From Plicaturopsis crispa FD-325 SS-3 (taxonomy: Eukaryota > Basidiomycota > Agaricomycetes > Amylocorticiales > Amylocorticiaceae), in the NCBI GenBank assembly GCA_000827205.1, contig KN832563.1, positions 44,907-108,906 on the forward strand: 64,000 nt of DNA, given 5' to 3'. This document shows, in pieces, positions 1-64,000 of the stretch. The translations under genes and the position numbers were made by a program. Numbering within the stretch: the first letter of the stretch is position 1; the number at the start of each line of letters is the position of its first letter. The notes under the pieces were generated by a model. The model made no database searches. It had not been told where the DNA came from and worked only from the letters and a program-made list of their open reading frames with translations.

Positions 1-1
1 G

Positions 2-747
2 ACTCGATGTCGTGATCGCGAATGCCGGTATGTGCCCTATTGCCCCTTTGAGCTATCGCATCGTGTAGACTGACACCGTGTCCTGAAGCCATCGCCAAGT
101 CCGCTGCTCTCGTCCTCGATACACCCCCCGCGGAGCTGCTCGACCACTTCGACGTCCGCCTATCTTCGATGTTCTGTTGCTGTGATGCCTACTGAACACA
201 GAATTGTCTAGGTTAACGTCGTCGGAGTCGTCGTCCTCTTTCAGGCGACGTACCCCCTGCTCAAAGAAAGCACGTCCTCGCCCATCTTCGTCCCGATCTC
301 GAGCGCTGTGGGCAGTATTGCCCTCGCGGGCACCTTCCCCCCTGGCGGGAGCGCGTACGCCTCGAGCAAAACCACCGTCAACTTTATCGCACGCAAGATC
401 CATTTCGAGCACGAGGGCATCAGTGAGTTTCAAAAATATCAGCGCTTCTAGTTCCGTTCCGCGACTGAGGGTGCGGCACGAACAGTCTCGTTTGTAGTCA
501 GTCCTGGCGCGGTCGACACGGAAATGAGTAAGTTCTCCCCAATCAGTTCGAAGTTTTTGAGAGTTTGCTGATGAGCGGCCGTTTAGTTCGACCCGCATTG
601 CCGGCGCTGAGGGCGGCGGGTTTCGACCTCGCGCTGCTATCTCCAGAGGACAGCGCCAGTCAGGTTCTGAAGCTTGTCGACAATGCCACGCGCGAGTCTG
701 TTGGAGGAAAGTTCTTCAGCTACGATGGCACCGCGTTAGAATGGTGA
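2..747 (+). CDS. Short-chain dehydrogenase/reductase (SDR), 5'-truncated by the window edge
   Basis: This is the C-terminal part of a classical SDR oxidoreductase (NAD(P)-dependent, substrate unknown). Proposed exons are 2-27, 89-153, 212-422, 486-527 and 587-747, and all phases agree. The first piece reads LDVVIANAG, the NAG motif that follows the Rossmann fold. Then come a VNVVGVVVLFQATYPLL helix, the active-site segment FVPISSAVGSIAL with SxxYASSK supplying Ser, Tyr and Lys, and the SPGAVDTEM loop after the last long strand. The end (LVDNATRESVGGKFFSYDG) is the usual SDR C-terminus and stops at TGA 745-747. The glycine-rich TGxxxGxG cofactor motif must lie upstream of the window. The exon boundary at 486 is the least certain one. 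Confidence 0.85.
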
Positions 748-1222
748 GCGAAATGATGAAGGAATGGTAGATCGCATTGTATGTACCATCGAGGATAATG
801 CTAGGCGGAGATTTCTGGATACTCGTTGCGTGGGTCGATCTCTACTTACACCAGTGGAACATCGTTTGACCGTACACTAGTCAACAATTAGATATCCTGG
901 CTTCAACCTGGCTCGACAAGCAATGTTGAACGTCGAACAAATGAGTTAGTGGCCAGTGCCCAGCACTTGATATTCCAATAATATGGAAGGTACGCCACAT
1001 ATGTTAGTGCTACACGTTCAACCTGAAGCCCTGCTACGTATCAGGTACATCCCTCGGATCAATCAGCGGCGGCATGTCCGCGAGCGTCGCATTCCGCGCG
1101 GGAATGAAAGCAGCAGCAGCAGCGTCTGCGTCCGTCCGTGCCAGCATTTGTATCGACGGTTTGCCCGAGAAGTCGCCGCTTAGCGTGGAATTCCCAAAAT
1201 TAAACCTGCATAAATATATGCG
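748..1222. other. Intergenic, convergent 3' ends
   Basis: The SDR gene and the leftward aspartic protease gene end towards each other here. I see no further gene; a short (AGC) run near 1110 is the only low-complexity tract. Confidence 0.6.
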
Positions 1223-2628
1223 TCAGTATTTTCTGCCAAACGATGCGTCGAAATGCGGTTGGTGCACGTACACCGAGTAGACGTTGCGCATGAACGTGTC
1301 GCCGAGGATCATGTCGACCTCGCCAGGGATGCCCGCCGCCTGCGCCTGGAACGCGTTCACGCACACCGTGTACGTCGAGCCGTTCGCTTGTATGCTCGTC
1401 GTCACGATCGTCAAGTCCAGCGGGTCCACCGCAAACGTGTCGCCGCCGAACTGTAGCGTGACGTTCGCGGACGCGAGGCACGGCACGAGCCACACGTTGT
1501 TCCCGTCGTGCGTGAGGTGCTTCGAGCCGGGAATCGCGCCGTAGATCGCGTCGACAGTCGCCTCGGGGATGTACGCGAGCGTCGTGCCGCTGTCGATCAG
1601 CGCGATGCTCGTCCCTGGCTTCGCGTGGCGCACGGAGGAGGCGAGCGGCGCGGGCTTGCCGTTGATGGCCAGGCCTTCGAGCGGAATCGTCCAGCGCGAC
1701 GCGCTCGCGAGCGCGATAGGCGTGGCGTTCGCGATGAGGGGGAATCGCGGGTCGTACTCGCCAATGGAGAGGATGCCGCCGGACACGTTCTCCTGGTCCT
1801 CGGAGCGCTCCAGCGCGAGTCCGATGAAGTTTGTGTTTTCTTCCTGTGTGCCCTGGGTGAAGAGCGAGGACAGAGGGGGTTGTGCGGGGGTGAAGACGGC
1901 GTCTTCGTCGCTTAGCTCCGAGAGCGTGCTGTATATCACGGACAGCGAGTCCAGCCCGAGAGGGAATATGCCACTCAGGTCCTGGTGTTCCACTCTATTC
2001 GCGTTCACAAAGGCTGTGTGTGCCCCGCATTAGCGCGGAGAAACGGAGATTTGCGGAGACATGCCCACCTTGCTCGGGGATTGTGTAGTCCCCAATCGCG
2101 AGCGATGCATAGTCCACTTTGCCTGCGGCCGAGCCGAGGCCATAAGTGAGAGTGATCAAAGTGTCGGTGGTATTTGTCGTGTTCACCGGCGTCGGTGAAT
2201 GAAGCCATAGGTCACTACTGCCGGTGTCTAACTGCAGAGAGAAGTCTAGGAGCAAAATCGACCAGTTAGCGGCTGGATAATGGTCATAGCATGGGTAGCC
2301 GCGACAGCTCACTTTGGCCACCGACGTTGACATCTGTCATATACTAGGATGCCACGATACGTTAGCGCAGTAGCTAAAACGCCGGAAGGAGCCTGCTCAC
2401 GGAGATATCCATCTGGTCAGTGATGTTGAGCACGGACCCGCCCATGAGATCGGCGGTGCGCAGCGTGCGCACGGCGTCGAAATAGATAGCCCGGAATGGC
2501 CTCTTCGCCGAATCAACCGGCTCGATGTCAAACTTCTCAGTAACCCGCGGCACTCGCAGAGCAGTCGATACCCCGGACAGGTAGGAGAGGGCAAAGCCGA
2601 GGGTTACGGAGGGTGTTATGCTCTTCAT
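1223..2628 (-). CDS. Secreted pepsin-like aspartic protease (family A1)
   Basis: Predicted 408-residue A1 aspartic endopeptidase. Exons on the minus strand are 2628-2401, 2343-2313 (only 31 nt), 2245-2069 and 2013-1223, giving an uninterrupted frame. Residues 1-23 form a hydrophobic signal peptide, so the enzyme should enter the secretory pathway; a short pro-region follows. The micro-exon supplies YMTDVNVGG and joins to NFSLQLDTGSSDLW, which carries the first catalytic Asp (D93 in DTGSS). The second catalytic motif is DSGTT at about residues 286-290. Several NxT/S sequons are present. The protein ends at FGRKY with no clear GPI or transmembrane tail. Many wood- and litter-decay fungi secrete such enzymes for external protein digestion; that specific role is inference. 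Confidence 0.88.
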
Positions 2629-3748
2629 AATTACCGGTTAGAGAGTTTGAGAACGGCGTTAAGAGGGAGATAGGTCAAATGGGTAGGGGATCACCAGGAT
2701 ACGGACGAACATACTCTTTCGCGCAGCACTTATGTATCCCCAGACGTGCGGGGTAATTCGCAGGCTGACGGACCGTCCCATGAGACATCTGAGGACCCCG
2801 AGACACCATTAAAATTGCGACTGGTCGAAACTGTGAACCACGCGAATGATTTTCGTTGAGATATTGACTGCAAATATTGACTGCAAGTGCAATAACCCTA
2901 CTACAAAACCAAACAAAGAGCATGTCAGATATGGCGCGATGCAGTGTCTGAATGCACGTCGGTGATAGTGAGGTCTTACCGACTTCTGTGGAACTACGAT
3001 AGCTTGTCGAATATCCATAGATGAGGCGGAGTTTGACTGCTCGACGACGAAGCCATCATGATCCTGGGACGTGGCCGCTACTCTGTCGATTAATCCTGTA
3101 CGGCAAATATTAGATCGGCGGGACATATGCGCAGACCTAACTGAAAGGCGCGTACCATTCAAGACGCCCTGAGACCACACCATCAACTGGTGAAGAGCGG
3201 AGTGGATTCAGGCCAAAATGAAACACGCCACAAATCCGAACGTATGACAGAAACTGAACTCTCTGAAAGAAGGTGCACCAGTGTAGCGTTCCCAGCCTCG
3301 AATCATCACGAATAGGGTGAGCTCTGGGAATCGAATGCGAAAAACAACTGGGTACTCAACGAGGAGATGGGTTCTTTCAAGTTATTTCAGCCAAATCAAG
3401 GACTCGTCCATGCCATAGCTCGTGATGCGTGAAAAGCTGCGGGAAACCCGCGTGTATAGCATGGAATACTTGATAGGTAGTTGCGAAAGTATGTGGCACA
3501 TGTGTAGGTATAGTAGGATTCTGTGTATGACCGATAGTTTATCAGCATGAGCCATCAATAGAAAAGTCGTAACACTCACAGTACACGCGTAGAGTACAAA
3601 CAACAATCGATAGATACAGGGGCATAATGTACAATCATAGATAGGCATTAAAACCTACGAGACCGCGAACCAGCTAAAGAAATCGAGAAAGGTCGTCACA
3701 GATAGAATTAAAAAATATAAACGAGGTTAAGGGCACCGCAAAGTAGAC
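2629..3748. other. Intergenic, no recognisable gene
   Basis: AT-richer than the flanks. Short open frames occur on both strands but none has a recognisable motif or a convincing splice model. The leftward protease promoter should lie next to 2629. Confidence 0.5.
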
Positions 3749-5349
3749 TTAACGAGTGCGATAATGCCTTTGTTGAGATTGGCCTTGGGTCTCGCTAGAT
3801 GTCCGTGTCCTCTCCTCCTCCTCTCGAGGAGTAGAGGACGGTGCCGACATAGGAGCTGGGTCGCTATACCGCCTAGTATGCGCCATCGGCATGGGAGGCA
3901 CTTGGAGCGACGACGACGCTAGACTGTGCTGGGGCATATGTCCCGGCATCGAATACGGATCTGGAATAGCCATGCTTCCACTATCTGGAGCATGCCACTG
4001 CTGCTGCTGCGAGCTGCCTTGGTGCTGCTGCTGCGCGCCGCTGAGCCGTCGACGAGTAGGCGCAGACGCGTGCCCAGCGACAAGGGCGTCTGCGCCTGTG
4101 ATTTTTTTGCCTGGTCGTACGGCGACGCGAGCGCTGAGCGGGAGTACGGTCGCTGCGTATAGGGCGTGGTAGGGGATTGGGGATGCTGGCGCGCGTGGGC
4201 AGGCGAGCCGGGAGTCACGGGGTGCATCGACGTGGATATTTGCGACAGGTTCCCGTAACGGAGAGGCGTCTGGGGCGGCTGCTGCGGCTGCACAGAAGTC
4301 CCGAGACGCTGGGAATATTCCGGCGGCTGAGGAAGCATTTGCGGATAGCTTAACGACGAAGATGATAGTCCTGCCTCAGCTTGTTGCTGGGGCCCGCTGA
4401 TAGAATATACAGGCGGGCCTGCTGCAGGTGTGGGAGTCGCGGTAGGGAATCCGCGGGCGACTATGGATTCGAGATGATCCAGACGCGCTTTAAGCTCGTT
4501 AAATTCAGTCCTGGACACGTATTTGTCGCTGTCAATCATAATGGTTTGCAGTCAGATAATGGAAAATTTACGGAAAGATACAAGTCGGAAAGTGTGTGGT
4601 AGAAAGACGCACACAGGCTCGACGACGTGCCATTGGCATTTGCTTTGTTCGCCGCGACGCGTACACGGTCCACATGGTTGTGCTCTACGAGAATAAAGAG
4701 AAGAAACATTGTGTAAGCGCGTGAAGGCACGAGTCCATTGGCATGTTCACAGACCTATCGCACTTGATCTTGCGCCTCTTGCATTCTACAACATTGAAAT
4801 TGTAGCGCACACACGCGTGACGAGAGATAGGCAATCACAAGACCCAATCGCGAGACCGATTGTCGGGAAAATTCGGCAGAATCAGAAGAAGACACACGGA
4901 GAGTCAGCAAAACTAACTTCGTGGGTGAACTTACAGTTCGATCACTCACCAGTGCAACTTAGAGCCTGCCGCCGCCGCCTCTTCTTGGGTGGACCCTGGG
5001 TATCGGTTTCTCCATCTGCATCCGAGTCTCCTGTGCCAGCGTGCTCCTGTTCACGCTGAGCGGCAGCGGACGTCGATGGCTGATTGATCGTGGGCACAGC
5101 GGCGATGCTGGATGGCGGCGCGTAGAGAGCCGAGGATTGGGGGTAATAGCTGGAACCTTCGCCTGCGCTCGGATGCTGGGACATGCCTGAGTACGGCAGG
5201 TACGGATGAAGTTGACGTATGGACGGCAGAGAGGTCTGAGAAGGGCGACGGTGGGCGGTCGGTGGAGAACGATGGGGATCGTCGCGACTAGACCGCGAAG
5301 ACCGTCGGCGCTTGTACGACTGGTTTGGGGACCTGCTGCTGCGATCCAT
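3749..5349 (-). CDS. Zn2Cys6 (Gal4-type) transcription factor
   Basis: Fungal binuclear zinc-cluster regulator. Exons are 5349-4950, 4785-4755 (31 nt), 4684-4613 and 4528 onward. Splicing assembles a complete zinc cluster: C132-x2-C135-x6-C142-x5-C148-x2-C151-x8-C160 (SCTECKRRKIKCDR then CGPCTRRGEQSKC), preceded by a basic KKRRRRQ stretch and followed by a linker and short coiled coil (RTEFNELKARLDHLESIVARGF), the usual DNA-binding and dimerisation layout. The rest is Pro/Gln/Ser-rich, with QQQ runs and no visible fungal-trans middle homology region. The frame must change near 4030-4080 to reach the end at 3749; a 41-bp intron with a weak GTCGCT donor would do this, or it is a frameshift. Target genes are unknown. 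Confidence 0.82.
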
Positions 5350-8300
5350 GGTGGAAACGGGGGATTGAGGTGAGAGTCAGAGCTGAAAACGTGAAATCGG
5401 ACGAAGATGTAAGACACGCACGCAGGAAGCGGGCAACCGCGTTGGCTGGGTAGTACTTATTGAGACCTGGCAGCCGTCAAAGCTGCATCTCGTGGCCGTT
5501 GGACCTAAAAAGGGAGGCAAGAAGGATCTGGTGTTTCAGCGTGGGGCGCTAAAAGTCCGGGCGATGGGTTGATAAGTAGCTGCGCACACACCTCCTTGAG
5601 CTGTAAACACGCTTGGAAATACGCGGAAAGTCGACCAATCGAATCAAATCCACCGTCAAATGATCCGTTATGTAACGCCACATCCTTATTTTCATGTTAC
5701 AGCCTCCTGCCACCGCTCGATTGCAATCATATAAAGCCGAGCAGGGCCCTAGATACCTGAGCATCCCTCCAGCATTTTCCTCTTTTTTTTTCTTATTTTC
5801 CAACTCGCCGTGGTCGCACATATCGCATCGACGGGTTGCCGCTCGGCAAATTAAAGTTTTTGGATTACTCGGCACCTTCCGCCCGAATCCGTCCCTCTTG
5901 GATTCGAACCCTCACAACCGCGACGATTTAAAAACATACGCCGACATACGTTTTATCCGCCTATTCTCGAGTTTTCGCCATGTACGCTCTTACTTTCGCG
6001 TTCTCCTGCTCGTTAATAATCTCAGCCTGCCACTTTATGCGCGTTTTTGCTCCTTGCCACGCATACGCCGGGCATACCGGTAGCACACCCGATGGTCCGT
6101 AGTATCCATGGCCATTCGCATCATGATTCATGAAACTCACTTTAGATCTATTCAAATGCGGTCATACGCCTGCATCCATCGTGTACTTTCCCCTCGAACC
6201 TCGCGTTCTGCGCGCATTATCAGCCAACGCATTCCCTCACTTGAATCCCGATGTTTCCGCCCTGTCGTTGCAGCAGACAGCGTTTGCGTGCCTTGCCCGA
6301 TGAGCAAAATGAAGGCAAGCCCTCGAATCGGCACGGAGCAACACGTTTCCCATACCCGACAAACACGCGGACGCAGGCAGGCATTCACGTATTGATTCTC
6401 GCTTTTTCGGGCGTCATTGATGCGCGGGATGAACGTCTGGGCGTCGACTTTCCTTCGGACAGCATCGATACGACCGGTGAGAACGAAACGTCGCGGTCAA
6501 GCTTTCCCCTGAGGCGTCAGCTGTCTGCTCGTCTGCCCGGCCCGCGCGCAGGGGCATGGCCTGCGGCCTGGCTGAGAGCATTCTCGGGGGGTTGTCGTAA
6601 AGTGCATGGTTCTATCAATCAATCAGCCTCCGCGCGCTTCTTCGCCCGTCGGCATATTGCAGATGTGCATCCTGCGGCACCTGTGACTCGTTTGCCTCGC
6701 TGCTAACGCGCTACGCAATACATTATGCGGATGCTCCGATATCAAAATCCATTTGAGAACTTGGCTCGACCCGGATAGCATACTTAACGATTCGCCAACA
6801 GGGCCCGCTTGATGAAGCACCAACAGTTTCTTCGAGCCTGTAATCTCCTCGCTTTCCAGGTAAGCACAAAAATACCTTTGCGCTTATATCATTTGTGAAT
6901 TTCGTCGAACTGACACGCATTTGCACAGGACCAAAAACCCTTGGCCGAATTCGCAATAGTGTTTCTCGGGGTGCTCACTATCAGTTAAGATGTCGTTTCG
7001 CCACTAGTCTCGGTCCGTTGACTCGATCATTTCCCTTGGCCCTACCGATGCTGATTTTCCCGCGTCCCTTTCTTGGTACGGGACATGCGAAAGCCTGTCC
7101 AGCAGAAAGGTGCTCAATCCCATTAATCTGGTCCATCCGGCGACTTTCCGCGATTGATGTGCAGCCTTTTGATGGAGCTACACAAACTCTCCAACACAGT
7201 GCCATTTACACGACTTTTGTAACGGAGCTACGTGGACTACATGCGCTGATGGCGTCCGATAACATTTCGCGGATCTCTTCCCCGAGGATGACGACGCGCT
7301 TGTTTCCGAGTCGTTGACGGGCAGGATCTCCGATCGAGGACTCCTTCATCTTCGTGCGCAAGAGGATATGGTTTACCCAACTTACTCTTCGGCCGGGTCC
7401 AGCTATGCACATCTCCGTGGTACGTGGTCTCGGGAACATCCGAGATGTCTGTGCAGACGCTGACTTGAAAATAGATATAGCATCTACTTCCTGGTTTGTG
7501 CTGGAGGCCGCGAGTTTCCCAGCCATGTAGCCATGCGCTCCTCAGGTCTATCTATCCAGTGCAATGCGTCTGCGGGCGGAGCTAACTGCTGAACGCGAGC
7601 CTTTACTAACTTGCCATGCCCATCAGTGGAATGATCCGCACCTCCGGTATGTGTGCGTGTAGGCCTCAGTTCTCAAGACGCAATTCTTGGTAATGCCTTG
7701 GTGGTGTAGGGACGGAAACCTTTGTGCGGTGAGCGTAAGTCGTAATCAATTTCGGTCTGTCTGCCTCAAGTGACCATTCGCTGATGGTAGAAACAGCCCC
7801 TGTGACCTCTAGTTCGAGCGGGACGGAAGTTAAGGATTGACGGCGAGGTCCTGGAGCAGAGTGCTCTGTATCGTCCATTACGAGCATACTGATTTGCCTA
7901 TCGCTGCGGTCATGTTTGAATCGCTGCGGCTGGTTCCTAAATCATCTTACATATTATAGGATTATGAATGCGGTAGTGTACCGCCCGCAACGCATCTTTC
8001 ACGCGAGCTTGTCTTTTTAAAGGGCTTTTCGAGGACGACGAGATGCACTAGCGATTCTTAATGGCAAGTACTTCTAATGCCGTCTTAAAATTTTGCAGTC
8101 GGTTACTCACATTTTACCAGTACGTTACAGAATTTGGCCAGTCTTCATGGTAGAGTCAACTTCTCTACGCACGTAATTTAGGTCAACCACTAGCAAAAAC
8201 CCTCCGCCGCCGCGTATCCCCGTATGCTCAGTGCATGGTACTCCGTTAGATGTGCGTATGGATGTAAGTGGAGTTGGGCGCGCTGTGCTCCTCAAGTACG

Positions 8301-10099
8301 TCTCCGTGCATAGTTGCCCGGCTATCCGTGTCCAGGCGCCACTTTGGGAGTACTTCTTCGTCACCGGCAAGTACTGCTTGCAGGGATGTCTATCTCGACG
8401 ACGGCGAGATTACGTCCCGGGAACGGAGTAGGATTGTAACCACTATCCACGACCCGTGACTGCTTTACTATTCCATTTGGTTACCTCGTTTCGGACGCAC
8501 ACCCTGCATTCATTGATACATAACTATGGAGTATGAATACCATTTCCGTGCTCTCATCTACCCCGTCATATTCGGATCCCAAGAGATATAACAGTTTTTG
8601 CTCATTTGACCGACTCGGATGTCGTTCCTTACACGAATCACACGTACTTAGTACGGTAATGGTTTGGCTTTCATGAAAGGAGTGCTTCTGTTTGGCTTTA
8701 CGACTCGGAGGGATCAGCTCGGCTCTAGAGCAGGATGTGATGGTATTTATGGGCGCTATTAAAACATACATTATGTCGCGTTGAGGTTTGAACTACTGGC
8801 AAGGGTCTCGGATATGGCACCGGTTTTTGGACTGGTATTTGAAAACACAATCAATTGAGCAATCCAACGCGAGGGGTCTACCGTCCGTAAGCACGTCTCG
8901 CTCACTTCCCCGTCTGAAGCACGTTCAAATAGACGTACTCACCTTCGTCCAGAGATGAAAGGGGCCCGTAAGAGCACTCGGCGTACCAGCCGAGCGTAAA
9001 ATTGATTACATGCCGATCACCGCACTGGGCGTACCAGAATTGCCATCGCCATTGTATTTCATTGATGACTCGTGGGGTGCGTGCGTAGCCCATGACCTGA
9101 CCTGTATATTGGTAGAACGTTCGAAGAGAAAAATTAGCTTGGTTTAGGGTTATGATAATTGCATTACCCATTGACGATGAGAGATCTCCAGCCGAACTCG
9201 CCGGTTTACAGCTCGAAAGTGAGTGCGTCATCCTCTCATATTAAAGAGAGCAAGCTGAGGCGAGACGTGAGTTTTATCAGCCTCGGAGTGATCCTAATCA
9301 GTGTTTGCTATTGATCAAAAAGGTAGGACAGACGCACGGCGTATAGACGTTTCGTCCATGCGGACACCATGGGTTTGCACCTATGATGTATGATTTTCGT
9401 CCGTGCCGAAGTCCGTAAAATTCTACGGTCGGGCGAGTGCGCTCCCCCTTCCCGTTCCACTTGACCGTCGATGTAGACGGACAGAATTTTACCACAGATT
9501 TTACGGCCATTTCAGGAGATCGGTACAACGTCTGGGGCGCTTGGTAAGCTTGATCATGTCTTTCGTGGGTCTGTCCTAGTCTCATGAGGTCAAAAAATCC
9601 TTGATAGAACAGTATTTATGGGGTAAGAACGTACTCGTACGGTGCACAGTCTGCGGCTGACTCGCCAATGTGCCATGATACCAATGTCGTTACAGAAAAA
9701 AAGTAGACGGAAGATGAGCGAATATGAAAGTGAGTCGAACCATAATTCCTTCGAGGTACTTTTCGGAGGTTTCGCCAGACACTCCCGTCGCGTCGAGGTG
9801 AGCGTTGTGTTTGTCTACGCAGACATCTTGCATCACTTGAGCGAGCACTGACTGAACCTGGACTGAACTTTCGTGCCGGATGTAGTGCCGCGGAGTTTCA
9901 AAACGACAACGTTCCTTGTCGCCGTCGTTGTGGGCAGTTTCGCAAAATTGCAGCAGTCTCGACGGCCTCGTATCCTCACGCTGGGCGACCTGCACACCTA
10001 TCCGCTATGCTTGTACTCCTCTAACTATTCGTATATTGCTATCCTTGCTGCTATCCTTGCTTTGCTTTGCTGTATTCTGTTATCTCGACATATCTATCC
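5350..10099. other. Long gene-poor tract
   Basis: About 4.7 kb with only scattered short open frames on both strands and no conserved domain, coherent splice chain or obvious repeat that I can see. The leftward Zn2Cys6 promoter lies at its left end and the coiled-coil gene promoter at its right end. The GGATTCGAACC at 5899 resembles a tRNA T-arm but does not fold as one. Confidence 0.45.
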
Positions 10100-12800
10100 A
10101 TGGGCTCCAAATCTGACCACTCCCGGAATCGCGACACCGACATCGCAGAAAAAAATAAACAAGTGCGCCCGAGTTCCCTTCATCTATCACAAGTGATCTC
10201 ACAAATGCGGATCCCCCACGCAGATAGCCAATCTTGAAACGCAAATCGAAGCACACATCGCGCGCACTTCACATCTTCACGCACGACTCCTGTCCACGCT
10301 CGATGCACTCGACGATGTGCAGGCTCACTACGCGCACGACGTAGCATCTCTCAGACGCACGAAGGACCGACTCAGCGACAAGCTAGATCGGTACATAACC
10401 TTCGTCAACACGATCGAGGACGAAAAGGACGACATGAGAGATGCCGTGTTGAAGCTCGTCGAGAAAGGTGGGTGCGTTGGCTAGGGGACGGGGCGACATA
10501 TTGAGCTGTACTCACGTAGACACTGCTGTGTATACGGCTCCTTATGTTGCAGTTGAGCAATGCAGTGATTATACCCAATGGCCTCAGAGTCGTATGCGGA
10601 TCACAAGCCTACTCGGTCGGTCTGATCCACCTTCATAAGTACTGTTGCACCCGTTGATGCACGCACATCTGTCCGGTGTTTGACCTTCGTCCACAGATCC
10701 TTTGGCTCATGAACACGCGCATCACGAGAAATCCAACGACGACTTGTTCGCGTATGCAGCAGCTATGATAGGCTCGCTTACCCAGGCGCGTGATGCCGAG
10801 CGTGATGCCCATGCACATACGCTCCATCACGTCGCAGCGCTCGAAGCCCAGCTCGCGCGACGCGATGCTGAGCTGGCACAGTGCACTTATGATCATCGCC
10901 CACGCCATATGCCTTATGAGCCACACCCAAGAGCAAAATCGCCGCGAGCAGACCTAGTCATGTCGCAAGACGAAGCGATCACCGTGCTCACAATGACATC
11001 TGCTAAGAACAAAGCTCTTGAGATGGAGGTTAAGGTCTTAGCAGAGCGGGTGAGTCTTTCCTTCATCACGTTTTGTGACTACATGCCATGGTTCATTAAC
11101 GTTCACCTCGCGTTGTCGTCCATGATTTCTTATTTTGAATATTCTACTTGCATAACGCAAAATTCTAACTTTTTTCTCAGCTGGAAAATGCGCGAGCTAC
11201 CACAGGTTCTGCGGCACGGCGTGTAGACGCAACATCTGCGGGCAAAGACGCGCAGGACGGTAATGCACATGCAAGTAGTAGCGCTCGAAGAGAAACACAG
11301 CCAGCTACTACAGGTCTTCACCCTGTAGCTGCTAGTCCCCCTTCGACAAGAACAACCGTCCCTGACTCAGGTCCGTCAGCGTCAGATCGGCGGGAGGGCC
11401 CTGGGCGTCTCAGGCCCCCTCAGATCGAGGCCTCTGGAGATACTGTAGCGCACAGCCGTTCTCGAGACACTCCACGCAGGGCGCCTCGTCCCCCTCGCGA
11501 AACGCGACGGGATCAGTCTCGAGCCAGGTCTCAAGGACCACGACGGCGTCACCCACAGGCCCATTCTCGCGAACGCAGACAAAGCTCGCCAGAGAACGCC
11601 CTCATGCCCCTCGTACCGACCCGCGATGCATCTCCGCCACTACAAATGGAGTCCTCGTCAGCTGTGGCTGCACTGGAGCGCCAAGTCAGGGCCCTCGCAT
11701 CGACCGTGGATGCATTCAAAGAGGAGCGGCGGCTCCTAGGCGAGGTGCTCCAGCGTGAAAGGCCCAGCACAGTGCGGCAGAAACCTGACCAGGTACGGCC
11801 CTTTACCCGATCTCATAGCCGCTGGACCTGACACATGTACAGGTCGCAATATCAGAGTCGTCAGTCCTAGTGTCGCAGCCGGAGTCGTCACAGCCAAGGA
11901 AGCTACATGCTGAGCCCCAAAATGGTTTAGGATTTGGTAGCGTGCGCTCATTGGAGGACCGCCTCCGGGAAATGGAAGAGCATCTGCGAGCAGCTGAGGA
12001 GCGTCTAGGAGAAAACGAAGAGCGCTGCCGGCAGACTGAAGCACGTCTGCAGGTGAGGGAAGACGAATGCACGCGGTACGCCGTCGCTTCAATGCCGACC
12101 CGGAGAACGTAGACTGACAGGCGGCCCTGAAACAGGCTTGCACGGTCTGAACAGGCCTTAAGAGACCAGCTAGCGTTGTCGGAAATCCGAGAGAGGGAAC
12201 TGTTGGGTGAAATTAACCACCTGAAGCGCCGGTCTAGCCAATCCCCAGGTCAGCCCGCCGAAAGGCGCTCGTCGGTGAGCAAAATTTTCTCGTTCCACAT
12301 AGCTCCCTGTGCTAATGCGTATCGTCTGACAGATGCCTCTAGCGCTTGAGCCTAGTGCAGAATCCGATGGCGAGAAGTCGATGGATTTGGCTACGCCCCT
12401 GCATTCGATCGTAATTCTGCCCACAGTATCCGATTCACAGGCTGTCGACCCGCCTTCCATCCCCCTCCCACTCTCTCCCTCATCCTCGGGCTCAGAGTCA
12501 TCCTGGGCGACGTCACTTGGGTCCCCATCCCCGGCATCCTCGAGACGGCTGTCAACGTCAGTCCCGATGCTATCCGACCGCTCAACGGCATCGGTAGAGG
12601 CCTTGCCGATATCTACGGGATCAAGGGGGCGAAGATACGATATGGAGGAGATAGAGGAGGAACTGGCGCTGACACGGCGGGAACTGGAGATGCGTGAGGA
12701 TGCAATGCGGGAGTTACGAGGCCTTGTCGCGCATCTGCAACGGCAGATTGCAACAGATGACGGGAGCGAAACAATAGTGATCGGTTTTGTTCCTCCATGA
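10100..12800 (+). CDS. Coiled-coil protein, 703 residues, function unknown
   Basis: Seven exons (10100-10162, 10224-10467, 10697-11049, 11181-11792, 11843-12075, 12136-12274, 12333-12800) join in a single frame of 704 codons. The product alternates coiled-coil segments with disordered, Ser/Arg/Pro-rich linkers. An N-terminal coil (KQIANLETQIEAHIARTSHL, then RRTKDRLSDKLDRYITFVN) is followed by a second coil around TLHHVAALEAQLARRDAELA. An Arg/Ser-rich linker leads to a strong central coil (LEDRLREMEEHLRAAEERLGENEERCRQ) and an acidic C-terminal coil (EEIEEELALTRRELEMREDAM). No enzymatic or binding domain is visible. It could be a scaffold or cytoskeletal/septal protein, but nothing in the sequence decides this. 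The second intron is long (229 bp) and may hide a missed exon. Confidence 0.75.
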
Positions 12801-12911
12801 TATTATCGCTCGCACGGACAAACCTTGCGTTTCGATCACAACGACTGGTGTATATTGGGTGTGTATATGGACACGATTGGGACGATCTTTGATTATACCG
12901 TGCACACATAA

Positions 12912-13907
12912 TTATGATATATGACTCGATGTCTTCATGATAAAAACGCAAGTTAGCGCTAGCATCGGAGACAAAGTTAGGGACAGACTCACCGATGCGT
13001 CAGGTCCGCGAGAGCCGCCCTCGACTCCTGCACTTTTATCGCCGCCTCGAGTTTGCCTCCGCCGTTTGTTCGTGCCCTTTTGCTCTTGGGCCGCAACGAC
13101 AGGCGGAGGGACATAGCGCACATTCTCGTCTCGTAAGCGGAGCCAAGGTCGAGCAGGATCGGGCTTCCTTGTCGCGTAAAGGACTTCGGACGGTGGAGGC
13201 GGTAGCCTATCGGGTTCGTCCTCGATCTCCTCTTCTGCGCGAGAAACTGGACGCGGAGGGGGCTTGGTAAACGACGACACCGTGACTTTCTTCGTCTTGG
13301 AGTTGAGCGACAGGACTTTGTGTGTCTGGTTCGGAGCAGGAGCTCCAGCGGGCGTCGGAGCGCCGCCAGCGAGCGTCGGGAAGGCGCCTACGGCCCTCCG
13401 TGCCTCCTCAGCAGCACGTTCTCGTGCATCTTCTTCCCTGGACAAAGTATCCGCAATTTGTTCTTCGACGCGCACGATAAGGGAATCGCGGGCTGCCGGC
13501 GTGAGGAGCGCGGCCCTGCAGTGCGGGCACGCGTACTGGGGCAGATTCAGTGCGCAGAGAATGAGCCCGCAGTCTCGGCATATCGGATTGAACGTGGAGA
13601 GGTCGTGTCCTCTCGCTATGGGAAATCGACGTAAGCGAATGCACGAGATTGCGGCTTGCGCATGCGACGCACCTTGACAAAAGCAGCCTCCGCTGGGATC
13701 CTTGTCCTTTCCCGTCGACCCGCGTAAGCCATCGAGAAGTGCCTCCAGCCGGCGCACTTCTTTGCTCTTGGGGGGCTCCTTGGGTTTGCCTTTGCCTTTC
13801 GATGAGCTTGGCGTAGTTGGAGGGCGAGACATTCTCGGTTGTATGCGATCGGACGGCAGCGACGAGGCTTTCTTGGTCCACGGAGTATGGTGCATGGCTA
13901 ACTGCAA
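12912..13907 (-). CDS. Activating signal cointegrator 1 (TRIP4/Rqt4-type) C2HC5 zinc-finger protein
   Basis: Exons 13907-13673 and 13615-12912 (57-bp intron) give about 312 residues. The splice completes a zf-C2HC5 module: C75-F-C77-x4-H82, then PICRDCG and PQYACPHC, i.e. a CxC...H...CxxC...CxxC arrangement as in ASC-1/TRIP4 and yeast Rqt4. That family belongs to the ASC/RQT complex with an Ski2-like helicase and acts in clearing collided ribosomes and in transcription co-activation. After the finger come an acidic helix rich in Glu/Arg, the segment KVLSLNSKTKKVTVSSFTKP and a RPWLRLRDENVRYVPPP block that I recall from fungal homologues. No ASCH domain follows, as usual in fungi. The last about 25 residues (VSLSLTLS...) may be intron read-through, since GTGAGT occurs at about 12990; start Met is uncertain (several nearby). 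Confidence 0.78.
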   Translation of the reverse strand: MQLAMHHTPWTKKASSLPSDRIQPRMSRPPTTPSSSKGKGKPKEPPKSKEVRRLEALLDGLRGSTGKDKDPSGGCFCQGASHAQAAISCIRLRRFPIARGHDLSTFNPICRDCGLILCALNLPQYACPHCRAALLTPAARDSLIVRVEEQIADTLSREEDARERAAEEARRAVGAFPTLAGGAPTPAGAPAPNQTHKVLSLNSKTKKVTVSSFTKPPPRPVSRAEEEIEDEPDRLPPPPSEVLYATRKPDPARPWLRLRDENVRYVPPPVVAAQEQKGTNKRRRQTRGGDKSAGVEGGSRGPDASVSLSLTLSPMLALTCVFIMKTSSHIS

Positions 13908-16900
13908 TTTGCAAAGCTATGGACGTCGAGTAGAGGACAAACTGAGCGGGAGCCAAACGGGAGCAGAGTATAAGGATGTTGCGAGCAGAGCAGAGAATTG
14001 TGACTGCAGTGCAGATGACTGCACGAACCCGCATGCGCTACCGATCGGTTCTCGGATTATGTCGGCTAACAACAGCTAACCGTGAAAGTACGACGAAATG
14101 TCAAAGCACTGGCTTGTACGGAGGAGGGAAATTTCCATGGGACAACCGAGGTTGCCCAGCATGATAAGAGTATATTTTCCTTGGGGAGGGACGAGGCGAT
14201 ACAAAAATCGAACGGTCACAACGCGGGATATTGCAGTCTTTACAACTCCGAGTGAAGACCGCGGGGCATCCGAAGCCTGTGCTCAGTGAAGTTGAGCGGT
14301 GACCATCAGTGAGCCACGAATTATCCATGTAGAGAAGCCTGTAAAGCGGATTTCGGTAAGGACGCGGGTCGTTCTGATCAAAAGTGCAACGAATCTCACG
14401 AAGTTGAGCGTAAAAGGCTCTGCAACACAGGCTCGACTATGAGCTACGACCGCCGCGGCCGCCGATACTGTTTACTCCGCGTCTAGGTACTCCGATATAC
14501 TGCAGTACGGCGCGCTGCATCGGTGGTGATAGGCAGTAAAGGGATCCGTGAGATTTCAGCCGTTCAGTTGCTGGCACTGGCCACCTATGAGATGGTGAAA
14601 ATCGACCCGGCGAGTACAAGGGCGTCGATTCTACAGCGACGATACCGTGCCGGGGTATTCGCCTTTAACAACGAGTCCTGCGGCGGCGGTCTTCTGTGGA
14701 GTACGCCCCATGGGGAAGACTGCGAAATTCCATGGAGGTGTACAATGTACAGCCCTCAAATATCCGGGCCTACAGCTATGCGTTTTGTGTCAGTCGGTGC
14801 CGTACACGGTCAGGACGATAGAGTGCTTGCCTGAAAATTACGATTCCCATTACAGTATAGCATATCAGTAGCCAAGCACTTCGGACACAAAACGCTGGAG
14901 GGGGCAATGGGCGAAGAAAAGAAACTGAAACTGATGAACGAGACTGGAAATTCGGAGAAGGATAGACACCTCCGAATATGAATTTTGGACCGCTCGAGAG
15001 AATACTGCCGATCGATAAGACCACGCACTTGGTCGTCGACGACGCGACTCCACGCATGGCCTTCCGTAGGGCATCCCACACGTGCATTGGGGCTCCGTAG
15101 CTCGCGAGTCCAATAGAATGCGGATGTGAAGACCCAAGCCTCGAGGTCATGGTGTTGCGATACGTAGGTCGAGGGACGCTGCAAATTCCTGGCGAGCCAA
15201 GGCCTTTTCGCGGGCATGTCAGAGGGAGGCCCGAGGATCGCGCCGCCGTGTCGAACACCAAGGGCACCGCCGCTTCCTGGCAGTCTTGAGGCGCCCGTCC
15301 CCGTGCCCTGGCGAGCCTGCTATAACGGGCCGTATGCTGTAAAGACGCTGTGAGAAACCAGACTATCACGGCAGCGTTTCCGCTGACTGCGCACCTTCAG
15401 AAAAAAATGGAAGACCTGCCAGACAGCCACCAAGAGTCGCCGCTCGTCCCTCCATTCCCCCCACCACACTCCACACCCCAGTCGCGCGGGAGACTCTGAA
15501 CAGTGCTCCGTCGCACCCACGGGCGAATGAAGGTACGACACCTGCTCGCGGTGCCGATGGCCTAGTAACAGGCACAGCCAGCGATGCGCACGCATCTACG
15601 AGTTTAGAACAGAACAGCCCAACAGCACCCTGCAGCGGCGCGGGAACGACCGGTATTCCTGGAGCATGGGTGCGGTCGAGTGATTGTGGGACCTGTGTAC
15701 ACCGCTCGTTGCGTGATTCGCGGGGACTGCCTGCGTGATTTGCGGGGGGAAGCCGTCCTCGAGAGCAGTGATTCCACACGGGGGGTTGATTGAACGCAAT
15801 GGGTGATTGAACCAGTGGGTTGATTGGACACGGGGATGGCTGATTGCGCACGGAGGAGGCTGATTGGACACGGGGAAGGTTGATTGGCCACAGCTGGGGT
15901 GCTGATCGACCCACGGCCTGACCCACCACGCTCGCCGGACGCGCGGTGGCAGAGGACGTTGCGATGTATGTGATTCAGATCCGGGGGGTGTGATTTGGGT
16001 CCTGGTGGATGCCGTAGACCGCGAGAGAACATGCGCCGCGGGTCGCGAAAGCGCAGAAATCCTGTGAGAAAACATGCGGGTTCGCAGTCCGCCATGCCGC
16101 TTCTGCCTTTGTTTTCGGCTGGAAAAAATAGAGTTTCAGTCCTGGAGGAGCTGCAAGGAGCCAGTCAGCAGAAGAGGTGGCTTGGAAAGAACGCATGACT
16201 TACTTGAGTACGGGAAGGTGGGGTGGGGTGTGTCTTCTGCGTATGTGTACCACTCGGAATGCGACGGGCAACGACGGGCAACGAAATCTGCCGAGGTGTA
16301 GACCAGCAACTATCCGAGCTTGACAGCGAGAAGCATGTATTGCTCCACGACAGCGCATCACGTAGCTCGGCGTGGATGAACGATGCGGAATGCTTATGAA
16401 CGTCGACTGCTCAGCGGCAGCACTCGACGACCGACCTCCATAAGCACTCCCACCCCTCTGTTTTTTCTTCTAATGCGGCTCAAACGGGAAACCATAGCGT
16501 CCTTCGCGAAAAGGAAACACGCTGTCTCTCGCAAAAAAAGAAAAGGAAACGCCCTTCGCGATGTGCGAAGACAGAAGGCCCCTGACGCATAACGTACTTA
16601 TATATAGGATGCCAGACGAAGTAATGAGTTCGCCACGGTAGCGTCTCGCACTGCGTAGAAGCAGCTATGCTTTCGTTGAACTGCCGCAATTGACGATGAA
16701 CCGGTGGAGATATGGAAAGATGGGAGAGTGAATAGACATCGGACGGATCGATGGGCAAATGAATAGACGGATGGATGTTCGAGCGCGTCCACGTCCACGC
16801 GCCTAATTCGGTCGCCCGTCTAAGCCAAATGCACGGCCAACTGTAGCGTCCTAGGGTCAAACACGACACCGTGCACATACACATGATGCTACTTACCTGG

Positions 16901-18218
16901 AATTGACCGGAACGGGAGGACCCTGCGAAGGTCCGGCGTCAATGGATAGAAGGTCTGCTCGCCAGTGCACGTTCTCCGTATCATCGATCAGCGATCAGGC
17001 GTCCCATCGTCAGATACTACCGCCGTCTGCAGTGCCCTCGTACAGCACCCAACGAGACAAGCAGGTAGCCTGATCAGCCAGCGGCTTAGCTCATTGGCCG
17101 CGACCGAGCTCACCGGTCGGCGAATTTGGATTTCGGCCAGTTGGCAGTGAGTACTTGCTCGTCTATGATCCCTGCCGTCCATCAGATTCCCTGAAACGGG
17201 CACCCACACTGGGTGCACAGGCCACGGGATCTGGTTTCAACCCTCACCGTGCGAGCGGGGAGCACCCTGCGCAGAGAACGCGCCCGAAAAATTGACGATA
17301 CGGGGAGCCTTAGCATGAGGATGTATAAGCACGGGAGCGACGGCTCGGAGAGCTGGGACATGTGTACGTACCATATGTGCAGCGAGGCGGGGAGTCGCCG
17401 GCTCTCTCGCAGATGAATTGATAACCTTGGAAGAGAGCCCTGGCTGCGAATGCAACTTCGGCTGTAGCCGGCGGAGGTATTGCGCTATCTGGACAGAATC
17501 ACGGTCGACCTCGTGCATGCTAGCTGATATGGACGCGTCTAAAACGCAAGGAGGCGCGTATGCACTGCCGTGGAAGCGCTGTACGTGATATGATTTCTGG
17601 CGAGGAATGGATGCACAGAATGGAGCAGTGTACGCGAGAGTAAGTGACAGCAATGAAGACGCGCAGGGATGCATGCACTAGAGTGACGTGTGTGGTGAGC
17701 AGCGTACATTCGTCGGTTTAATTCTGAACGTACATACTCGGGGAGGTGATGTGGTGATGCAGGGTCATACTGATAAGGTAGAGATCTCATCTGCGACGCG
17801 CTTGGTGATGGGATCATAGCCATGAGACTCGAAGAATTTAGCGTACGAAAGCGGGGTAAGGACCGAGCGTCTGTAAAATTGAGAGGCTATGCTATCAAAA
17901 ATACCTGCTCTTTCTCAGAGAACGATGGCTTGTTTCTATTGTTGTTCGCGAAGAGCAAGTGTACACCGGCCGTCGAGGCAGAGGAGGAGGAGGAGTTAAA
18001 GAACGAGGAGGTGATGGCCGGGCACCCGTCTGATCCGGGAGGCTATCGCGGAGTTTGAAGCGGTGGTCGAAAACGCCGGATCAGGGAGCCATTTCGGGAA
18101 ATCAAAAACTTTGAAATGTTTTAGAAAAAAGACAAACGACAACGGGGCAGATGGGCGAAAATAAACGGTGAACGGCTGAGAGACTCGGGTCCAATTTGCT
18201 TGTTGTCTTTCTACGAGG
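13908..18218. other. Long gene-poor tract
   Basis: About 4.3 kb without a gene I can support. Open frames up to 197 codons occur on the minus strand around 14.8-16.1 kb, but they overlap each other, lack motifs and partly follow the TGATT-rich repeat. The promoter of the GATA-factor gene must lie at the right end, and that of the zinc-finger gene at the left end. Confidence 0.45.
15782..15910. repeat. Imperfect 22-24 bp tandem repeat with TTGATTG/CTGATTG core
   Basis: About six degenerate copies of (G/C)TTGATTGGACACGGGG-like units follow each other. Looser copies of the TGATTTG core continue on both sides (about 15709-15745 and 15965-16000). It creates Gln/Asn/Pro-rich frames on the minus strand that are unlikely to be coding. 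Confidence 0.7.
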
Positions 18219-19778
18219 ATGGCTTCGAGCAGCGCTGAGAATCTGCAGTTCTCCTCCCCGTCTCATCAGCATCAGCAAACACAGCTCCCACACATTTCCT
18301 ATTCGCCCCATTTCAGGATGCAACACTAGTAAGCTTTCCCCTTAAATTCCCCGGTTCTCATCTTTCCTTCTCATCTTCATACAGCCAGGATCCCCCATCT
18401 CTGCCCCTGCCATCCGACAACCAGGACTCCCGCCACGAAAACTCAACTACCTCGTTCGATTTGCGCGCATACGAGCCTCGCTTCACCTCTGTCGACGGCA
18501 GCGGCCCAGCTTTTCGTGATCATCCTGTGAGTCCGTACCCATCCGGTTCAATCGAAAGCGCTCATCAAACACTACAGTCGTCTTTTCGCGATCCACATAC
18601 TTCCCTTGACTATCCATCGCACAGACAAATGCCTCTTCGCGTCGAATCCTCCATATCGCTGTATGTGCATTTTCTCCAGCTACCGTGGCGAGCCACTCAC
18701 CGCAACCAAACATAGCCATCGCCGTGCCACTGGTCCCTACGACCATTATCAGCGCCGGCCATCCTCCCCACCTATCGCTACGCTTTCCCAATCCCCGTCC
18801 CTCTCCACATCCTCACTCGATCGCTCAGCCGTCAACTCTCCAGCACCAAAGCACCGTGCTTCCCCGCCACACCACGCGTCGCACGCTTCTCCGTACCCGC
18901 AGAACAGCTACTATTCGCAAAACCAACCTCCGCCTCCGCCTGCCCACTACAACAACAGTCAACCGCCCCGAGACAGTCCGGACTCGTCACGCGGATACTA
19001 CAACGCGCGCCCGCCGTTTGAGCACAGGCGCGAATCGCACGAGCAAATGTCCTACCACAGCTACCCCGGTCCGCCCCCGTCTGTGCCGAGCATGGCTCCT
19101 CCGAATGGCGGCGGTGCGACGTATATGCACCCGGGCCACAGCGTGCACATCACGTACACCGACGACGCGTCAACGAAGCTGAACGACCGCACACGCCGCC
19201 GCTGCTTCAACTGCATCACGACCGACACGTCCACCTGGCGCCGGTCAAACCTTAACCCGGGTAAAGTCGTAAGTCGCTCTTCCTTTTGCCCAGCGTCTGC
19301 GCCACCCGATCCTGACCCCACCCCGCAGCTATGCAACAAGTGCGGTCTCTTCGAGCGCACGCACTCGCGGCCGCGCCCAGACCAATTCCCGCACAGGCGC
19401 GGGCCGCTCGCCCAGTCGTCCCTGCGATCACGCACGCCCCCGGGCCCGTCGCAGCAACAGCAGCAGCAACAGGTCTCGGCGCCGCAGCTGCCGCCGATCC
19501 AGAGCGCGGTGCAGGCGCTGCCGCCGTACCACTACCACCACCCGTCGATCGCGCCGCTGGCGTCCGTGCCCGACGAGCGGCGCGCCTACCACGCGGACAC
19601 GCTCCCGCAGATCCAGTCGTGGCACAGCCCGCCGGTGACGCCTGCGCCCCAGCAGCAGCAGCAGCAACAACAGCAGCAGCAACAACCACAACAGCATGCA
19701 CCGTCACAGTCGCCGCGCACGCAGCCGTCGATGCCCCCGCCTGCGCGGCGGGATTCGCGCGCGGAGGACTCGGCGTAG
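18219..19778 (+). CDS. GATA-type zinc-finger transcription factor with poly-Gln tracts
   Basis: Exons 18219-18328, 18385-18660, 18716-19268 and 19329-19778 yield 462 residues in one frame. The single finger is C292-FN-C295-x19-C315-NK-C318 with the GATA signature TSTWRRSNLNPGKVLCNKCGL, followed by the basic tail ERTHSRPRPDQFPHRRGPL. The last intron cuts the finger just before LCNKC, and because it is 60 nt without a stop the unspliced frame would insert 20 residues. The N-terminus is Ser/Pro/His/Tyr-rich and probably activating. The C-terminus has two poly-Gln runs (about 19450-19475 and 19650-19690). Fungal GATA factors control nitrogen, iron, light or development programmes; which applies here cannot be told. 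The 19-residue spacing and Ser in the WRRS core differ from the common 17-18 residue CxNC-WRR class. Confidence 0.88.
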
Positions 19779-22700
19779 GCGATGGACGCCGCGCCTCAAA
19801 AATCGATCCCGGCGATCCGTTCTCGTCGTCGTGCCGCGTCTCTTTTCGTGATCCGCTGCTGCTTGTGCCCCGAATGGCGCCGCAACTCGGTCTCGAGAAC
19901 ACCCGCCCGCGCTTCTTTCTGTCTGCTCACCCCGTCGATGCGTCGCCGCCAATGGACATCCTTGCTCTTCCTTTTCGTTCCGCTATTTTTTTCTCTTTCG
20001 TTCTTCTCCCCGAGGTTGTATCCTTACCTTTCTAATCGCTATATCTTCTACAGTCCATATTTATCCCGAATCGCCCCGTTCGTCTGCTACCGCCGTCGTC
20101 TTCGCTTTCTTGCTGCCGGTCCCGTATATAAGTAACTGCGTTATGTATATGATCGCTCCCCTTTCGTTCTCTTTGTCTGTTTCGAGTTCGTATCGTCTGC
20201 GCCTCTTTTGCGCCCCCAGTGTATCCCTTCTTGCCCGCGTATATAAGTATATCGTAAAAATATCTGACCAGTATTAAATCTTTTCTGTTCTCCTGAACGA
20301 CGGCGAATGGTTGAATCGATATCGTAGGCGCTATCTTACGCCGGCGTATAGACAGCTGTGCGACACGGATCTGAAGTCGAATCTGCGTCCCAGATGAATC
20401 TGATGCCTTCAATTATATGGACAGCGTTGATGATGCATGATGGGGTGATGGCCCTCCGCCTCGGTGCCCTCATGCCCACCCCCGGCGAGCGTCCCCCCTG
20501 GGGTAGAGTTTACAAGTGCTTATGGACATTGATTCGATGCAGGTGTGGCGCTGGACTTACCCGCATGCGCTATACTGGCACACAGCATCCATCTCATTCT
20601 CATGCACTTCTGCAATCAGCCACGCTGTCCTGCTCGCACGATACGTAGCAATTCCTCCAACAAGTTCACGGAGGCCCGAGAGCGGGTGGATTATGCACTG
20701 TTTGAGCATCGTTGAGGCCCATGCGGCGCGGCTAAGGACTTAAATGCAGCGGGCCTATGTTGAGGATGGTTAGTATGGTATAATTATTGTGTGGTTCCCT
20801 TCCACGGCGAGGCGTGCGATCACTGACCCGATCACCGTTCGATCACACTGGGCAAGAAGGAGCTATGCGGCAGCGCGTGTAAATTAAATTCTGGATACAT
20901 ATGTTCGCTGGTGTGTTCGTTCGCGTAGAGACTGACTTGCGAAGATCGCTAGCGCCGTTTACCGAGGAACGTCCTTATCGAAGATCATCTCGCATTGTTA
21001 ATGTGGGGCTGGCAGCCGAAACAACCTAGACGAGCTATACGTTATATTCAGCACCGTGCCACCGCAGAGGATATGGATACATACGTGCACGCACGAAACC
21101 GATGACCAAACATGGCAGGCCTTGACGAGAATAACGCCGCAGCCACCTGGCGACAGCAGGTGCTCGTGATGCACGGGGTGGGAGCGCCGGAGAGCAGCCG
21201 CTGGGAACGGGCCTCGCGCGTGCCACAGCGAGTTGTGAGAGGACATAGCTTATACCATACTGTACCATCGAAGGCTGCGGCAGCATATGGGCTGCTCACG
21301 CCACAAGCCATCAATACAAGCCGCAGCGCGAAGAGAACACCGGAAGGCTGAACGATGTCTAGAATTCGGAGAACACACGTCAATGAATTGTAGAGGAGAC
21401 GGGTCACGGATGTTGCGGCGTGCTTACAAACATGTAGCGTAAAGCGCTTCGGGCGGCTGACTGAGCACGACGTAGAGACCGATGCTGGGCTTCCGCATTT
21501 TAGTGCATACTACTGCACCCGACCGCAGAACGCGTCTGCGGAGAGGCGCTGTCAGCGGCAGGTGAGCTAGAATACGAGAAGGGCGAGTGCGTCAGACGGC
21601 CTCCCGCACTATAATAGCGAACCAGGGTGCTTACATCGACGGAGACGCGACGGAGTTCCTTCGAATGAGTTGCTACTAGCCTGAAGTCGCTACGGAGCAC
21701 GTCAGCGCGCTATGCCATGGTCAAACTTGGGATCGGTCCTCCAAGCCTCAGCTTGAGACTAAGAATTTACGGTCCGCAGATCGATAGTGGCCCTACGGCG
21801 CCTCGAGCATCGACGACTCGGAGGCCTTCTTGCCTATCGATGGTATGATCTCAGCAGCCACAAACTGGAAATCGACTGCATCAAATGCCCGGATGCTTAT
21901 TTAGAGGCTGAAATTAAATCGGACCAATCAGTGCATCACGGATCAATAAAGCGAATGAAGGAACGCAAAGGAGGGGCGATCACCAACGTTGACGTACTCG
22001 TAAAATCGTCACAGGGGAGTCGAGCTGCGATCGATTTATCCGTAGGGTATGCATTCCAGGAAATTTAGTACGCAAGTCCAATGGAGACATCTGACGACAG
22101 TGATAGGGAGACCGTGAGCGACGCTAACGGCGACATTGAATAGGAGAGGTTGCCTACGTATGCATTTGATAAGCCAACACGTTCTCCGAATAATGAAAAT
22201 TCTGCGAACGTACGCCGTGGAATGGGGCTGCAGGCCGCTGCAGGAACGATCCACAGTTCTTTCAGTCCGCAGAGCCTCACAGCATCCCAAAGAATGTTTG
22301 TGAACCGCTACCAGAACACTCCAAGTTGTAAGAAAAAAACCTCACGCTACGCCGAGCACCGAGTGCAAACAGTCAGGTGCTAGCCCAGACGAGACTAGTG
22401 CCCGCAGCTGGTGGATTGTCATCGTCGGCCAGGGATAGCGTTGTAGGACGCAGAGCCGCGGTGCATGAGACGATGCGTGGACGCCCTTGGCCCGAATCTG
22501 GATATACGACGAATCAGCGGATGGCACAAGTACGAAATTCACAAATCAACGCACGTAGCTCGCAGTTTCTGCAGGAGAAACTCCAACGAAAAGATATCGC
22601 GGTTGTGAGTAGTCAAGGGCCCAAGCGCGATATAAAATTGAGGGTGGGTCTTCTGCTAACAACAAGACGAGAAAAAAGACGAGATTGCCATTAAGACACG

Positions 22701-23679
22701 CAGCGAAACGAGTGCACGTGCACCTGCGAATGCCATCCCTCAACGCACGTCACCGAGTTAACGCGAACCTACCGACAGTCGATCAACTGCGTCACGCCTC
22801 GAGCGAGGTGCGACAGCGCGACTGAATGTCATGGGGGTTCGATACTTCGGTGATCCGCTGCGTGCAGGAAAGTAGGCACACTACAGTAGACAAAATGAAT
22901 CGAGAATGAACAGATAGCAGACGCGGGGAGATGTGGGCGATATGCGAGGCGTTTTGGGTAGGCCCATCAAGAAGTCCGGATTCCAAAGCAGGAAGCGAAG
23001 GTATCGTGTGTGAATAAGTATTGAAGCCCACGAGGAAGGTCGAATGGGCGGTGAATGTGCGATCTGCGTACAAAGTCTTCACCGCTAGACTTTCCCTCCC
23101 ATTAGGACACGGACATATCCTTGCTCGTGAAGGGCGGAACAAGGCGTGTTGGGGGTGTCAGGAGTTGGACAGCGGAAATCGTCTGCGTGCAGGACGAGAT
23201 ATACAGAGTGGGCGTACGTTCGCTAAATTTGCAATATTATTATGGCGCAGGCTGCGTATGTCCTGAAGACCGTAAGATCGGCACCATCGCAGCAAGGACA
23301 CTGTCCAATCCTGGGCGCGGGCGTGCGTGGCAGAAAAAAACATGCCCGTGCTGATTCCAGAGATGAAGTCTGAGCAAACCATTTACACTCAGCGAGAAAC
23401 TTATTGCACGCACACGAGATCTCCACCGCCGTACCGCCACACTTCAAATGTGACATAAGTGCATCGACGAGTGCTATCGCTGAGTGCGAAGACGAGGTGA
23501 TCGAGTGGCCGAGCGTCGTGGGTGGTGGTGGTCAACTCGAAGCTGTTAAAAGATCCCCAGCCTCGCGTCCTCCCATCTCTTCCCCCAACTCATCCCCGGC
23601 GTCGACGAGTTATTTGCCTGCGCTTTTCTTACTACTACCAAACCTCTTCGTGAACTACTCGTTTTCTTTCTCGCCGCCA
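19779..23679. other. Long gene-poor tract
   Basis: Starts with a T/C-rich probable 3' UTR of the GATA gene (to about 20.1 kb). Beyond that only short, motif-free open frames occur on both strands. No tandem repeat or TIR pair was noticed. Confidence 0.45.
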
Positions 23680-24184
23680 TGGATCGTCAATTTCGCAACA
23701 AGAGTGAGTTGCTGCTCCCCGTCGTTCCTCTTCGTTACTATGGCTGAAATGTTTCTCCCTTGGACTCCCTCCAGAGATCGTCGATCTGACCGAACAAGAG
23801 CTCCTTACACTCGGATTTCTGGGCGACAGTGAGCTGCTTTCGTCGTTACACACACATGCCCACCTCGCTCACTCATGACTGTCCGTCCACCTCATAGATG
23901 CTCTTCCGGGTGTCAGAGATATGGTCCAAGTCACAGTTTTCTCTGTGCTCTCGTGCATCTCACTGATACGTATCTTTTCTAGACTATCATCGTCCGAGTT
24001 ACCCGTTCCACCGCCTTCACGTAGATATCGTGGCCGCGCACGATCCAGGGCTCAGCGAGCTCGTGGCCTCGACGCCAAGCATGCACTGTACTACCCGTAT
24101 GAGGGAGCCGAAAGTACACCGCACAGCTTGGCACCGACTGGCCGATCGAGGCAGCACCCGCGGCCAAGCGCTGGAAGTGGGTAA
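23680..24184 (+). other. Possible small multi-exon gene or gene remnant, unidentified
   Basis: An ATG at 23680 opens MDRQFRNK. A canonical GTGAGT donor (23704) and a CCAG acceptor lead to KIVDLTEQELLTLGFLGD, and a second GTGAGC..TAG intron leads to NALP. A third splice to ACTATCATCG near 24 kb would continue DYHRPSYPFHRLHVDI. The first two introns look real, and the amino-acid composition is gene-like, but I recognise no family and cannot find a clean end. It may be the head of a decayed gene. Confidence 0.25.
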
Positions 24185-24488
24185 GCATCGTCTACATGCG
24201 CATAGGCTATTGTGATTGACGGTGTGATTTTCCTAGCTTCTGCATGAAGCGTCAGGCCATGGTCACGCTCGGGTTTGGTCTTTCCTCGTCTGTCACTGTG
24301 CTCGTTAATGCCACTGTGCTAGGCATGCTTCAACACTTGTCCTTGGGCACGAGATCGAGTTCGGCAGGGAGCGTTTCACAGAAAACGCGGTGATCCGTTC
24401 GCCCTCACCGTGTACATCGTTTCTAATAGGTACGAAGACTTGTGCTTGTATAAGTAGTGTAATTAGAAGGAAGTCTATGTGCGGTATA

Positions 24489-26364
24489 TCATACAATTTT
24501 TGTCTCTCGAAACCATTGTGTTTGTAGCAAGTTCGCGGTCCGGGACAAAGAGATACCGACGTCAAGCGCTGATATTAGGCCCTCCGCACTAACCTCGTCC
24601 AGAGGTACCGAAATTTTCATCGCCATGTGCTTCCCGTTACTTGCCTCACAGCGCCGCAGCACGCCTTCCCAGTCGCGTTCGCCTCCACTCGCGTCGGGCA
24701 GAAAAGAGTGGTCCGATACACGCGTCACGTTGAACGTGTTGGGTATGACGGCGTAGTTCACTTCTAGAACGAAGGTGCTTATGGGTACGCCGAACTCAAC
24801 TGCGTCTTTGACGATGTCGGGCAGGTGGCGATATACTTTCAGGTGCGAAATCCACCCGATGAAACTCGTGTCGAGCGTGTTCTGCGGCACCCGTGACCCC
24901 TCTGTAGGTGCATCATCAGATTATTGACGACCAAAAAAGTGGCAAGGGATACGAAGCGCACCTTGTAGCATCCGACGATGCTCTTTGCAGCCGCGTTTGT
25001 GTTCCGGCCAGGCCAGTCGCTGGCACTCCCTCGAGCAGTATAGCGGGGACAGGCAGCCCGAACAGCGTTTCAGCTTATCATCCTCGTATTTCTTCGAGCA
25101 CTACTCTATATGTTTTAGAGCAATATCAAACATAGGGATTTGTGCGTACCTGAGTGCGGCTGCACCTCTGGAGCCAAGTGCGCCCGCCCTCCTTATCCCA
25201 CACATCCATCAAAGAAAGCCGCTCCTCTGCAAGCGAGAGAAACTTATTCCACGCGCCCCACAAAACTCCGGTTGACACTTTAGTCCCGAGGCCTTTCTTC
25301 TTGACTTGGCGGATGGACTTGCGTACAGCACACAAGACTGAGCGAAAGAGGAGATACTTGGACAGCACCCTATCTAGGAGGTCCGTGAGGAGCTCTACCA
25401 ATTCGGAATGGTCGACGATGGTGATCCATGCAGCGGACTGAAGTATTGCGATGAGGAGGCCGGAGTCCAATGCTTGTACAGCCCAAACAGCACCGTTGCC
25501 AGCATAGAAACCCTTGTGAATAATGCTGAAGCATAGAGAGGCTTTCTGTGTTGAAATTGCGCCCGCAGGACGCGCATTCAACATGATTTTCAAGATCTCG
25601 GGGATGGCGCCTTGGTTGAGGAATGCGAGATGGAGAGGTCGGCATGAGACACAAGAGAGATTTCGTATCAGATTCAGATGCAGCTCGATCTGCCCGAGCA
25701 CTGAGGCTGTTTCTACTGCCGCACGGAGACCTGCCAGCACGGTAGTGGCAACCAAGGTCGCATTGCCCCCGGCACCATCGAGGACCTGGGGAACGCCGGG
25801 ATCTGCGAGGTCATCTGGGTCCAAGAGGGCGTTCAGCGCGAGCGTGGCTCCTGTAGTCAGATAATCGAGCTCGGGGGGCCTCGTTTGAAGGAATAACACT
25901 GTGACGAGCTGGAATGTCCCGGGCGTGTTTATGACAGCTTTGCGCGATAGTGTGATCTGGCTCAAAGGCCATAGCGTCATTATAATGGCAATGCTGGCCC
26001 GTTCATTCTGCTCCTTATCAAACCTAGACTCCTCTGAGATACACTCGCTGTGAAGGAATTGGATCCACTTCCAGATATGCGGCCAGCCATCAGGTGCGAG
26101 AATGCGCGCGACCAGCGCGGGCGAGATGGCTAGGTGTACAGGCCCACACGCGACGAGGACAAGTAGTGCAGAAATAGCAAGTTCCACCAGCTGATGGTCA
26201 GCCTGGGATGGTCGAGAGGATAGAGTCGGTATTTTAGCGGAGTCGAGGAAGGGAAAGATGGGTTCGATAGTCGTGGGGGTCATATGTATAGCAGGCGTTT
26301 TTTCGACGCGTTTCGAGAGATCGTCCAGGAATTTTTTTCGGGAAGCATGGTTTGGTGCGGCCAT
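24489..26364 (-). CDS. MYND-type zinc-finger protein, copy 1
   Basis: Exons 26364-25150, 25100-24962 and 24901-24489 give 588 residues. Residues 1-405 are an alpha-helical, armadillo/HEAT-like region rich in Leu/Ala without a named domain. The MYND finger is assembled across the first splice: C-SRTQ-C, then RCSGC, YCSRECQRLAW and HKRGC, the usual CxxC..CxxC..HxxxC ligands with CX4C at the first pair. A C-terminal domain of about 140 residues follows (RVPQNTLDTSFIGWISHLKVY). MYND fingers bind Pro-rich peptides in partner proteins; many basidiomycetes have large families of this layout with unknown jobs. A paralogue with the same three-exon structure, strand and order lies at 40923-42768, with the 9.6-kb mobile element between them. 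Confidence 0.85.
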
Positions 26365-26967
26365 GGGTGCGTCTGTTCGAATTGCTACAAAACTTGAGCA
26401 AGCTTCAGACCTTCAGCTCAAGCGCGGACATGTCACATAAGTATGTACCGTGGAATTCGGTGGACAGTTTTGGACTCACCTCCGATGCTAGTACAGAGTA
26501 CGCGTTCAACGTCTAACGGCTGCACTCTCGTCCGAGTCTGTACCCATGGAAGTACAGTAGGTAGTTTCGTCAGATTTCGTTTCGAATCGACGATCACGAA
26601 CAATCGTGCTTACTTGGACTCTGGCTTTGCCTCTCAATCGGTGACGCCCAACTCGTCTCCAAGTTCTCTTCGTCGATTCACCGTTGTAGTCTTTGCTATC
26701 GAGGAATCCGCAATATGGTCCGCCTTCAAGTTCAAGGTGGCATGCGTGGTCGAGTCTGTGGCTTCGGTACGACTGTGCTTCTGAAATACTCTGATTGAAC
26801 CGTTTGACAAACGCCTCTCGTGACGGACGTCGTCGAGATCTACGATAACGAAGACGGTGTCTGCACCTGGTCTGCATGCTCGGTGACTCTATCGCACGCG
26901 CGACGGACATGATTCCTGTCGTGTCGGTTCTTCTGCTCGGAGCTGCTGAGTCGCAGGCATGATAGCA
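26365..26967. other. Intergenic upstream of MYND copy 1, left flank of the TIR element
   Basis: Holds the probable promoter of the leftward MYND gene and the left target site of the 9.6-kb element. A 171-codon minus-strand frame here crosses the element boundary and has no motif, so I do not call it. Confidence 0.5.
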
Positions 26968-26975
26968 ATCGCAGT
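26968..26975. repeat. 8-bp target-site duplication, left copy (ATCGCAGT)
   Basis: ATCGCAGT sits directly outside the left terminal inverted repeat and recurs at 36560-36567 directly outside the right one. Confidence 0.9.
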
Positions 26976-27008
26976 AGGCCCCGGGAAGCTCACCCATTTT
27001 CGTGTCCG
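26976..27008 (+). repeat. Left 33-bp terminal inverted repeat
   Basis: Begins AGGCCCCGGGAAGC and ends CGTGTCCG; exact reverse complement of 36527-36559. Confidence 0.92.
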
Positions 27009-27066
27009 CCGAAATGGCCAAATTTGGCCCTCAAATGTGCTATAATTTTGGCCTCAAATATGCTAC
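27009..27066 (+). repeat. Left subterminal motifs (GGCCCTCAAATGTGCTAT and GGCCTCAAATATGCTAC)
   Basis: Two copies of a CCTCAAATATGCTA motif directly inside the left TIR. Three closer copies occur inside the right TIR in the same + orientation, so they are direct rather than inverted. They may be protein-binding sites for the mobilising enzyme. Confidence 0.7.
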
Positions 27067-27229
27067 TAGGGGTCGTCGCACGCGCCGACTTGAACCTTGC
27101 TTGGTGTCCGACGACCCCGCTCACAGTCCTTAAATCCCTTGACAGTTAACCGTCGCGCAACCCAGAATATGTATTATCCCCCTTTTTCGAGCGTCATGTT
27201 GCTCCCGTACCCTACTCTGTCGCCTATGT

Positions 27230-30014
27230 CTAGCACCAGCACCTGTCCATGTTATTTATCATCGCGGCAACCACTGGAGACGCCCCCGCAAGCAGCCGCT
27301 CTGACACTTCACCCAACTCCTCCCCAACACCCACAGCGTCACGCATCACCCGCCACGGCGCAAATAGCACCACACGTGCCAGATTGTACAGTTCCGTGTC
27401 CTCTTCCCGACTCGGAAACGCTGGCCCTATGAACACCGGCACCCGCTCTACCTGCCTTGCGTGAAGCAAACGCACGTGCCCACGCCAATCACCGGCTTCG
27501 TCAACGTAAGGGATGCGGGGACCCATGAAAGGATGTCCATACACTGGGCCGCGGGAGATGCTGTCGTAGGTGTCCAGTGTAAATTCCATAAAGCTGAGCC
27601 TGTCCAATGTCGAGCCCCTTGCCATGTACGCAGACACCTGTAGCGCCTTCCGTCAGCAACACAGCATCACACGCGTTTGCGACGCACTCACTTGCTGTTT
27701 TCCCAGCGCCACCCCCTCCGCGGCCGCCCTCGGCCACCTTGAATCGCAAGTCAGTGCCATTGCTCAAGTCGAAGCACCTCCCGACTCACCCCACTCGCTC
27801 AGGAAATGCGCCCTCCATTTCTCGCAGGAGCTCGTCCCATCGCACGTCGACCGTGTCATGCGACACCAGCCTGCCGCTCCCACCTAGCATATGCGCGCAA
27901 TCCTGCACCAAGTTCGTGCCGCCCCCATGTGGTCGCTGGAGCCTGTCCGCTTCGCCATCCTTGGTCATGTAGTTAAGCACCTTGTCGATATACCAAGCCC
28001 CGTCAGTCACGCCGTTCTCTTTGGCGGTCAGGCCGAGGACGTCGAAGTGGTCGAAGGCCGTCTCTGCGAAAGCTTTGTAACGCGTGTGTGCGGAATCTGG
28101 CTGTGTCATCACCCCCTGCTGCGGCTTGTGGATGGCCACCAAGTCGTGGGCCCGAGCTCGGAAGTCGGCGTTGTTGAGGAGCGTCCCCATCCGTGCAATC
28201 GACGCAGAGCCAGCATTCCACAGCAGCAGGTGGAGCTTGACCTTCAGCAGTCCATCCGGCTCCACCACCGCCGCATACGCCTTTACCTTCCCAAATACCC
28301 TCTCGCCTGTCACTGTCCGCCCCACGAGCTCGCTTAGCACTGCACGCACGACCCGCTGGCTTCGCACTGTGTGGGCGTACACAGACTCTTCCGTGCCCCC
28401 ACTCCAGAACGTGTTCGGCCCCCACCTTCTCTGACTCACCGCCCAAAGCCAAGCGTCCTGCACGTCAATCTCCATGGATATCGTCGGCTCTCCAAGTCGC
28501 AGTAGCATGCCACGCATCGTCGCCCTGTCTCTGCTCCGGCGGTCGACGGGTCTGAGCTCCCCCTACGTCGCGGTCAGCCTGCATCTGGAGGTGTTGGCGG
28601 CCGGCACTCACCATATCCACGGGCCCGGATGCTAAGAGAAGGTGGTGTGCGAGGATCAGAAAGCCGTTGCTCATGCGCCACCGTGCGTCCCCGTGGTCCA
28701 GAAGCCACCGTACGTGTGCTTGCACACTCACCCCGTCTGCGGTGCCCAGCACTCCGACACCAAATGGCCAGAGGTCCGGATAGGCCGCGCTCGTGCGCTC
28801 TGGCGAGCCTGCCAGTTCGACATCAAGGTCTTCCCCATCGTTAGCGTCACATCTGGAAACAGTGCGTCCTGCCCACCTCGGTTTGGTGGCACGGGCGCCG
28901 GCCTTTCCGTCTCCAGCTTGGCATGCTGCATGAATTCTGACGGTATCCCGTCTTCCGGGAGAGACCACAAGGCGTCGACGTCCAGGCGGATGCGTGCGTA
29001 GAGCGGGTGAATCTGCGCCAGCTTCTGCACGGCTTCTCCCACGTACCACCGTCTCACCACCAGCTCTGGGAACTGCTGGTTGTCGCTAAGCACTCCACGC
29101 TCTCCCTCGCTCCCGAGCCATATCTCAACCCGTCCAGCGAGCGTCTCTGCGGCCAGTGGTAGGGAATGCGGTCGTTCCCCAAACGATGGCTGCTCCCCGC
29201 ATACTCTGTAGTCGATCTGCCACTCGCCCTCCAGCCGTTCGCACTTCTCTCTTTTTGTAGTGATCACAGGGACCACCAGCTGGTCGAGGCCAATGCACAG
29301 GCGCTCGGCCATCGTCAATCCCTGGAGCTCTCGTGGGACGTCACCTGCCCAGAGCCCTCTCGAAAGTGCAAAGGGGGGTCGCTCACCGCTGACCAAGAAC
29401 GAGGAGCAGGTGGCGCACACCCACGTGTCTGCGCGCAGGGTGCCTACGAGCATGCCCCCCACCAGGACGTGAGCCGGATGCGTTTCCGATGGCTTCAACA
29501 TCTCAGCCCCTGCCACCATGCGCAAGTCAAGCTCTCCGCCATGCCCCACATCTCCCCGTTGCATGCACACGTTGCAGACGACTGGCCTCGGTTTGTTGCT
29601 CAGGGTGTGGGCAAACTTGTCGAGCCCGCACCGGAGGGCGGTGCCCGTGGGTGGATGGAAACACTCTCCCTCCGCGGCGGAGGGAGGGTCTGGCGCGCGG
29701 CGTAGCTCCTTGTACCGGGCGGGCAAGTCCGTCAACCTTTGTTGATCGAGCGCAGCGTCCAAAATCTTTTTCTTCACGTCTTCTGGTGCGTCGGCCACGC
29801 TGTTCATGGTCTGAATTCTTCCTATGTGCCCAGGCAAGGAATATGGAAGGGCGGCTGCCACAATCTCATGTGTCGTCAGGAAAGCCAGCGCCTCGTATAG
29901 GTCGTCCATATCGAAAAGCAGGAGGTGCAAAGCCCCGACGGCCGCACTGCCCTCTAGCTCCTTTGACTGGCGAGGCACCTTTGCATCCGCCGCATCCCCC
30001 CACTTTTTTTTCAC
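27230..30014 (-). CDS. Helitron-type Rep protein (DUF6570-like, Helitron-like N and Rep regions), no helicase part
   Basis: Multi-exon leftward gene: 30014-28851, 28797-28612, 28556-27790, then further exons ending at 27230. The first part has a Cys pair region (VCNVCMQ...WVCATC) and LWAGDVPRELQGLTMAERLCIG, typical of the DUF6570 region of basidiomycete Helitron proteins. Exon 2 gives AAYPDLWPFGVGVL...HVRWLLDHGDARWRM, the Helitron-like N domain. Exon 3 holds the rolling-circle nuclease: the motif expected to be HxH reads K557-L-H559 (LLKVKLHLLLW), so the first His is Lys; a Tyr motif follows (WYIDKVLNYMTK). The end (VFIGPAFPSREED...LFAPWR...INNM) is the stretch that normally leads into the PIF1 helicase, but here the gene stops. 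Function would be single-strand nicking and joining; activity is doubtful with the changed His. Confidence 0.75.
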
Positions 30015-30055
30015 CCCCTCTTTTTTTTGGGCAACCTTGTTCTTTACGCCTCGTC
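30015..30055. promoter_or_regulatory. 41-bp divergent promoter between Rep and the first unknown-function gene
   Basis: Only 41 bp separate the start codons of the leftward Rep (30014) and the rightward gene (30056). It holds two T8 runs set among C-rich tracts (ACTTTTTTTTCACC and CTCTTTTTTTTGGG). A related CCCACTTTTC...CGCCCAACC sequence precedes the ATG of the paralogue at 31723, hinting at a shared core promoter. Confidence 0.45.
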
Positions 30056-31073
30056 ATGCTGAACCTTCCTCTGCTCAGGGACACTATTTTTCACCCCCGA
30101 GACACGTATCTGGCCGCTCCTGCATTCACCCGGGACTATGCTTGGAAGGATGACGGTGGAGGCGCACGCACCCTTTGCGACCTCCGTGGAGATCCCCTGC
30201 CCCTGTCGGTTGTTGGGTCGGTGCAGGCCCTCACCTTGAAATGCACTCCTATTGGAGACTTTGTCGCGGGCTATGATGAAGCACTTTCGGCGGCGAACTA
30301 CCGCTTTGTCCTGGAGGAGCCTCTTGAGGATGCCTTTCTGGACGACTTCCGTCTGGCGTCTACCCGCCTCTCCGATATGCAGTCTCCGTTCCAGGCAACC
30401 AGCCGTGGCATGATCTCAATGGGCACGATCGTGTTTCAAGCCCCCGTCTTTACACCTCGGGTCAGTTTTTTTTCACCCTGTCTCTGGAAATCCACGCTTA
30501 CGCTTTCTGGTGAGCCAGCGGGAGCCTCCGCCCCAGACAGTGGCCGTCTATCTTGAGGATCCCGCCGTTAGTGTTGAGGTATACGGATCTGTCACCACCA
30601 CCCCACCCGCTGATATCGATGCAGAACCAGGTGAGTCTGCTACTTCCCGCAGCACCAGTAGACGGTATGCTCACCAGCCTGTAGACGGCACCGACACTCT
30701 CACCCTGCAGTGGCCCGTGCATCCTATGTTCAGATCTCAACTGCAATCGGTCCAGACCACCCACCGGGTGAGCCCATTGCCGGTGCTGTACAACGGTGAA
30801 CTTGTGGACCCAGTTGAAATCCAAACAACCCTGGCATCTGCACTCGTTGATGTCCACTTCACCCTTTCTCACCGGCCGACAGGCAGGGGCGGCCACACAT
30901 TCACCGCGACCGCTACAACTCTTCATGTCCTGCGCAAGTGCACCCAACCCCCGCCCCGGCGATCGACGTCTCAGCGGCAGTCCGCACAGGAGGCTGCAAT
31001 ACGATTGTTCCGCAATCACTCAGTCGCAACCACCGATGGACCCCAAAAGCGCATCCGCCCGAGCAGGCGATAA
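30056..31073 (+). CDS. Element-borne protein of unknown function, paralogue A
   Basis: Starts MLNLPLLRDTIFHPRD at 30056. At least two introns are likely: one with a GTCAGT donor after TPR near 30460 ending CCAG at about 30518, and one GTGAGT..GTAG at about 30630-30690. The spliced product runs about 270 residues and ends at 31073. Its C-terminal half (HRVSPLPVLYNGELVDPVEI...ALVDVHFTLSH) is clearly related to paralogue B (HKVNPLPVYQDESFVDPSFV...ALVEVHFSLKH), with introns at matching places, so the two arose by tandem duplication. I recognise no family. Position between Rep and helicase suggests a role in element maintenance, for example single-strand binding, but this is inference only. Confidence 0.6.
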
Positions 31074-31177
31074 AAGTCTTGCCTTTGCAAAGTGTCTGTC
31101 AAAAGCGATGCCCCTCTCTGCCCTGTCAGGTTTGTCGCGCTGTTCTTTTGCCGCCCAGCACTGACCGCCTCCTATAG

Positions 31178-31421
31178 TTGTCCGATATGTCTCCCCCGAG
31201 GAATGGCGGGCCCATTTTTTCCGCACCACCGAAGCTCAGGGGCGTGGCTGTCTTCACATCCACCTCCCGTTGTTCTGTACGCCTCTACTACTTATTTGCC
31301 GTTTATTGTTTTGACCGCAGTGCGCAGTGCCTCCGATGTATGCCCTTCCGGGCCCGCCCACCGTTTGGGTCACGGTGAACCCCTCTGCGAACGATCCCCA
31401 GCTTGCGGCATAGGGTGCCTC
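31178..31421 (+). other. Small open frame with possible intron, inside the element
   Basis: Reads LSDMSPPRNGGPIFSAPPKL, then a possible GTACGC..CGCAG intron and CAVPPMYALPGPPTVWV to a stop near 31421. Composition is protein-like, but no start or family can be fixed. It may be a detached 3' exon of paralogue A or a remnant. Confidence 0.25.
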
Positions 31422-31722
31422 ACATTTTCATCTTATACTACACGCCCCCGATCGTTGTGAGTGGTGCCCTCAATAAATGCCCTTAGACGCCCCTCCTCCG
31501 TACGGCTCCCAACGAACTTGTCCGTAAATGAGCCCCAGATCGAGACAAGAGGTGCCCTGTTTTCTTGTCTTATCTTATACGCTCTTCGGTGCACCTCTCG
31601 GCTGTGGTATTCATCCGTTTCAATGCACTCGCCGATCCCATTTAAGTCCGCCTGTCTTTCCGCTGTACGCAAGCCTACCAAAAAAAACTCCCACTTTTCT
31701 GTGCTCCTCTTACCGCCCAACC

Positions 31723-32915
31723 ATGTCCTCCGTGCGTGTTCTGTCGGTGCACCGCTTTCTTTCCCCTCACATTTGCATTCAACAGACGTTCAGCTCCGTC
31801 GACCACCGCGCTCAAATGGTCAAGCTCCAGTCCTACGTTGCCGCCGCCACTTACTTGTCCAGTGTTGGGTGGAAGCAAGCGGGCTCCGGAAACCGCCTCA
31901 TCGACGCACACACCGGGGACGAGGCCGTGTCCGTCGTAGTCGGTAAAGTCATCGACACTCGCCTGAACTGCTCCCCCACGGGAAATTACAACGGCAAGTT
32001 CGGAAAGCTCCAAGGTGCAAAGTACACCTTTACCATTGGAGTTCCCGACGAGCCCGCTTTCCTGCCGGACTTCAAGAAGGCAGTCGACAACCTCCGTCTC
32101 GTTGAGAACACTGTGGCACAGACGAATGACCATCGCAATTTCGTTTCCGTTGACAAGCACGAGACGCGAAACATTCGCTTTTCTGCAAACGTCTTTCAAC
32201 AGAGGGTCAGTGTCGCTCCGTTCTTCACGCGCACTCTCATTTTAACTCTTCTTGCTCTTCAGGCGGACCCGCTGCCTGTACCGGGCAGCGTCAACGTGGC
32301 TGATGCCGACAGTGCCGGTGAGAGAACACACCCCGCTGGCTGCCTCTGTGCATTCTAAATTTTCACCGCACAGTCGACTTGGAGACTCAGAGCTGGGTCG
32401 TCCCTGCCGAGTTTCAGGCAGAGCTCGAGGCCCTCAAGTACACGCACAAAGTCAACCCGCTGCCCGTCTACCAGGACGAAAGTTTCGTCGACCCGAGCTT
32501 CGTGCAGTCAAAGCTCAACGGTGCCCTGGTCGAAGTTCACTTCAGTCTCAAGCACTACCGCATCGGTACCAACGATGCCTTCGACAGCTTCAGCGGCGTC
32601 ATTGAACAGGTCCTCATCTTGAAGCTGGCGCCCCCTCCCCGACTCAATGGTTACAAGCGCAAAAATGTGCGGGAAGGCCCTTTCCGACCCCGCCCGTCTT
32701 TTTCAATCACGCCCACGGCACCCGTCACCACCTACAAACCCACGGGTGTGACTCTTTCAGGAGCCGTCGCCGAGGCTGTGCCGCAGCAGCTCCCGGATAA
32801 CGCAGAGGGAGGGACGAGCACTCCGAAGGGAAAGGACGTTGAGGGAAGACAGAAGCCGGTGACTGTGGGGCGCCCAACCAGAGGCAAGTCGACCGTGCCT
32901 AGTGCCGCCGCCTAG
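31723..32915 (+). CDS. Element-borne protein of unknown function, paralogue B
   Basis: ATG at 31723 (MSS), a first intron GTGCGT..ACAG, then TFSSVDHRAQMVKLQSYVAA and a beta-rich stretch (VVVGKVIDTRLNCSPTGNY...KYTFTIGV). Two more introns (GTCAGT near 32207 and GTGAGA near 32320) lead to VDLETQSWVVPAEF and the conserved core HKVNPLPVYQDESFVDPSFV...LNGALVEVHFSLKHYRIG, ending at 32915 after a basic, Thr/Pro-rich tail. It is a tandem paralogue of the gene at 30056 with the same intron layout. No family is recognised. The strand-rich N-terminal part could be an OB-like fold, which would fit a single-strand-binding role beside Rep and helicase, but I cannot show this from sequence. Confidence 0.65.
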
Positions 32916-32978
32916 CTACAGTATTGTTCTATATGCTATTGTTGAATACATTGGTTCTCGAGCCGAGCTATTGCACAT

Positions 32979-34270
32979 CTAACCCCGAGCTCTCTTCTTT
33001 GGCGGTGAGTTCCCAGGCTCACTCGCCCTTGTCTTCTTGGCCCTTTCTGCCTTCAACAGGGCACGCTCCTCTCTCAACCTCTTTCGCTCCTCCTCCAACT
33101 TCTTGCGTTCCGCCGTTAGCCGGTCCAGCACGTTCTGCAGCCGGTCCTCGGCGCCCGTAGTTTGGGCAAATGCTTTCTCTTTCCACAAGCGGGGGGCGAT
33201 GTTCGACACGGCAGTAGTCATTTGGACCGACGTCCCCCACCGAGTGGCGTTGGGCCGGCTCTCGCTGTGGAGAGTGGAGTGGAAGTTGTGCTTACCCCGC
33301 CAGAATAGATCGATCAGGCCCGAAGCACTAGGGCGTCATGGGTAAGTTGTAGGCCTAAACAACCCACACAAAACACTGACCGTTCGAAATCAACTCCAAC
33401 ACCGTATTCTCCAAAGAGGAACCCACCGCCTTGCACGTCCTTGTGATCGACGTCCGGAGTGAATTCGTAGGATGTGCCACGACCCTCCTTTCTCTTGTGG
33501 GATGTCCACCACAAGCCAAAGGCCACCGCGATCTTGTCTTTGTCCTTGTGTTGGTAATTAGCAAAGTCATCATTGGTGATGGTCAGGGAGTTTGCGAACG
33601 GCTCCTCTGAGCTCTGGCCGTCGAACGCGATGTCGGCGAAGGCGGGAATGTGGTTCCTTGAAAGAGTGTCCGGTCAGCCTGAGCGCACGTCTGGGCCACC
33701 GCCACTCACTCCTCTGCCAGGGCAATCATTTCTTTGGCACCTCCAGGCATCAATCTTAAGAATCGATCCCGGAAGAGGCTTTGCACCCTGGGCAGTTCCC
33801 CTGTGAGCTTTGCAAACCTGCGCCACATATCAGCATATGTGCCACCACTGCAAATTCAACTCACTCTTCGGCCTTGTCAGGCTTCGTGGCGTAAGTCACT
33901 ATGGACTTGCCCGCCTCCATGCTGCCGTGCCACCCCGCAGCGTACATCCGGCCTTCCTTCTTGCGGTTCTCCGACCGGTCCCCGTGCGCGCCCATCTTAG
34001 GCCCCGAGTGTGCCTGTGTCAGGTCATTCGTTGTGAGTGCTGGTTCAAAGTAAGCCGGCCCCAACGCACACTATTGTTATTGATAGGGGCAACACACCCC
34101 GCCCACTGCATCAAGACTGTCAGATTCCGCTGGATGCTCAACCTCTCTTGCTCTGCCATGTCCGTCCAGGGCCTGCTCGAGACTGAGGGTTTCGCCGAGG
34201 TGACTGACGATGAGAAGGCCAAGGTAGAAGTGTCCCGGTGCTCTGCAGGTTTCTCTGTCTGATCAAACAT
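32979..34270 (-). CDS. Tet-like 2OG-Fe(II) dioxygenase domain protein
   Basis: Exons 34070(or earlier)-33865, 33817-33710, 33656-33381 and 33327-32979 keep one frame for over 310 residues. Order: MYAAGWHGSMEAGKSIVTYA; FAKLTGELPRVQSLF; ITNDDFANYQ-HKD-KDKIAVAFGLWW; FTPDVDHKDVQGGGFLFGEY; SGLIDLFWRGKHNFHSTLHS then TRWGTSVQMT. HKD fits the iron-binding HxD motif, a later His (HSTLH) the third ligand and the Arg of TRWGTS the 2-oxoglutarate contact. This matches basidiomycete proteins named Tet-like 2OG-Fe(II) oxygenases; whether it modifies methylated DNA is unproven. The end is a coiled coil plus a basic KKRAR tail, a possible nuclear signal. A 5' exon from ATG 34270 with a weak 47-bp intron is possible; the start is uncertain. 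The gene is leftward, head to head with the helicase. Confidence 0.7.
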
Positions 34271-34381
34271 GGGTAGGCCTTGGACAGGCAGCGTGCGGCG
34301 CTAAGAAACCGGGTGTGTGTATGTTCTCTGCGTTGAGTTGGGGGTAGCTTACCGTGACGCTGATAGAACCATAGGGCCAGG

Positions 34382-36083
34382 ATGCGCAATCGAAACAACA
34401 AGAAGAAGAAAAAGGACGAGCACGACGCCCTGCGGCGGGAAGTGTACGACGAGGTGCGCATGTCAGCTGGTGATCCTGCAATAGAGCTAACGGGACCAGG
34501 CGGTGGGCCTGCTCCTCGGAGAGCATAACGTGAAGACCCACCTGCTCGTCAGGAACGCTCACTACCAGGCGAAGCTGGAGGAGATCGAGCGGAACTCCCC
34601 TACGCCAATCAATATGAATGACGACACTTTCAAAGGTCTGAACACGGTGTGGCTGTGGGAACTGTACACAAGGATGAACAGCCGGGATCTGCTCGCGCTA
34701 ACGGCAACATCAGGAGTCGCAGCAACTTTGATAGGGGGCACTACATTGCATAGCTGGGGTGGCATACAGGCACGAAGGAAAGAACACTCGCCAACAGCAT
34801 CGCCAGCACAACCACGTGCAGAACTAGTTGCACGGAGGATACGAAATGTCGCAGGGAAACTGACGCTCATCATTGACGAGATATCGATGGCTACAACAGA
34901 CATTCTCTCAGAGGCATCAGCAATGGCAGGAAAAATTCGAAACGAAACAGCAGACTCGACAGCACCGTTCGGAGGGTTGAATGTCATTCTAGTCGGCGAC
35001 TTTCATCAATTTCCACCTGTCTCCAATGCCAGCGCAAGCCTGTACAACCTCCGTCCGGTGCGCTCTGCCTCAGTATTGGGCAGGGCACTATATCTGCAGT
35101 TTGACACCGTCATAATTCTTCGTCAGCAGATGCGGATCAAAGACAAAGGCTGGATGGACATACTGGGTCGGGTCCGTGTAGGGGAGTGCACCGAGGACGA
35201 TCTCCATGAGATCAGGAAACTTGTTCTCACCAACGAAGAGTGCGAAAAGCCCGACTTCACGTGCGAGCCATGGTCGAAGGCATATCTCGTAACCCCACGA
35301 CACGCGGTGGCCGACCCATGGAACCTCGAAGCTCTCCGGCGGGAGTGCAGCGGCAGTGGTCACATACGATATGTGTGCCCCGCTGAAGACTGCATCTCAA
35401 AGACGCGAGAACCGTTGACGATAGGCCAGCGGTTGTTGGTAGCTCAACGAAAAACGGCGGACGCGGGACGGTTAGCGGATGAGTTGACGATAGGCATTGG
35501 AATGTCTGTCATGGTCACATGGAACGTGGCCACAGAGGCAGATCTGGCGAACGGGACAAAGGGAACAATAGTGGATTTGACTCTAGACTCGCGTGAGGAA
35601 GGACCAATCGTAGACGAAGAAGGAAGGGCGTACCTCAGGTATCCACCCGCAATGGTCATGTTCAAGCCAGACCGTCCAACACAACACACGCTGCCGAACT
35701 TGGCTGACGGTCTCATTCCACTTTTCCCAATGGAAGGGCTGTTCACGATAACAGAAAGTAGGGGCAAGCGGATCACAATTCGGCGTCGACAGCTTGCTAT
35801 CATGGCCGGCTATGCATTCACAGACTTCAAGTCACAAGGACAGACACTGGAGAGACTACTCGCCGACATTGGAAAGGTATCCTCCGGTTCTCTTAACCCT
35901 TTCAACGCGTATGTTGCACTTTCACGCAGCAGAGGTCGCGACACGATCCGTCTGCTACGCGACTTCGACGACAAATTATTCACACAGCACCCATCGGAAG
36001 ATTTACGGGTTGAAGACGCAAGGCTGGAGGCGCTGGCAAGTGAGACGCTCGAGAGGTGGAAGGCAGGCATGTTTGAGTTGTGA
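34382..36083 (+). CDS. PIF1/Helitron-type DNA helicase, no Walker A seen
   Basis: Exon 34382-34453 (MRNRNNKKKKKDEHDALRRE, basic), a 46-bp intron and exon 34500-36083 give 551 residues. Helicase motifs in order: TATSGVAATLIGGTTLHSW (motif Ia, about residue 92), LTLIIDEISM (Walker B, about 145-154), VILVGDFHQFPPV (motif III region), GMSVMVTWNV, AFTDFKSQGQTLE (about 462) and AYVALSRSRGRD (motif VI, about 495). The GxxGTGKS P-loop that should stand some 30 residues before motif Ia is absent; the sequence there is HNVKTHLLVRNAHYQ...LNTVWLWELYTRM. ATPase activity is therefore doubtful unless the P-loop comes from another protein. In Helitrons this domain is fused behind Rep; here Rep is a separate leftward gene. 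Ends about 440 bp before the right TIR. Confidence 0.82.
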
Positions 36084-36410
36084 ACAAGGAGACGTTGACA
36101 GCAGCGGGAAGGACACAGGGCACGTAGGTGGCACTTTGTATATACATGTTTGTTTTTGGCAGGTCACGAGGGCACGCCACAGATACGACATTTTGAGTCG
36201 GTATATCAGTTGCGCATGCTTGGTACATGTTGACACTGTTTGGCACGGGCGACCGAGGGAGGGTTAACAGCGCCACAATTGTGACATGGGAAAGACCTTG
36301 TCAAGCAAGGTGATTCGGACAAGGGTTTACTATATACAGGTGACACGCGGGGCGGCGCCTCCGGCGGGGTACATACATGTCAAAATTTTTCGGCGCGCTT
36401 TCGCGCGCAT
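36084..36410. other. Right subterminal region of the element, G/C-rich hairpin sequences
   Basis: No gene. Contains GGCGGCGCCTCCGGCGGGG near 36350 and TTTCGGCGCGCTTTCGCGCGC at about 36390, both with short self-complementary arms. Confidence 0.5.
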
Positions 36411-36526
36411 GCCCTCAAATATGCTATAACGGACATGTATATGCCAAAATTTTCCTCGAATCGCCCTCAAATATGCTATTCCGGACAAGAAAATGGCCGA
36501 TTTTGGGCCCTCAAATATGCTATTTC
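36411..36526 (+). repeat. Right subterminal triple repeat GCCCTCAAATATGCTAT
   Basis: Three copies spaced about 45-52 bp, each followed by CGGACA(T/A/C)G. The tail of the last copy runs into the right TIR. Same orientation as the two looser copies at the left end. Confidence 0.8.
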
Positions 36527-36559
36527 CGGACACGAAAATGGGTGAGCTTCCCGGGGCCT
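36527..36559 (-). repeat. Right 33-bp terminal inverted repeat
   Basis: Ends in GAGCTTCCCGGGGCCT; exact reverse complement of 26976-27008. Confidence 0.92.
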
Positions 36560-36567
36560 ATCGCAGT
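36560..36567. repeat. 8-bp target-site duplication, right copy (ATCGCAGT)
   Basis: Identical to 26968-26975 and directly abutting the right TIR. Confidence 0.9.
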
Positions 36568-36918
36568 GGCCTCGTTCCAGGTGAGTGGAGTATCGCAATC
36601 TACGAAATCCCTTACTCACTTCGACGGCTGTTCCGCGAAGTCTGCTTTCGACGGTGCTAGTGCTGGCATTGGCGATACATACCACCTTTTGAAGGACTTA
36701 GATCGCACTCATTGGTACCCCCAAAGAGCTGTTTGTAGCGGCACGCGTCCCCCGACTCTTGATTGCCGCCTCAATACTTACCAACGCTCGAGCTTTGCAG
36801 TCGTCACGTCACGGAGGGTGTCCGTTCTTATTCTCGTGCACGACCACACGACTATCCCACTCCCGCAGGTCGATCGTTTGTACTCGGAGTCACAAGTTTG
36901 CCGCAGAATATATATCCA

Positions 36919-37184
36919 TGTCTCGTCCGAAACAGCCTCCTCCGCCATGTCCACCTACCTCAGAAGGCGACGTGGACGCGACACATGTCGCAGAGCGCCT
37001 CGTGTCATGCAAACACCCCGACACGAGTCACACGACATACCACATCATGTGCACCGATCGGAGAGTTTGGCCTGACGGTTGTAGTGACGAGCGTCAAGCT
37101 CGTGCCATTGCCTACGAGCAGCGATGTGCAACAGGGCACGAAAGATGCTTGGATATCGTACAGCATAGCTTGTCAGGTAGCTAG
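36919..37184 (+). CDS. Small Cys-containing hypothetical protein (88 residues)
   Basis: An uninterrupted frame starting MSRPKQPPPPCPPTSEGD and ending SLSGS at 37184, with six Cys residues spread along it and no signal peptide. No family is recognised, and it lies between the right end of the mobile element and the 3' end of the convergent VIT/VWA gene. Another long frame overlaps it on the same strand, so coding status is uncertain; a homologue search or transcript would settle it. Confidence 0.3.
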
Positions 37185-37274
37185 GCGATCGTTTGTACAA
37201 ATCATTGATTCATGTCAGTATCTAAACACCAATGTACAGTATATTACAATACAAAAAAAAACTACAAATGCCAC

Positions 37275-40249
37275 CTATGCCGCAATAACTTTAGCGCGCT
37301 CCACCAGCCTCTCCCACTCTCCAGGCGCCATCCCGCTCGTCTCAACAAACTCGCGTATCTTGTCCAGCAGCCCATCCAGTAGATCCGCCTGGTCCACATG
37401 GAGCAGCCGTTTCTGCAGAAACGCCGCTGCCAGCGCCGTCGCCCACTCAGAATCGCCCGCGAGCACGTCCTGCGGCTTCTCCAGTGCGTGCACGCCGACG
37501 ATCTGGCCGAGCGATGGGTCGAGCGAGAAGGACCCGTCGAAAGACTGTAGTTGCACGAGGTCGAGGATCTGCTCGGGGAGCGGTGGGGCGGCGGGGGAGG
37601 TTGGCCCTGAAGATGTCGGTGTGTTGATGGAGCGACGATGTCTTCGTTGCGGAGGCGCAATATGGAGGGCGGGAGAGGGGCTGCGCATCCGCTGCATCAC
37701 TGCAGATGGGATGGGCAGAACATCGGTGCTGTGGGACGAGGAGGAATCAGAATACGAATCGGAGTCGATCAGGGAGCTCATTGTCGAGAAGCTGTCGTAG
37801 CTCTCGTTGTCTGATTCTGGCGGAGGCCGCTGCCTGCGTGTGCGTGGTGGTGGGGACTGCGAAGCAGACGACGAAGAGGACGACGGGAACGCGCCAGGGA
37901 GCTTCTCTAGCGGGGGCCGTCCGCGCTGCGAACTGTCCTGTGCTGGCAGTGGGCCAAATAACTTCGAGAATCCGCGGGCCAGGAGCGAGGACCCATACGA
38001 TATGAGCGACCCGAAAATTCCCGGCGAAGACGAGCTGGCGTCGGCGGGCGGCGGGTCTTGAGCACGGCGCGCACGGTTATTCGGCGCCGTCTGGCCTCTG
38101 TCGACGGCCACAAACGACGTGTATCGGCTAGCGAGTTGGTACTCCTCGCCCAGCCGCACGACCGCCGCCTTCTGCACATCAGCTACAGCCCCCGACGGCG
38201 CCCGCGGCAGCACGGACGTCCCCTCTACGATGTCGGTGATGAGGTGCCGCGCGGCGAGCGTGTGCACGAACGGGGATGCAGGCGCAAACTTGTCGAAGGG
38301 GCGCACGGTCGACACGGGCACTACGAGCTCGAAGGGCGGCCCGTCTCCGCCGTTGAGCCGCCCGCGCAGGACGACCTGCTTCGGCACCGTCCCCAGTGCA
38401 ATTATGGCAAAGACAACGAAACGCATGCCGGAGTAGATCTTCGCGATCTTCGCGGGGCTCTGCTGGAGGACGGGCACGTCCGGAGCGGCGGGCAGGACGA
38501 AGTTGACTGCGGGCGGCGTGTGCGTAGGCGGAGTTTGCGGAGCGATGCCGGGGACGCCCCAGTCGATGGAGATATCCTCCGCGTACGAAGACCGTCCGGC
38601 GCGGAAGAGCTTCGCACATTTACCCGCGATGCTCTCGCTCGAGGTGGCGAAGAGGCACTCGCCGTTCCCCGCGCGCGCGATGCCCTCGACCATCGCGCTC
38701 GAGACGGTGTCGCCGATCCCGAGCGTGAACACACGCAGGGGCGTGGCTGGAGCGGCCAGGGCTACCGCGTCGCGCACGACTGCGCACGTCTCGTCGATGT
38801 CGTACGCCTTGGCGGGTACGGTGAGCACTAAGTGAGAAGGAATGGACGGAACGCACCTCGCCGTCTGTGAGCACAAACACTACTGTAGGCACGGTTTTGC
38901 TCCTGGAGTCTAGAGTCGCTTGCAAAGCTGCCTTGATTTCCGTGCCGCCGAAGTTTGCATCCATACCCTGGACATGGCTCGTCTATGGTTGACCTATTCG
39001 TGAGACACGGCGTCGCAACAAGAACGACGGCGCTCACCGCATTAGCCATCGTCGCCGCATTGTACCCCTGGCTCGCCGTCCACAGACTTGCATAATTCGT
39101 GCCAAAGCTCCAAATATTAAACATGGTATTCGAGCTCGGCAGCATGCGCAGCAACATTCCCAAAGTACGCTTCGCAATCGCAATGCGCCCACCAGACATA
39201 CTGCCGCTACGATCCACGAGGAATATGTACTCCTGCGCCGGCACCGGCGGCAGCGTCAGCTTTGGCACGAGCGTGAGCTGCAGCGCGACCGTCTCGTGCC
39301 CCTCGCGCGTTTTCCCGCGCTCGGCGAAGCATCGCGGCGCGTCGAGCCCCGCCGCGTGCACGCTGAGCACGAATTCGCGTCCGAGGAACTCGCGCGACTT
39401 GAGCCGCGCGGTCTGGCGCCGGTGTGAGGGCCGGCCCGCGGAGGTGGTGTAGGGCACGAGGGTGAGCGAGGGGTGTGAGGGGCTGGCGATGCGGTGGATA
39501 GGCCCGTGTGTTTGGACTTCCACTGTTATACGTAGGCGCGTACGCGAGTCAGGGGTGCCAGCGTTGGTGAGGGTGGAAGGGAGTGTGCCGTAGCGCGCGC
39601 CGACGGACATGGGTAGCTGGAAACGAACTTCATCTTTGAGCGTGTCGTCCATGAGGTCCATCACGAACTACGGTTTGGTCTGGTTGGAAAGTTAAAGCGG
39701 CACGTATAGAAGAGTACGTACCACGATTTTGACTGTCACTGTCTGTTTTGCTGGTATGGAGCCAACGGAGATCGTGAACACTGTTCGCTCTGTGAGTTTT
39801 CAGAGGTGATGTAGATAGATGCACACGCACCGTCGTCCGTCACCCACTCGACGAGGCCTGTCGCCTGTCCTGCATTCAGGGCGCGCTCATGCTCCTCTGC
39901 AGCCGCTGCTCTCTCCTTCACTACGCCGGAAATGACGCGCCGGTCGGGAAAATGCATTTCGAAAGCGCAGACAGCGGCGCGTGCGGGAACGGGGAAGACG
40001 TACTTCGCTCGGCTCGTAGGGGCAGTGGATGGATTGGTGAATGCTTGGCGTAGGGTTACGCGTGCAGAAACTACACAATTTTGAGTAGCAGCAATATCGG
40101 TTGGTCAGATCAGTAATCGGTCGAGCGAGGCTGGTGCGAGTATGCTTACCGTCGACGATGAAAGCATTGATTCTGACTTCCTCCAGTGGTAGGTGTGCGA
40201 TTTGACCATTGGGGGTGTTGTAGACGATTCCTCGCAAGGGATCGGCCAT
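37275..40249 (-). CDS. VIT and von Willebrand factor A domain protein
   Basis: Exons 40249-40150, 40070-39831, 39780-39722, 39667-39038, 38982-38857 and 38807-37275 give 895 residues without a break. Residues about 1-135 form a VIT domain (LPLEEVRINAFIVDVSARVT, TSRAKYVFPVPARAAVCAFE, KERAAAAEEHERALNAGQATGL). The VWA domain starts at EYIFLVDRSGSMSG, with MIDAS residues D285-x-S-x-S, a Thr in FGGTEI and Asp in LTDGE; the last intron (49 bp) joins DGE to AYDIDETCAVV. After a beta-rich segment comes a Ser/Pro-rich low-complexity linker (SSSSSSAS, SYSDSSSS) and a helical tail (LLDGLLDKIREFVETSGM) like the C-terminus of PARP4-type proteins. VIT-VWA proteins bind partners through Mg-dependent VWA contacts; the cellular role in fungi is not established. 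Confidence 0.88.
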
Positions 40250-40922
40250 GGCGGTATAATTGAAGATATCGACCCAGGATACGTCCGAGTCGGCGCTGCG
40301 TCTGCGAGGGCAGCTTAAGTACGACTCCCGGTCCCAACTAAGCCGTGTGTAGACATCGTGTGCGAAGCGTGTCCGAGGTTGTACAGGCGCCTAGATAGTC
40401 GCCGATACGAGGCGATTGCGGGTCCGAGAACGCCCAACACGAAGCAACGAAGCTTGACAGGCTTCAAGCAAGTCACAAAAACGATTCTGTTTCCGTGGAT
40501 CGCGTGCCCAAGGTGAGCACGTTCGCCTAAGTTTTCTTTGGACATCTGCAGGCTATAGACGAGCTCAGGACGAGCTGGAACCGTAAAGCTGGAACCGAGA
40601 GCGAAGACTGCAGGTAAAAAACATACGTATGCCTCCGTCAAGCCTCCGTTGCGATCTACTCCGTCCCGATTGGGCGATTCTCCCCGTTTTGTGGCGTTCA
40701 AGCGAAGCGGCGCTGCCCAAGTTTCGACCTTCTTTTCACGACAAAGTATGTACTCAGGTACCCCACAATATCAGAGGAACTCAGACGGGGGACGGGGGAC
40801 GCGATGCACTTTAAATTTGTCAAGAGTAAGGCGTATCATCGACATGGTGGACATGGGGGCAAACTTCACGTACCCCAAGGAAATACATTGCTCTCATATC
40901 GTACACTATAGGGCCGCTCTGA
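40250..40922. other. Intergenic between divergent/convergent neighbours, no gene seen
   Basis: Upstream region of the leftward VIT/VWA gene and 3' side of MYND copy 2. Open frames here are short and without motifs. Confidence 0.5.
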
Positions 40923-42768
40923 TTACACGACACTATCAAAATCGTAAAAATATGCTGCGCTCTTCAGTAAAGCATACTCAACATCAACCATCGATATCAA
41001 TACCTCCCTATAATTCTCGTCTCGCGGGACTATAGCCCGCATGGCCATCAGCTCCCCGTCGCTCTGCCCCGCACGCAGCAGCCGGTCTTGCCACTCATAC
41101 TCCCCCGCGAGCTTCTGTTCCGGAGAACTGTAGTCGCATGCACGCCGGACGTGGAACGCGGTTGGCACGACCGTATGGTCTATCTCCACGTACAGCGTGC
41201 TTATTGAGATGCCGGAATCGATGGCGCCCTTCATGACGGTTGGTATCTGGCGATACAGCATATCCTTTGTGATGTACTCGATGAAGCTGATGTCGAGGTC
41301 GTCGCGCGGCATCCGAATCCCCGCTGTGAGCGCAGCGTCAGCTTATCGTCCTGGGCGTATGGGAAGAGCGGGGCGCACCGAGTAGCATCTGACGCGCCTC
41401 TTTGCAGGAGCGCTTGTGCGACGGCCAAGCCAGCCGCTGACATTCCTTCGAGCAGTACTGCGGGCCCAGACATCCCGAACACCGTTTCATCTTGTCGTCG
41501 TCGTATTTTACGCACTGTCAAGTATGTCAGAGATTGGGCGCAATAGAAGGGCGTACGTGGCGTACCTGCGAGCGACTACATGCCTGAAGAACGCTGCGCC
41601 CGCCCTCCTGATCCCAAGCATCGAGCAGGGCAAGTCGCTCCTCGGCGAGTTTCTGGAATGCTTTCCATGCGTCCCACAAAGGCCCAGTAGACGCTGCGGT
41701 TGTGAGGCCCAGCTTCTTAACCTGGCTGATGGACTTGCGCACAGCGCGCAGGACTGAGCGGAAGACAAGATACTTGGGCAACACTTCGGAGAAAAAGTTG
41801 ATGAGGAACTCGACGTGGGCATCACCTGTATTTTGAGAGCTCATCCATCTTGCGGAGCGTAGCAGAGCAGTGAGGAGGCCCGAGTCGAGGGCTTGCACGG
41901 CCCACGCGGAGCCGTTAGCCGAGTAAAAGCCAAGGAGGATGTTGTTGAAGCACAATGAGATCGTATCCGGTGGCGTCCCGTCCATAGCACGAGCGTTGCT
42001 CCACGACAGCACTTTTATCGTCTCGGGGATTGCGCCATGGTTGATAAGCGCAAGATGAAGCGGTCGGCATGATATGCAAGAAAATTCGTGTATAAGCGAT
42101 AGATGGACCACGATGTCCTCTACGTCCGCTGTTGCTAGTGACGTGCGCAGGCGTGCCAACACAGTCGTCGCAACCAGTGCAGCGTCGCCCCCGGCAGCAT
42201 CAAGGACCTCCTGGGTAGGTGTCGGATACAGTCTCTCGAGAAGATTCTCCAGTGCCACTGCAAATGACCTAGTCTGGTTTGCGAGCTTTGGCGGCCTTTC
42301 TTGCAGCCACTGTCGTGCGAGGAGCGCCACGACACCGGGCGTGCGTAGAACAGCAGAGCGCGTCACCTTGGACAGGCTCAGAGCTACCAGCGTGTGTGTG
42401 ATGGCGACGACAGCCATCTCAGAGCCCTCGTCACCGTACGCGCCCCCCACGATGCACTTGTCGTGCTCGAATTGCAGCCACTGCCAGATGTGTGGCCATC
42501 CGTCCGGCGCGAGGACACGCGCGACGAGCGCAGGGGAGCCATTCCAGTGCGTACCGCATCCAGCGACTGAACGCAGTGCAGCATTTGCGAGTTTGACCTG
42601 GAGGCGGTCGGCTGCAGACGGCTGCGCGGACGTCGGTATCTTGGTGGGATCAAGATAAGGGAAGATGGGATCGATGGTGGTGGGCGTCACCTCCCCCGGA
42701 GACGCTTTCTCGACGTGTTTCGAGATGTTGTCGAGGATCGGTATCTCTGTCTTGTAGTCTGTCGCCAT
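40923..42768 (-). CDS. MYND-type zinc-finger protein, copy 2
   Basis: Exons 42768-41566, 41514-41379 and 41323-40923 give 579 residues. Sequence is collinear with copy 1: N-terminal block EVTPTTIDPIFPYLD, PALVARVLAPDGWPHIWQW, CISCRPLHLALINHGAIPE, ISQVKKLGLTTAASTGPLWDAW; MYND finger C-SRSQ-C, RCSGC, YCSKECQRLAWPSHKRSC; C-terminal RMPRDDLDISFIEYITKDMLY. Intron positions and phases match copy 1, so the pair is an intron-preserving duplication, now about 14 kb apart on the same strand with the 9.6-kb element and the VIT/VWA gene between. Divergence is substantial (roughly half the residues differ by eye), so the duplication is old and precedes the element insertion. Role unknown. Confidence 0.86.
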
Positions 42769-43579
42769 ACTTCACATCAAAAGGAGTTTGGTGTCCCCAA
42801 ATTTTGCAGTCCTATATGTAAGGAGCCATATACGGGCCACGAAGACTCGGACCATCAAACAGGGAACAAAGAGGTGACTATAGTGACTAGTCACGGTGGC
42901 GCTGGTCTGGTGATGTCAGAACATGGATTGCCGTTTGAAGGTTAGCTTTTTACTTACTTGTCTTCACCCGGTACAGATCCTGGATACGTGGAAGAGCTTT
43001 GATAGAGTAGATAGCCGATAAAGCAATGAACACCGAGCACACCTAAGCGCCAACAGGCACAATGGCCCCGGTCGCACCGTACATGACGCACAGAACAGAA
43101 AAGCGTTCTATCCCACACAAGAAGGATTCACCGCCAGCTAGTTCCCTACCTGACACGAGCACGGCAAGAGTGTCGCAGTGACCACATGTGTCCGGGGTGG
43201 GTCATGCGCGGCGGTGAAGTCTTGCGCGCAAGAAAAACTCAGAGATGCTCGGGAAATAAAAGCCGTCATGAGGGAGAATAACTTTAGGCTCGCGTACAGC
43301 ACCTCCCTGAATCCAGCAGAGTCAGACACTCTCGACACCCTCTCGCAAGCCCCGTGACATCAAGCTATATGCAAAACGATCCCAAAACAGGCACAACGAG
43401 AGAGAACGCTGCACCGATATTGAGGCCGTAGATGCAAACTTGAGTAGCGGGGGTGGCACCGGGCGGAGGATCCGACGGCCAGTGATACAAAGACATAGAG
43501 CGAGTGCGACGGGCATCGCACATGGAAAGCGGGAAGGGCATCGCGCATGGCGAGTGCGGACAGACGCACAGGTGCACGC
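42769..43579. other. Intergenic, transition into the hairpin-repeat region
   Basis: Promoter side of MYND copy 2. No gene motif. Purine-rich sequence on the + strand starts here and continues through the repeat region. Confidence 0.45.
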
Positions 43580-44353
43580 CACCCGCTACACCACTTCCGG
43601 AGCGAGGAAAAGATCGGGCCTACCGAGGCACACGGACTGCACGCATTGCTCACGATAGTGTGGCTGGATATGGGCAGCGGGGAGTGTGTGCGAGTGCGTT
43701 CCAGTGGGTGCGTATGCGAGAAACGAGGAAGGTGTGTTGCACCATTGAACATAGAGCCACTGGCACGCCACTTTGTGCAGATCCCACGGACACGTATTCT
43801 GCGACGAACGACCTTAGAATGGGCGCAGCGTTAAAACACGCTGTGTCGATTCCGGGGCCGTGAACAAAAGCGTGGACGCGGGGCAGGCGCGGGTGGCGCG
43901 GAGAGGCTCGAGTAGAAAAACGATGGATACAAGACTGATGCAAGCACGGCAGCCACACCATCGTCTGCAGAACCACCCGCTGCACCAGCGAGAAGGGACA
44001 AGAGTATATCGGGGCCATCGTAGCAGTGCACAGATGTGGCCCGATCGCGTGTGGCCCGGAGGTATGCTAGACAGCGGGAGAGTATGGCTGTGTGAGCTGG
44101 GGGCCCCGATGAGTGAGATTGAACATATCTATCGTGAGCGTGGAGCACACATCCATCGTGGATCGCACACTGCTGGCCGTCGCATGCAACACCTGGAGCT
44201 GGCGAATTGGACGCCTGAAAACGAGACCAGTGGCGTTGTACAGAGCACTGCATAGACTTTACAGATGATGTCGTCTGATCGTGTAGAGCGAGGAGATGTG
44301 GATGTGGATGATTGAACATATCGAGGACGCACCAGTGAGACAGGAATCATCGA

Positions 44354-44385
44354 GCACCACCACCACCACCGCCACCACCACTGTG
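44354..44385 (+). repeat. CAC trinucleotide microsatellite
   Basis: Run of CACCACCACC with one CGC interruption. Confidence 0.85.
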
Positions 44386-45171
44386 GCCATCGTCCGCATT
44401 CCACGACCATCGGCGCAGCGATTCCTCGCGATCTTGTGCGGCTAGACAAATGCGAGCAGCGTCGGTGTAGCGATGGGGTTTGGAGGGCAAGGAGCAACTA
44501 GATACGAACGAGATCAATAGCGACCATGAACGTTGAGTTGACGCTGAAGGAGGCTATGTTGTGGCACTTTCAAAAATTCGGGCGTTGAGTGGAATTAGAG
44601 GGCGTTGGCAAACATGCCCAAATAACCGCTCGCGATTTCAGTCGAGTCTCTTTCCAATTTCGTCAGACCGTGCACTGAACTTCTGCTTGAGTCCGAGCGT
44701 GCTAGGGCTCACGCGAAAGAGACGATATACATGCACAGGAAATCATATATTGTATATCGTACTGCGGCGACACACGACACCCTAAGACGCACTCCGCTCC
44801 CACCTTCGCCATCCGTCCGAGCTCGTAGATGCTTCACCATATGTCGCGGCGCACAATCAATAGCATATGCTATCGAAAGGCAGGAGAATCGAACAGGGCG
44901 CAGAGAAGCAAGCTGCCATTCCGCTATGAAAGTCTACAGAACGATGAGTCAGTGATGAATATGCGACGAGTGAGCGCTTAATACGCACAAGTTGGAGTTG
45001 GTACAGTCTATGCCATCGTCGTAGTTCAAGAGAGGAGCGAGTGCGTGATAGAGTGCTTCCCGGCTCCCCGTCATCGGTCGTTCTCCGAGGGCAGACAACG
45101 CAGGCGGCTATGACGAGAGAAAGCAGACGTAGCTGGAACTCTGAGACGAGACGGTCATCACTTCGAACGAG

Positions 45172-45236
45172 GCACTCATCCCTGCGAGCAAGGCACTCAT
45201 CCCCGCGAGCAAGGCACTCATCGCTGCGCACGGTGT
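45172..45236 (+). repeat. 21-bp minisatellite, three copies
   Basis: GCACTCATCC(C/G)(T/C)GCGAGCAAG repeated about three times; CGCTGCGCAC in the last copy resembles the hairpin-arm core. Confidence 0.8.
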
Positions 45237-45283
45237 GCTCACCAGTACCGAGTACAGTGTGTTCACCACGACCAAACACAGCA

Positions 45284-46850
45284 TACTCACCGCTACGGCG
45301 TCTGACGTCTTTGGTTACGGACGCAACCTCCAACGCGACTGGACACAGACGCGAGGACGGCGCGTGCGGATGCCATGACTGGGTCGCAGCGGTGAGATGC
45401 TAGGGCGCACGGAGTAGGCGAGGACGGATCATCATGACAGTGAAGACGAATCATCACGACAGCGAGGACGGATCATCATGACAGCGAGGAAAAATAAACG
45501 CTGGCACACGCAAACCACCTGCGACCTTTCCCACACCCGAAACAGATCGGGCAGCCACGTAGATACGCCTGCGCCCATTTGCACGCGATTTGTGTTGCAT
45601 CGCCGAAGGTGGGCCGCGGGGAGTGTGGACGGCGTGGCGGGTGATTATAGTAAAGTAGAGTAAAGCTGAATCAAGACGTGCCGGTGGCACAAAGATCGCG
45701 ACCCAACAGAAAAGGACGGAAAAGATGAACAGATAGAGCACACACCACCGCACACAGTGCATTCGCCGCCGCACACACCGTATTCACCGCTACGGCGTCT
45801 GACGTCTTCGGTTACGGACGCAACCTCCAACGCGACTGGACACAGACGCGAGGACGGCGCGTGCGGATGCCACGACTCGGTCGTAGCGGTGATCTTGTTG
45901 TGCGTGACAGTGCATGACGGGGTGCACGGAGTAGGCGAGGACGAATCATCATGACAGCGAGGAAAAATAAACGCTGGCACACGCAAACGCACAGCACCAC
46001 CTGCTGCAGTACTCCTAGAAATGGCCTTGAACAGATCGGGCAGCCACGTATATACGCCTGCGCCCAGTTGCACGCGATCTGTGCTGTTTCGCCGGAGGTG
46101 GGCAGCGGGGAGTGTGGACCGCGTCTCGGTGCGGGGCAAGGTGAGTAGAGTAGAGTAGAGTAGAGCTGAATCAAGACGTGCTAGTGGCACAAAGATCGCG
46201 AACCCACAGAAAAGGACGAAGAAGGTAAACAGATAGAGCACACACCACCGCACACAGTACATTCACCGCCGCACACACCGTATTCACCGCTACGGGTTCT
46301 GATGTCTTCGGTTACGGACGCAGCCTCCAACGCGACTGGACACAGACGCGGGGACGGCGCGTGCGGATGCCGTGACTCGGTCGTAGCGAAGATCTTGATG
46401 GTGTGCACGGGGAGGTGGGGGATCGTATCGTATCGTAGCATCGTGAGAGCGAGGACAGATAATCATGAGGACGAAGCGTAGGATCATGAGACGCCTGCGC
46501 CGAGTTGCACGCGATCTGTGCTGTTTCGCCGGAGGTGGGCCGCGGGGAGTGTGGACCGCGTCTCGGTGCGGGGCAAGGTGAGTAGAGTAGAGTAGAGTAG
46601 AGCTGAATCAAGACGTGCCGGTGGCACAAAGATCGCGAACCAACAGGAAGGGACGAAAAAGGTAAACAGATAGAGCACACACCACCGCACACACCGTATT
46701 CACCGCTACGGATTCTGATGTCTTCGGCTACGGACGCAACCTCCCACGCGACTGGACACAGACGCGGGGATGGCGCGTGCGGATGCCGTGACTCAGTCGT
46801 AGCGGAGATCTTGTTGTGCGTGACAGTGCAGAACGGGTAGGTGTGGAAGG
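45284..46850. repeat. About 0.5-kb tandem repeat, four copies
   Basis: The segment beginning TCACCGCTACGG(C/A/G)..TCTGA(C/T)GTCTT and continuing through the GACTGGACACAGACGCG stretch recurs at about 45284, 45781, 46281 and 46697, i.e. steps of about 497, 500 and 416 bp. Copies two and three also share a full hairpin or its right half (GGTGG(G)C(A/C)GCGGGGAGTGTGGAC). Local unequal crossover is the simple explanation. Confidence 0.8.
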
Positions 46851-47055
46851 ATCGTAGCGAGGACGAGCGCGAGCACGAGGAAAGCGAGCATGAATAATCG
46901 AGAAACGAGGAAAAGCAGACACACTCGCGCTAGCGCACGCACAGCACCACCCGCTGCCGTACTCCTGGAAATGGCCTTGAAACAGATCGGGCAACCGCGC
47001 AGAGATTGCGCGCAATTTATGTTGGTCTCGCCGGCGGGAGGCAGCGGGGAGAACG

Positions 47056-48652
47056 TGTACGTGAACGAGGAGAGATGTGGACAATTGAGATAGCAACCGG
47101 CGTCTGCGATTGCACGGCCCAGGTCGTTCCCGCTGCCTGGCTACGTCTGCGAGAAACGGCCACAGATCAAACGTATGCGCGGCAGGGCGCTGCGCCAATC
47201 CTGTATCCGTGTTCAAGGACATGGGCCATAGCAGCGGGGAAGGCGGGGTGGCGAGCTGAGACGCGGCGAGTGGTTTGGAACGATCGCATCATGGTAGCGA
47301 GAGCGGCCTGAGCTAAGATATGCCCACCGCTCCCCTTTTCCTTTCAATTACAGGATCGGCGCGATCGCAGCATTGATGGCGCGCGATCGTGTTTGTGAGG
47401 TGGAGGCGGGAGGGCTGCGGGGCAGAGAGGCGGCGATCACGACACTCGTACCACCCACTGCCAATCGTACCGCTTAACATAACGCATCGATGCTATCGGT
47501 GCAGTGGATGTCATGGCACCGATTTGAACCGATCGAATAGTGGGATGTCGTGCGGCGGGGGGTGTGAGCGTGCGAGCGACGATGCGAGTGGAGGGGAGGA
47601 GAGGCGGAGAGAGAAGCCTTGACTCAGCGCATCGTAGCTCACCGCCTGCGAAAGAGCGAGTCCTGATCGATGTCGTATGTGGCGGGTGGGCCGGGTAGGA
47701 CTGCGCGAGACCGGGTCAAGTTGGGTTCAAGTAGCCAGAGGGTGGACGCACAAAGACAGAGCGGGGCGGGGCTGCAGACGACGACGATATCGATGACGCC
47801 CCGACTTTCGCCCTGCTCGTCGTCGTCGTCGTCGATGGTGACGGTCATGTCTAGAAATATCCGAGTTCCGATCCGGTTGTCTCTTCACTTCCTCGCACGA
47901 CGATGTCTCTCGTCTACTGTGTGTCTGTTAACGGCCAAATACAATGGATTTCAGACTGTCCGCGTGAAAGGCTCGGGATTGATTAATTCGAAGGAAACGG
48001 TGTGTATGTGTATGTGCACGAATGCAGTACTCTATGTATCTACGAGCATCATCCGGTCAGTGTACACGCTACTGTAACAGATCATTTCACTGTACCAGCC
48101 CGAATTTTTGTCGCCATACCGCCTGCACGAGTATACGAGTGAAGACTCGGAAACATATTTTGTCTCTACTCGAGGCAACGGAGGCCCCTTCGACGCGTCG
48201 TGCAGCATGCGGCACTACACCTGCGGCAATCCTGGTAAGCACCAGGCGATAGGAAACGTGGCGCACGTCGTCGTGCAGCCAAGAAAAGGAATAACTTTTG
48301 AAAGAGAGAAGGTGCGGGGCTGCGCCAGCGTACGAGGTGTGGTGCGGCGCCAACGCGATCTCAAGTGGGAGAGTCAAACGAGGGCGATGCGTGCGTGCGT
48401 GCTGGGTGTCTATACACTTGTAGGATGTATATGTTGATGAGAAGGAATGGATGCGAGAGGATCGAGGTGGCAGAGGCGATAAGAGGGAGGTGGTGGAGAT
48501 GACGCGAAAGAGGGAGACAGAGACTGAAACGAGCGAGAGGGAGGATGCGAAAGAGGGAGACATAGACTCGAATCAGAGAGAAGGATGCAGACACGCTAAG
48601 AACGACGGAAGAGACGATACGAAAAACACAGCATCGTACACACCCAGAACGG
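47056..48652. other. Spacer inside the hairpin cluster, no gene seen
   Basis: Contains a possible degenerate hairpin (CCCGCTGCCTGG at about 47133 with AGCAGCGGGGA at about 47230), a CGT microsatellite at about 47813-47835 and otherwise unremarkable sequence. Confidence 0.4.
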
Positions 48653-48706
48653 CACCCGCTGCATGAGTTCGAACGCTTCTGCAAGGTCGGGGTCGTCGCA
48701 GAGGCA

Positions 48707-48778
48707 TCAGGGACACCGCTACGTCGACCATCAGGGATGCCGCTACGTCGACCATCAGGGAGGCCGCTACGGCGACTG
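48707..48778 (+). repeat. 24-bp minisatellite inside a hairpin unit, three copies
   Basis: CATCAGGGA(C/T/G).CCGCTACG(T/G)CGAC three times. It lengthens the apex of the 48653-48820 hairpin. Confidence 0.85.
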
Positions 48779-49167
48779 GGCCCGATCTTGTGCGAGCCGA
48801 GTGCGTGCAGCGGGGAGTGCGAGCGATGTACAGATGCATGTAGGCGCGGGGAGCTATGAATGGTATGGACAGACAGACCGCCATAATATTCATATCCTCG
48901 AGATAAAACATGATGCATATCAGGCAGCACAGACTCATGCACCCACACCACAGCACCCGCGATAGATCCACACTTTCAGAGATTAGGGGCAATTGCAGCG
49001 AAAAAACTGCGAACGTGCCTCCCGGTCTGTGAAGCCGGCATGCAGCGGGAAGGTGTGCAAGTGTGCGGGAAGCTGTGCAGCGTGTGCGAGTGCGCAAGAT
49101 GATGCGAGGGAAACGATGCGAGAATGGAGAGGGCGGAGACACACTGGCATGCACCCACACACCACAG

Positions 49168-49270
49168 CACCCGCTGGCTCATCAGTGATTTCACAGAGAT
49201 CGGGAGCGCCCGCAGCAGCAATACTGCGAACATTCCTCCCGATCTGGGAAGCCGACGTGCAGCGGGAAGG
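49168..49270 (+). repeat. Hairpin unit with a perfect 10-bp inner stem
   Basis: Outer arms CACCCGCTGG (49168) and GCAGCGGG (49259-49266). Inner stem AGATCGGGAG (49197-49206) pairs perfectly with CTCCCGATCT (49236-49245). Apex about 29 nt. Confidence 0.8.
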
Positions 49271-49391
49271 CGTGCAGGTACGCAGAGGTGCACGAGAATC
49301 GGAAGTAGTGCCGCATATGGGGCCGGAAACAAGATTCAATATCATGACGCGAGGATAAAGACGGACATACTGGCATGCGCCTACACCACAG

Positions 49392-49492
49392 CACCCGCTG
49401 TTAGCGAAAGTCCTGGGAGATTGGGGGCAATCGCCGAGAACACAGCGAACGTTCCCCCGATCTCGGAGGCGAGGCGGGCAGCGGGGACGTGT
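49392..49492 (+). repeat. Hairpin unit with an 11-bp inner stem
   Basis: Inner stem GAGATTGGGGG (49417-49427) pairs with CCCCCGATCTC (49454-49464) with one G-T pair; outer arms CACCCGCTG and GCAGCGGGG. Confidence 0.8.
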
Positions 49493-50057
49493 GTAGGGGA
49501 GTCGGAAGCGGAGCCCCGGGCACGATACAGTGTCGCTATGAGAGAAAGAACAGGACGAGAACGCACGGTCACTGCTTACACTGCTCGCTGCACAGCTGCA
49601 AACCAATATCACAAGGTCGGGGACACCGCGGCAGAGAGACTGCAGCGCATGTACGGGATCTTGGATGCAGCCGTGTGCAGCGGGGAGTGTGCGCGTGTAC
49701 AGTGCAAGGGGAGTGGCTGGTGAGAGGAACAACTGGCAAGTAAGCAGCGAACGAAACGACTCGCTCGTTCACTCGCAAGACGACTGTTAACTAGAAGAAC
49801 GACGTACACTTACACTTACACATACACACGCGCCCAACCTCCACCGCCCCTGCTTGGTGGTGTGTTCGCACAACTTGATGGTGGGCACCGCAGCCCACAA
49901 GGTGCGGCGCCGGCGCGATCAAGTGGGGCGTCAAGCGGGGGCGGTGGTGTTTGCGTGCGAGGCGTCTATGCAAGGATAAGGCCATATGCGATAATAGGAA
50001 GTAGACAGAGATTGAGCGAACGAAGTAGACAGAGCTCGAGAGAAAGAAGTAGCATAG

Positions 50058-50152
50058 CGCATACCATGGACGTATACACACATACCATGGACGTATACAC
50101 GCGTACCATGGATGTACACACGCATACCAAGGACGTACACACGCGTACCGAG
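50058..50152 (+). repeat. 21-bp minisatellite, about 4.5 copies
   Basis: ACCATGGACGTATACACACAT-like units directly before the hairpin unit at 50158. Confidence 0.9.
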
Positions 50153-50310
50153 GCCGCGACCCGCTGAGGTGGAGACCTGCCACGTATCAAGATAGCTGCA
50201 ACGGTCTCCGAGTTATGGAGACCGCTCCAGCTGGACCCGATCTCGGGACAGCAGAGTGCGTGCAGCGGGGAGTGCGTTTGGTGTGCGTGCGAGATCGACA
50301 TCTAGCGGAA

Positions 50311-50394
50311 GAGACCGACATCTACAGGTGCGAGACCGACATCTACAGGTGCGAGACCGACATCTACAGGTGCGAGACCGACATCTACAGGAAA
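50311..50394 (+). repeat. 21-bp minisatellite, four copies
   Basis: GACCGACATCTACAGGTGCGA repeated almost perfectly, directly after the right arm of the hairpin unit 50158-50277. Confidence 0.92.
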
Positions 50395-50886
50395 AGCTCG
50401 ACGTCTGAGCGAAAAAAAAAGTAGCATAGAGCATACACCGCGCACCCAAAACGCCACCCGCTGCACAATGACCACCATTTTTACAAAATCAGGATAGCCG
50501 TAGCAGCCTCAAAGAGACCGCTCTAGCTAGACCCGATGTTGGGACAGCGGAGTGCGTGCAGCGGGGGGCGACGTGAAAGGAGTGCGATGGCCAGTTGGCA
50601 ACGAGATCGGACGAGGGTGGGTAGAAAGGTGCAGGCTCGTGCGGGGAGAAAGATATAGCGAGGAGTCAAAATATCCTCACGACACAGACACAAGCGCTGT
50701 CACGACGCTGACAAAAGCGTGATACATCACCACCCGCTGTTCCGCCAGAACGATTTGACGACAAACGCCGACGGCGAGAGTAAGATGCACGGTAGGAAAC
50801 AGCCACGCCGCGCACGAAGGAAACGCCCCGTAGGGCACAAAGGAAGCACCACGCCACGCGCAAGACGAGAGACCGGTCAACGCCAC

Positions 50887-50996
50887 CACCCGCTGCCGAT
50901 TCCCTCTTGGGGTTTAAAGATCGGGGCCCTCGACACACAGACTGTGCCGATCGCACACGATCTTGTACCTAGCGAGTATGCGGCAGCGGGAAGTGC
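50887..50996 (+). repeat. Hairpin unit with a perfect 10-bp outer stem
   Basis: CCCGCTGCCG (50889-50898) pairs exactly with CGGCAGCGGG (50981-50990); inner AAGATCG / CGATCTT also pair. Confidence 0.82.
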
Positions 50997-51837
50997 GAGA
51001 TCCAAGTCAGCGTAGGCGAACGCGCGATGGGACATGCAGAACCAGTGGTACGAGGCACAGGACGTGCGCATCAGTCCAAAGCAACACGGGCTACACGGAT
51101 TTTTGGCCAGCGTGACAAGATCGGCGCACCTACGACACCGCCCGCTTGGCAATCACAGCTGATCATGATCAGGATTATCGACACAGAAAAACCGTGCCGA
51201 TCGCACGCGATCCTGAGGCCATGAAGGTTTGCGCAACGGGGAGTGCGTCGGTCGAGGTGGACACTGTAATTCGAAACCCTTGAAACCATCGCCCACTCAC
51301 CCCAGACTCAGACACTTCCCGCATGCACAAATGATCTGACAGGGCAAAGACCGGGGGCGCTTGACACAGGATCACGGACGCTGAGCGGCGCCGCCCGGTA
51401 TTGGATCGCGTGAGCGTGCGCAGCGGGGAGGTGACGAGGCGGGTGCCACGGGTGGGTGACAAGGAGAGTGCTGAGGACTCGCCGATGCCCGTGGAGATCT
51501 GTGCATCGATGACGACGATGACGGTGGTGGACAGGGTGTAGGTGGCAGACGGTGGGCATTAATATTGCAGCAGAAAAAAGGCAGAGCGAAAGGAACGACA
51601 CAGACGGCGACGACGACGAGATCGATGGCGAGGTGAGTCCGAATTCCGATCCGGCCATCCCTCACCGCCACTCTTCGCGTCTTTGTCGTCGACGTCCACC
51701 ATCGCTGGCTCGTCGACGTGCCATGCCTTGCTCTTGGAGCTCCTACCTAGCGCGTTGTCCAGCTGCTGCTCTTTCCCTTGCTTTCATACCGTGCCTCTAC
51801 CTTTCGGAATCGCGCTCAGATCACACCCTCGTCGCGC

Positions 51838-51950
51838 ACATACCCCGCTGCACCGAGCGAGATCGGGTGCATCCACAGCAGGATACCATATCTGCGCTTC
51901 CATGGGTGCCCCCGATGTTCGTCTACACCACCGGTGCAGCGGGAGAGACG
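51838..51950 (-). repeat. Inverted-orientation hairpin unit with a perfect 12-bp outer stem
   Basis: CCCGCTGCACCG (51844-51855) pairs exactly with CGGTGCAGCGGG (51932-51943); inner GATCGGG and CCCGAT also face each other. It belongs to the block where the pyrimidine-rich strand is the + strand. Confidence 0.82.
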
Positions 51951-52045
51951 GGTCGCTGTTCTGTACGTGCGCCTCCATCTTTTTCTTCACTTTGTTTCGA
52001 TCAAATGTCGTCCTTCGCCCTCGTCCTACGCGTCCTGCAACCCAT

Positions 52046-52166
52046 CCCGCTGCCACATGCAGGGTCCCTCACGCTCGGGGCCACGCGAAGCATTGTAGCA
52101 GTGTACTGATGTTCGATGCGCGCGATCTCCGATTTTTCTGCATCCGCACCTTGGCAGCGGGTGGAA
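52046..52166 (-). repeat. Hairpin unit with a perfect 10-bp outer stem, arm variant CCA/TGG
   Basis: CCCGCTGCCA (52046-52055) pairs exactly with TGGCAGCGGG (52152-52161). The CCA/TGG extension differs from other units yet is matched in both arms. Confidence 0.8.
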
Positions 52167-52647
52167 TGTGCACGGCGGCGAGTGGAATGTGCGCGATGGC
52201 GGGTGGCCTGTGCGCGCGACGTCCGTCTCTTCTCATCTCCGTCTAAGTATGTGCTCGCCCTGCCGCATCTCGCAGCCTTTCCCGCTGGTCTACCTACTGC
52301 TTCCACGATCGGGAATTAGACAGTGACGGTTTCTCTGCTGCTGTAATCCCCGATCTGATGCACACCCGAGAAATACTAGCGGGTAGTGCTCGAGAGTGTA
52401 GAGCGGCTATATGTGACGCAGTGACGCATGTCTCTTTTTGTCCCTGCTTTCGTTTGTCTTTCACGCCATAATCGACGCCCATCCTCGCAATCGTCACTCA
52501 GACATCTCCACCCGCTGTGACACATCCCGCCACGATCGGGCGTACGCGCCGAGAGCTGTCTTTCCCGATCGCTATCTTCCTCCACCCTCCCTTCTGTCTT
52601 CCTTCACCCACACACTCGTACACACATTCCCCCATCTGCGCGTAACA

Positions 52648-52718
52648 CACCCCGCTGCAGCATTCGGACACATCCCGCTGCAGCATTCGGACACATCCCG
52701 CCGCACCACTCGGACACA
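52648..52718 (+). repeat. 24-bp minisatellite built from hairpin left arms, three copies
   Basis: CACATCCCGCTGCAGCATTCGGA-like units in tandem; only one right arm (GCAGCGGGTAGTGC, 52787) follows. Confidence 0.85.
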
Positions 52719-54235
52719 TCAAATCGGTCGCGCTCAGCACTTAGTCTAGTGTTACTGCGATCCCCGATCTGTATGGTAGTCAGATAGCAGCGGGTAGTGC
52801 GGTTGCGATTGTGGTGTGTGTGCAGTTCTCTCGGTTCTTCTCTCTTTTTTCTGTCTCTTTGCTTTTGCTGTCCACCTTGTTTCTCCATTTCGTGCATGTC
52901 GTCCACTTCTCGTCTGTCGCTAACGCACACTCCACTCCCGCTGGCCCGCCTCGCCACACGATCGGGCGCCCTCGACGCGATGCCTTGTCATTGCTGCGGT
53001 CCCCGATCTGTGTGCGTGGAAAATACGCTAGCGGGTATGTTTTTGCGTCGCGAACGCGGTGCATGTCTCCTTCTACTTTTACCGTCTTACTTGCTTGATC
53101 GCGCGTTGCATACCGCGAGGGGCGATACCTCTCCGTTGCTACAGTCCCCCATCTACGTACTTACAGCGTGTCCCTGTCATAGAGCTAGCACGTCGTCCGT
53201 CTCCCCTGCCTATTCCTTCTCCGCTCTCCTCGTCCTCTGCCCTCACCACCCTGACCCCTTCCCGCTGCACATACATCCTGTAATCATAGATGTAGAGGTT
53301 CGGCGCAGTCCCTCTGCTGCGGAGACTCTCACGTTTGTTGTATATAGTGTTGTGAAGCGGGTGGAGGTGCGGGTGGAGGTCCACAGTGGGTGCGGTGACC
53401 GTGATGGAGCTGTGCCTCGTCCTTCACATTTCCTCGTCTGGTTTCGGTGCACACACGCATGAGGTCTCTGATTCTTGCTTCTTGCTGGGACGCGCGCACG
53501 CACGGCCTGTCTTTTTGCTTCCTACATTCTGCCAACATCACCCTTGCATGTCGCACTTGTCTCGCCCGCTCGCTTATCGGATTTGCCACAGTTTCCCTGT
53601 TTATACCGTCTCAATGTACGCACATTAATGATTGTAGTTGTTATTCGTATATCGGTAATGGTATGAATGAAGTACACGGAATACAAGAGAGACGACAGAG
53701 CAGCGCGAGAACGCCTAGACACGAAAACAAACTTGAGTAGCACACAAATCGTGCGGCAGAGTTGACGGTGCGCAATGGGAGCCGGCAGCAAAGAGAGACC
53801 ATCTGCGAGGTCAGTAAGCCCACGGTCGGTACCAATACGCAAGACACGAATTGACGGGCAACGGAAGAGGACGAAGTGTTGTGTGAGCGCGAACGTGTGC
53901 AGTGCAAGGACACGTTGACACGGAGGATAAACGACACCGCCAGCGCCGCGCATGCAGAGCACCGCCCGCTGCACAAGCATGCAGGGATCACCTGCAGGTC
54001 TGGGCCGTCGACGCAGGAACGCTGCACCTCCAATACCGGATCTTGTGGTGACACGGCGTGCGCAGCGGGGAGGGCTAGAGGAGTAAACGAGGAGGTGGCT
54101 GGATGCAAAAAAAAACAAAGCAAGTGGACATAAAAGACAAAGGCCAGAAAGAGACGACATATAGCACACACAACGCTTGCCGCTGTAGCCATCTCGACAG
54201 GAGCGTGGAGGCCCCATGCGCACTAGCCGACGGCG

Positions 54236-54380
54236 GGGATAGTTCACGTCGACTCCTTGGATAGCTCACGTCGACACCAAGGATAGTTCACATCGACTCC
54301 TTGGATAGCTCACGTCGACTCCTTGGACAGTTCACGTCGACTCCGAGGATGGTTCACGTCCACTCCGAGACTGGTTCATG
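54236..54380 (+). repeat. 22-bp minisatellite, about seven copies
   Basis: GGATAGTTCACGTCGACTCC-like units with point differences. Confidence 0.9.
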
Positions 54381-54394
54381 CCGACTCAACACAG

Positions 54395-54592
54395 CAGCGT
54401 CGCGCACGCCTAGCACCGTCCAGCGTCGCTTACGCCTAGCACCTAGCATCGCCCAGCGTCGCTTACGCCTAGCACCTAGCACCGCCAGCGTCGCGCACGC
54501 CTACCACCGCCCAGCGTCGCTTACGCATAACACCGCCCAGCGTCGCTTACGCATAACACCGCCCAGCGTCGCTTACGCCTAGCACCGCCCGC
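54395..54592 (+). repeat. 26-33 bp minisatellite, seven copies, merging into a hairpin arm
   Basis: AGCGTCGCTTACGCCTAGCA units ending CCGCCC. The last one runs directly into CACCGCCCGCTGC, the left arm of the hairpin 54583-54694, as if the array grew from hairpin-arm sequence. Confidence 0.88.
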
Positions 54593-55375
54593 TGCACAAG
54601 GTACAGTGGAACACCTGCAGGTCTGGGCCGTCGACACAGGAATGCGGCGCCTACAGTTCCCGACCGTGTGGAGCATGGTCTCGCGCAGCGGGGAGGACTG
54701 GCGGTACGTAGCGGGGAGGGCGGGCGGTACACCAGGTATGCGCAATTTGGCGTGCGAGCGGGGGCAGTGGGAAATCTGTGTGTGCTCCAGCGCGTGTTCG
54801 CTGGAAGGAGGAGAGGCAAAGAGGTGAGTATTGGGTGTGGGGAGCGAGAAGAAAAGCAGAACGCGCGGCAAGGACCGTCAACGGTAGGCCATAATGTAGC
54901 GGCAAGCTTGCAACCACCCGCTGGCAACCAGCAAAACCTGGCCAAAGATCACGATCGTCGACGCAGCCTGAGACGCACACTACGCCAAGGACACGCGATC
55001 TTGGGTCTTGGGATGCGTAGCGGGGCGTGTGCTTGGCTGTCGTCGAGGCATGGGTGGGGAGTAGGCGGGGCGTACGTGAAGTGCGCGCGTCAGGCACGAC
55101 AACGGAGACGAGAGAGCAAGCAGGGACGATAAACAGTTAGACCGGACTCGGACTCGTAAACGCAAGTACGAGACTTGTGGAAGCAAGTACGCCCGAGCGC
55201 AGCACACAGCACACAGCACACATCCCGCTACAAGGCAACGGAAGTAAAAAATCGTAGTCAACGCAGAAAGACCTTTCGCGGTCGACGTGCGATTTTTGGC
55301 CGGGGCGTCGATTTGCAGCGGGGAGTGCGTTGGGTGGGTGGGTGGGTGGCTACAAGCTATGAGACACCCTGCAAT

Positions 55376-55450
55376 GCGAGGGCGACACGAAAGAAAGAGC
55401 GAGGGCGACACAAAAGAAAGAGCGAGGGCGACGCGAGAGAAAGAGAGAAG
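55376..55450 (+). repeat. 25-bp minisatellite, three copies
   Basis: GCGAGGGCGACACGAAAGAAA-like units between the hairpins at 55221 and 55473. Confidence 0.88.
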
Positions 55451-55472
55451 GCCACGGACACGGCACACAGCA

Positions 55473-55590
55473 CAAATCCCGCTGAACCATCATGATTTTG
55501 ACATAAAATCGCGGTCGACGCAGAAAGAGACCTTTCGCGGACGACGTGCGATTTATGGCCGAACCGGGTGCGTTCAGCGGGGAGGGGTGT
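55473..55590 (+). repeat. Hairpin unit with a perfect 10-bp outer stem, arm variant AAC/GTT
   Basis: CCCGCTGAAC (55478-55487) pairs exactly with GTTCAGCGGG (55572-55581). Here the usual GC/GC next to the core is replaced on both sides. Inner AAAATCGC faces GCGATTTA. Confidence 0.82.
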
Positions 55591-56212
55591 GGGTGGGTGC
55601 GACGAGATGCGATAGGTAGATGGGACAAATGCACTAGTAGTAGAAGACAGGACAATGTGCGAGACACGGGGCATCGAGAATACCTCCCGGTGTGTATGAT
55701 AGGTCGATGTGCAAGCGCGTAGAGCGAGCGACGTGACGAACGGAATGGAACACTCAACAGTACTAGTATGCCTTGCAGCGTAGAATAGCTCACCGCTGTA
55801 CTCGGACATGCCAGACCCCGCCGATGATCGCAATCCCAAGGGAGGAGCGTCACCAGCGCGATCGATTACGCAGGCAGCGGGCGCAGCGGTGGTGGAGTGG
55901 GCGCAGTGGGTCGCAGGAAGAGCGGAGACACGCAGGAATAGCGGATGGGAGGGACGGATGCTGGTGCACATGAGCATGAAGACAGTAGGCCGCTATGATG
56001 AAGCTATTGGAGATGGATACAGATCACGGCATGTCAGCTGAGGGGCAGCGGCGATGCCGGGCGATGTAGATCACCAGCGCAGGTCGTACATAGCGGCGAG
56101 GTCGTCTTGGGTGCGTGCAGCGATGGACGACGATGACGACAACGAAAGGTCAAACGACGAAGAGATCGACATCAGGAAAAAACTAGGAAGCACTGTAGCG
56201 GAATGTAGTCGC
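55591..56212. other. Intergenic, no gene seen
   Basis: Right edge of the hairpin cluster to the TA-flanked element. A second ACATCAGGAAA, matching the end of that element, occurs near 56169. Confidence 0.45.
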
Positions 56213-56214
56213 TA

Positions 56215-58018
56215 CATCAGGAAACCTTTAGTCGTCTGAACTGATCTGAACGCGCTGAAAGCACTGAAATCGACTGAAAGTTGGCAATAATTCTGACCGC
56301 TGCTCAAATTTGCGTGTTCAGAATGCGTTCAGAGGCTCAGAATGTACACTTTGAAGTCAGATTTTTGTTGCAAAGATTTCGAAGATTATTCCAAGGTCAT
56401 TCAGTGAGGCAGACAGTCAGACCCGAGTCAGACCGCACTCAAACTCTGAGCCGCGACTTGCACACACGAAAAAGCTAGAATTGCATATTCATAGTGAAAC
56501 TAGTACATACACCTCGAAATATCTGGCGCTCGCAAACGTACACCCAGGCTCACCTGGGCGAGAACATTCGATTATCTGAGCTACACACTGGGCATACAAA
56601 TTGGTCAATACCGACGCACACTCATGCACTACAGAGCGGCGGCTCACAGCTTTCTCATCCCCGGGCCCATGCGCGTCTTGTGCACATTTGTACTTGTCTT
56701 CGGGGGCAAAGGCCCCCCGCGCTGTAGTTCACGCGCTGCGAAACTTGCAGGCGGGCTTGCGCGCCCCCGGGAAATTGTCGTAGCGTAGGTCTTGTGTGAT
56801 TGGAAGACAGGTGTGGTGATAAGCAGATAAGAAAGGGCAGCGTAGACATAATCTCCTTGGTTGAAGGCTGGTTGAAGGCGAGGCGGCAAGTGGGCGAGAG
56901 GAGCAGCGTGCAGGGTGCAACGTTCAACGACGTTGGCACGGACGTTGCACAGACGAGTTGCAAACGTGGCTAAGTAATATTCAAGCTCCGCTTGAACTAC
57001 ATTTTGCCACGTATGTATCCTTGTAAGTGTCCGTCGTTTTCACGGCCAACTTCGACGTTGAGAGAGCAGAACATTGAACGATTTCACTACTCTTTCTCGC
57101 CGCCCCCCTGCATGGATGTCCGGGTCCCTGTCGCCGTCCAACAATCCCATTTTGTCTTCGTCCGGTCTATGGTTCGGCGTCTGCTTTCAAGGAGCATACA
57201 CCTGGCACCTGCACTCGCCTGTGTCCCCGGAGGTGTCGCACGCACTACTGCCTCGATAGGACTCTGGGTAAGCTGCACGGGAGGTGCGGCTCAGCTATAA
57301 TGTATGTTTACAGCCTTTTATCCACGGACGACCGAACTAAATTTCATTCCTTGCTTCTGTCGTTGCATAGGCCATCTACCCCGATCATCGTGTTCATGCA
57401 AACTACAAGGGTGGATGACAGGAATCTCGCAAGCCCTGATCGCGTCGCGTCGCCGCTGCACTTGAGGTCTCACAGATCCGGTACGCTATGAAGTCCTCGT
57501 GTATCCAGTATAGTAGTGCTAACCTACGAACAGTTACATGTACCGTTAGCTGCTTGGCTATGGGGAGTGGAGAGCTAATAGAATGAGTGAGGACAAGGAC
57601 ACCGGTGAGCCCTACGAGAACCGCGATGGGTACATGCTGACAGCAGAGAGATTAGCCAAGGGCTGTCTTCGGGAGTGCGATACTAATTCCATGCTCGCCC
57701 GTAGTCCGCACGTAGTCACACATGTTTTGTATTAGCCTACATTGAATATACATTCTTCATGCTGTACTGCCGATGTCTGAGCTCAGATTTATGGATCTGA
57801 ATTCCGTCTAAAGCTGTCTGAATCCCAGTATGAAAGCAGTCTGAATTAGGTCTCTGAACTACCTCTGAGAGGATAATTGTCTGATTTCGGTCTGAAGAAT
57901 AGTCTGGCAGCATCTGAAGTCAGAAGGGGACCTACTGAACTCAGACACCGATCTGACCGTCTGACCGTCTGAAATCAGGGGTTTCAGACCGTTTCAGACG
58001 GATTGACTTTTCCTGATG
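56215..58018. mobile_element. 1.8-kb TIR element flanked by TA, no transposase seen
   Basis: Left end CATCAGGAAACCTTTAGTC and right end ending TTTTCCTGATG are imperfect inverted repeats, each next to a TA dinucleotide (56213-56214 and 58019-58020), as made by Tc1/mariner-like transposases. Subterminal regions are packed with CTGAA/TCAGA words on both sides (56240-56290 and 57770-58005). Open frames inside are short and without DDE motifs, so it would be non-autonomous. The TA duplication is too short to prove insertion by itself. Confidence 0.6.
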
Positions 58019-58020
58019 TA

Positions 58021-58398
58021 TGGCTGGTGTAGCGTTTTTGCTTACCCCCCTGTTTGTAGTCATTTATAGCTGCGCCTACGCAAGCTGTAGCACAATATAG
58101 CTCAGTAGCCTCGTAGTGGGATAGACATCTGTAGTCGTTATACACAATATAGCTGTCACCAGATTTTGAATGCGCACGAAATACTGCGGCTTCAGGATCA
58201 CACAACATAGAACATAGAACCCAATGATATTGCAAACTACATAAGTACATGCAACACAAGTATTACGGTGCTGCACGAGCTAGACAGGACCTGAGCGACG
58301 GGCGCGACGAGGCTATGGTGTCGTCACTAGACTCGGGAATGCAAAGGCACGAGTGGCCCGGACATCTACCGGAGGGTGCAGACAGAGTGGTGCGTACA
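58021..58398. other. Short spacer between two mobile elements
   Basis: No gene or repeat recognised. Confidence 0.5.
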
Positions 58399-58597
58399 TG
58401 GGGAAATGCCTAAGTCGAGCTTGCGAGACGGAAAGGCATTTCGAGGACTACTTAAGTCGTATCCGTAGAGAAGGATGAATCGACCGCTGTGTCGGCGTCG
58501 CAGACGCAGAGACGAAAGTGGGCGATTCAGGAATCGTTTTTCCCACCGTTCCTCTCTTTCCGCCACTTTTTCCTCCGCGCTGTTCAGCGCATTTTCA
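58399..58597 (+). repeat. 199-bp direct repeat, 5' copy (A1)
   Basis: Starts TGGGGAAATGCCTAAGTCG; same sequence at 63787-63985 by eye. Probably holds the promoter of the element. Confidence 0.93.
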
Positions 58598-58653
58598 TTC
58601 GCTCTCATCAATCACTAGCTCGATTGTCTCGATCTTTCAACAGCTCGCGTCCA

Positions 58654-60003
58654 ATGACGGGTCTCACAGGTCCTGGCGGTGTAAACACTGCCGATGACGG
58701 CACGATCAATGGCGAAAAGTCGTATCAAGCCGACGACCTTAGCCTTGCCGCGCGAAAATGGCGGAATCAGCTACGTATTTCTCGTCGTTTGGCTGAGGAT
58801 TCAGAGGTGGATGTCTCGGAGGACGAGGATGAACGGGAGGAAAGGCAGCCGATGACGCCGCCTCCGCAAGAGTTCTCTATGGAGGAACTCGAAGCGCGCT
58901 TTAATGAGTTATCGCCTTCAAAGAAGGCTTTGATTAATCAATTTGCGGTTCCACTCGCAAAAAAGAAAGCGAGCGAGCTACTCCTTGACCCACAGTCTGA
59001 CGGACTGTTGTCGGGAAAGTTGGCGGTGGAGGCCGCTGAGTTGTCGTCGAAAATTCGGCCTCAGCGATTTGTCTTTATGGAAGAGATGGAGACGGGTGTC
59101 GCGTCGTACGGAGAGCAGTGCGCTATCAGCGACGAGATCTACCTGCTGGTGGAGAAACGGATTTTCACGCCGTTGACTCTGTTCACTAATTCTGCTCTTC
59201 GGTACCTTGGCGAGAATGCCATGTCCATGAAGAAGAAGACGATGACGATGTCGGGGAAAGCGGATCTCATTGATCCCAACTTCTTTGGGCCAGAGGAAGA
59301 CCTCACCGTCGTGCTTTTTCTCGAAGCCTGGAAGAACTACCGTGTTTTTCTCCACGTCGTGTGCATGGAGCCGGTCCTCACTCGCTGGCTCGCTCACGGC
59401 GATGCCATGGCAGGCATTCCAGACCTCGAACGGAACTTCAAGGCTGTCGCACGCCACGACAGGGAGCAGCGCGTTTCTTATCATACGCAGCCGTTCAAAT
59501 TCGACGAGCTAATCTATTGGCGTCGTTTTGACCAGATAAAGGCCGAGGTTGAGCACGAGAAGACTCGCTCGGACTTCGAGGCGTACATGCGCTCCACACT
59601 TTCGACTACGCCGCTCAGTCGCGAGCGCAAGCAATCAGCTCCCGCGCGTTATCAACCGTACTCGGCGGACGCAGACACACGGCGGGTAGACACCGCCAAA
59701 AAGCCCTTTCGCGAAGGCAGGCCCGCGTTACCGCCCGGCGGCACCTGCCTCATCTGCGGCTCGGCGGGACACATCGCGCGTGACTGCATCGCGAAAACCG
59801 GACCGAGAGGGCGCCCAGTCTTCGCAAAGTGGGACAACGGTCGGCGGATGCTCACAGCCGTCAAAGGAGACGACGACTTTTGCGTCTTCTTCAACCTCAA
59901 GGGACCCGACGGCTGCCGCGGAGACCACCCTCCTCGAGCACGACACGCGTGCTCACTCTGTGGCGGTAACCATCACGCCACCAGCGGTTCGTGCTACGCA
60001 TGA
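58654..60003 (+). CDS. Gag-like nucleocapsid protein of the retrotransposon
   Basis: I start at ATG 58654 (MTGLTGPGG), the first Met outside the 199-bp repeat; the frame itself opens earlier at about 58489. About 449 residues: an acidic N-terminal region (DVSEDEDEREE), a helical capsid-like middle (MEELEARFNELSPSKKALIN, FLEAWKNYRVFLHVVCMEPVLTRWL) and a CCHC zinc knuckle C-LI-C-GSAG-H-IARD-C near the end, followed by a second Cys/His cluster (CSLCGGNHHATSGSC). It should coat element RNA in cytoplasmic particles. The stop at 60001-60003 overlaps the start region of the pol frame, which is in the +1 frame relative to gag. Confidence 0.85.
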   Translation: MTGLTGPGGVNTADDGTINGEKSYQADDLSLAARKWRNQLRISRRLAEDSEVDVSEDEDEREERQPMTPPPQEFSMEELEARFNELSPSKKALINQFAVPLAKKKASELLLDPQSDGLLSGKLAVEAAELSSKIRPQRFVFMEEMETGVASYGEQCAISDEIYLLVEKRIFTPLTLFTNSALRYLGENAMSMKKKTMTMSGKADLIDPNFFGPEEDLTVVLFLEAWKNYRVFLHVVCMEPVLTRWLAHGDAMAGIPDLERNFKAVARHDREQRVSYHTQPFKFDELIYWRRFDQIKAEVEHEKTRSDFEAYMRSTLSTTPLSRERKQSAPARYQPYSADADTRRVDTAKKPFREGRPALPPGGTCLICGSAGHIARDCIAKTGPRGRPVFAKWDNGRRMLTAVKGDDDFCVFFNLKGPDGCRGDHPPRARHACSLCGGNHHATSGSCYA

Positions 60004-62028
60004 TTCTCTTTTTGCCAGTCCTTTTTGCAGCATTGATCTTCCCTTTGATACATCACATCTTGGTCCCAGAATCATTCCATCGGTTTCCCTACTTGATCGT
60101 GTTACCACTCCTTATGATTATCGCGCATTTGACTTGTATCTTCGCTGTCTTGGTCTTCAGAACCGGTACCCAAACCTTGCGAATAATATTAAAAACGGCT
60201 TTCACATTGGTGTCCCCAATTCACTTCTTGCTGATTACATTCTCCCTCCTCATATCCCTTCCGAGCACGACGATTTTCTTGACCAGTACCTACATGACGA
60301 GAAGGCCGCACTCCGCATGGACGGACCGTTTACAAAGGAGGAGATGACGGAGATAGTAGGAGGAAAGTTTGCGGCGTGTCCGCTGAAGGTGGCAGTGACG
60401 GACGGGGGCCCAGGGCAGCCGCAGAAGAGGCGTGCCTGTCGAAACCTCTCGTGGGCGGGCGACGCGGGGTACGCGGTCAACGACCTCATCAATTCGGATG
60501 ATTACCCCACACGGTGGGGAACCGCAGCCAAGGTCGCAGATGTGGTGAGTACTCGCATTCTCGATGGATGTTTTTCTCTGTTCGCGGCGTTGTTTTGCTG
60601 GTGTTGTACGGTCTGTCCCTTATGCTCAGGGCATGGCGCGGCCGCGTCCTTTTCTCGACGGTGTGCCTGTTTTTGTGTGTGTCGAGCTGTTTTTTTTTGG
60701 ATCATGTTCGTGTTTTGCCAGTGCGCGGCAGGTGTTTCGGTGCCGCACTGGTGGTATATTGTTTCTGAATGAACAGAGCTCATGCGAGCGTTTCTTTTCT
60801 TCTGGATGTGCAGATAGCGTCAGCGGTTCCAGGGACGCAGGCTGCGACACTTGACATTGTCAAGGCATATCGCACGACACCCATCCATCCAGACGACAAG
60901 AAGTTCCTTGTCGTCGCGCATCGCCGCGATCAGTTCTGGTTAGACCACAACGGGCCCTTCGGGCTGGCGTCGATGGGCGGCCTGCAAGGCGAAATTGCCG
61001 ACGCCGTCGTTGACATATGGGACGAGCTCAAAGTCAATCCGGCTTTCAAATGGGTTGACGATGTCGCTATGCTGCGATACCCTAGCCGTATTTCGTTCGA
61101 CGAGCAAGGCACGCCATTGTACGAGTATGCATACAACCGCGGCGGTGTCATTCATCTCATCGCTGCGCTCGGTGTTCCATGGCATCCCGACAAGGGCCAG
61201 GAATTCGGATTCATTTTTGTTTATGTCGGTTTCTTATGGAACATCCCCGCTCGATCAGTCGCGCTAACGGAATCGAAACGTCTTCGCCTGCAGGAGAAGG
61301 TTGCGCACTTCATCCAGCACTACGAACGCGCCAAGGTCTCGCTGCTGGAGGTGCTCAGCCTCAACGGGTCGCTCTCGCATGCGACTTTCGTGTATCCCCA
61401 TGGTCGGGCATATCTCGCAGCAATCTGCTCGTTCATCGCCGACTTCCAGAAGTCAGGATCTGCCTTCGTCGGGTCTAGATACCCGAAGCGCTCCCTCATT
61501 TCAGAGCTTCGCTGGTGGGCCGCCGTACTCCAGGAACCAACAGTTCGCATCCTCCGTCCGCGTCGCCCGTGTGTCGACGTTGGGATCTGGGTCGACGCTT
61601 CAACAGACTGGGGCGTCGGTCTCGTATGGAACGGCAACCGTTCTGCAGCGTGGAAATGGGTTAGCGGGTGGAACAACAGCCCTGGCTGTGACATCGGGTG
61701 GGGCGAAGCCATCGCCGCTGAGCTCGCGGTTATCACGGTCGAGCTCGCAGGTGTCCGAGACGCGGATATCCTCATTCGCAGTGATAATCAGGGCGTCATA
61801 GGCGCATTCATGAAGGGCCGTAGCCGCAATTTCATGGTCAACGAGTGCGTCCGCCGGGCGGACGTGATCGGCATGGCATGCAATATTGCCTTTCAATTTC
61901 AATATGTTACTTCTGAAGAGAACCTGGCTGACCCTGTTTCGCGCGGAATCACGGTCCCCTCCTTCTTACCAATCGACTTCGCAATTCCTTTGCCGGTCGC
62001 GATTTCATCCGTCCTAGACTATGTCTGA
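59780..62028 (+). CDS. Reverse transcriptase-RNase H of the retrotransposon, one intron
   Basis: Exons: open frame to 60544 and 60814-62028, separated by a 269-bp intron (GTGAGT..TGCAG) that joins TAAKVADV to IASAVPGTQAATLDIVKAY in frame. RT motifs: LDIVKAYRTTPIHP (motif A), GPFGLASMGGLQGE (motif B region) and FKWVDDVAML (catalytic VDD, motif C). RNase H follows: VGIWVDASTDWGVGLVW (first Asp), GEAIAAELAVITVEL (Glu), IRSDNQGVIGAF (Asp) and a final SEENLADPVSRG. No clear ATG opens the frame where it overlaps gag in the +1 frame (about 59780-60003); translation may use frameshifting or a further splice, and the exact start is unknown. The stop overlaps the ATG of the recombinase. Confidence 0.85.
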
Positions 62029-63391
62029 GACACCTGCTCGACGAACGCCCACTTTGGGCGTGTTCCATGGGGTGGCACCGGTGAGGGCCGCATCTGCCAG
62101 CGGTTCCTTGCTTATGCCTCTGCGCACCTCGGACGAACGAACGCGAAAACCCAGAAAACCAAAAATCGGCAACGACATTGTACCATCACCTTACCGACCC
62201 TTCGTCCTCGCTAGCGACCGACTTCGTGATTGGAACACCCCTTACTCTGCTTCTTTTATCTCGCAGGCTCGATCTTTCTTAGGTGGCCCTGCTTACGACC
62301 ACATGCGCGAGGTCGCACTTATTTCTTGTGAGCCGAAAACGCGGAGCGGTTACGGCGCAGGCCTTCTTCGATTCACACAGTACTGCGACGCCCTCCACAT
62401 CCCAGAGTCTGACCGCATGCCAGCGTCAGAGCTCTTGCTCGCCGGTTTCGCATCCAGCGCAGCCGCAAAAGTGAGCGGCGGTGCAGCAGACACTTGGCTC
62501 GCAGGTGTACACAAATGGCATGTTATCCATGCCGCACCGTGGTATGGCGGCGCTCTTCTCAGCGCCGTTCTTACTGGAGTTGAAAAATGCACGCCGGCGA
62601 CATCACGCAAGGAGCTACGGCCCCCAATCACATTCGAGCACATGCAGGCATTGTTCGCAGGACTGAATCTGAAGAATACGCGGGACGCCGCCGTGTGGGC
62701 GGTTGCTTCCGTCGCTTATTGGGCGTGCTGCAGGTGAGAGCGGGCTGTTTTCATTGCAGTCGTTCTTTTGTTCTCTGTGTTCTCGTTGGGCTGACAGTCG
62801 TGCTGCAGGCTCGGCGAGCTGGTCATCCCCAGTGCTAACGGGTTTGATCCTCGCACACATGTTTCTCGTGGCGCTGGCGTCAAATTCAGTCGCGCACACC
62901 ACGCCGTTGACTACGGTGTCTTTCACATCCCCTTCTCGAAAACACTGAAGGCTCGTGGTGCCGACATCACACTGACGGACATTCCCGATCCCACGTCACC
63001 CGTTGCGGCTATGCGGCATCATTTGATGGCCAACAAGAACGTGCCGGATGAAGCGCCGATGTTCGCATACGATACAGGCGATGGATGGGCGCCGATGACG
63101 AAGGGATGGTTCATGGCTCGGTGTAATGAGATCTGGGGAGAAGCGAAGCTGGATCCCATCGACGGCGGACATAGCTTCCGCATTGGCGGTGCAACGGAGC
63201 TCCTTCTTCGTGGGACGCCTCCCGACGTTGTCGCGCAACAAGGCCGCTGGATGTCGGATGCGTTCTTGCGGTACTGGCGAAAGATTGAAGTCATTCTGCC
63301 CATGTTCATCGCGCGTTCTTTTTATTCGTCTTCATCTGCTCGTGTTATTGATGCCATGGACGGTTTTGCGGCTCGCTACAACTTGAAGTGA
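62021..63391 (+). CDS. Tyrosine recombinase of the retrotransposon, one intron
   Basis: Exons 62021-62733 and 62809-63391 give 431 residues. The ATG overlaps the end of the RT gene by 8 bp in another frame. An N-terminal SAM-like helical region (SGYGAGLLRFTQYCDAL...ASELLLAGFASS...WLAGVHKWHV) precedes the catalytic domain: first Arg in CRLGELVIPS, H-x-x-R in GHSFRIGG (His codon 63170, Arg 63179), the GRW element in place of the second His, and nucleophile Tyr in FLRYWRK (63272). The 75-bp intron (GTGAGA..TGCAG) falls inside the codon of the first catalytic Arg, so unspliced RNA cannot make active enzyme. It should integrate circular cDNA without target duplication, as known for DIRS-order elements. 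Confidence 0.9.
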
Positions 63392-63786
63392 TGTGTCGTA
63401 GGCTTACTTGTATGACCGCTGAATTGATTTCACATTGGTCCGAATGTGCTTGCTCTGGTTTGGGGTCGGTTTCCATTGGATTCCGAGGTTGTGAGCTGCG
63501 CTCTGGGGTGGTTTCTCGTCTCCCAATGTCAGCAGGATACGAGATTTCATCTCGCGCTTTCAGCTCGAAGGTGCTTTGTTCCCAGTCGCGGATTCCCGCT
63601 GGTCGAGCGGTTCTTCCCTCGACGCGTTTGGACGCGTTCGATCCCGTGCGGAGCACGGGCCGCTGGGACAAGAAAGCACTTCCCCCCAAACCACGGAAAC
63701 ACGGACTCAGCTTGAGTAAAGTGTTTCTTTATTCAGGAAAAATATTCCTCCTCATTTCTCGGAGTGAATACCGACAATTAAGTAGT
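63392..63786. other. Retrotransposon 3' region, probable B1 segment
   Basis: No gene. By the Ngaro layout the B1 repeat should sit directly before A2; its partner B2 would follow 63985 outside the window, so it cannot be confirmed here. Confidence 0.4.
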
Positions 63787-63985
63787 TGGGGAAATGCCTA
63801 AGTCGAGCTTGCGAGACGGAAAGGCATTTCGAGGACTACTTAAGTCGTATCCGTAGAGAAGGATGAATCGACCGCTGTGTCGGCGTCGCAGACGCAGAGA
63901 CGAAAGTGGGCGATTCAGGAATCGTTTTTCCCACCGTTCCTCTCTTTCCGCCACTTTTTCCTCCGCGCTGTTCAGCGCATTTTCA
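63787..63985 (+). repeat. 199-bp direct repeat, 3' copy (A2)
   Basis: Same as 58399-58597 by eye; flanks differ on both sides (AAGTAGT before, CCCACCCACC after). Confidence 0.93.
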
Positions 63986-64000
63986 CCCACCCACCGTCCC

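Follow-up and report, generated by a model that had tools for sequence, protein, structure and literature searches.

Locally clustered, related hairpins that grow by tandem duplication and vary in copy number are described in Drosophila, where such hpRNA clusters include hp-CG4068 and hp-tHMG-cluster; the clustered hairpins of hp-CG4068 feed Dicer and number 20 tandem copies in D. melanogaster and 9 in D. simulans (PMC10317233). Fungi do have hairpin small-RNA loci (PMC9757828; PMC6145500), and well-supported ones are few: one survey counts 155 loci of tiers 1-2 across 16 fungi (PMC9757828).

The locus described here lies in a 64-kb stretch of DNA (the window) from a fungus that is probably mushroom-forming, and comprises approximately 30 predicted hairpins, homologous and diverged, with interiors that are still complementary. 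It resembles the Drosophila clusters in local grouping, tandem expansion and variable copy number. The latter, however, yield Dcr-2-dependent 21-nt siRNAs, as sequencing has shown, and have named targets, whereas the small RNAs of the array are putative; moreover, its units are far more diverged, have nearly fixed 7-8-nt ends in common and include an inverted block. At ~100 nt, the units fall within the 51-150 bp precursor definition used for fungal milRNA hairpins, e.g. those of Coprinopsis cinerea (PMC6145500). The survey of fungal loci uses neither 'cluster' nor 'tandem' in its main text, so that an array of this kind does not figure in it under those terms (PMC9757828). Among the matches listed from the open-access literature (titles and abstract openings), a fungal array of this kind is undescribed.

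We interpret the locus as a tandemly expanded noncoding cluster of candidate hairpin-RNA genes (hpRNA or miRNA-like/milRNA precursors), and assign this reading a probability of about 0.4. Judged by its anatomy, the locus would most likely resemble the hairpin genes that feed gene silencing in animals.

Extent of the array and its units

A covariance model search of the window identified 28 units scoring at least 27 bits at 43.5-55.6 kb (19 from the model's training set and nine held out), mostly 92-116 bp in length, while the top score in the rest of the window was 14.8 bits (E 0.09). The hairpin units reported in a preliminary description of this DNA are present in the sequence. The model alignment consists of 19 units and omits 45526, 48655, 48952 (units are named by their first position) and the six units of the inverted block. 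The features are listed below; '+' polarity denotes that the purine-rich strand, with CACC-CCCGCTGC...GCAGCGGG-GAGTG, is the + strand.

43000..56200, no strand: hairpin array with strand-asymmetric noncoding spacers (covariance model, spacer bias, period-3)
43582..43681, +: hairpin unit, 85.8 bits, training set
43976..44078, +: hairpin unit, 61.7 bits, training set
45526..45620, +: hairpin unit, left end degenerate, duplicate of 46000, 42.2 bits, held out
46000..46109, +: hairpin unit, 69.3 bits, training set
46482..46558, +: possible truncated unit (right half) in segmental duplication, 10.8 bits, E 0.72, weak
46950..47048, +: hairpin unit, 56.8 bits, training set
47129..47238, +: hairpin unit, 45.5 bits, training set
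47311..47433, +: degenerate unit, 19.7 bits, E 0.007, held out
47454..47559, +: hairpin unit, 60.2 bits, training set
48655..48814, +: hairpin unit, 160 bp, internal 24-bp tandem repeat expansion, 69.1 bits, held out
48952..49049, +: hairpin unit, left end degenerate, 32.7 bits, held out
49170..49266, +: hairpin unit, 62.3 bits, training set
49394..49485, +: hairpin unit, 57.5 bits, training set
49584..49684, +: hairpin unit, 86.9 bits, training set
49835..49953, +: divergent unit, 23.7 bits, E 0.00085, held out
50160..50269, +: hairpin unit, 72.6 bits, training set
50457..50565, +: hairpin unit, 82.3 bits, training set
50889..50990, +: hairpin unit, 89.6 bits, training set
51142..51240, +: hairpin unit, 87.1 bits, training set
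51318..51427, +: hairpin unit, 68.8 bits, training set
51640..53660, -: inverted block, reversed in both unit polarity and spacer purine bias (covariance model, spacer bias)
51844..51943, -: inverted hairpin unit, 29.7 (-) vs 16.2 (+) bits, held out
52046..52161, -: inverted hairpin unit, 28.3 (-) vs 16.0 (+) bits, held out
52281..52383, -: inverted hairpin unit, 40.9 (-) vs 11.9 (+) bits, held out
52697..52794, -: inverted hairpin unit, 23-bp repeats at 52645-52720 lengthen one end, 27.1 (-) vs 19.7 (+) bits, held out
52937..53035, -: inverted hairpin unit, 40.3 (-) bits, no + match listed, held out
53261..53361, -: inverted hairpin unit, 43.3 (-) vs 15.3 (+) bits, held out
53965..54069, +: hairpin unit, 94.0 bits, training set
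54588..54692, +: hairpin unit, 86.6 bits, training set
54917..55024, +: hairpin unit, 75.2 bits, training set
55224..55322, +: hairpin unit, 81.5 bits, training set
55478..55581, +: hairpin unit, 77.6 bits, training set
55779..55906, +: possible degenerate unit, 16.5 bits, E 0.04, weak

Half units were also seen near 50733 and 52511. The permutation tests exclude these two, 47311, 55779 and the fragment 46482, and unit 49835 was used only in masking for the paired-probability comparison. Unit 45526 was omitted from the 27-unit tests (own versus foreign arms, folding z, wobble, target-site duplications, perfect tracts, 22-nt duplex and arm asymmetry) and retained in the T-run, sister-pair and flank 7-mer tests; the orientation flank test covered 26 units (45526 and 48952 omitted).

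Conservation is strictest at the outer ends of the units, CCCGCTG/CAGCGGG, which are nearly fixed while the interiors have diverged; this near-invariance is partly ascertainment, since the ends were placed by hand from core motifs, and the conservation is exaggerated because the units were located through those ends. Pairs of CCCGCTG...CAGCGGG ends lying 85-125 nt apart, with one mismatch permitted in one end, numbered 23 in 43.4-55.9 kb, whereas 200 dinucleotide shuffles averaged 0.20 (maximum 1). The same search returned one pair in bases 1-43,000 and none after 56.2 kb, and the end pattern had no matches in viral contigs. Conserved 7-mers in the flanks were mainly CA-, GA- and GTG-rich words.

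Duplicates among the units are mostly local, and homology between neighbours extends through the spacers at 45.3-46.8 and 48.9-49.5 kb. Tandem repeats of 20-26 bp are numerous in the spacers; the one at 48705 is internal to a unit, and several others, including those at 52157, 52645 and 54687, overlap unit ends. As in an hpRNA/milRNA precursor cluster, several homologous local hairpins (the 28 units) are found at one locus.

Folding and covariation between the arms

When the 8-nt ends were left out, arms paired better with their own partners than with foreign ones (mean z -1.69 vs -0.28; 0 of 50,000 permutations; 27 units). The matching arm pairs quoted in the preliminary description at 50887, 51838, 52046, 52276 and 55473 are present in the sequence; at 52933 the G-T pair is there, but the extension reads GGC/GCT. 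RNAalifold applied to a MAFFT alignment gave just six outer pairs, with the covariation term near absent. MAFFT misplaces inner stems in some rows, and therefore the structure was named from single-unit folds. In the structure so named, 72.3% of cells were paired (3 of 500 shuffles as high), and both the covariation score and the cells changed on both sides were seldom reached by shuffles (3 and 7 of 500, respectively); pairs changed on both sides (68 of 500) and further pair types (78 of 500) were unremarkable. Against a tree-based null, for which some of the tested sequences had also served to name the structure, the cells paired (2 of 400) and the covariation score (7 of 400) stood out, while cells changed on both sides (42 of 400) were not clearly above it. 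The covariation claimed earlier is present and moderate, with two of the three measures beating the tree-based null.

Cut at their own ends, the hairpins had a mean folding z of -3.15 on the + strand, with 20 of 27 below -2, while a blind 160-nt energy scan did not single them out. Their prominence as first reported was overstated, since they are visible only when cut in this way. Each unit forms ~34-57 Watson-Crick pairs (with 10-nt flanks), in stems with scattered mismatches and bulges and short perfect tracts (4-10 nt). A duplex of 22 nt with at most five unpaired bases per side was found on either strand in 22 of 27 units, compared to 10.3 expected from shuffles of one strand, whereas the units were scored on either strand. 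The stems, as is required of small-RNA precursors, offer 20-24-nt duplexes with few mismatches and keep their pairing despite sequence divergence (the permutation and tree-based tests above). On this anatomy rests the best reading of the hairpins, that of putative small-RNA precursors. Pairing between a unit's own flanks slightly exceeds that with foreign flanks at 0-15 nt (555 of 20,000 permutations) and at 15-35 nt (566 of 20,000), and therefore the stem may exceed the unit. In miRNA families conservation usually falls on the mature stretch; in the array it is the outer ends that are most conserved, which counts against the precursor reading.

Matching arms could also arise without selection in a functionless palindromic satellite, if replication hairpins drive local duplication and one arm is recopied from the other. 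The abundance of 20-26-bp tandem repeats in the spacers, some of them in or overlapping units, the mostly local duplicates, the slightly longer perfect tracts of own arms relative to foreign ones (6.15 vs 5.69 nt; 595 of 20,000 permutations) and the absence of wobble asymmetry are in line with such an origin, which we regard as possible, if rather unlikely. The stems, however, carry scattered mismatches and bulges rather than long recent copies, the near fixity of the ends against diverging flanks and interiors suggests constraint, and the strand-specific T-runs and spacer bias described below are unexpected for a symmetric palindrome. Arm asymmetry between sister units is mosaic, with neither arm consistently the conserved one, and structure retention in 12 sister pairs was mixed, which counts against the precursor reading: the mean z of 1.17 comes from 24 tests that are not independent, and the fixed ends account for part of it. 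If the array were a satellite, it would provide a clear case of arms whose complementarity persists in the absence of selection, with consequences for the interpretation of covariation evidence.

Coding content, known families and dispersal

A period-3 signal above 4 was detected in none of 40 array windows, compared to 24% of 165 windows outside. None of the 22 listed stop-to-stop ORFs of at least 150 aa in the array matched Pfam above cut-off; one showed a sub-threshold similarity to DUF3302 (E 0.038, 14.6 bits vs a cut-off of 32), and the other 21 had no Pfam match. These results bear out the reported absence of recognisable genes in the 12 kb. Protein-coding or pseudogene repeats with chance-palindromic codons might explain the stop-free frames that reach 261 aa on the pyrimidine-rich strand, but such a strand is expected to have few stops anyway, and the unit lengths are not restricted to multiples of three; together with the period-3 and Pfam results, this renders a coding origin extremely improbable.

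No Rfam match reached gathering scores. Two mir-598 matches, in the surroundings of 47.8 and 51.6 kb, scored far below the gathering score and lie at CGT-rich foldbacks, off the units; the similarity between these surroundings (144.1) showed no excess over the random-pair mean (144.0). Among candidate 21-nt near-complementary targets in the rest of the window, none had two or fewer mismatches and one had three.

The array shares short terminal inverted repeats, a variable interior and a length of ~100 bp with fold-back or MITE transposons, a family of which could have inserted repeatedly at one hot spot. Unlike such elements, the units (27 tested) show no target-site duplications above foreign-flank controls, and the remaining ~51 kb of the window contains no convincing copies of them; their orientation is coherent within blocks and coupled to the spacer bias, and the homology of neighbours at the two places named above continues through the spacers. 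This origin is therefore improbable, and the earlier statement that the array is unlike ordinary MITE scatter holds, also in view of the missing coding signal.

Strand orientation and the proposed hairpin-RNA cluster

All six units of the 51.64-53.66 kb block, which were held out from the model, score higher on the other strand, and the purine bias of the spacers reverses within it. The block is inverted relative to the rest of the array, and because of this the fixed polarity claimed in the preliminary description is refuted; its observation as a whole is confirmed in part. For unit 52697..52794, the flank test alone favours the opposite orientation.

The paired probability was 0.89-0.94 in the hairpins, 0.65-0.75 in the spacers and 0.79 in flanking DNA, i.e. 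the strand-biased spacers are less structured than the flanking DNA. T-runs were found on one fixed side and strand of the hairpin, the pyrimidine-rich strand, in 13 of 28 units compared to 2.9 expected, within a window of 25-70 nt from the hairpin that was selected after the distances had been seen. The association persisted when related units were collapsed (9 of 21 and 10 of 21 vs about 2.2). The T-runs could be terminators of the pyrimidine-rich strand or, as A-runs, promoter elements of the other strand. Pol III boxes made no case (A box in 4 of 28 units vs 3.0 in shuffles, B box in 3 of 28 vs 0.9).

Strand-biased, weakly structured spacers and nearly fixed outer ends, the latter suggesting a sequence-specific binder, might likewise be expected of a long noncoding scaffold RNA, made as one or a few transcripts whose repeated hairpins bind a protein many times. 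The analogy would be with the XIST A-repeat, in which repeated structured units alternate with less conserved U-rich linkers (PMC10870365). The A-repeat, however, is mammalian and consists of eight and a half protein-binding repeats, whereas the array has ~30 long stems with variable interiors. These stems (~34-57 Watson-Crick pairs) exceed the needs of a small protein-binding motif, the interior covaries though unconserved, which fits a demand for stem length better than one for a bound motif, and the inverted block would fall outside any shared transcript. We consider a scaffold RNA decidedly unlikely.

Under the preferred reading of a hairpin-RNA cluster, one strand of each block would be transcribed, and the hairpins would fold as separate beads joined by a linker of loose structure. 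The CCCGCTGC/GCAGCGGG ends, being fixed, may mark the hairpins for recognition or processing, and the variable stem would be cut by a Dicer-like enzyme into small RNAs differing from unit to unit. Mostly local duplication would account for the growth of the cluster, with spacers and stems then diverging fast. The preliminary interpretation is supported in part: small-RNA precursors, one of its suggestions, are retained on the strength of the 22-nt duplexes, while a chromatin anchor and a self-primed element found no specific support here.

Tentatively, and with well under even odds, the array may represent a previously undescribed fungal locus, in which ~30 paralogous candidate precursors with fixed recognition ends and fast-changing, compensating stems, one strand being expressed per block, would form a diversifying store of small RNAs (e.g. 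against transposons or rival selfish genes), as a fungal counterpart of animal hpRNA clusters. If this is true, the 12-kb cluster would constitute a natural series of ~30 related precursors in one genome, and therefore arm choice, dicing and stem turnover would be directly testable by small-RNA sequencing.

Wobble asymmetry was dropped as a test of the RNA strand: G-U vs A-C asymmetry by energy with flanks favoured no strand (p 0.22; 16 of 27 units leaning to the pyrimidine-rich strand), and strand mutation bias confounds it. Isolated A-C vs G-T pairs on the + strand numbered 37 to 24 in the main array and 6 to 13 in the inverted block, counts that lean toward the pyrimidine-rich strand as sense.

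Architecture and covariation of the hairpin units

The region between ~43.5 and ~55.6 kb carries a diverged family of hairpin units of ~100 bp, which proved to be better defined than in the preliminary description (about 25 covarying hairpins). A search for CCCGCTG and CAGCGGG located 85-125 nt apart, with one mismatch permitted in one end, identified 23 end pairs in 43.4-55.9 kb, compared to a mean of 0.20 in 200 dinucleotide shuffles (maximum 1); the same search yielded one pair in the first 43 kb and none after 56.2 kb. A covariance model built from 19 units recognized 28 units with scores of at least 27 bits, nine of them outside its training set, as well as weak additional units starting at 47311, 49835 and 55779. 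The top match elsewhere in the window reached 14.8 bits (E 0.09). Unit length ranges from 92 to 116 bp among the 28, apart from one unit of 160 bp, and gaps of ~80 to ~1,450 bp separate them. From the outside inwards, most units are composed of an outer stem (7-8 bp) that is nearly fixed, a variable stem, an inner AGATCG/CGATCT stem and an apical GCAG/CTGC stem. The constancy of the ends is partly due to ascertainment, since the units were located via their ends.

When trimmed to their own ends, 27 units folded with a mean z of -3.15 on the plus strand and -3.29 on the minus strand, and with a mean z of -1.47 once the outer 8 nt were taken off. With the fixed ends excluded, left halves paired with their own right halves at a mean z of -1.69, compared to -0.28 with the halves of other units (0/50,000 permutations; median rank of the own partner 3/27). 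In a MAFFT alignment of 19 units, not fitted to structure, 72.3% of cells were paired in the named structure, falling to 30-48% when the partner was shifted by 1-3 columns. Values as high were obtained in 3 of 500 shuffles for cells paired, 3 for the covariation score and 7 for cells changed on both sides, while pairs changed on both sides (68/500) and further pair types (78/500) were unremarkable. A tree null let each alignment column evolve on its own along a FastTree tree. It reached the observed value in 2/400 cases for cells paired and in 7/400 for the covariation score, and cells changed on both sides were not clearly above this null (42/400). Most of the outer stem is near-invariant and thus uninformative on covariation. 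Because only some measures exceed the shuffle and tree nulls, and some of the tested sequences had served to name the structure, which biases the comparison in its favour, the covariation of the hairpin arms is considered real but moderate. A satellite whose hairpin arms get recopied remains an alternative explanation.

Inversion and strand-specific signals

The following features concern strand polarity within the array:
43.5-55.6 kb, plus strand: main array, with purine-rich spacers
51.64-53.66 kb, minus strand: inverted block with six units
47771-47845 and 51603-51703: two foldbacks rich in CGA/TCG, whose mir-598-like scores fall far short of the gathering score

Fixed polarity, as initially proposed, was not upheld: the six units of 51.84-53.36 kb, which had no part in model training, all scored better on the minus strand. 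From 24 flank positions alone, 5/6 block units were inverted and 19/20 main units were in the main orientation. The purine fraction of the plus strand drops from 0.72 to 0.32 between adjacent 60-nt windows at ~51.64 kb and rises from 0.43 to 0.72 at ~53.66 kb (average outside the array 0.497, sd 0.065, in 200-nt windows). Purine content in the main array and the block is 60% and 34%, respectively, in spacers, and 54% and 46% in hairpins. Hairpin orientation and purine bias switch at the same points; therefore, the block is a 2-kb inversion within a locus whose spacers are strongly strand-biased, the bias following hairpin polarity. These spacers are weakly structured on both strands, with local pairing of 0.65-0.75, compared to 0.89-0.94 in hairpins and 0.79 in flanking DNA. 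The two foldbacks sit at changes of strand composition, and their surroundings are no more similar to each other than random pairs.

On the pyrimidine-rich strand (the complement of the purine-rich strand that defines unit orientation, swapped in the block), a run of at least four T is present 25-70 nt past the hairpin in 13/28 units, compared to 2.9 at random spacer positions (0/5,000), and one of at least five in 8/28, compared to 1.1. Runs of at least four occur in two units at 1-25 nt and in one at 70-115 nt. When related units were represented by a single member, under two collapsing schemes, 9/21 and 10/21 retained T-runs, compared to ~2.2 (0 and 1 of 5,000). This strand-tied signal is strong but not clean, because the 25-70 nt window was picked after the distances had been seen. 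Read on the pyrimidine-rich strand, the T-runs would look like a terminator, and on the other strand like an A-rich promoter element. No Pol III boxes were evident, and wobble asymmetry picked neither strand.

Growth and possible role of the array

A period-3 signal above 4 was found in 0/40 array windows, compared to 24% of 165 windows outside, and the 22 array ORFs of at least 150 aa gave no Pfam match above cut-off and one sub-threshold match. The clearest homologies join neighbours (45.3-47.05 kb, 48.9-49.5 kb, 53.9 with 54.6 kb, and 55.2 with 55.5 kb), and in the last two pairs end 7-32 bp beyond the hairpin; a few shorter ones connect units 1-2 kb apart. This pattern fits growth mostly by local duplication, after which the spacers would have lost similarity. 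No target-site duplication above control was detected at the units. Many minisatellites of 20-26 bp occur in the spacers between 45155 and 55452, one of them within a unit and several overlapping unit ends.

A 22-nt duplex with at most five unpaired bases per side can form in 22/27 units on either strand, compared to 10.3 when the pyrimidine-rich strand is shuffled; if at most four are allowed, the numbers are 18 (pyrimidine-rich) and 14 (purine-rich), compared to 4.8 in shuffles. Small-RNA precursors, one suggestion of the preliminary description, represent the best of several interpretations, although an unproven one. One strand per block would be transcribed, the hairpins would fold separately, their fixed ends would be recognized and the variable stem would be cut by dicing. 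The closest working parallel to the array is the Drosophila hpRNA cluster hp-CG4068, of which D. melanogaster has 20 tandem copies and D. simulans 9 (PMC10317233). A scaffold RNA resembling the XIST A-repeat (PMC10870365) remains an alternative to the small-RNA locus.

Neighbouring elements

Other features of the window are:
28728-36083: DUF6570 ORF (minus strand) and PIF1-helicase ORF (plus strand)
56213-58020: inverted repeat adjoining the array, 46 nt, 74% complementary, arms 1.7 kb apart
58394-63985: retroelement with 204-bp direct repeats (99% identity, 5,388 bp apart)
63681-63920: hairpins with a strong predicted fold (z -5.1) that overlap the retroelement's right-hand repeat

ORFs in the window matched a GATA zinc finger, a C2HC5 zinc finger, a PIF1-like helicase and DUF6570, with a VWA-like match below its cut-off. 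Together with the retroelement, and judged by where such domains usually occur, these matches point to a fungus, probably an agaricomycete. The DUF6570 and PIF1-helicase ORFs suggest Helitron remnants. In the retroelement, a CCHC zinc knuckle was matched below threshold and one ORF weakly matched a tyrosine recombinase (E 0.028); the element looks like a recent tyrosine-recombinase element of the DIRS/Ngaro type.
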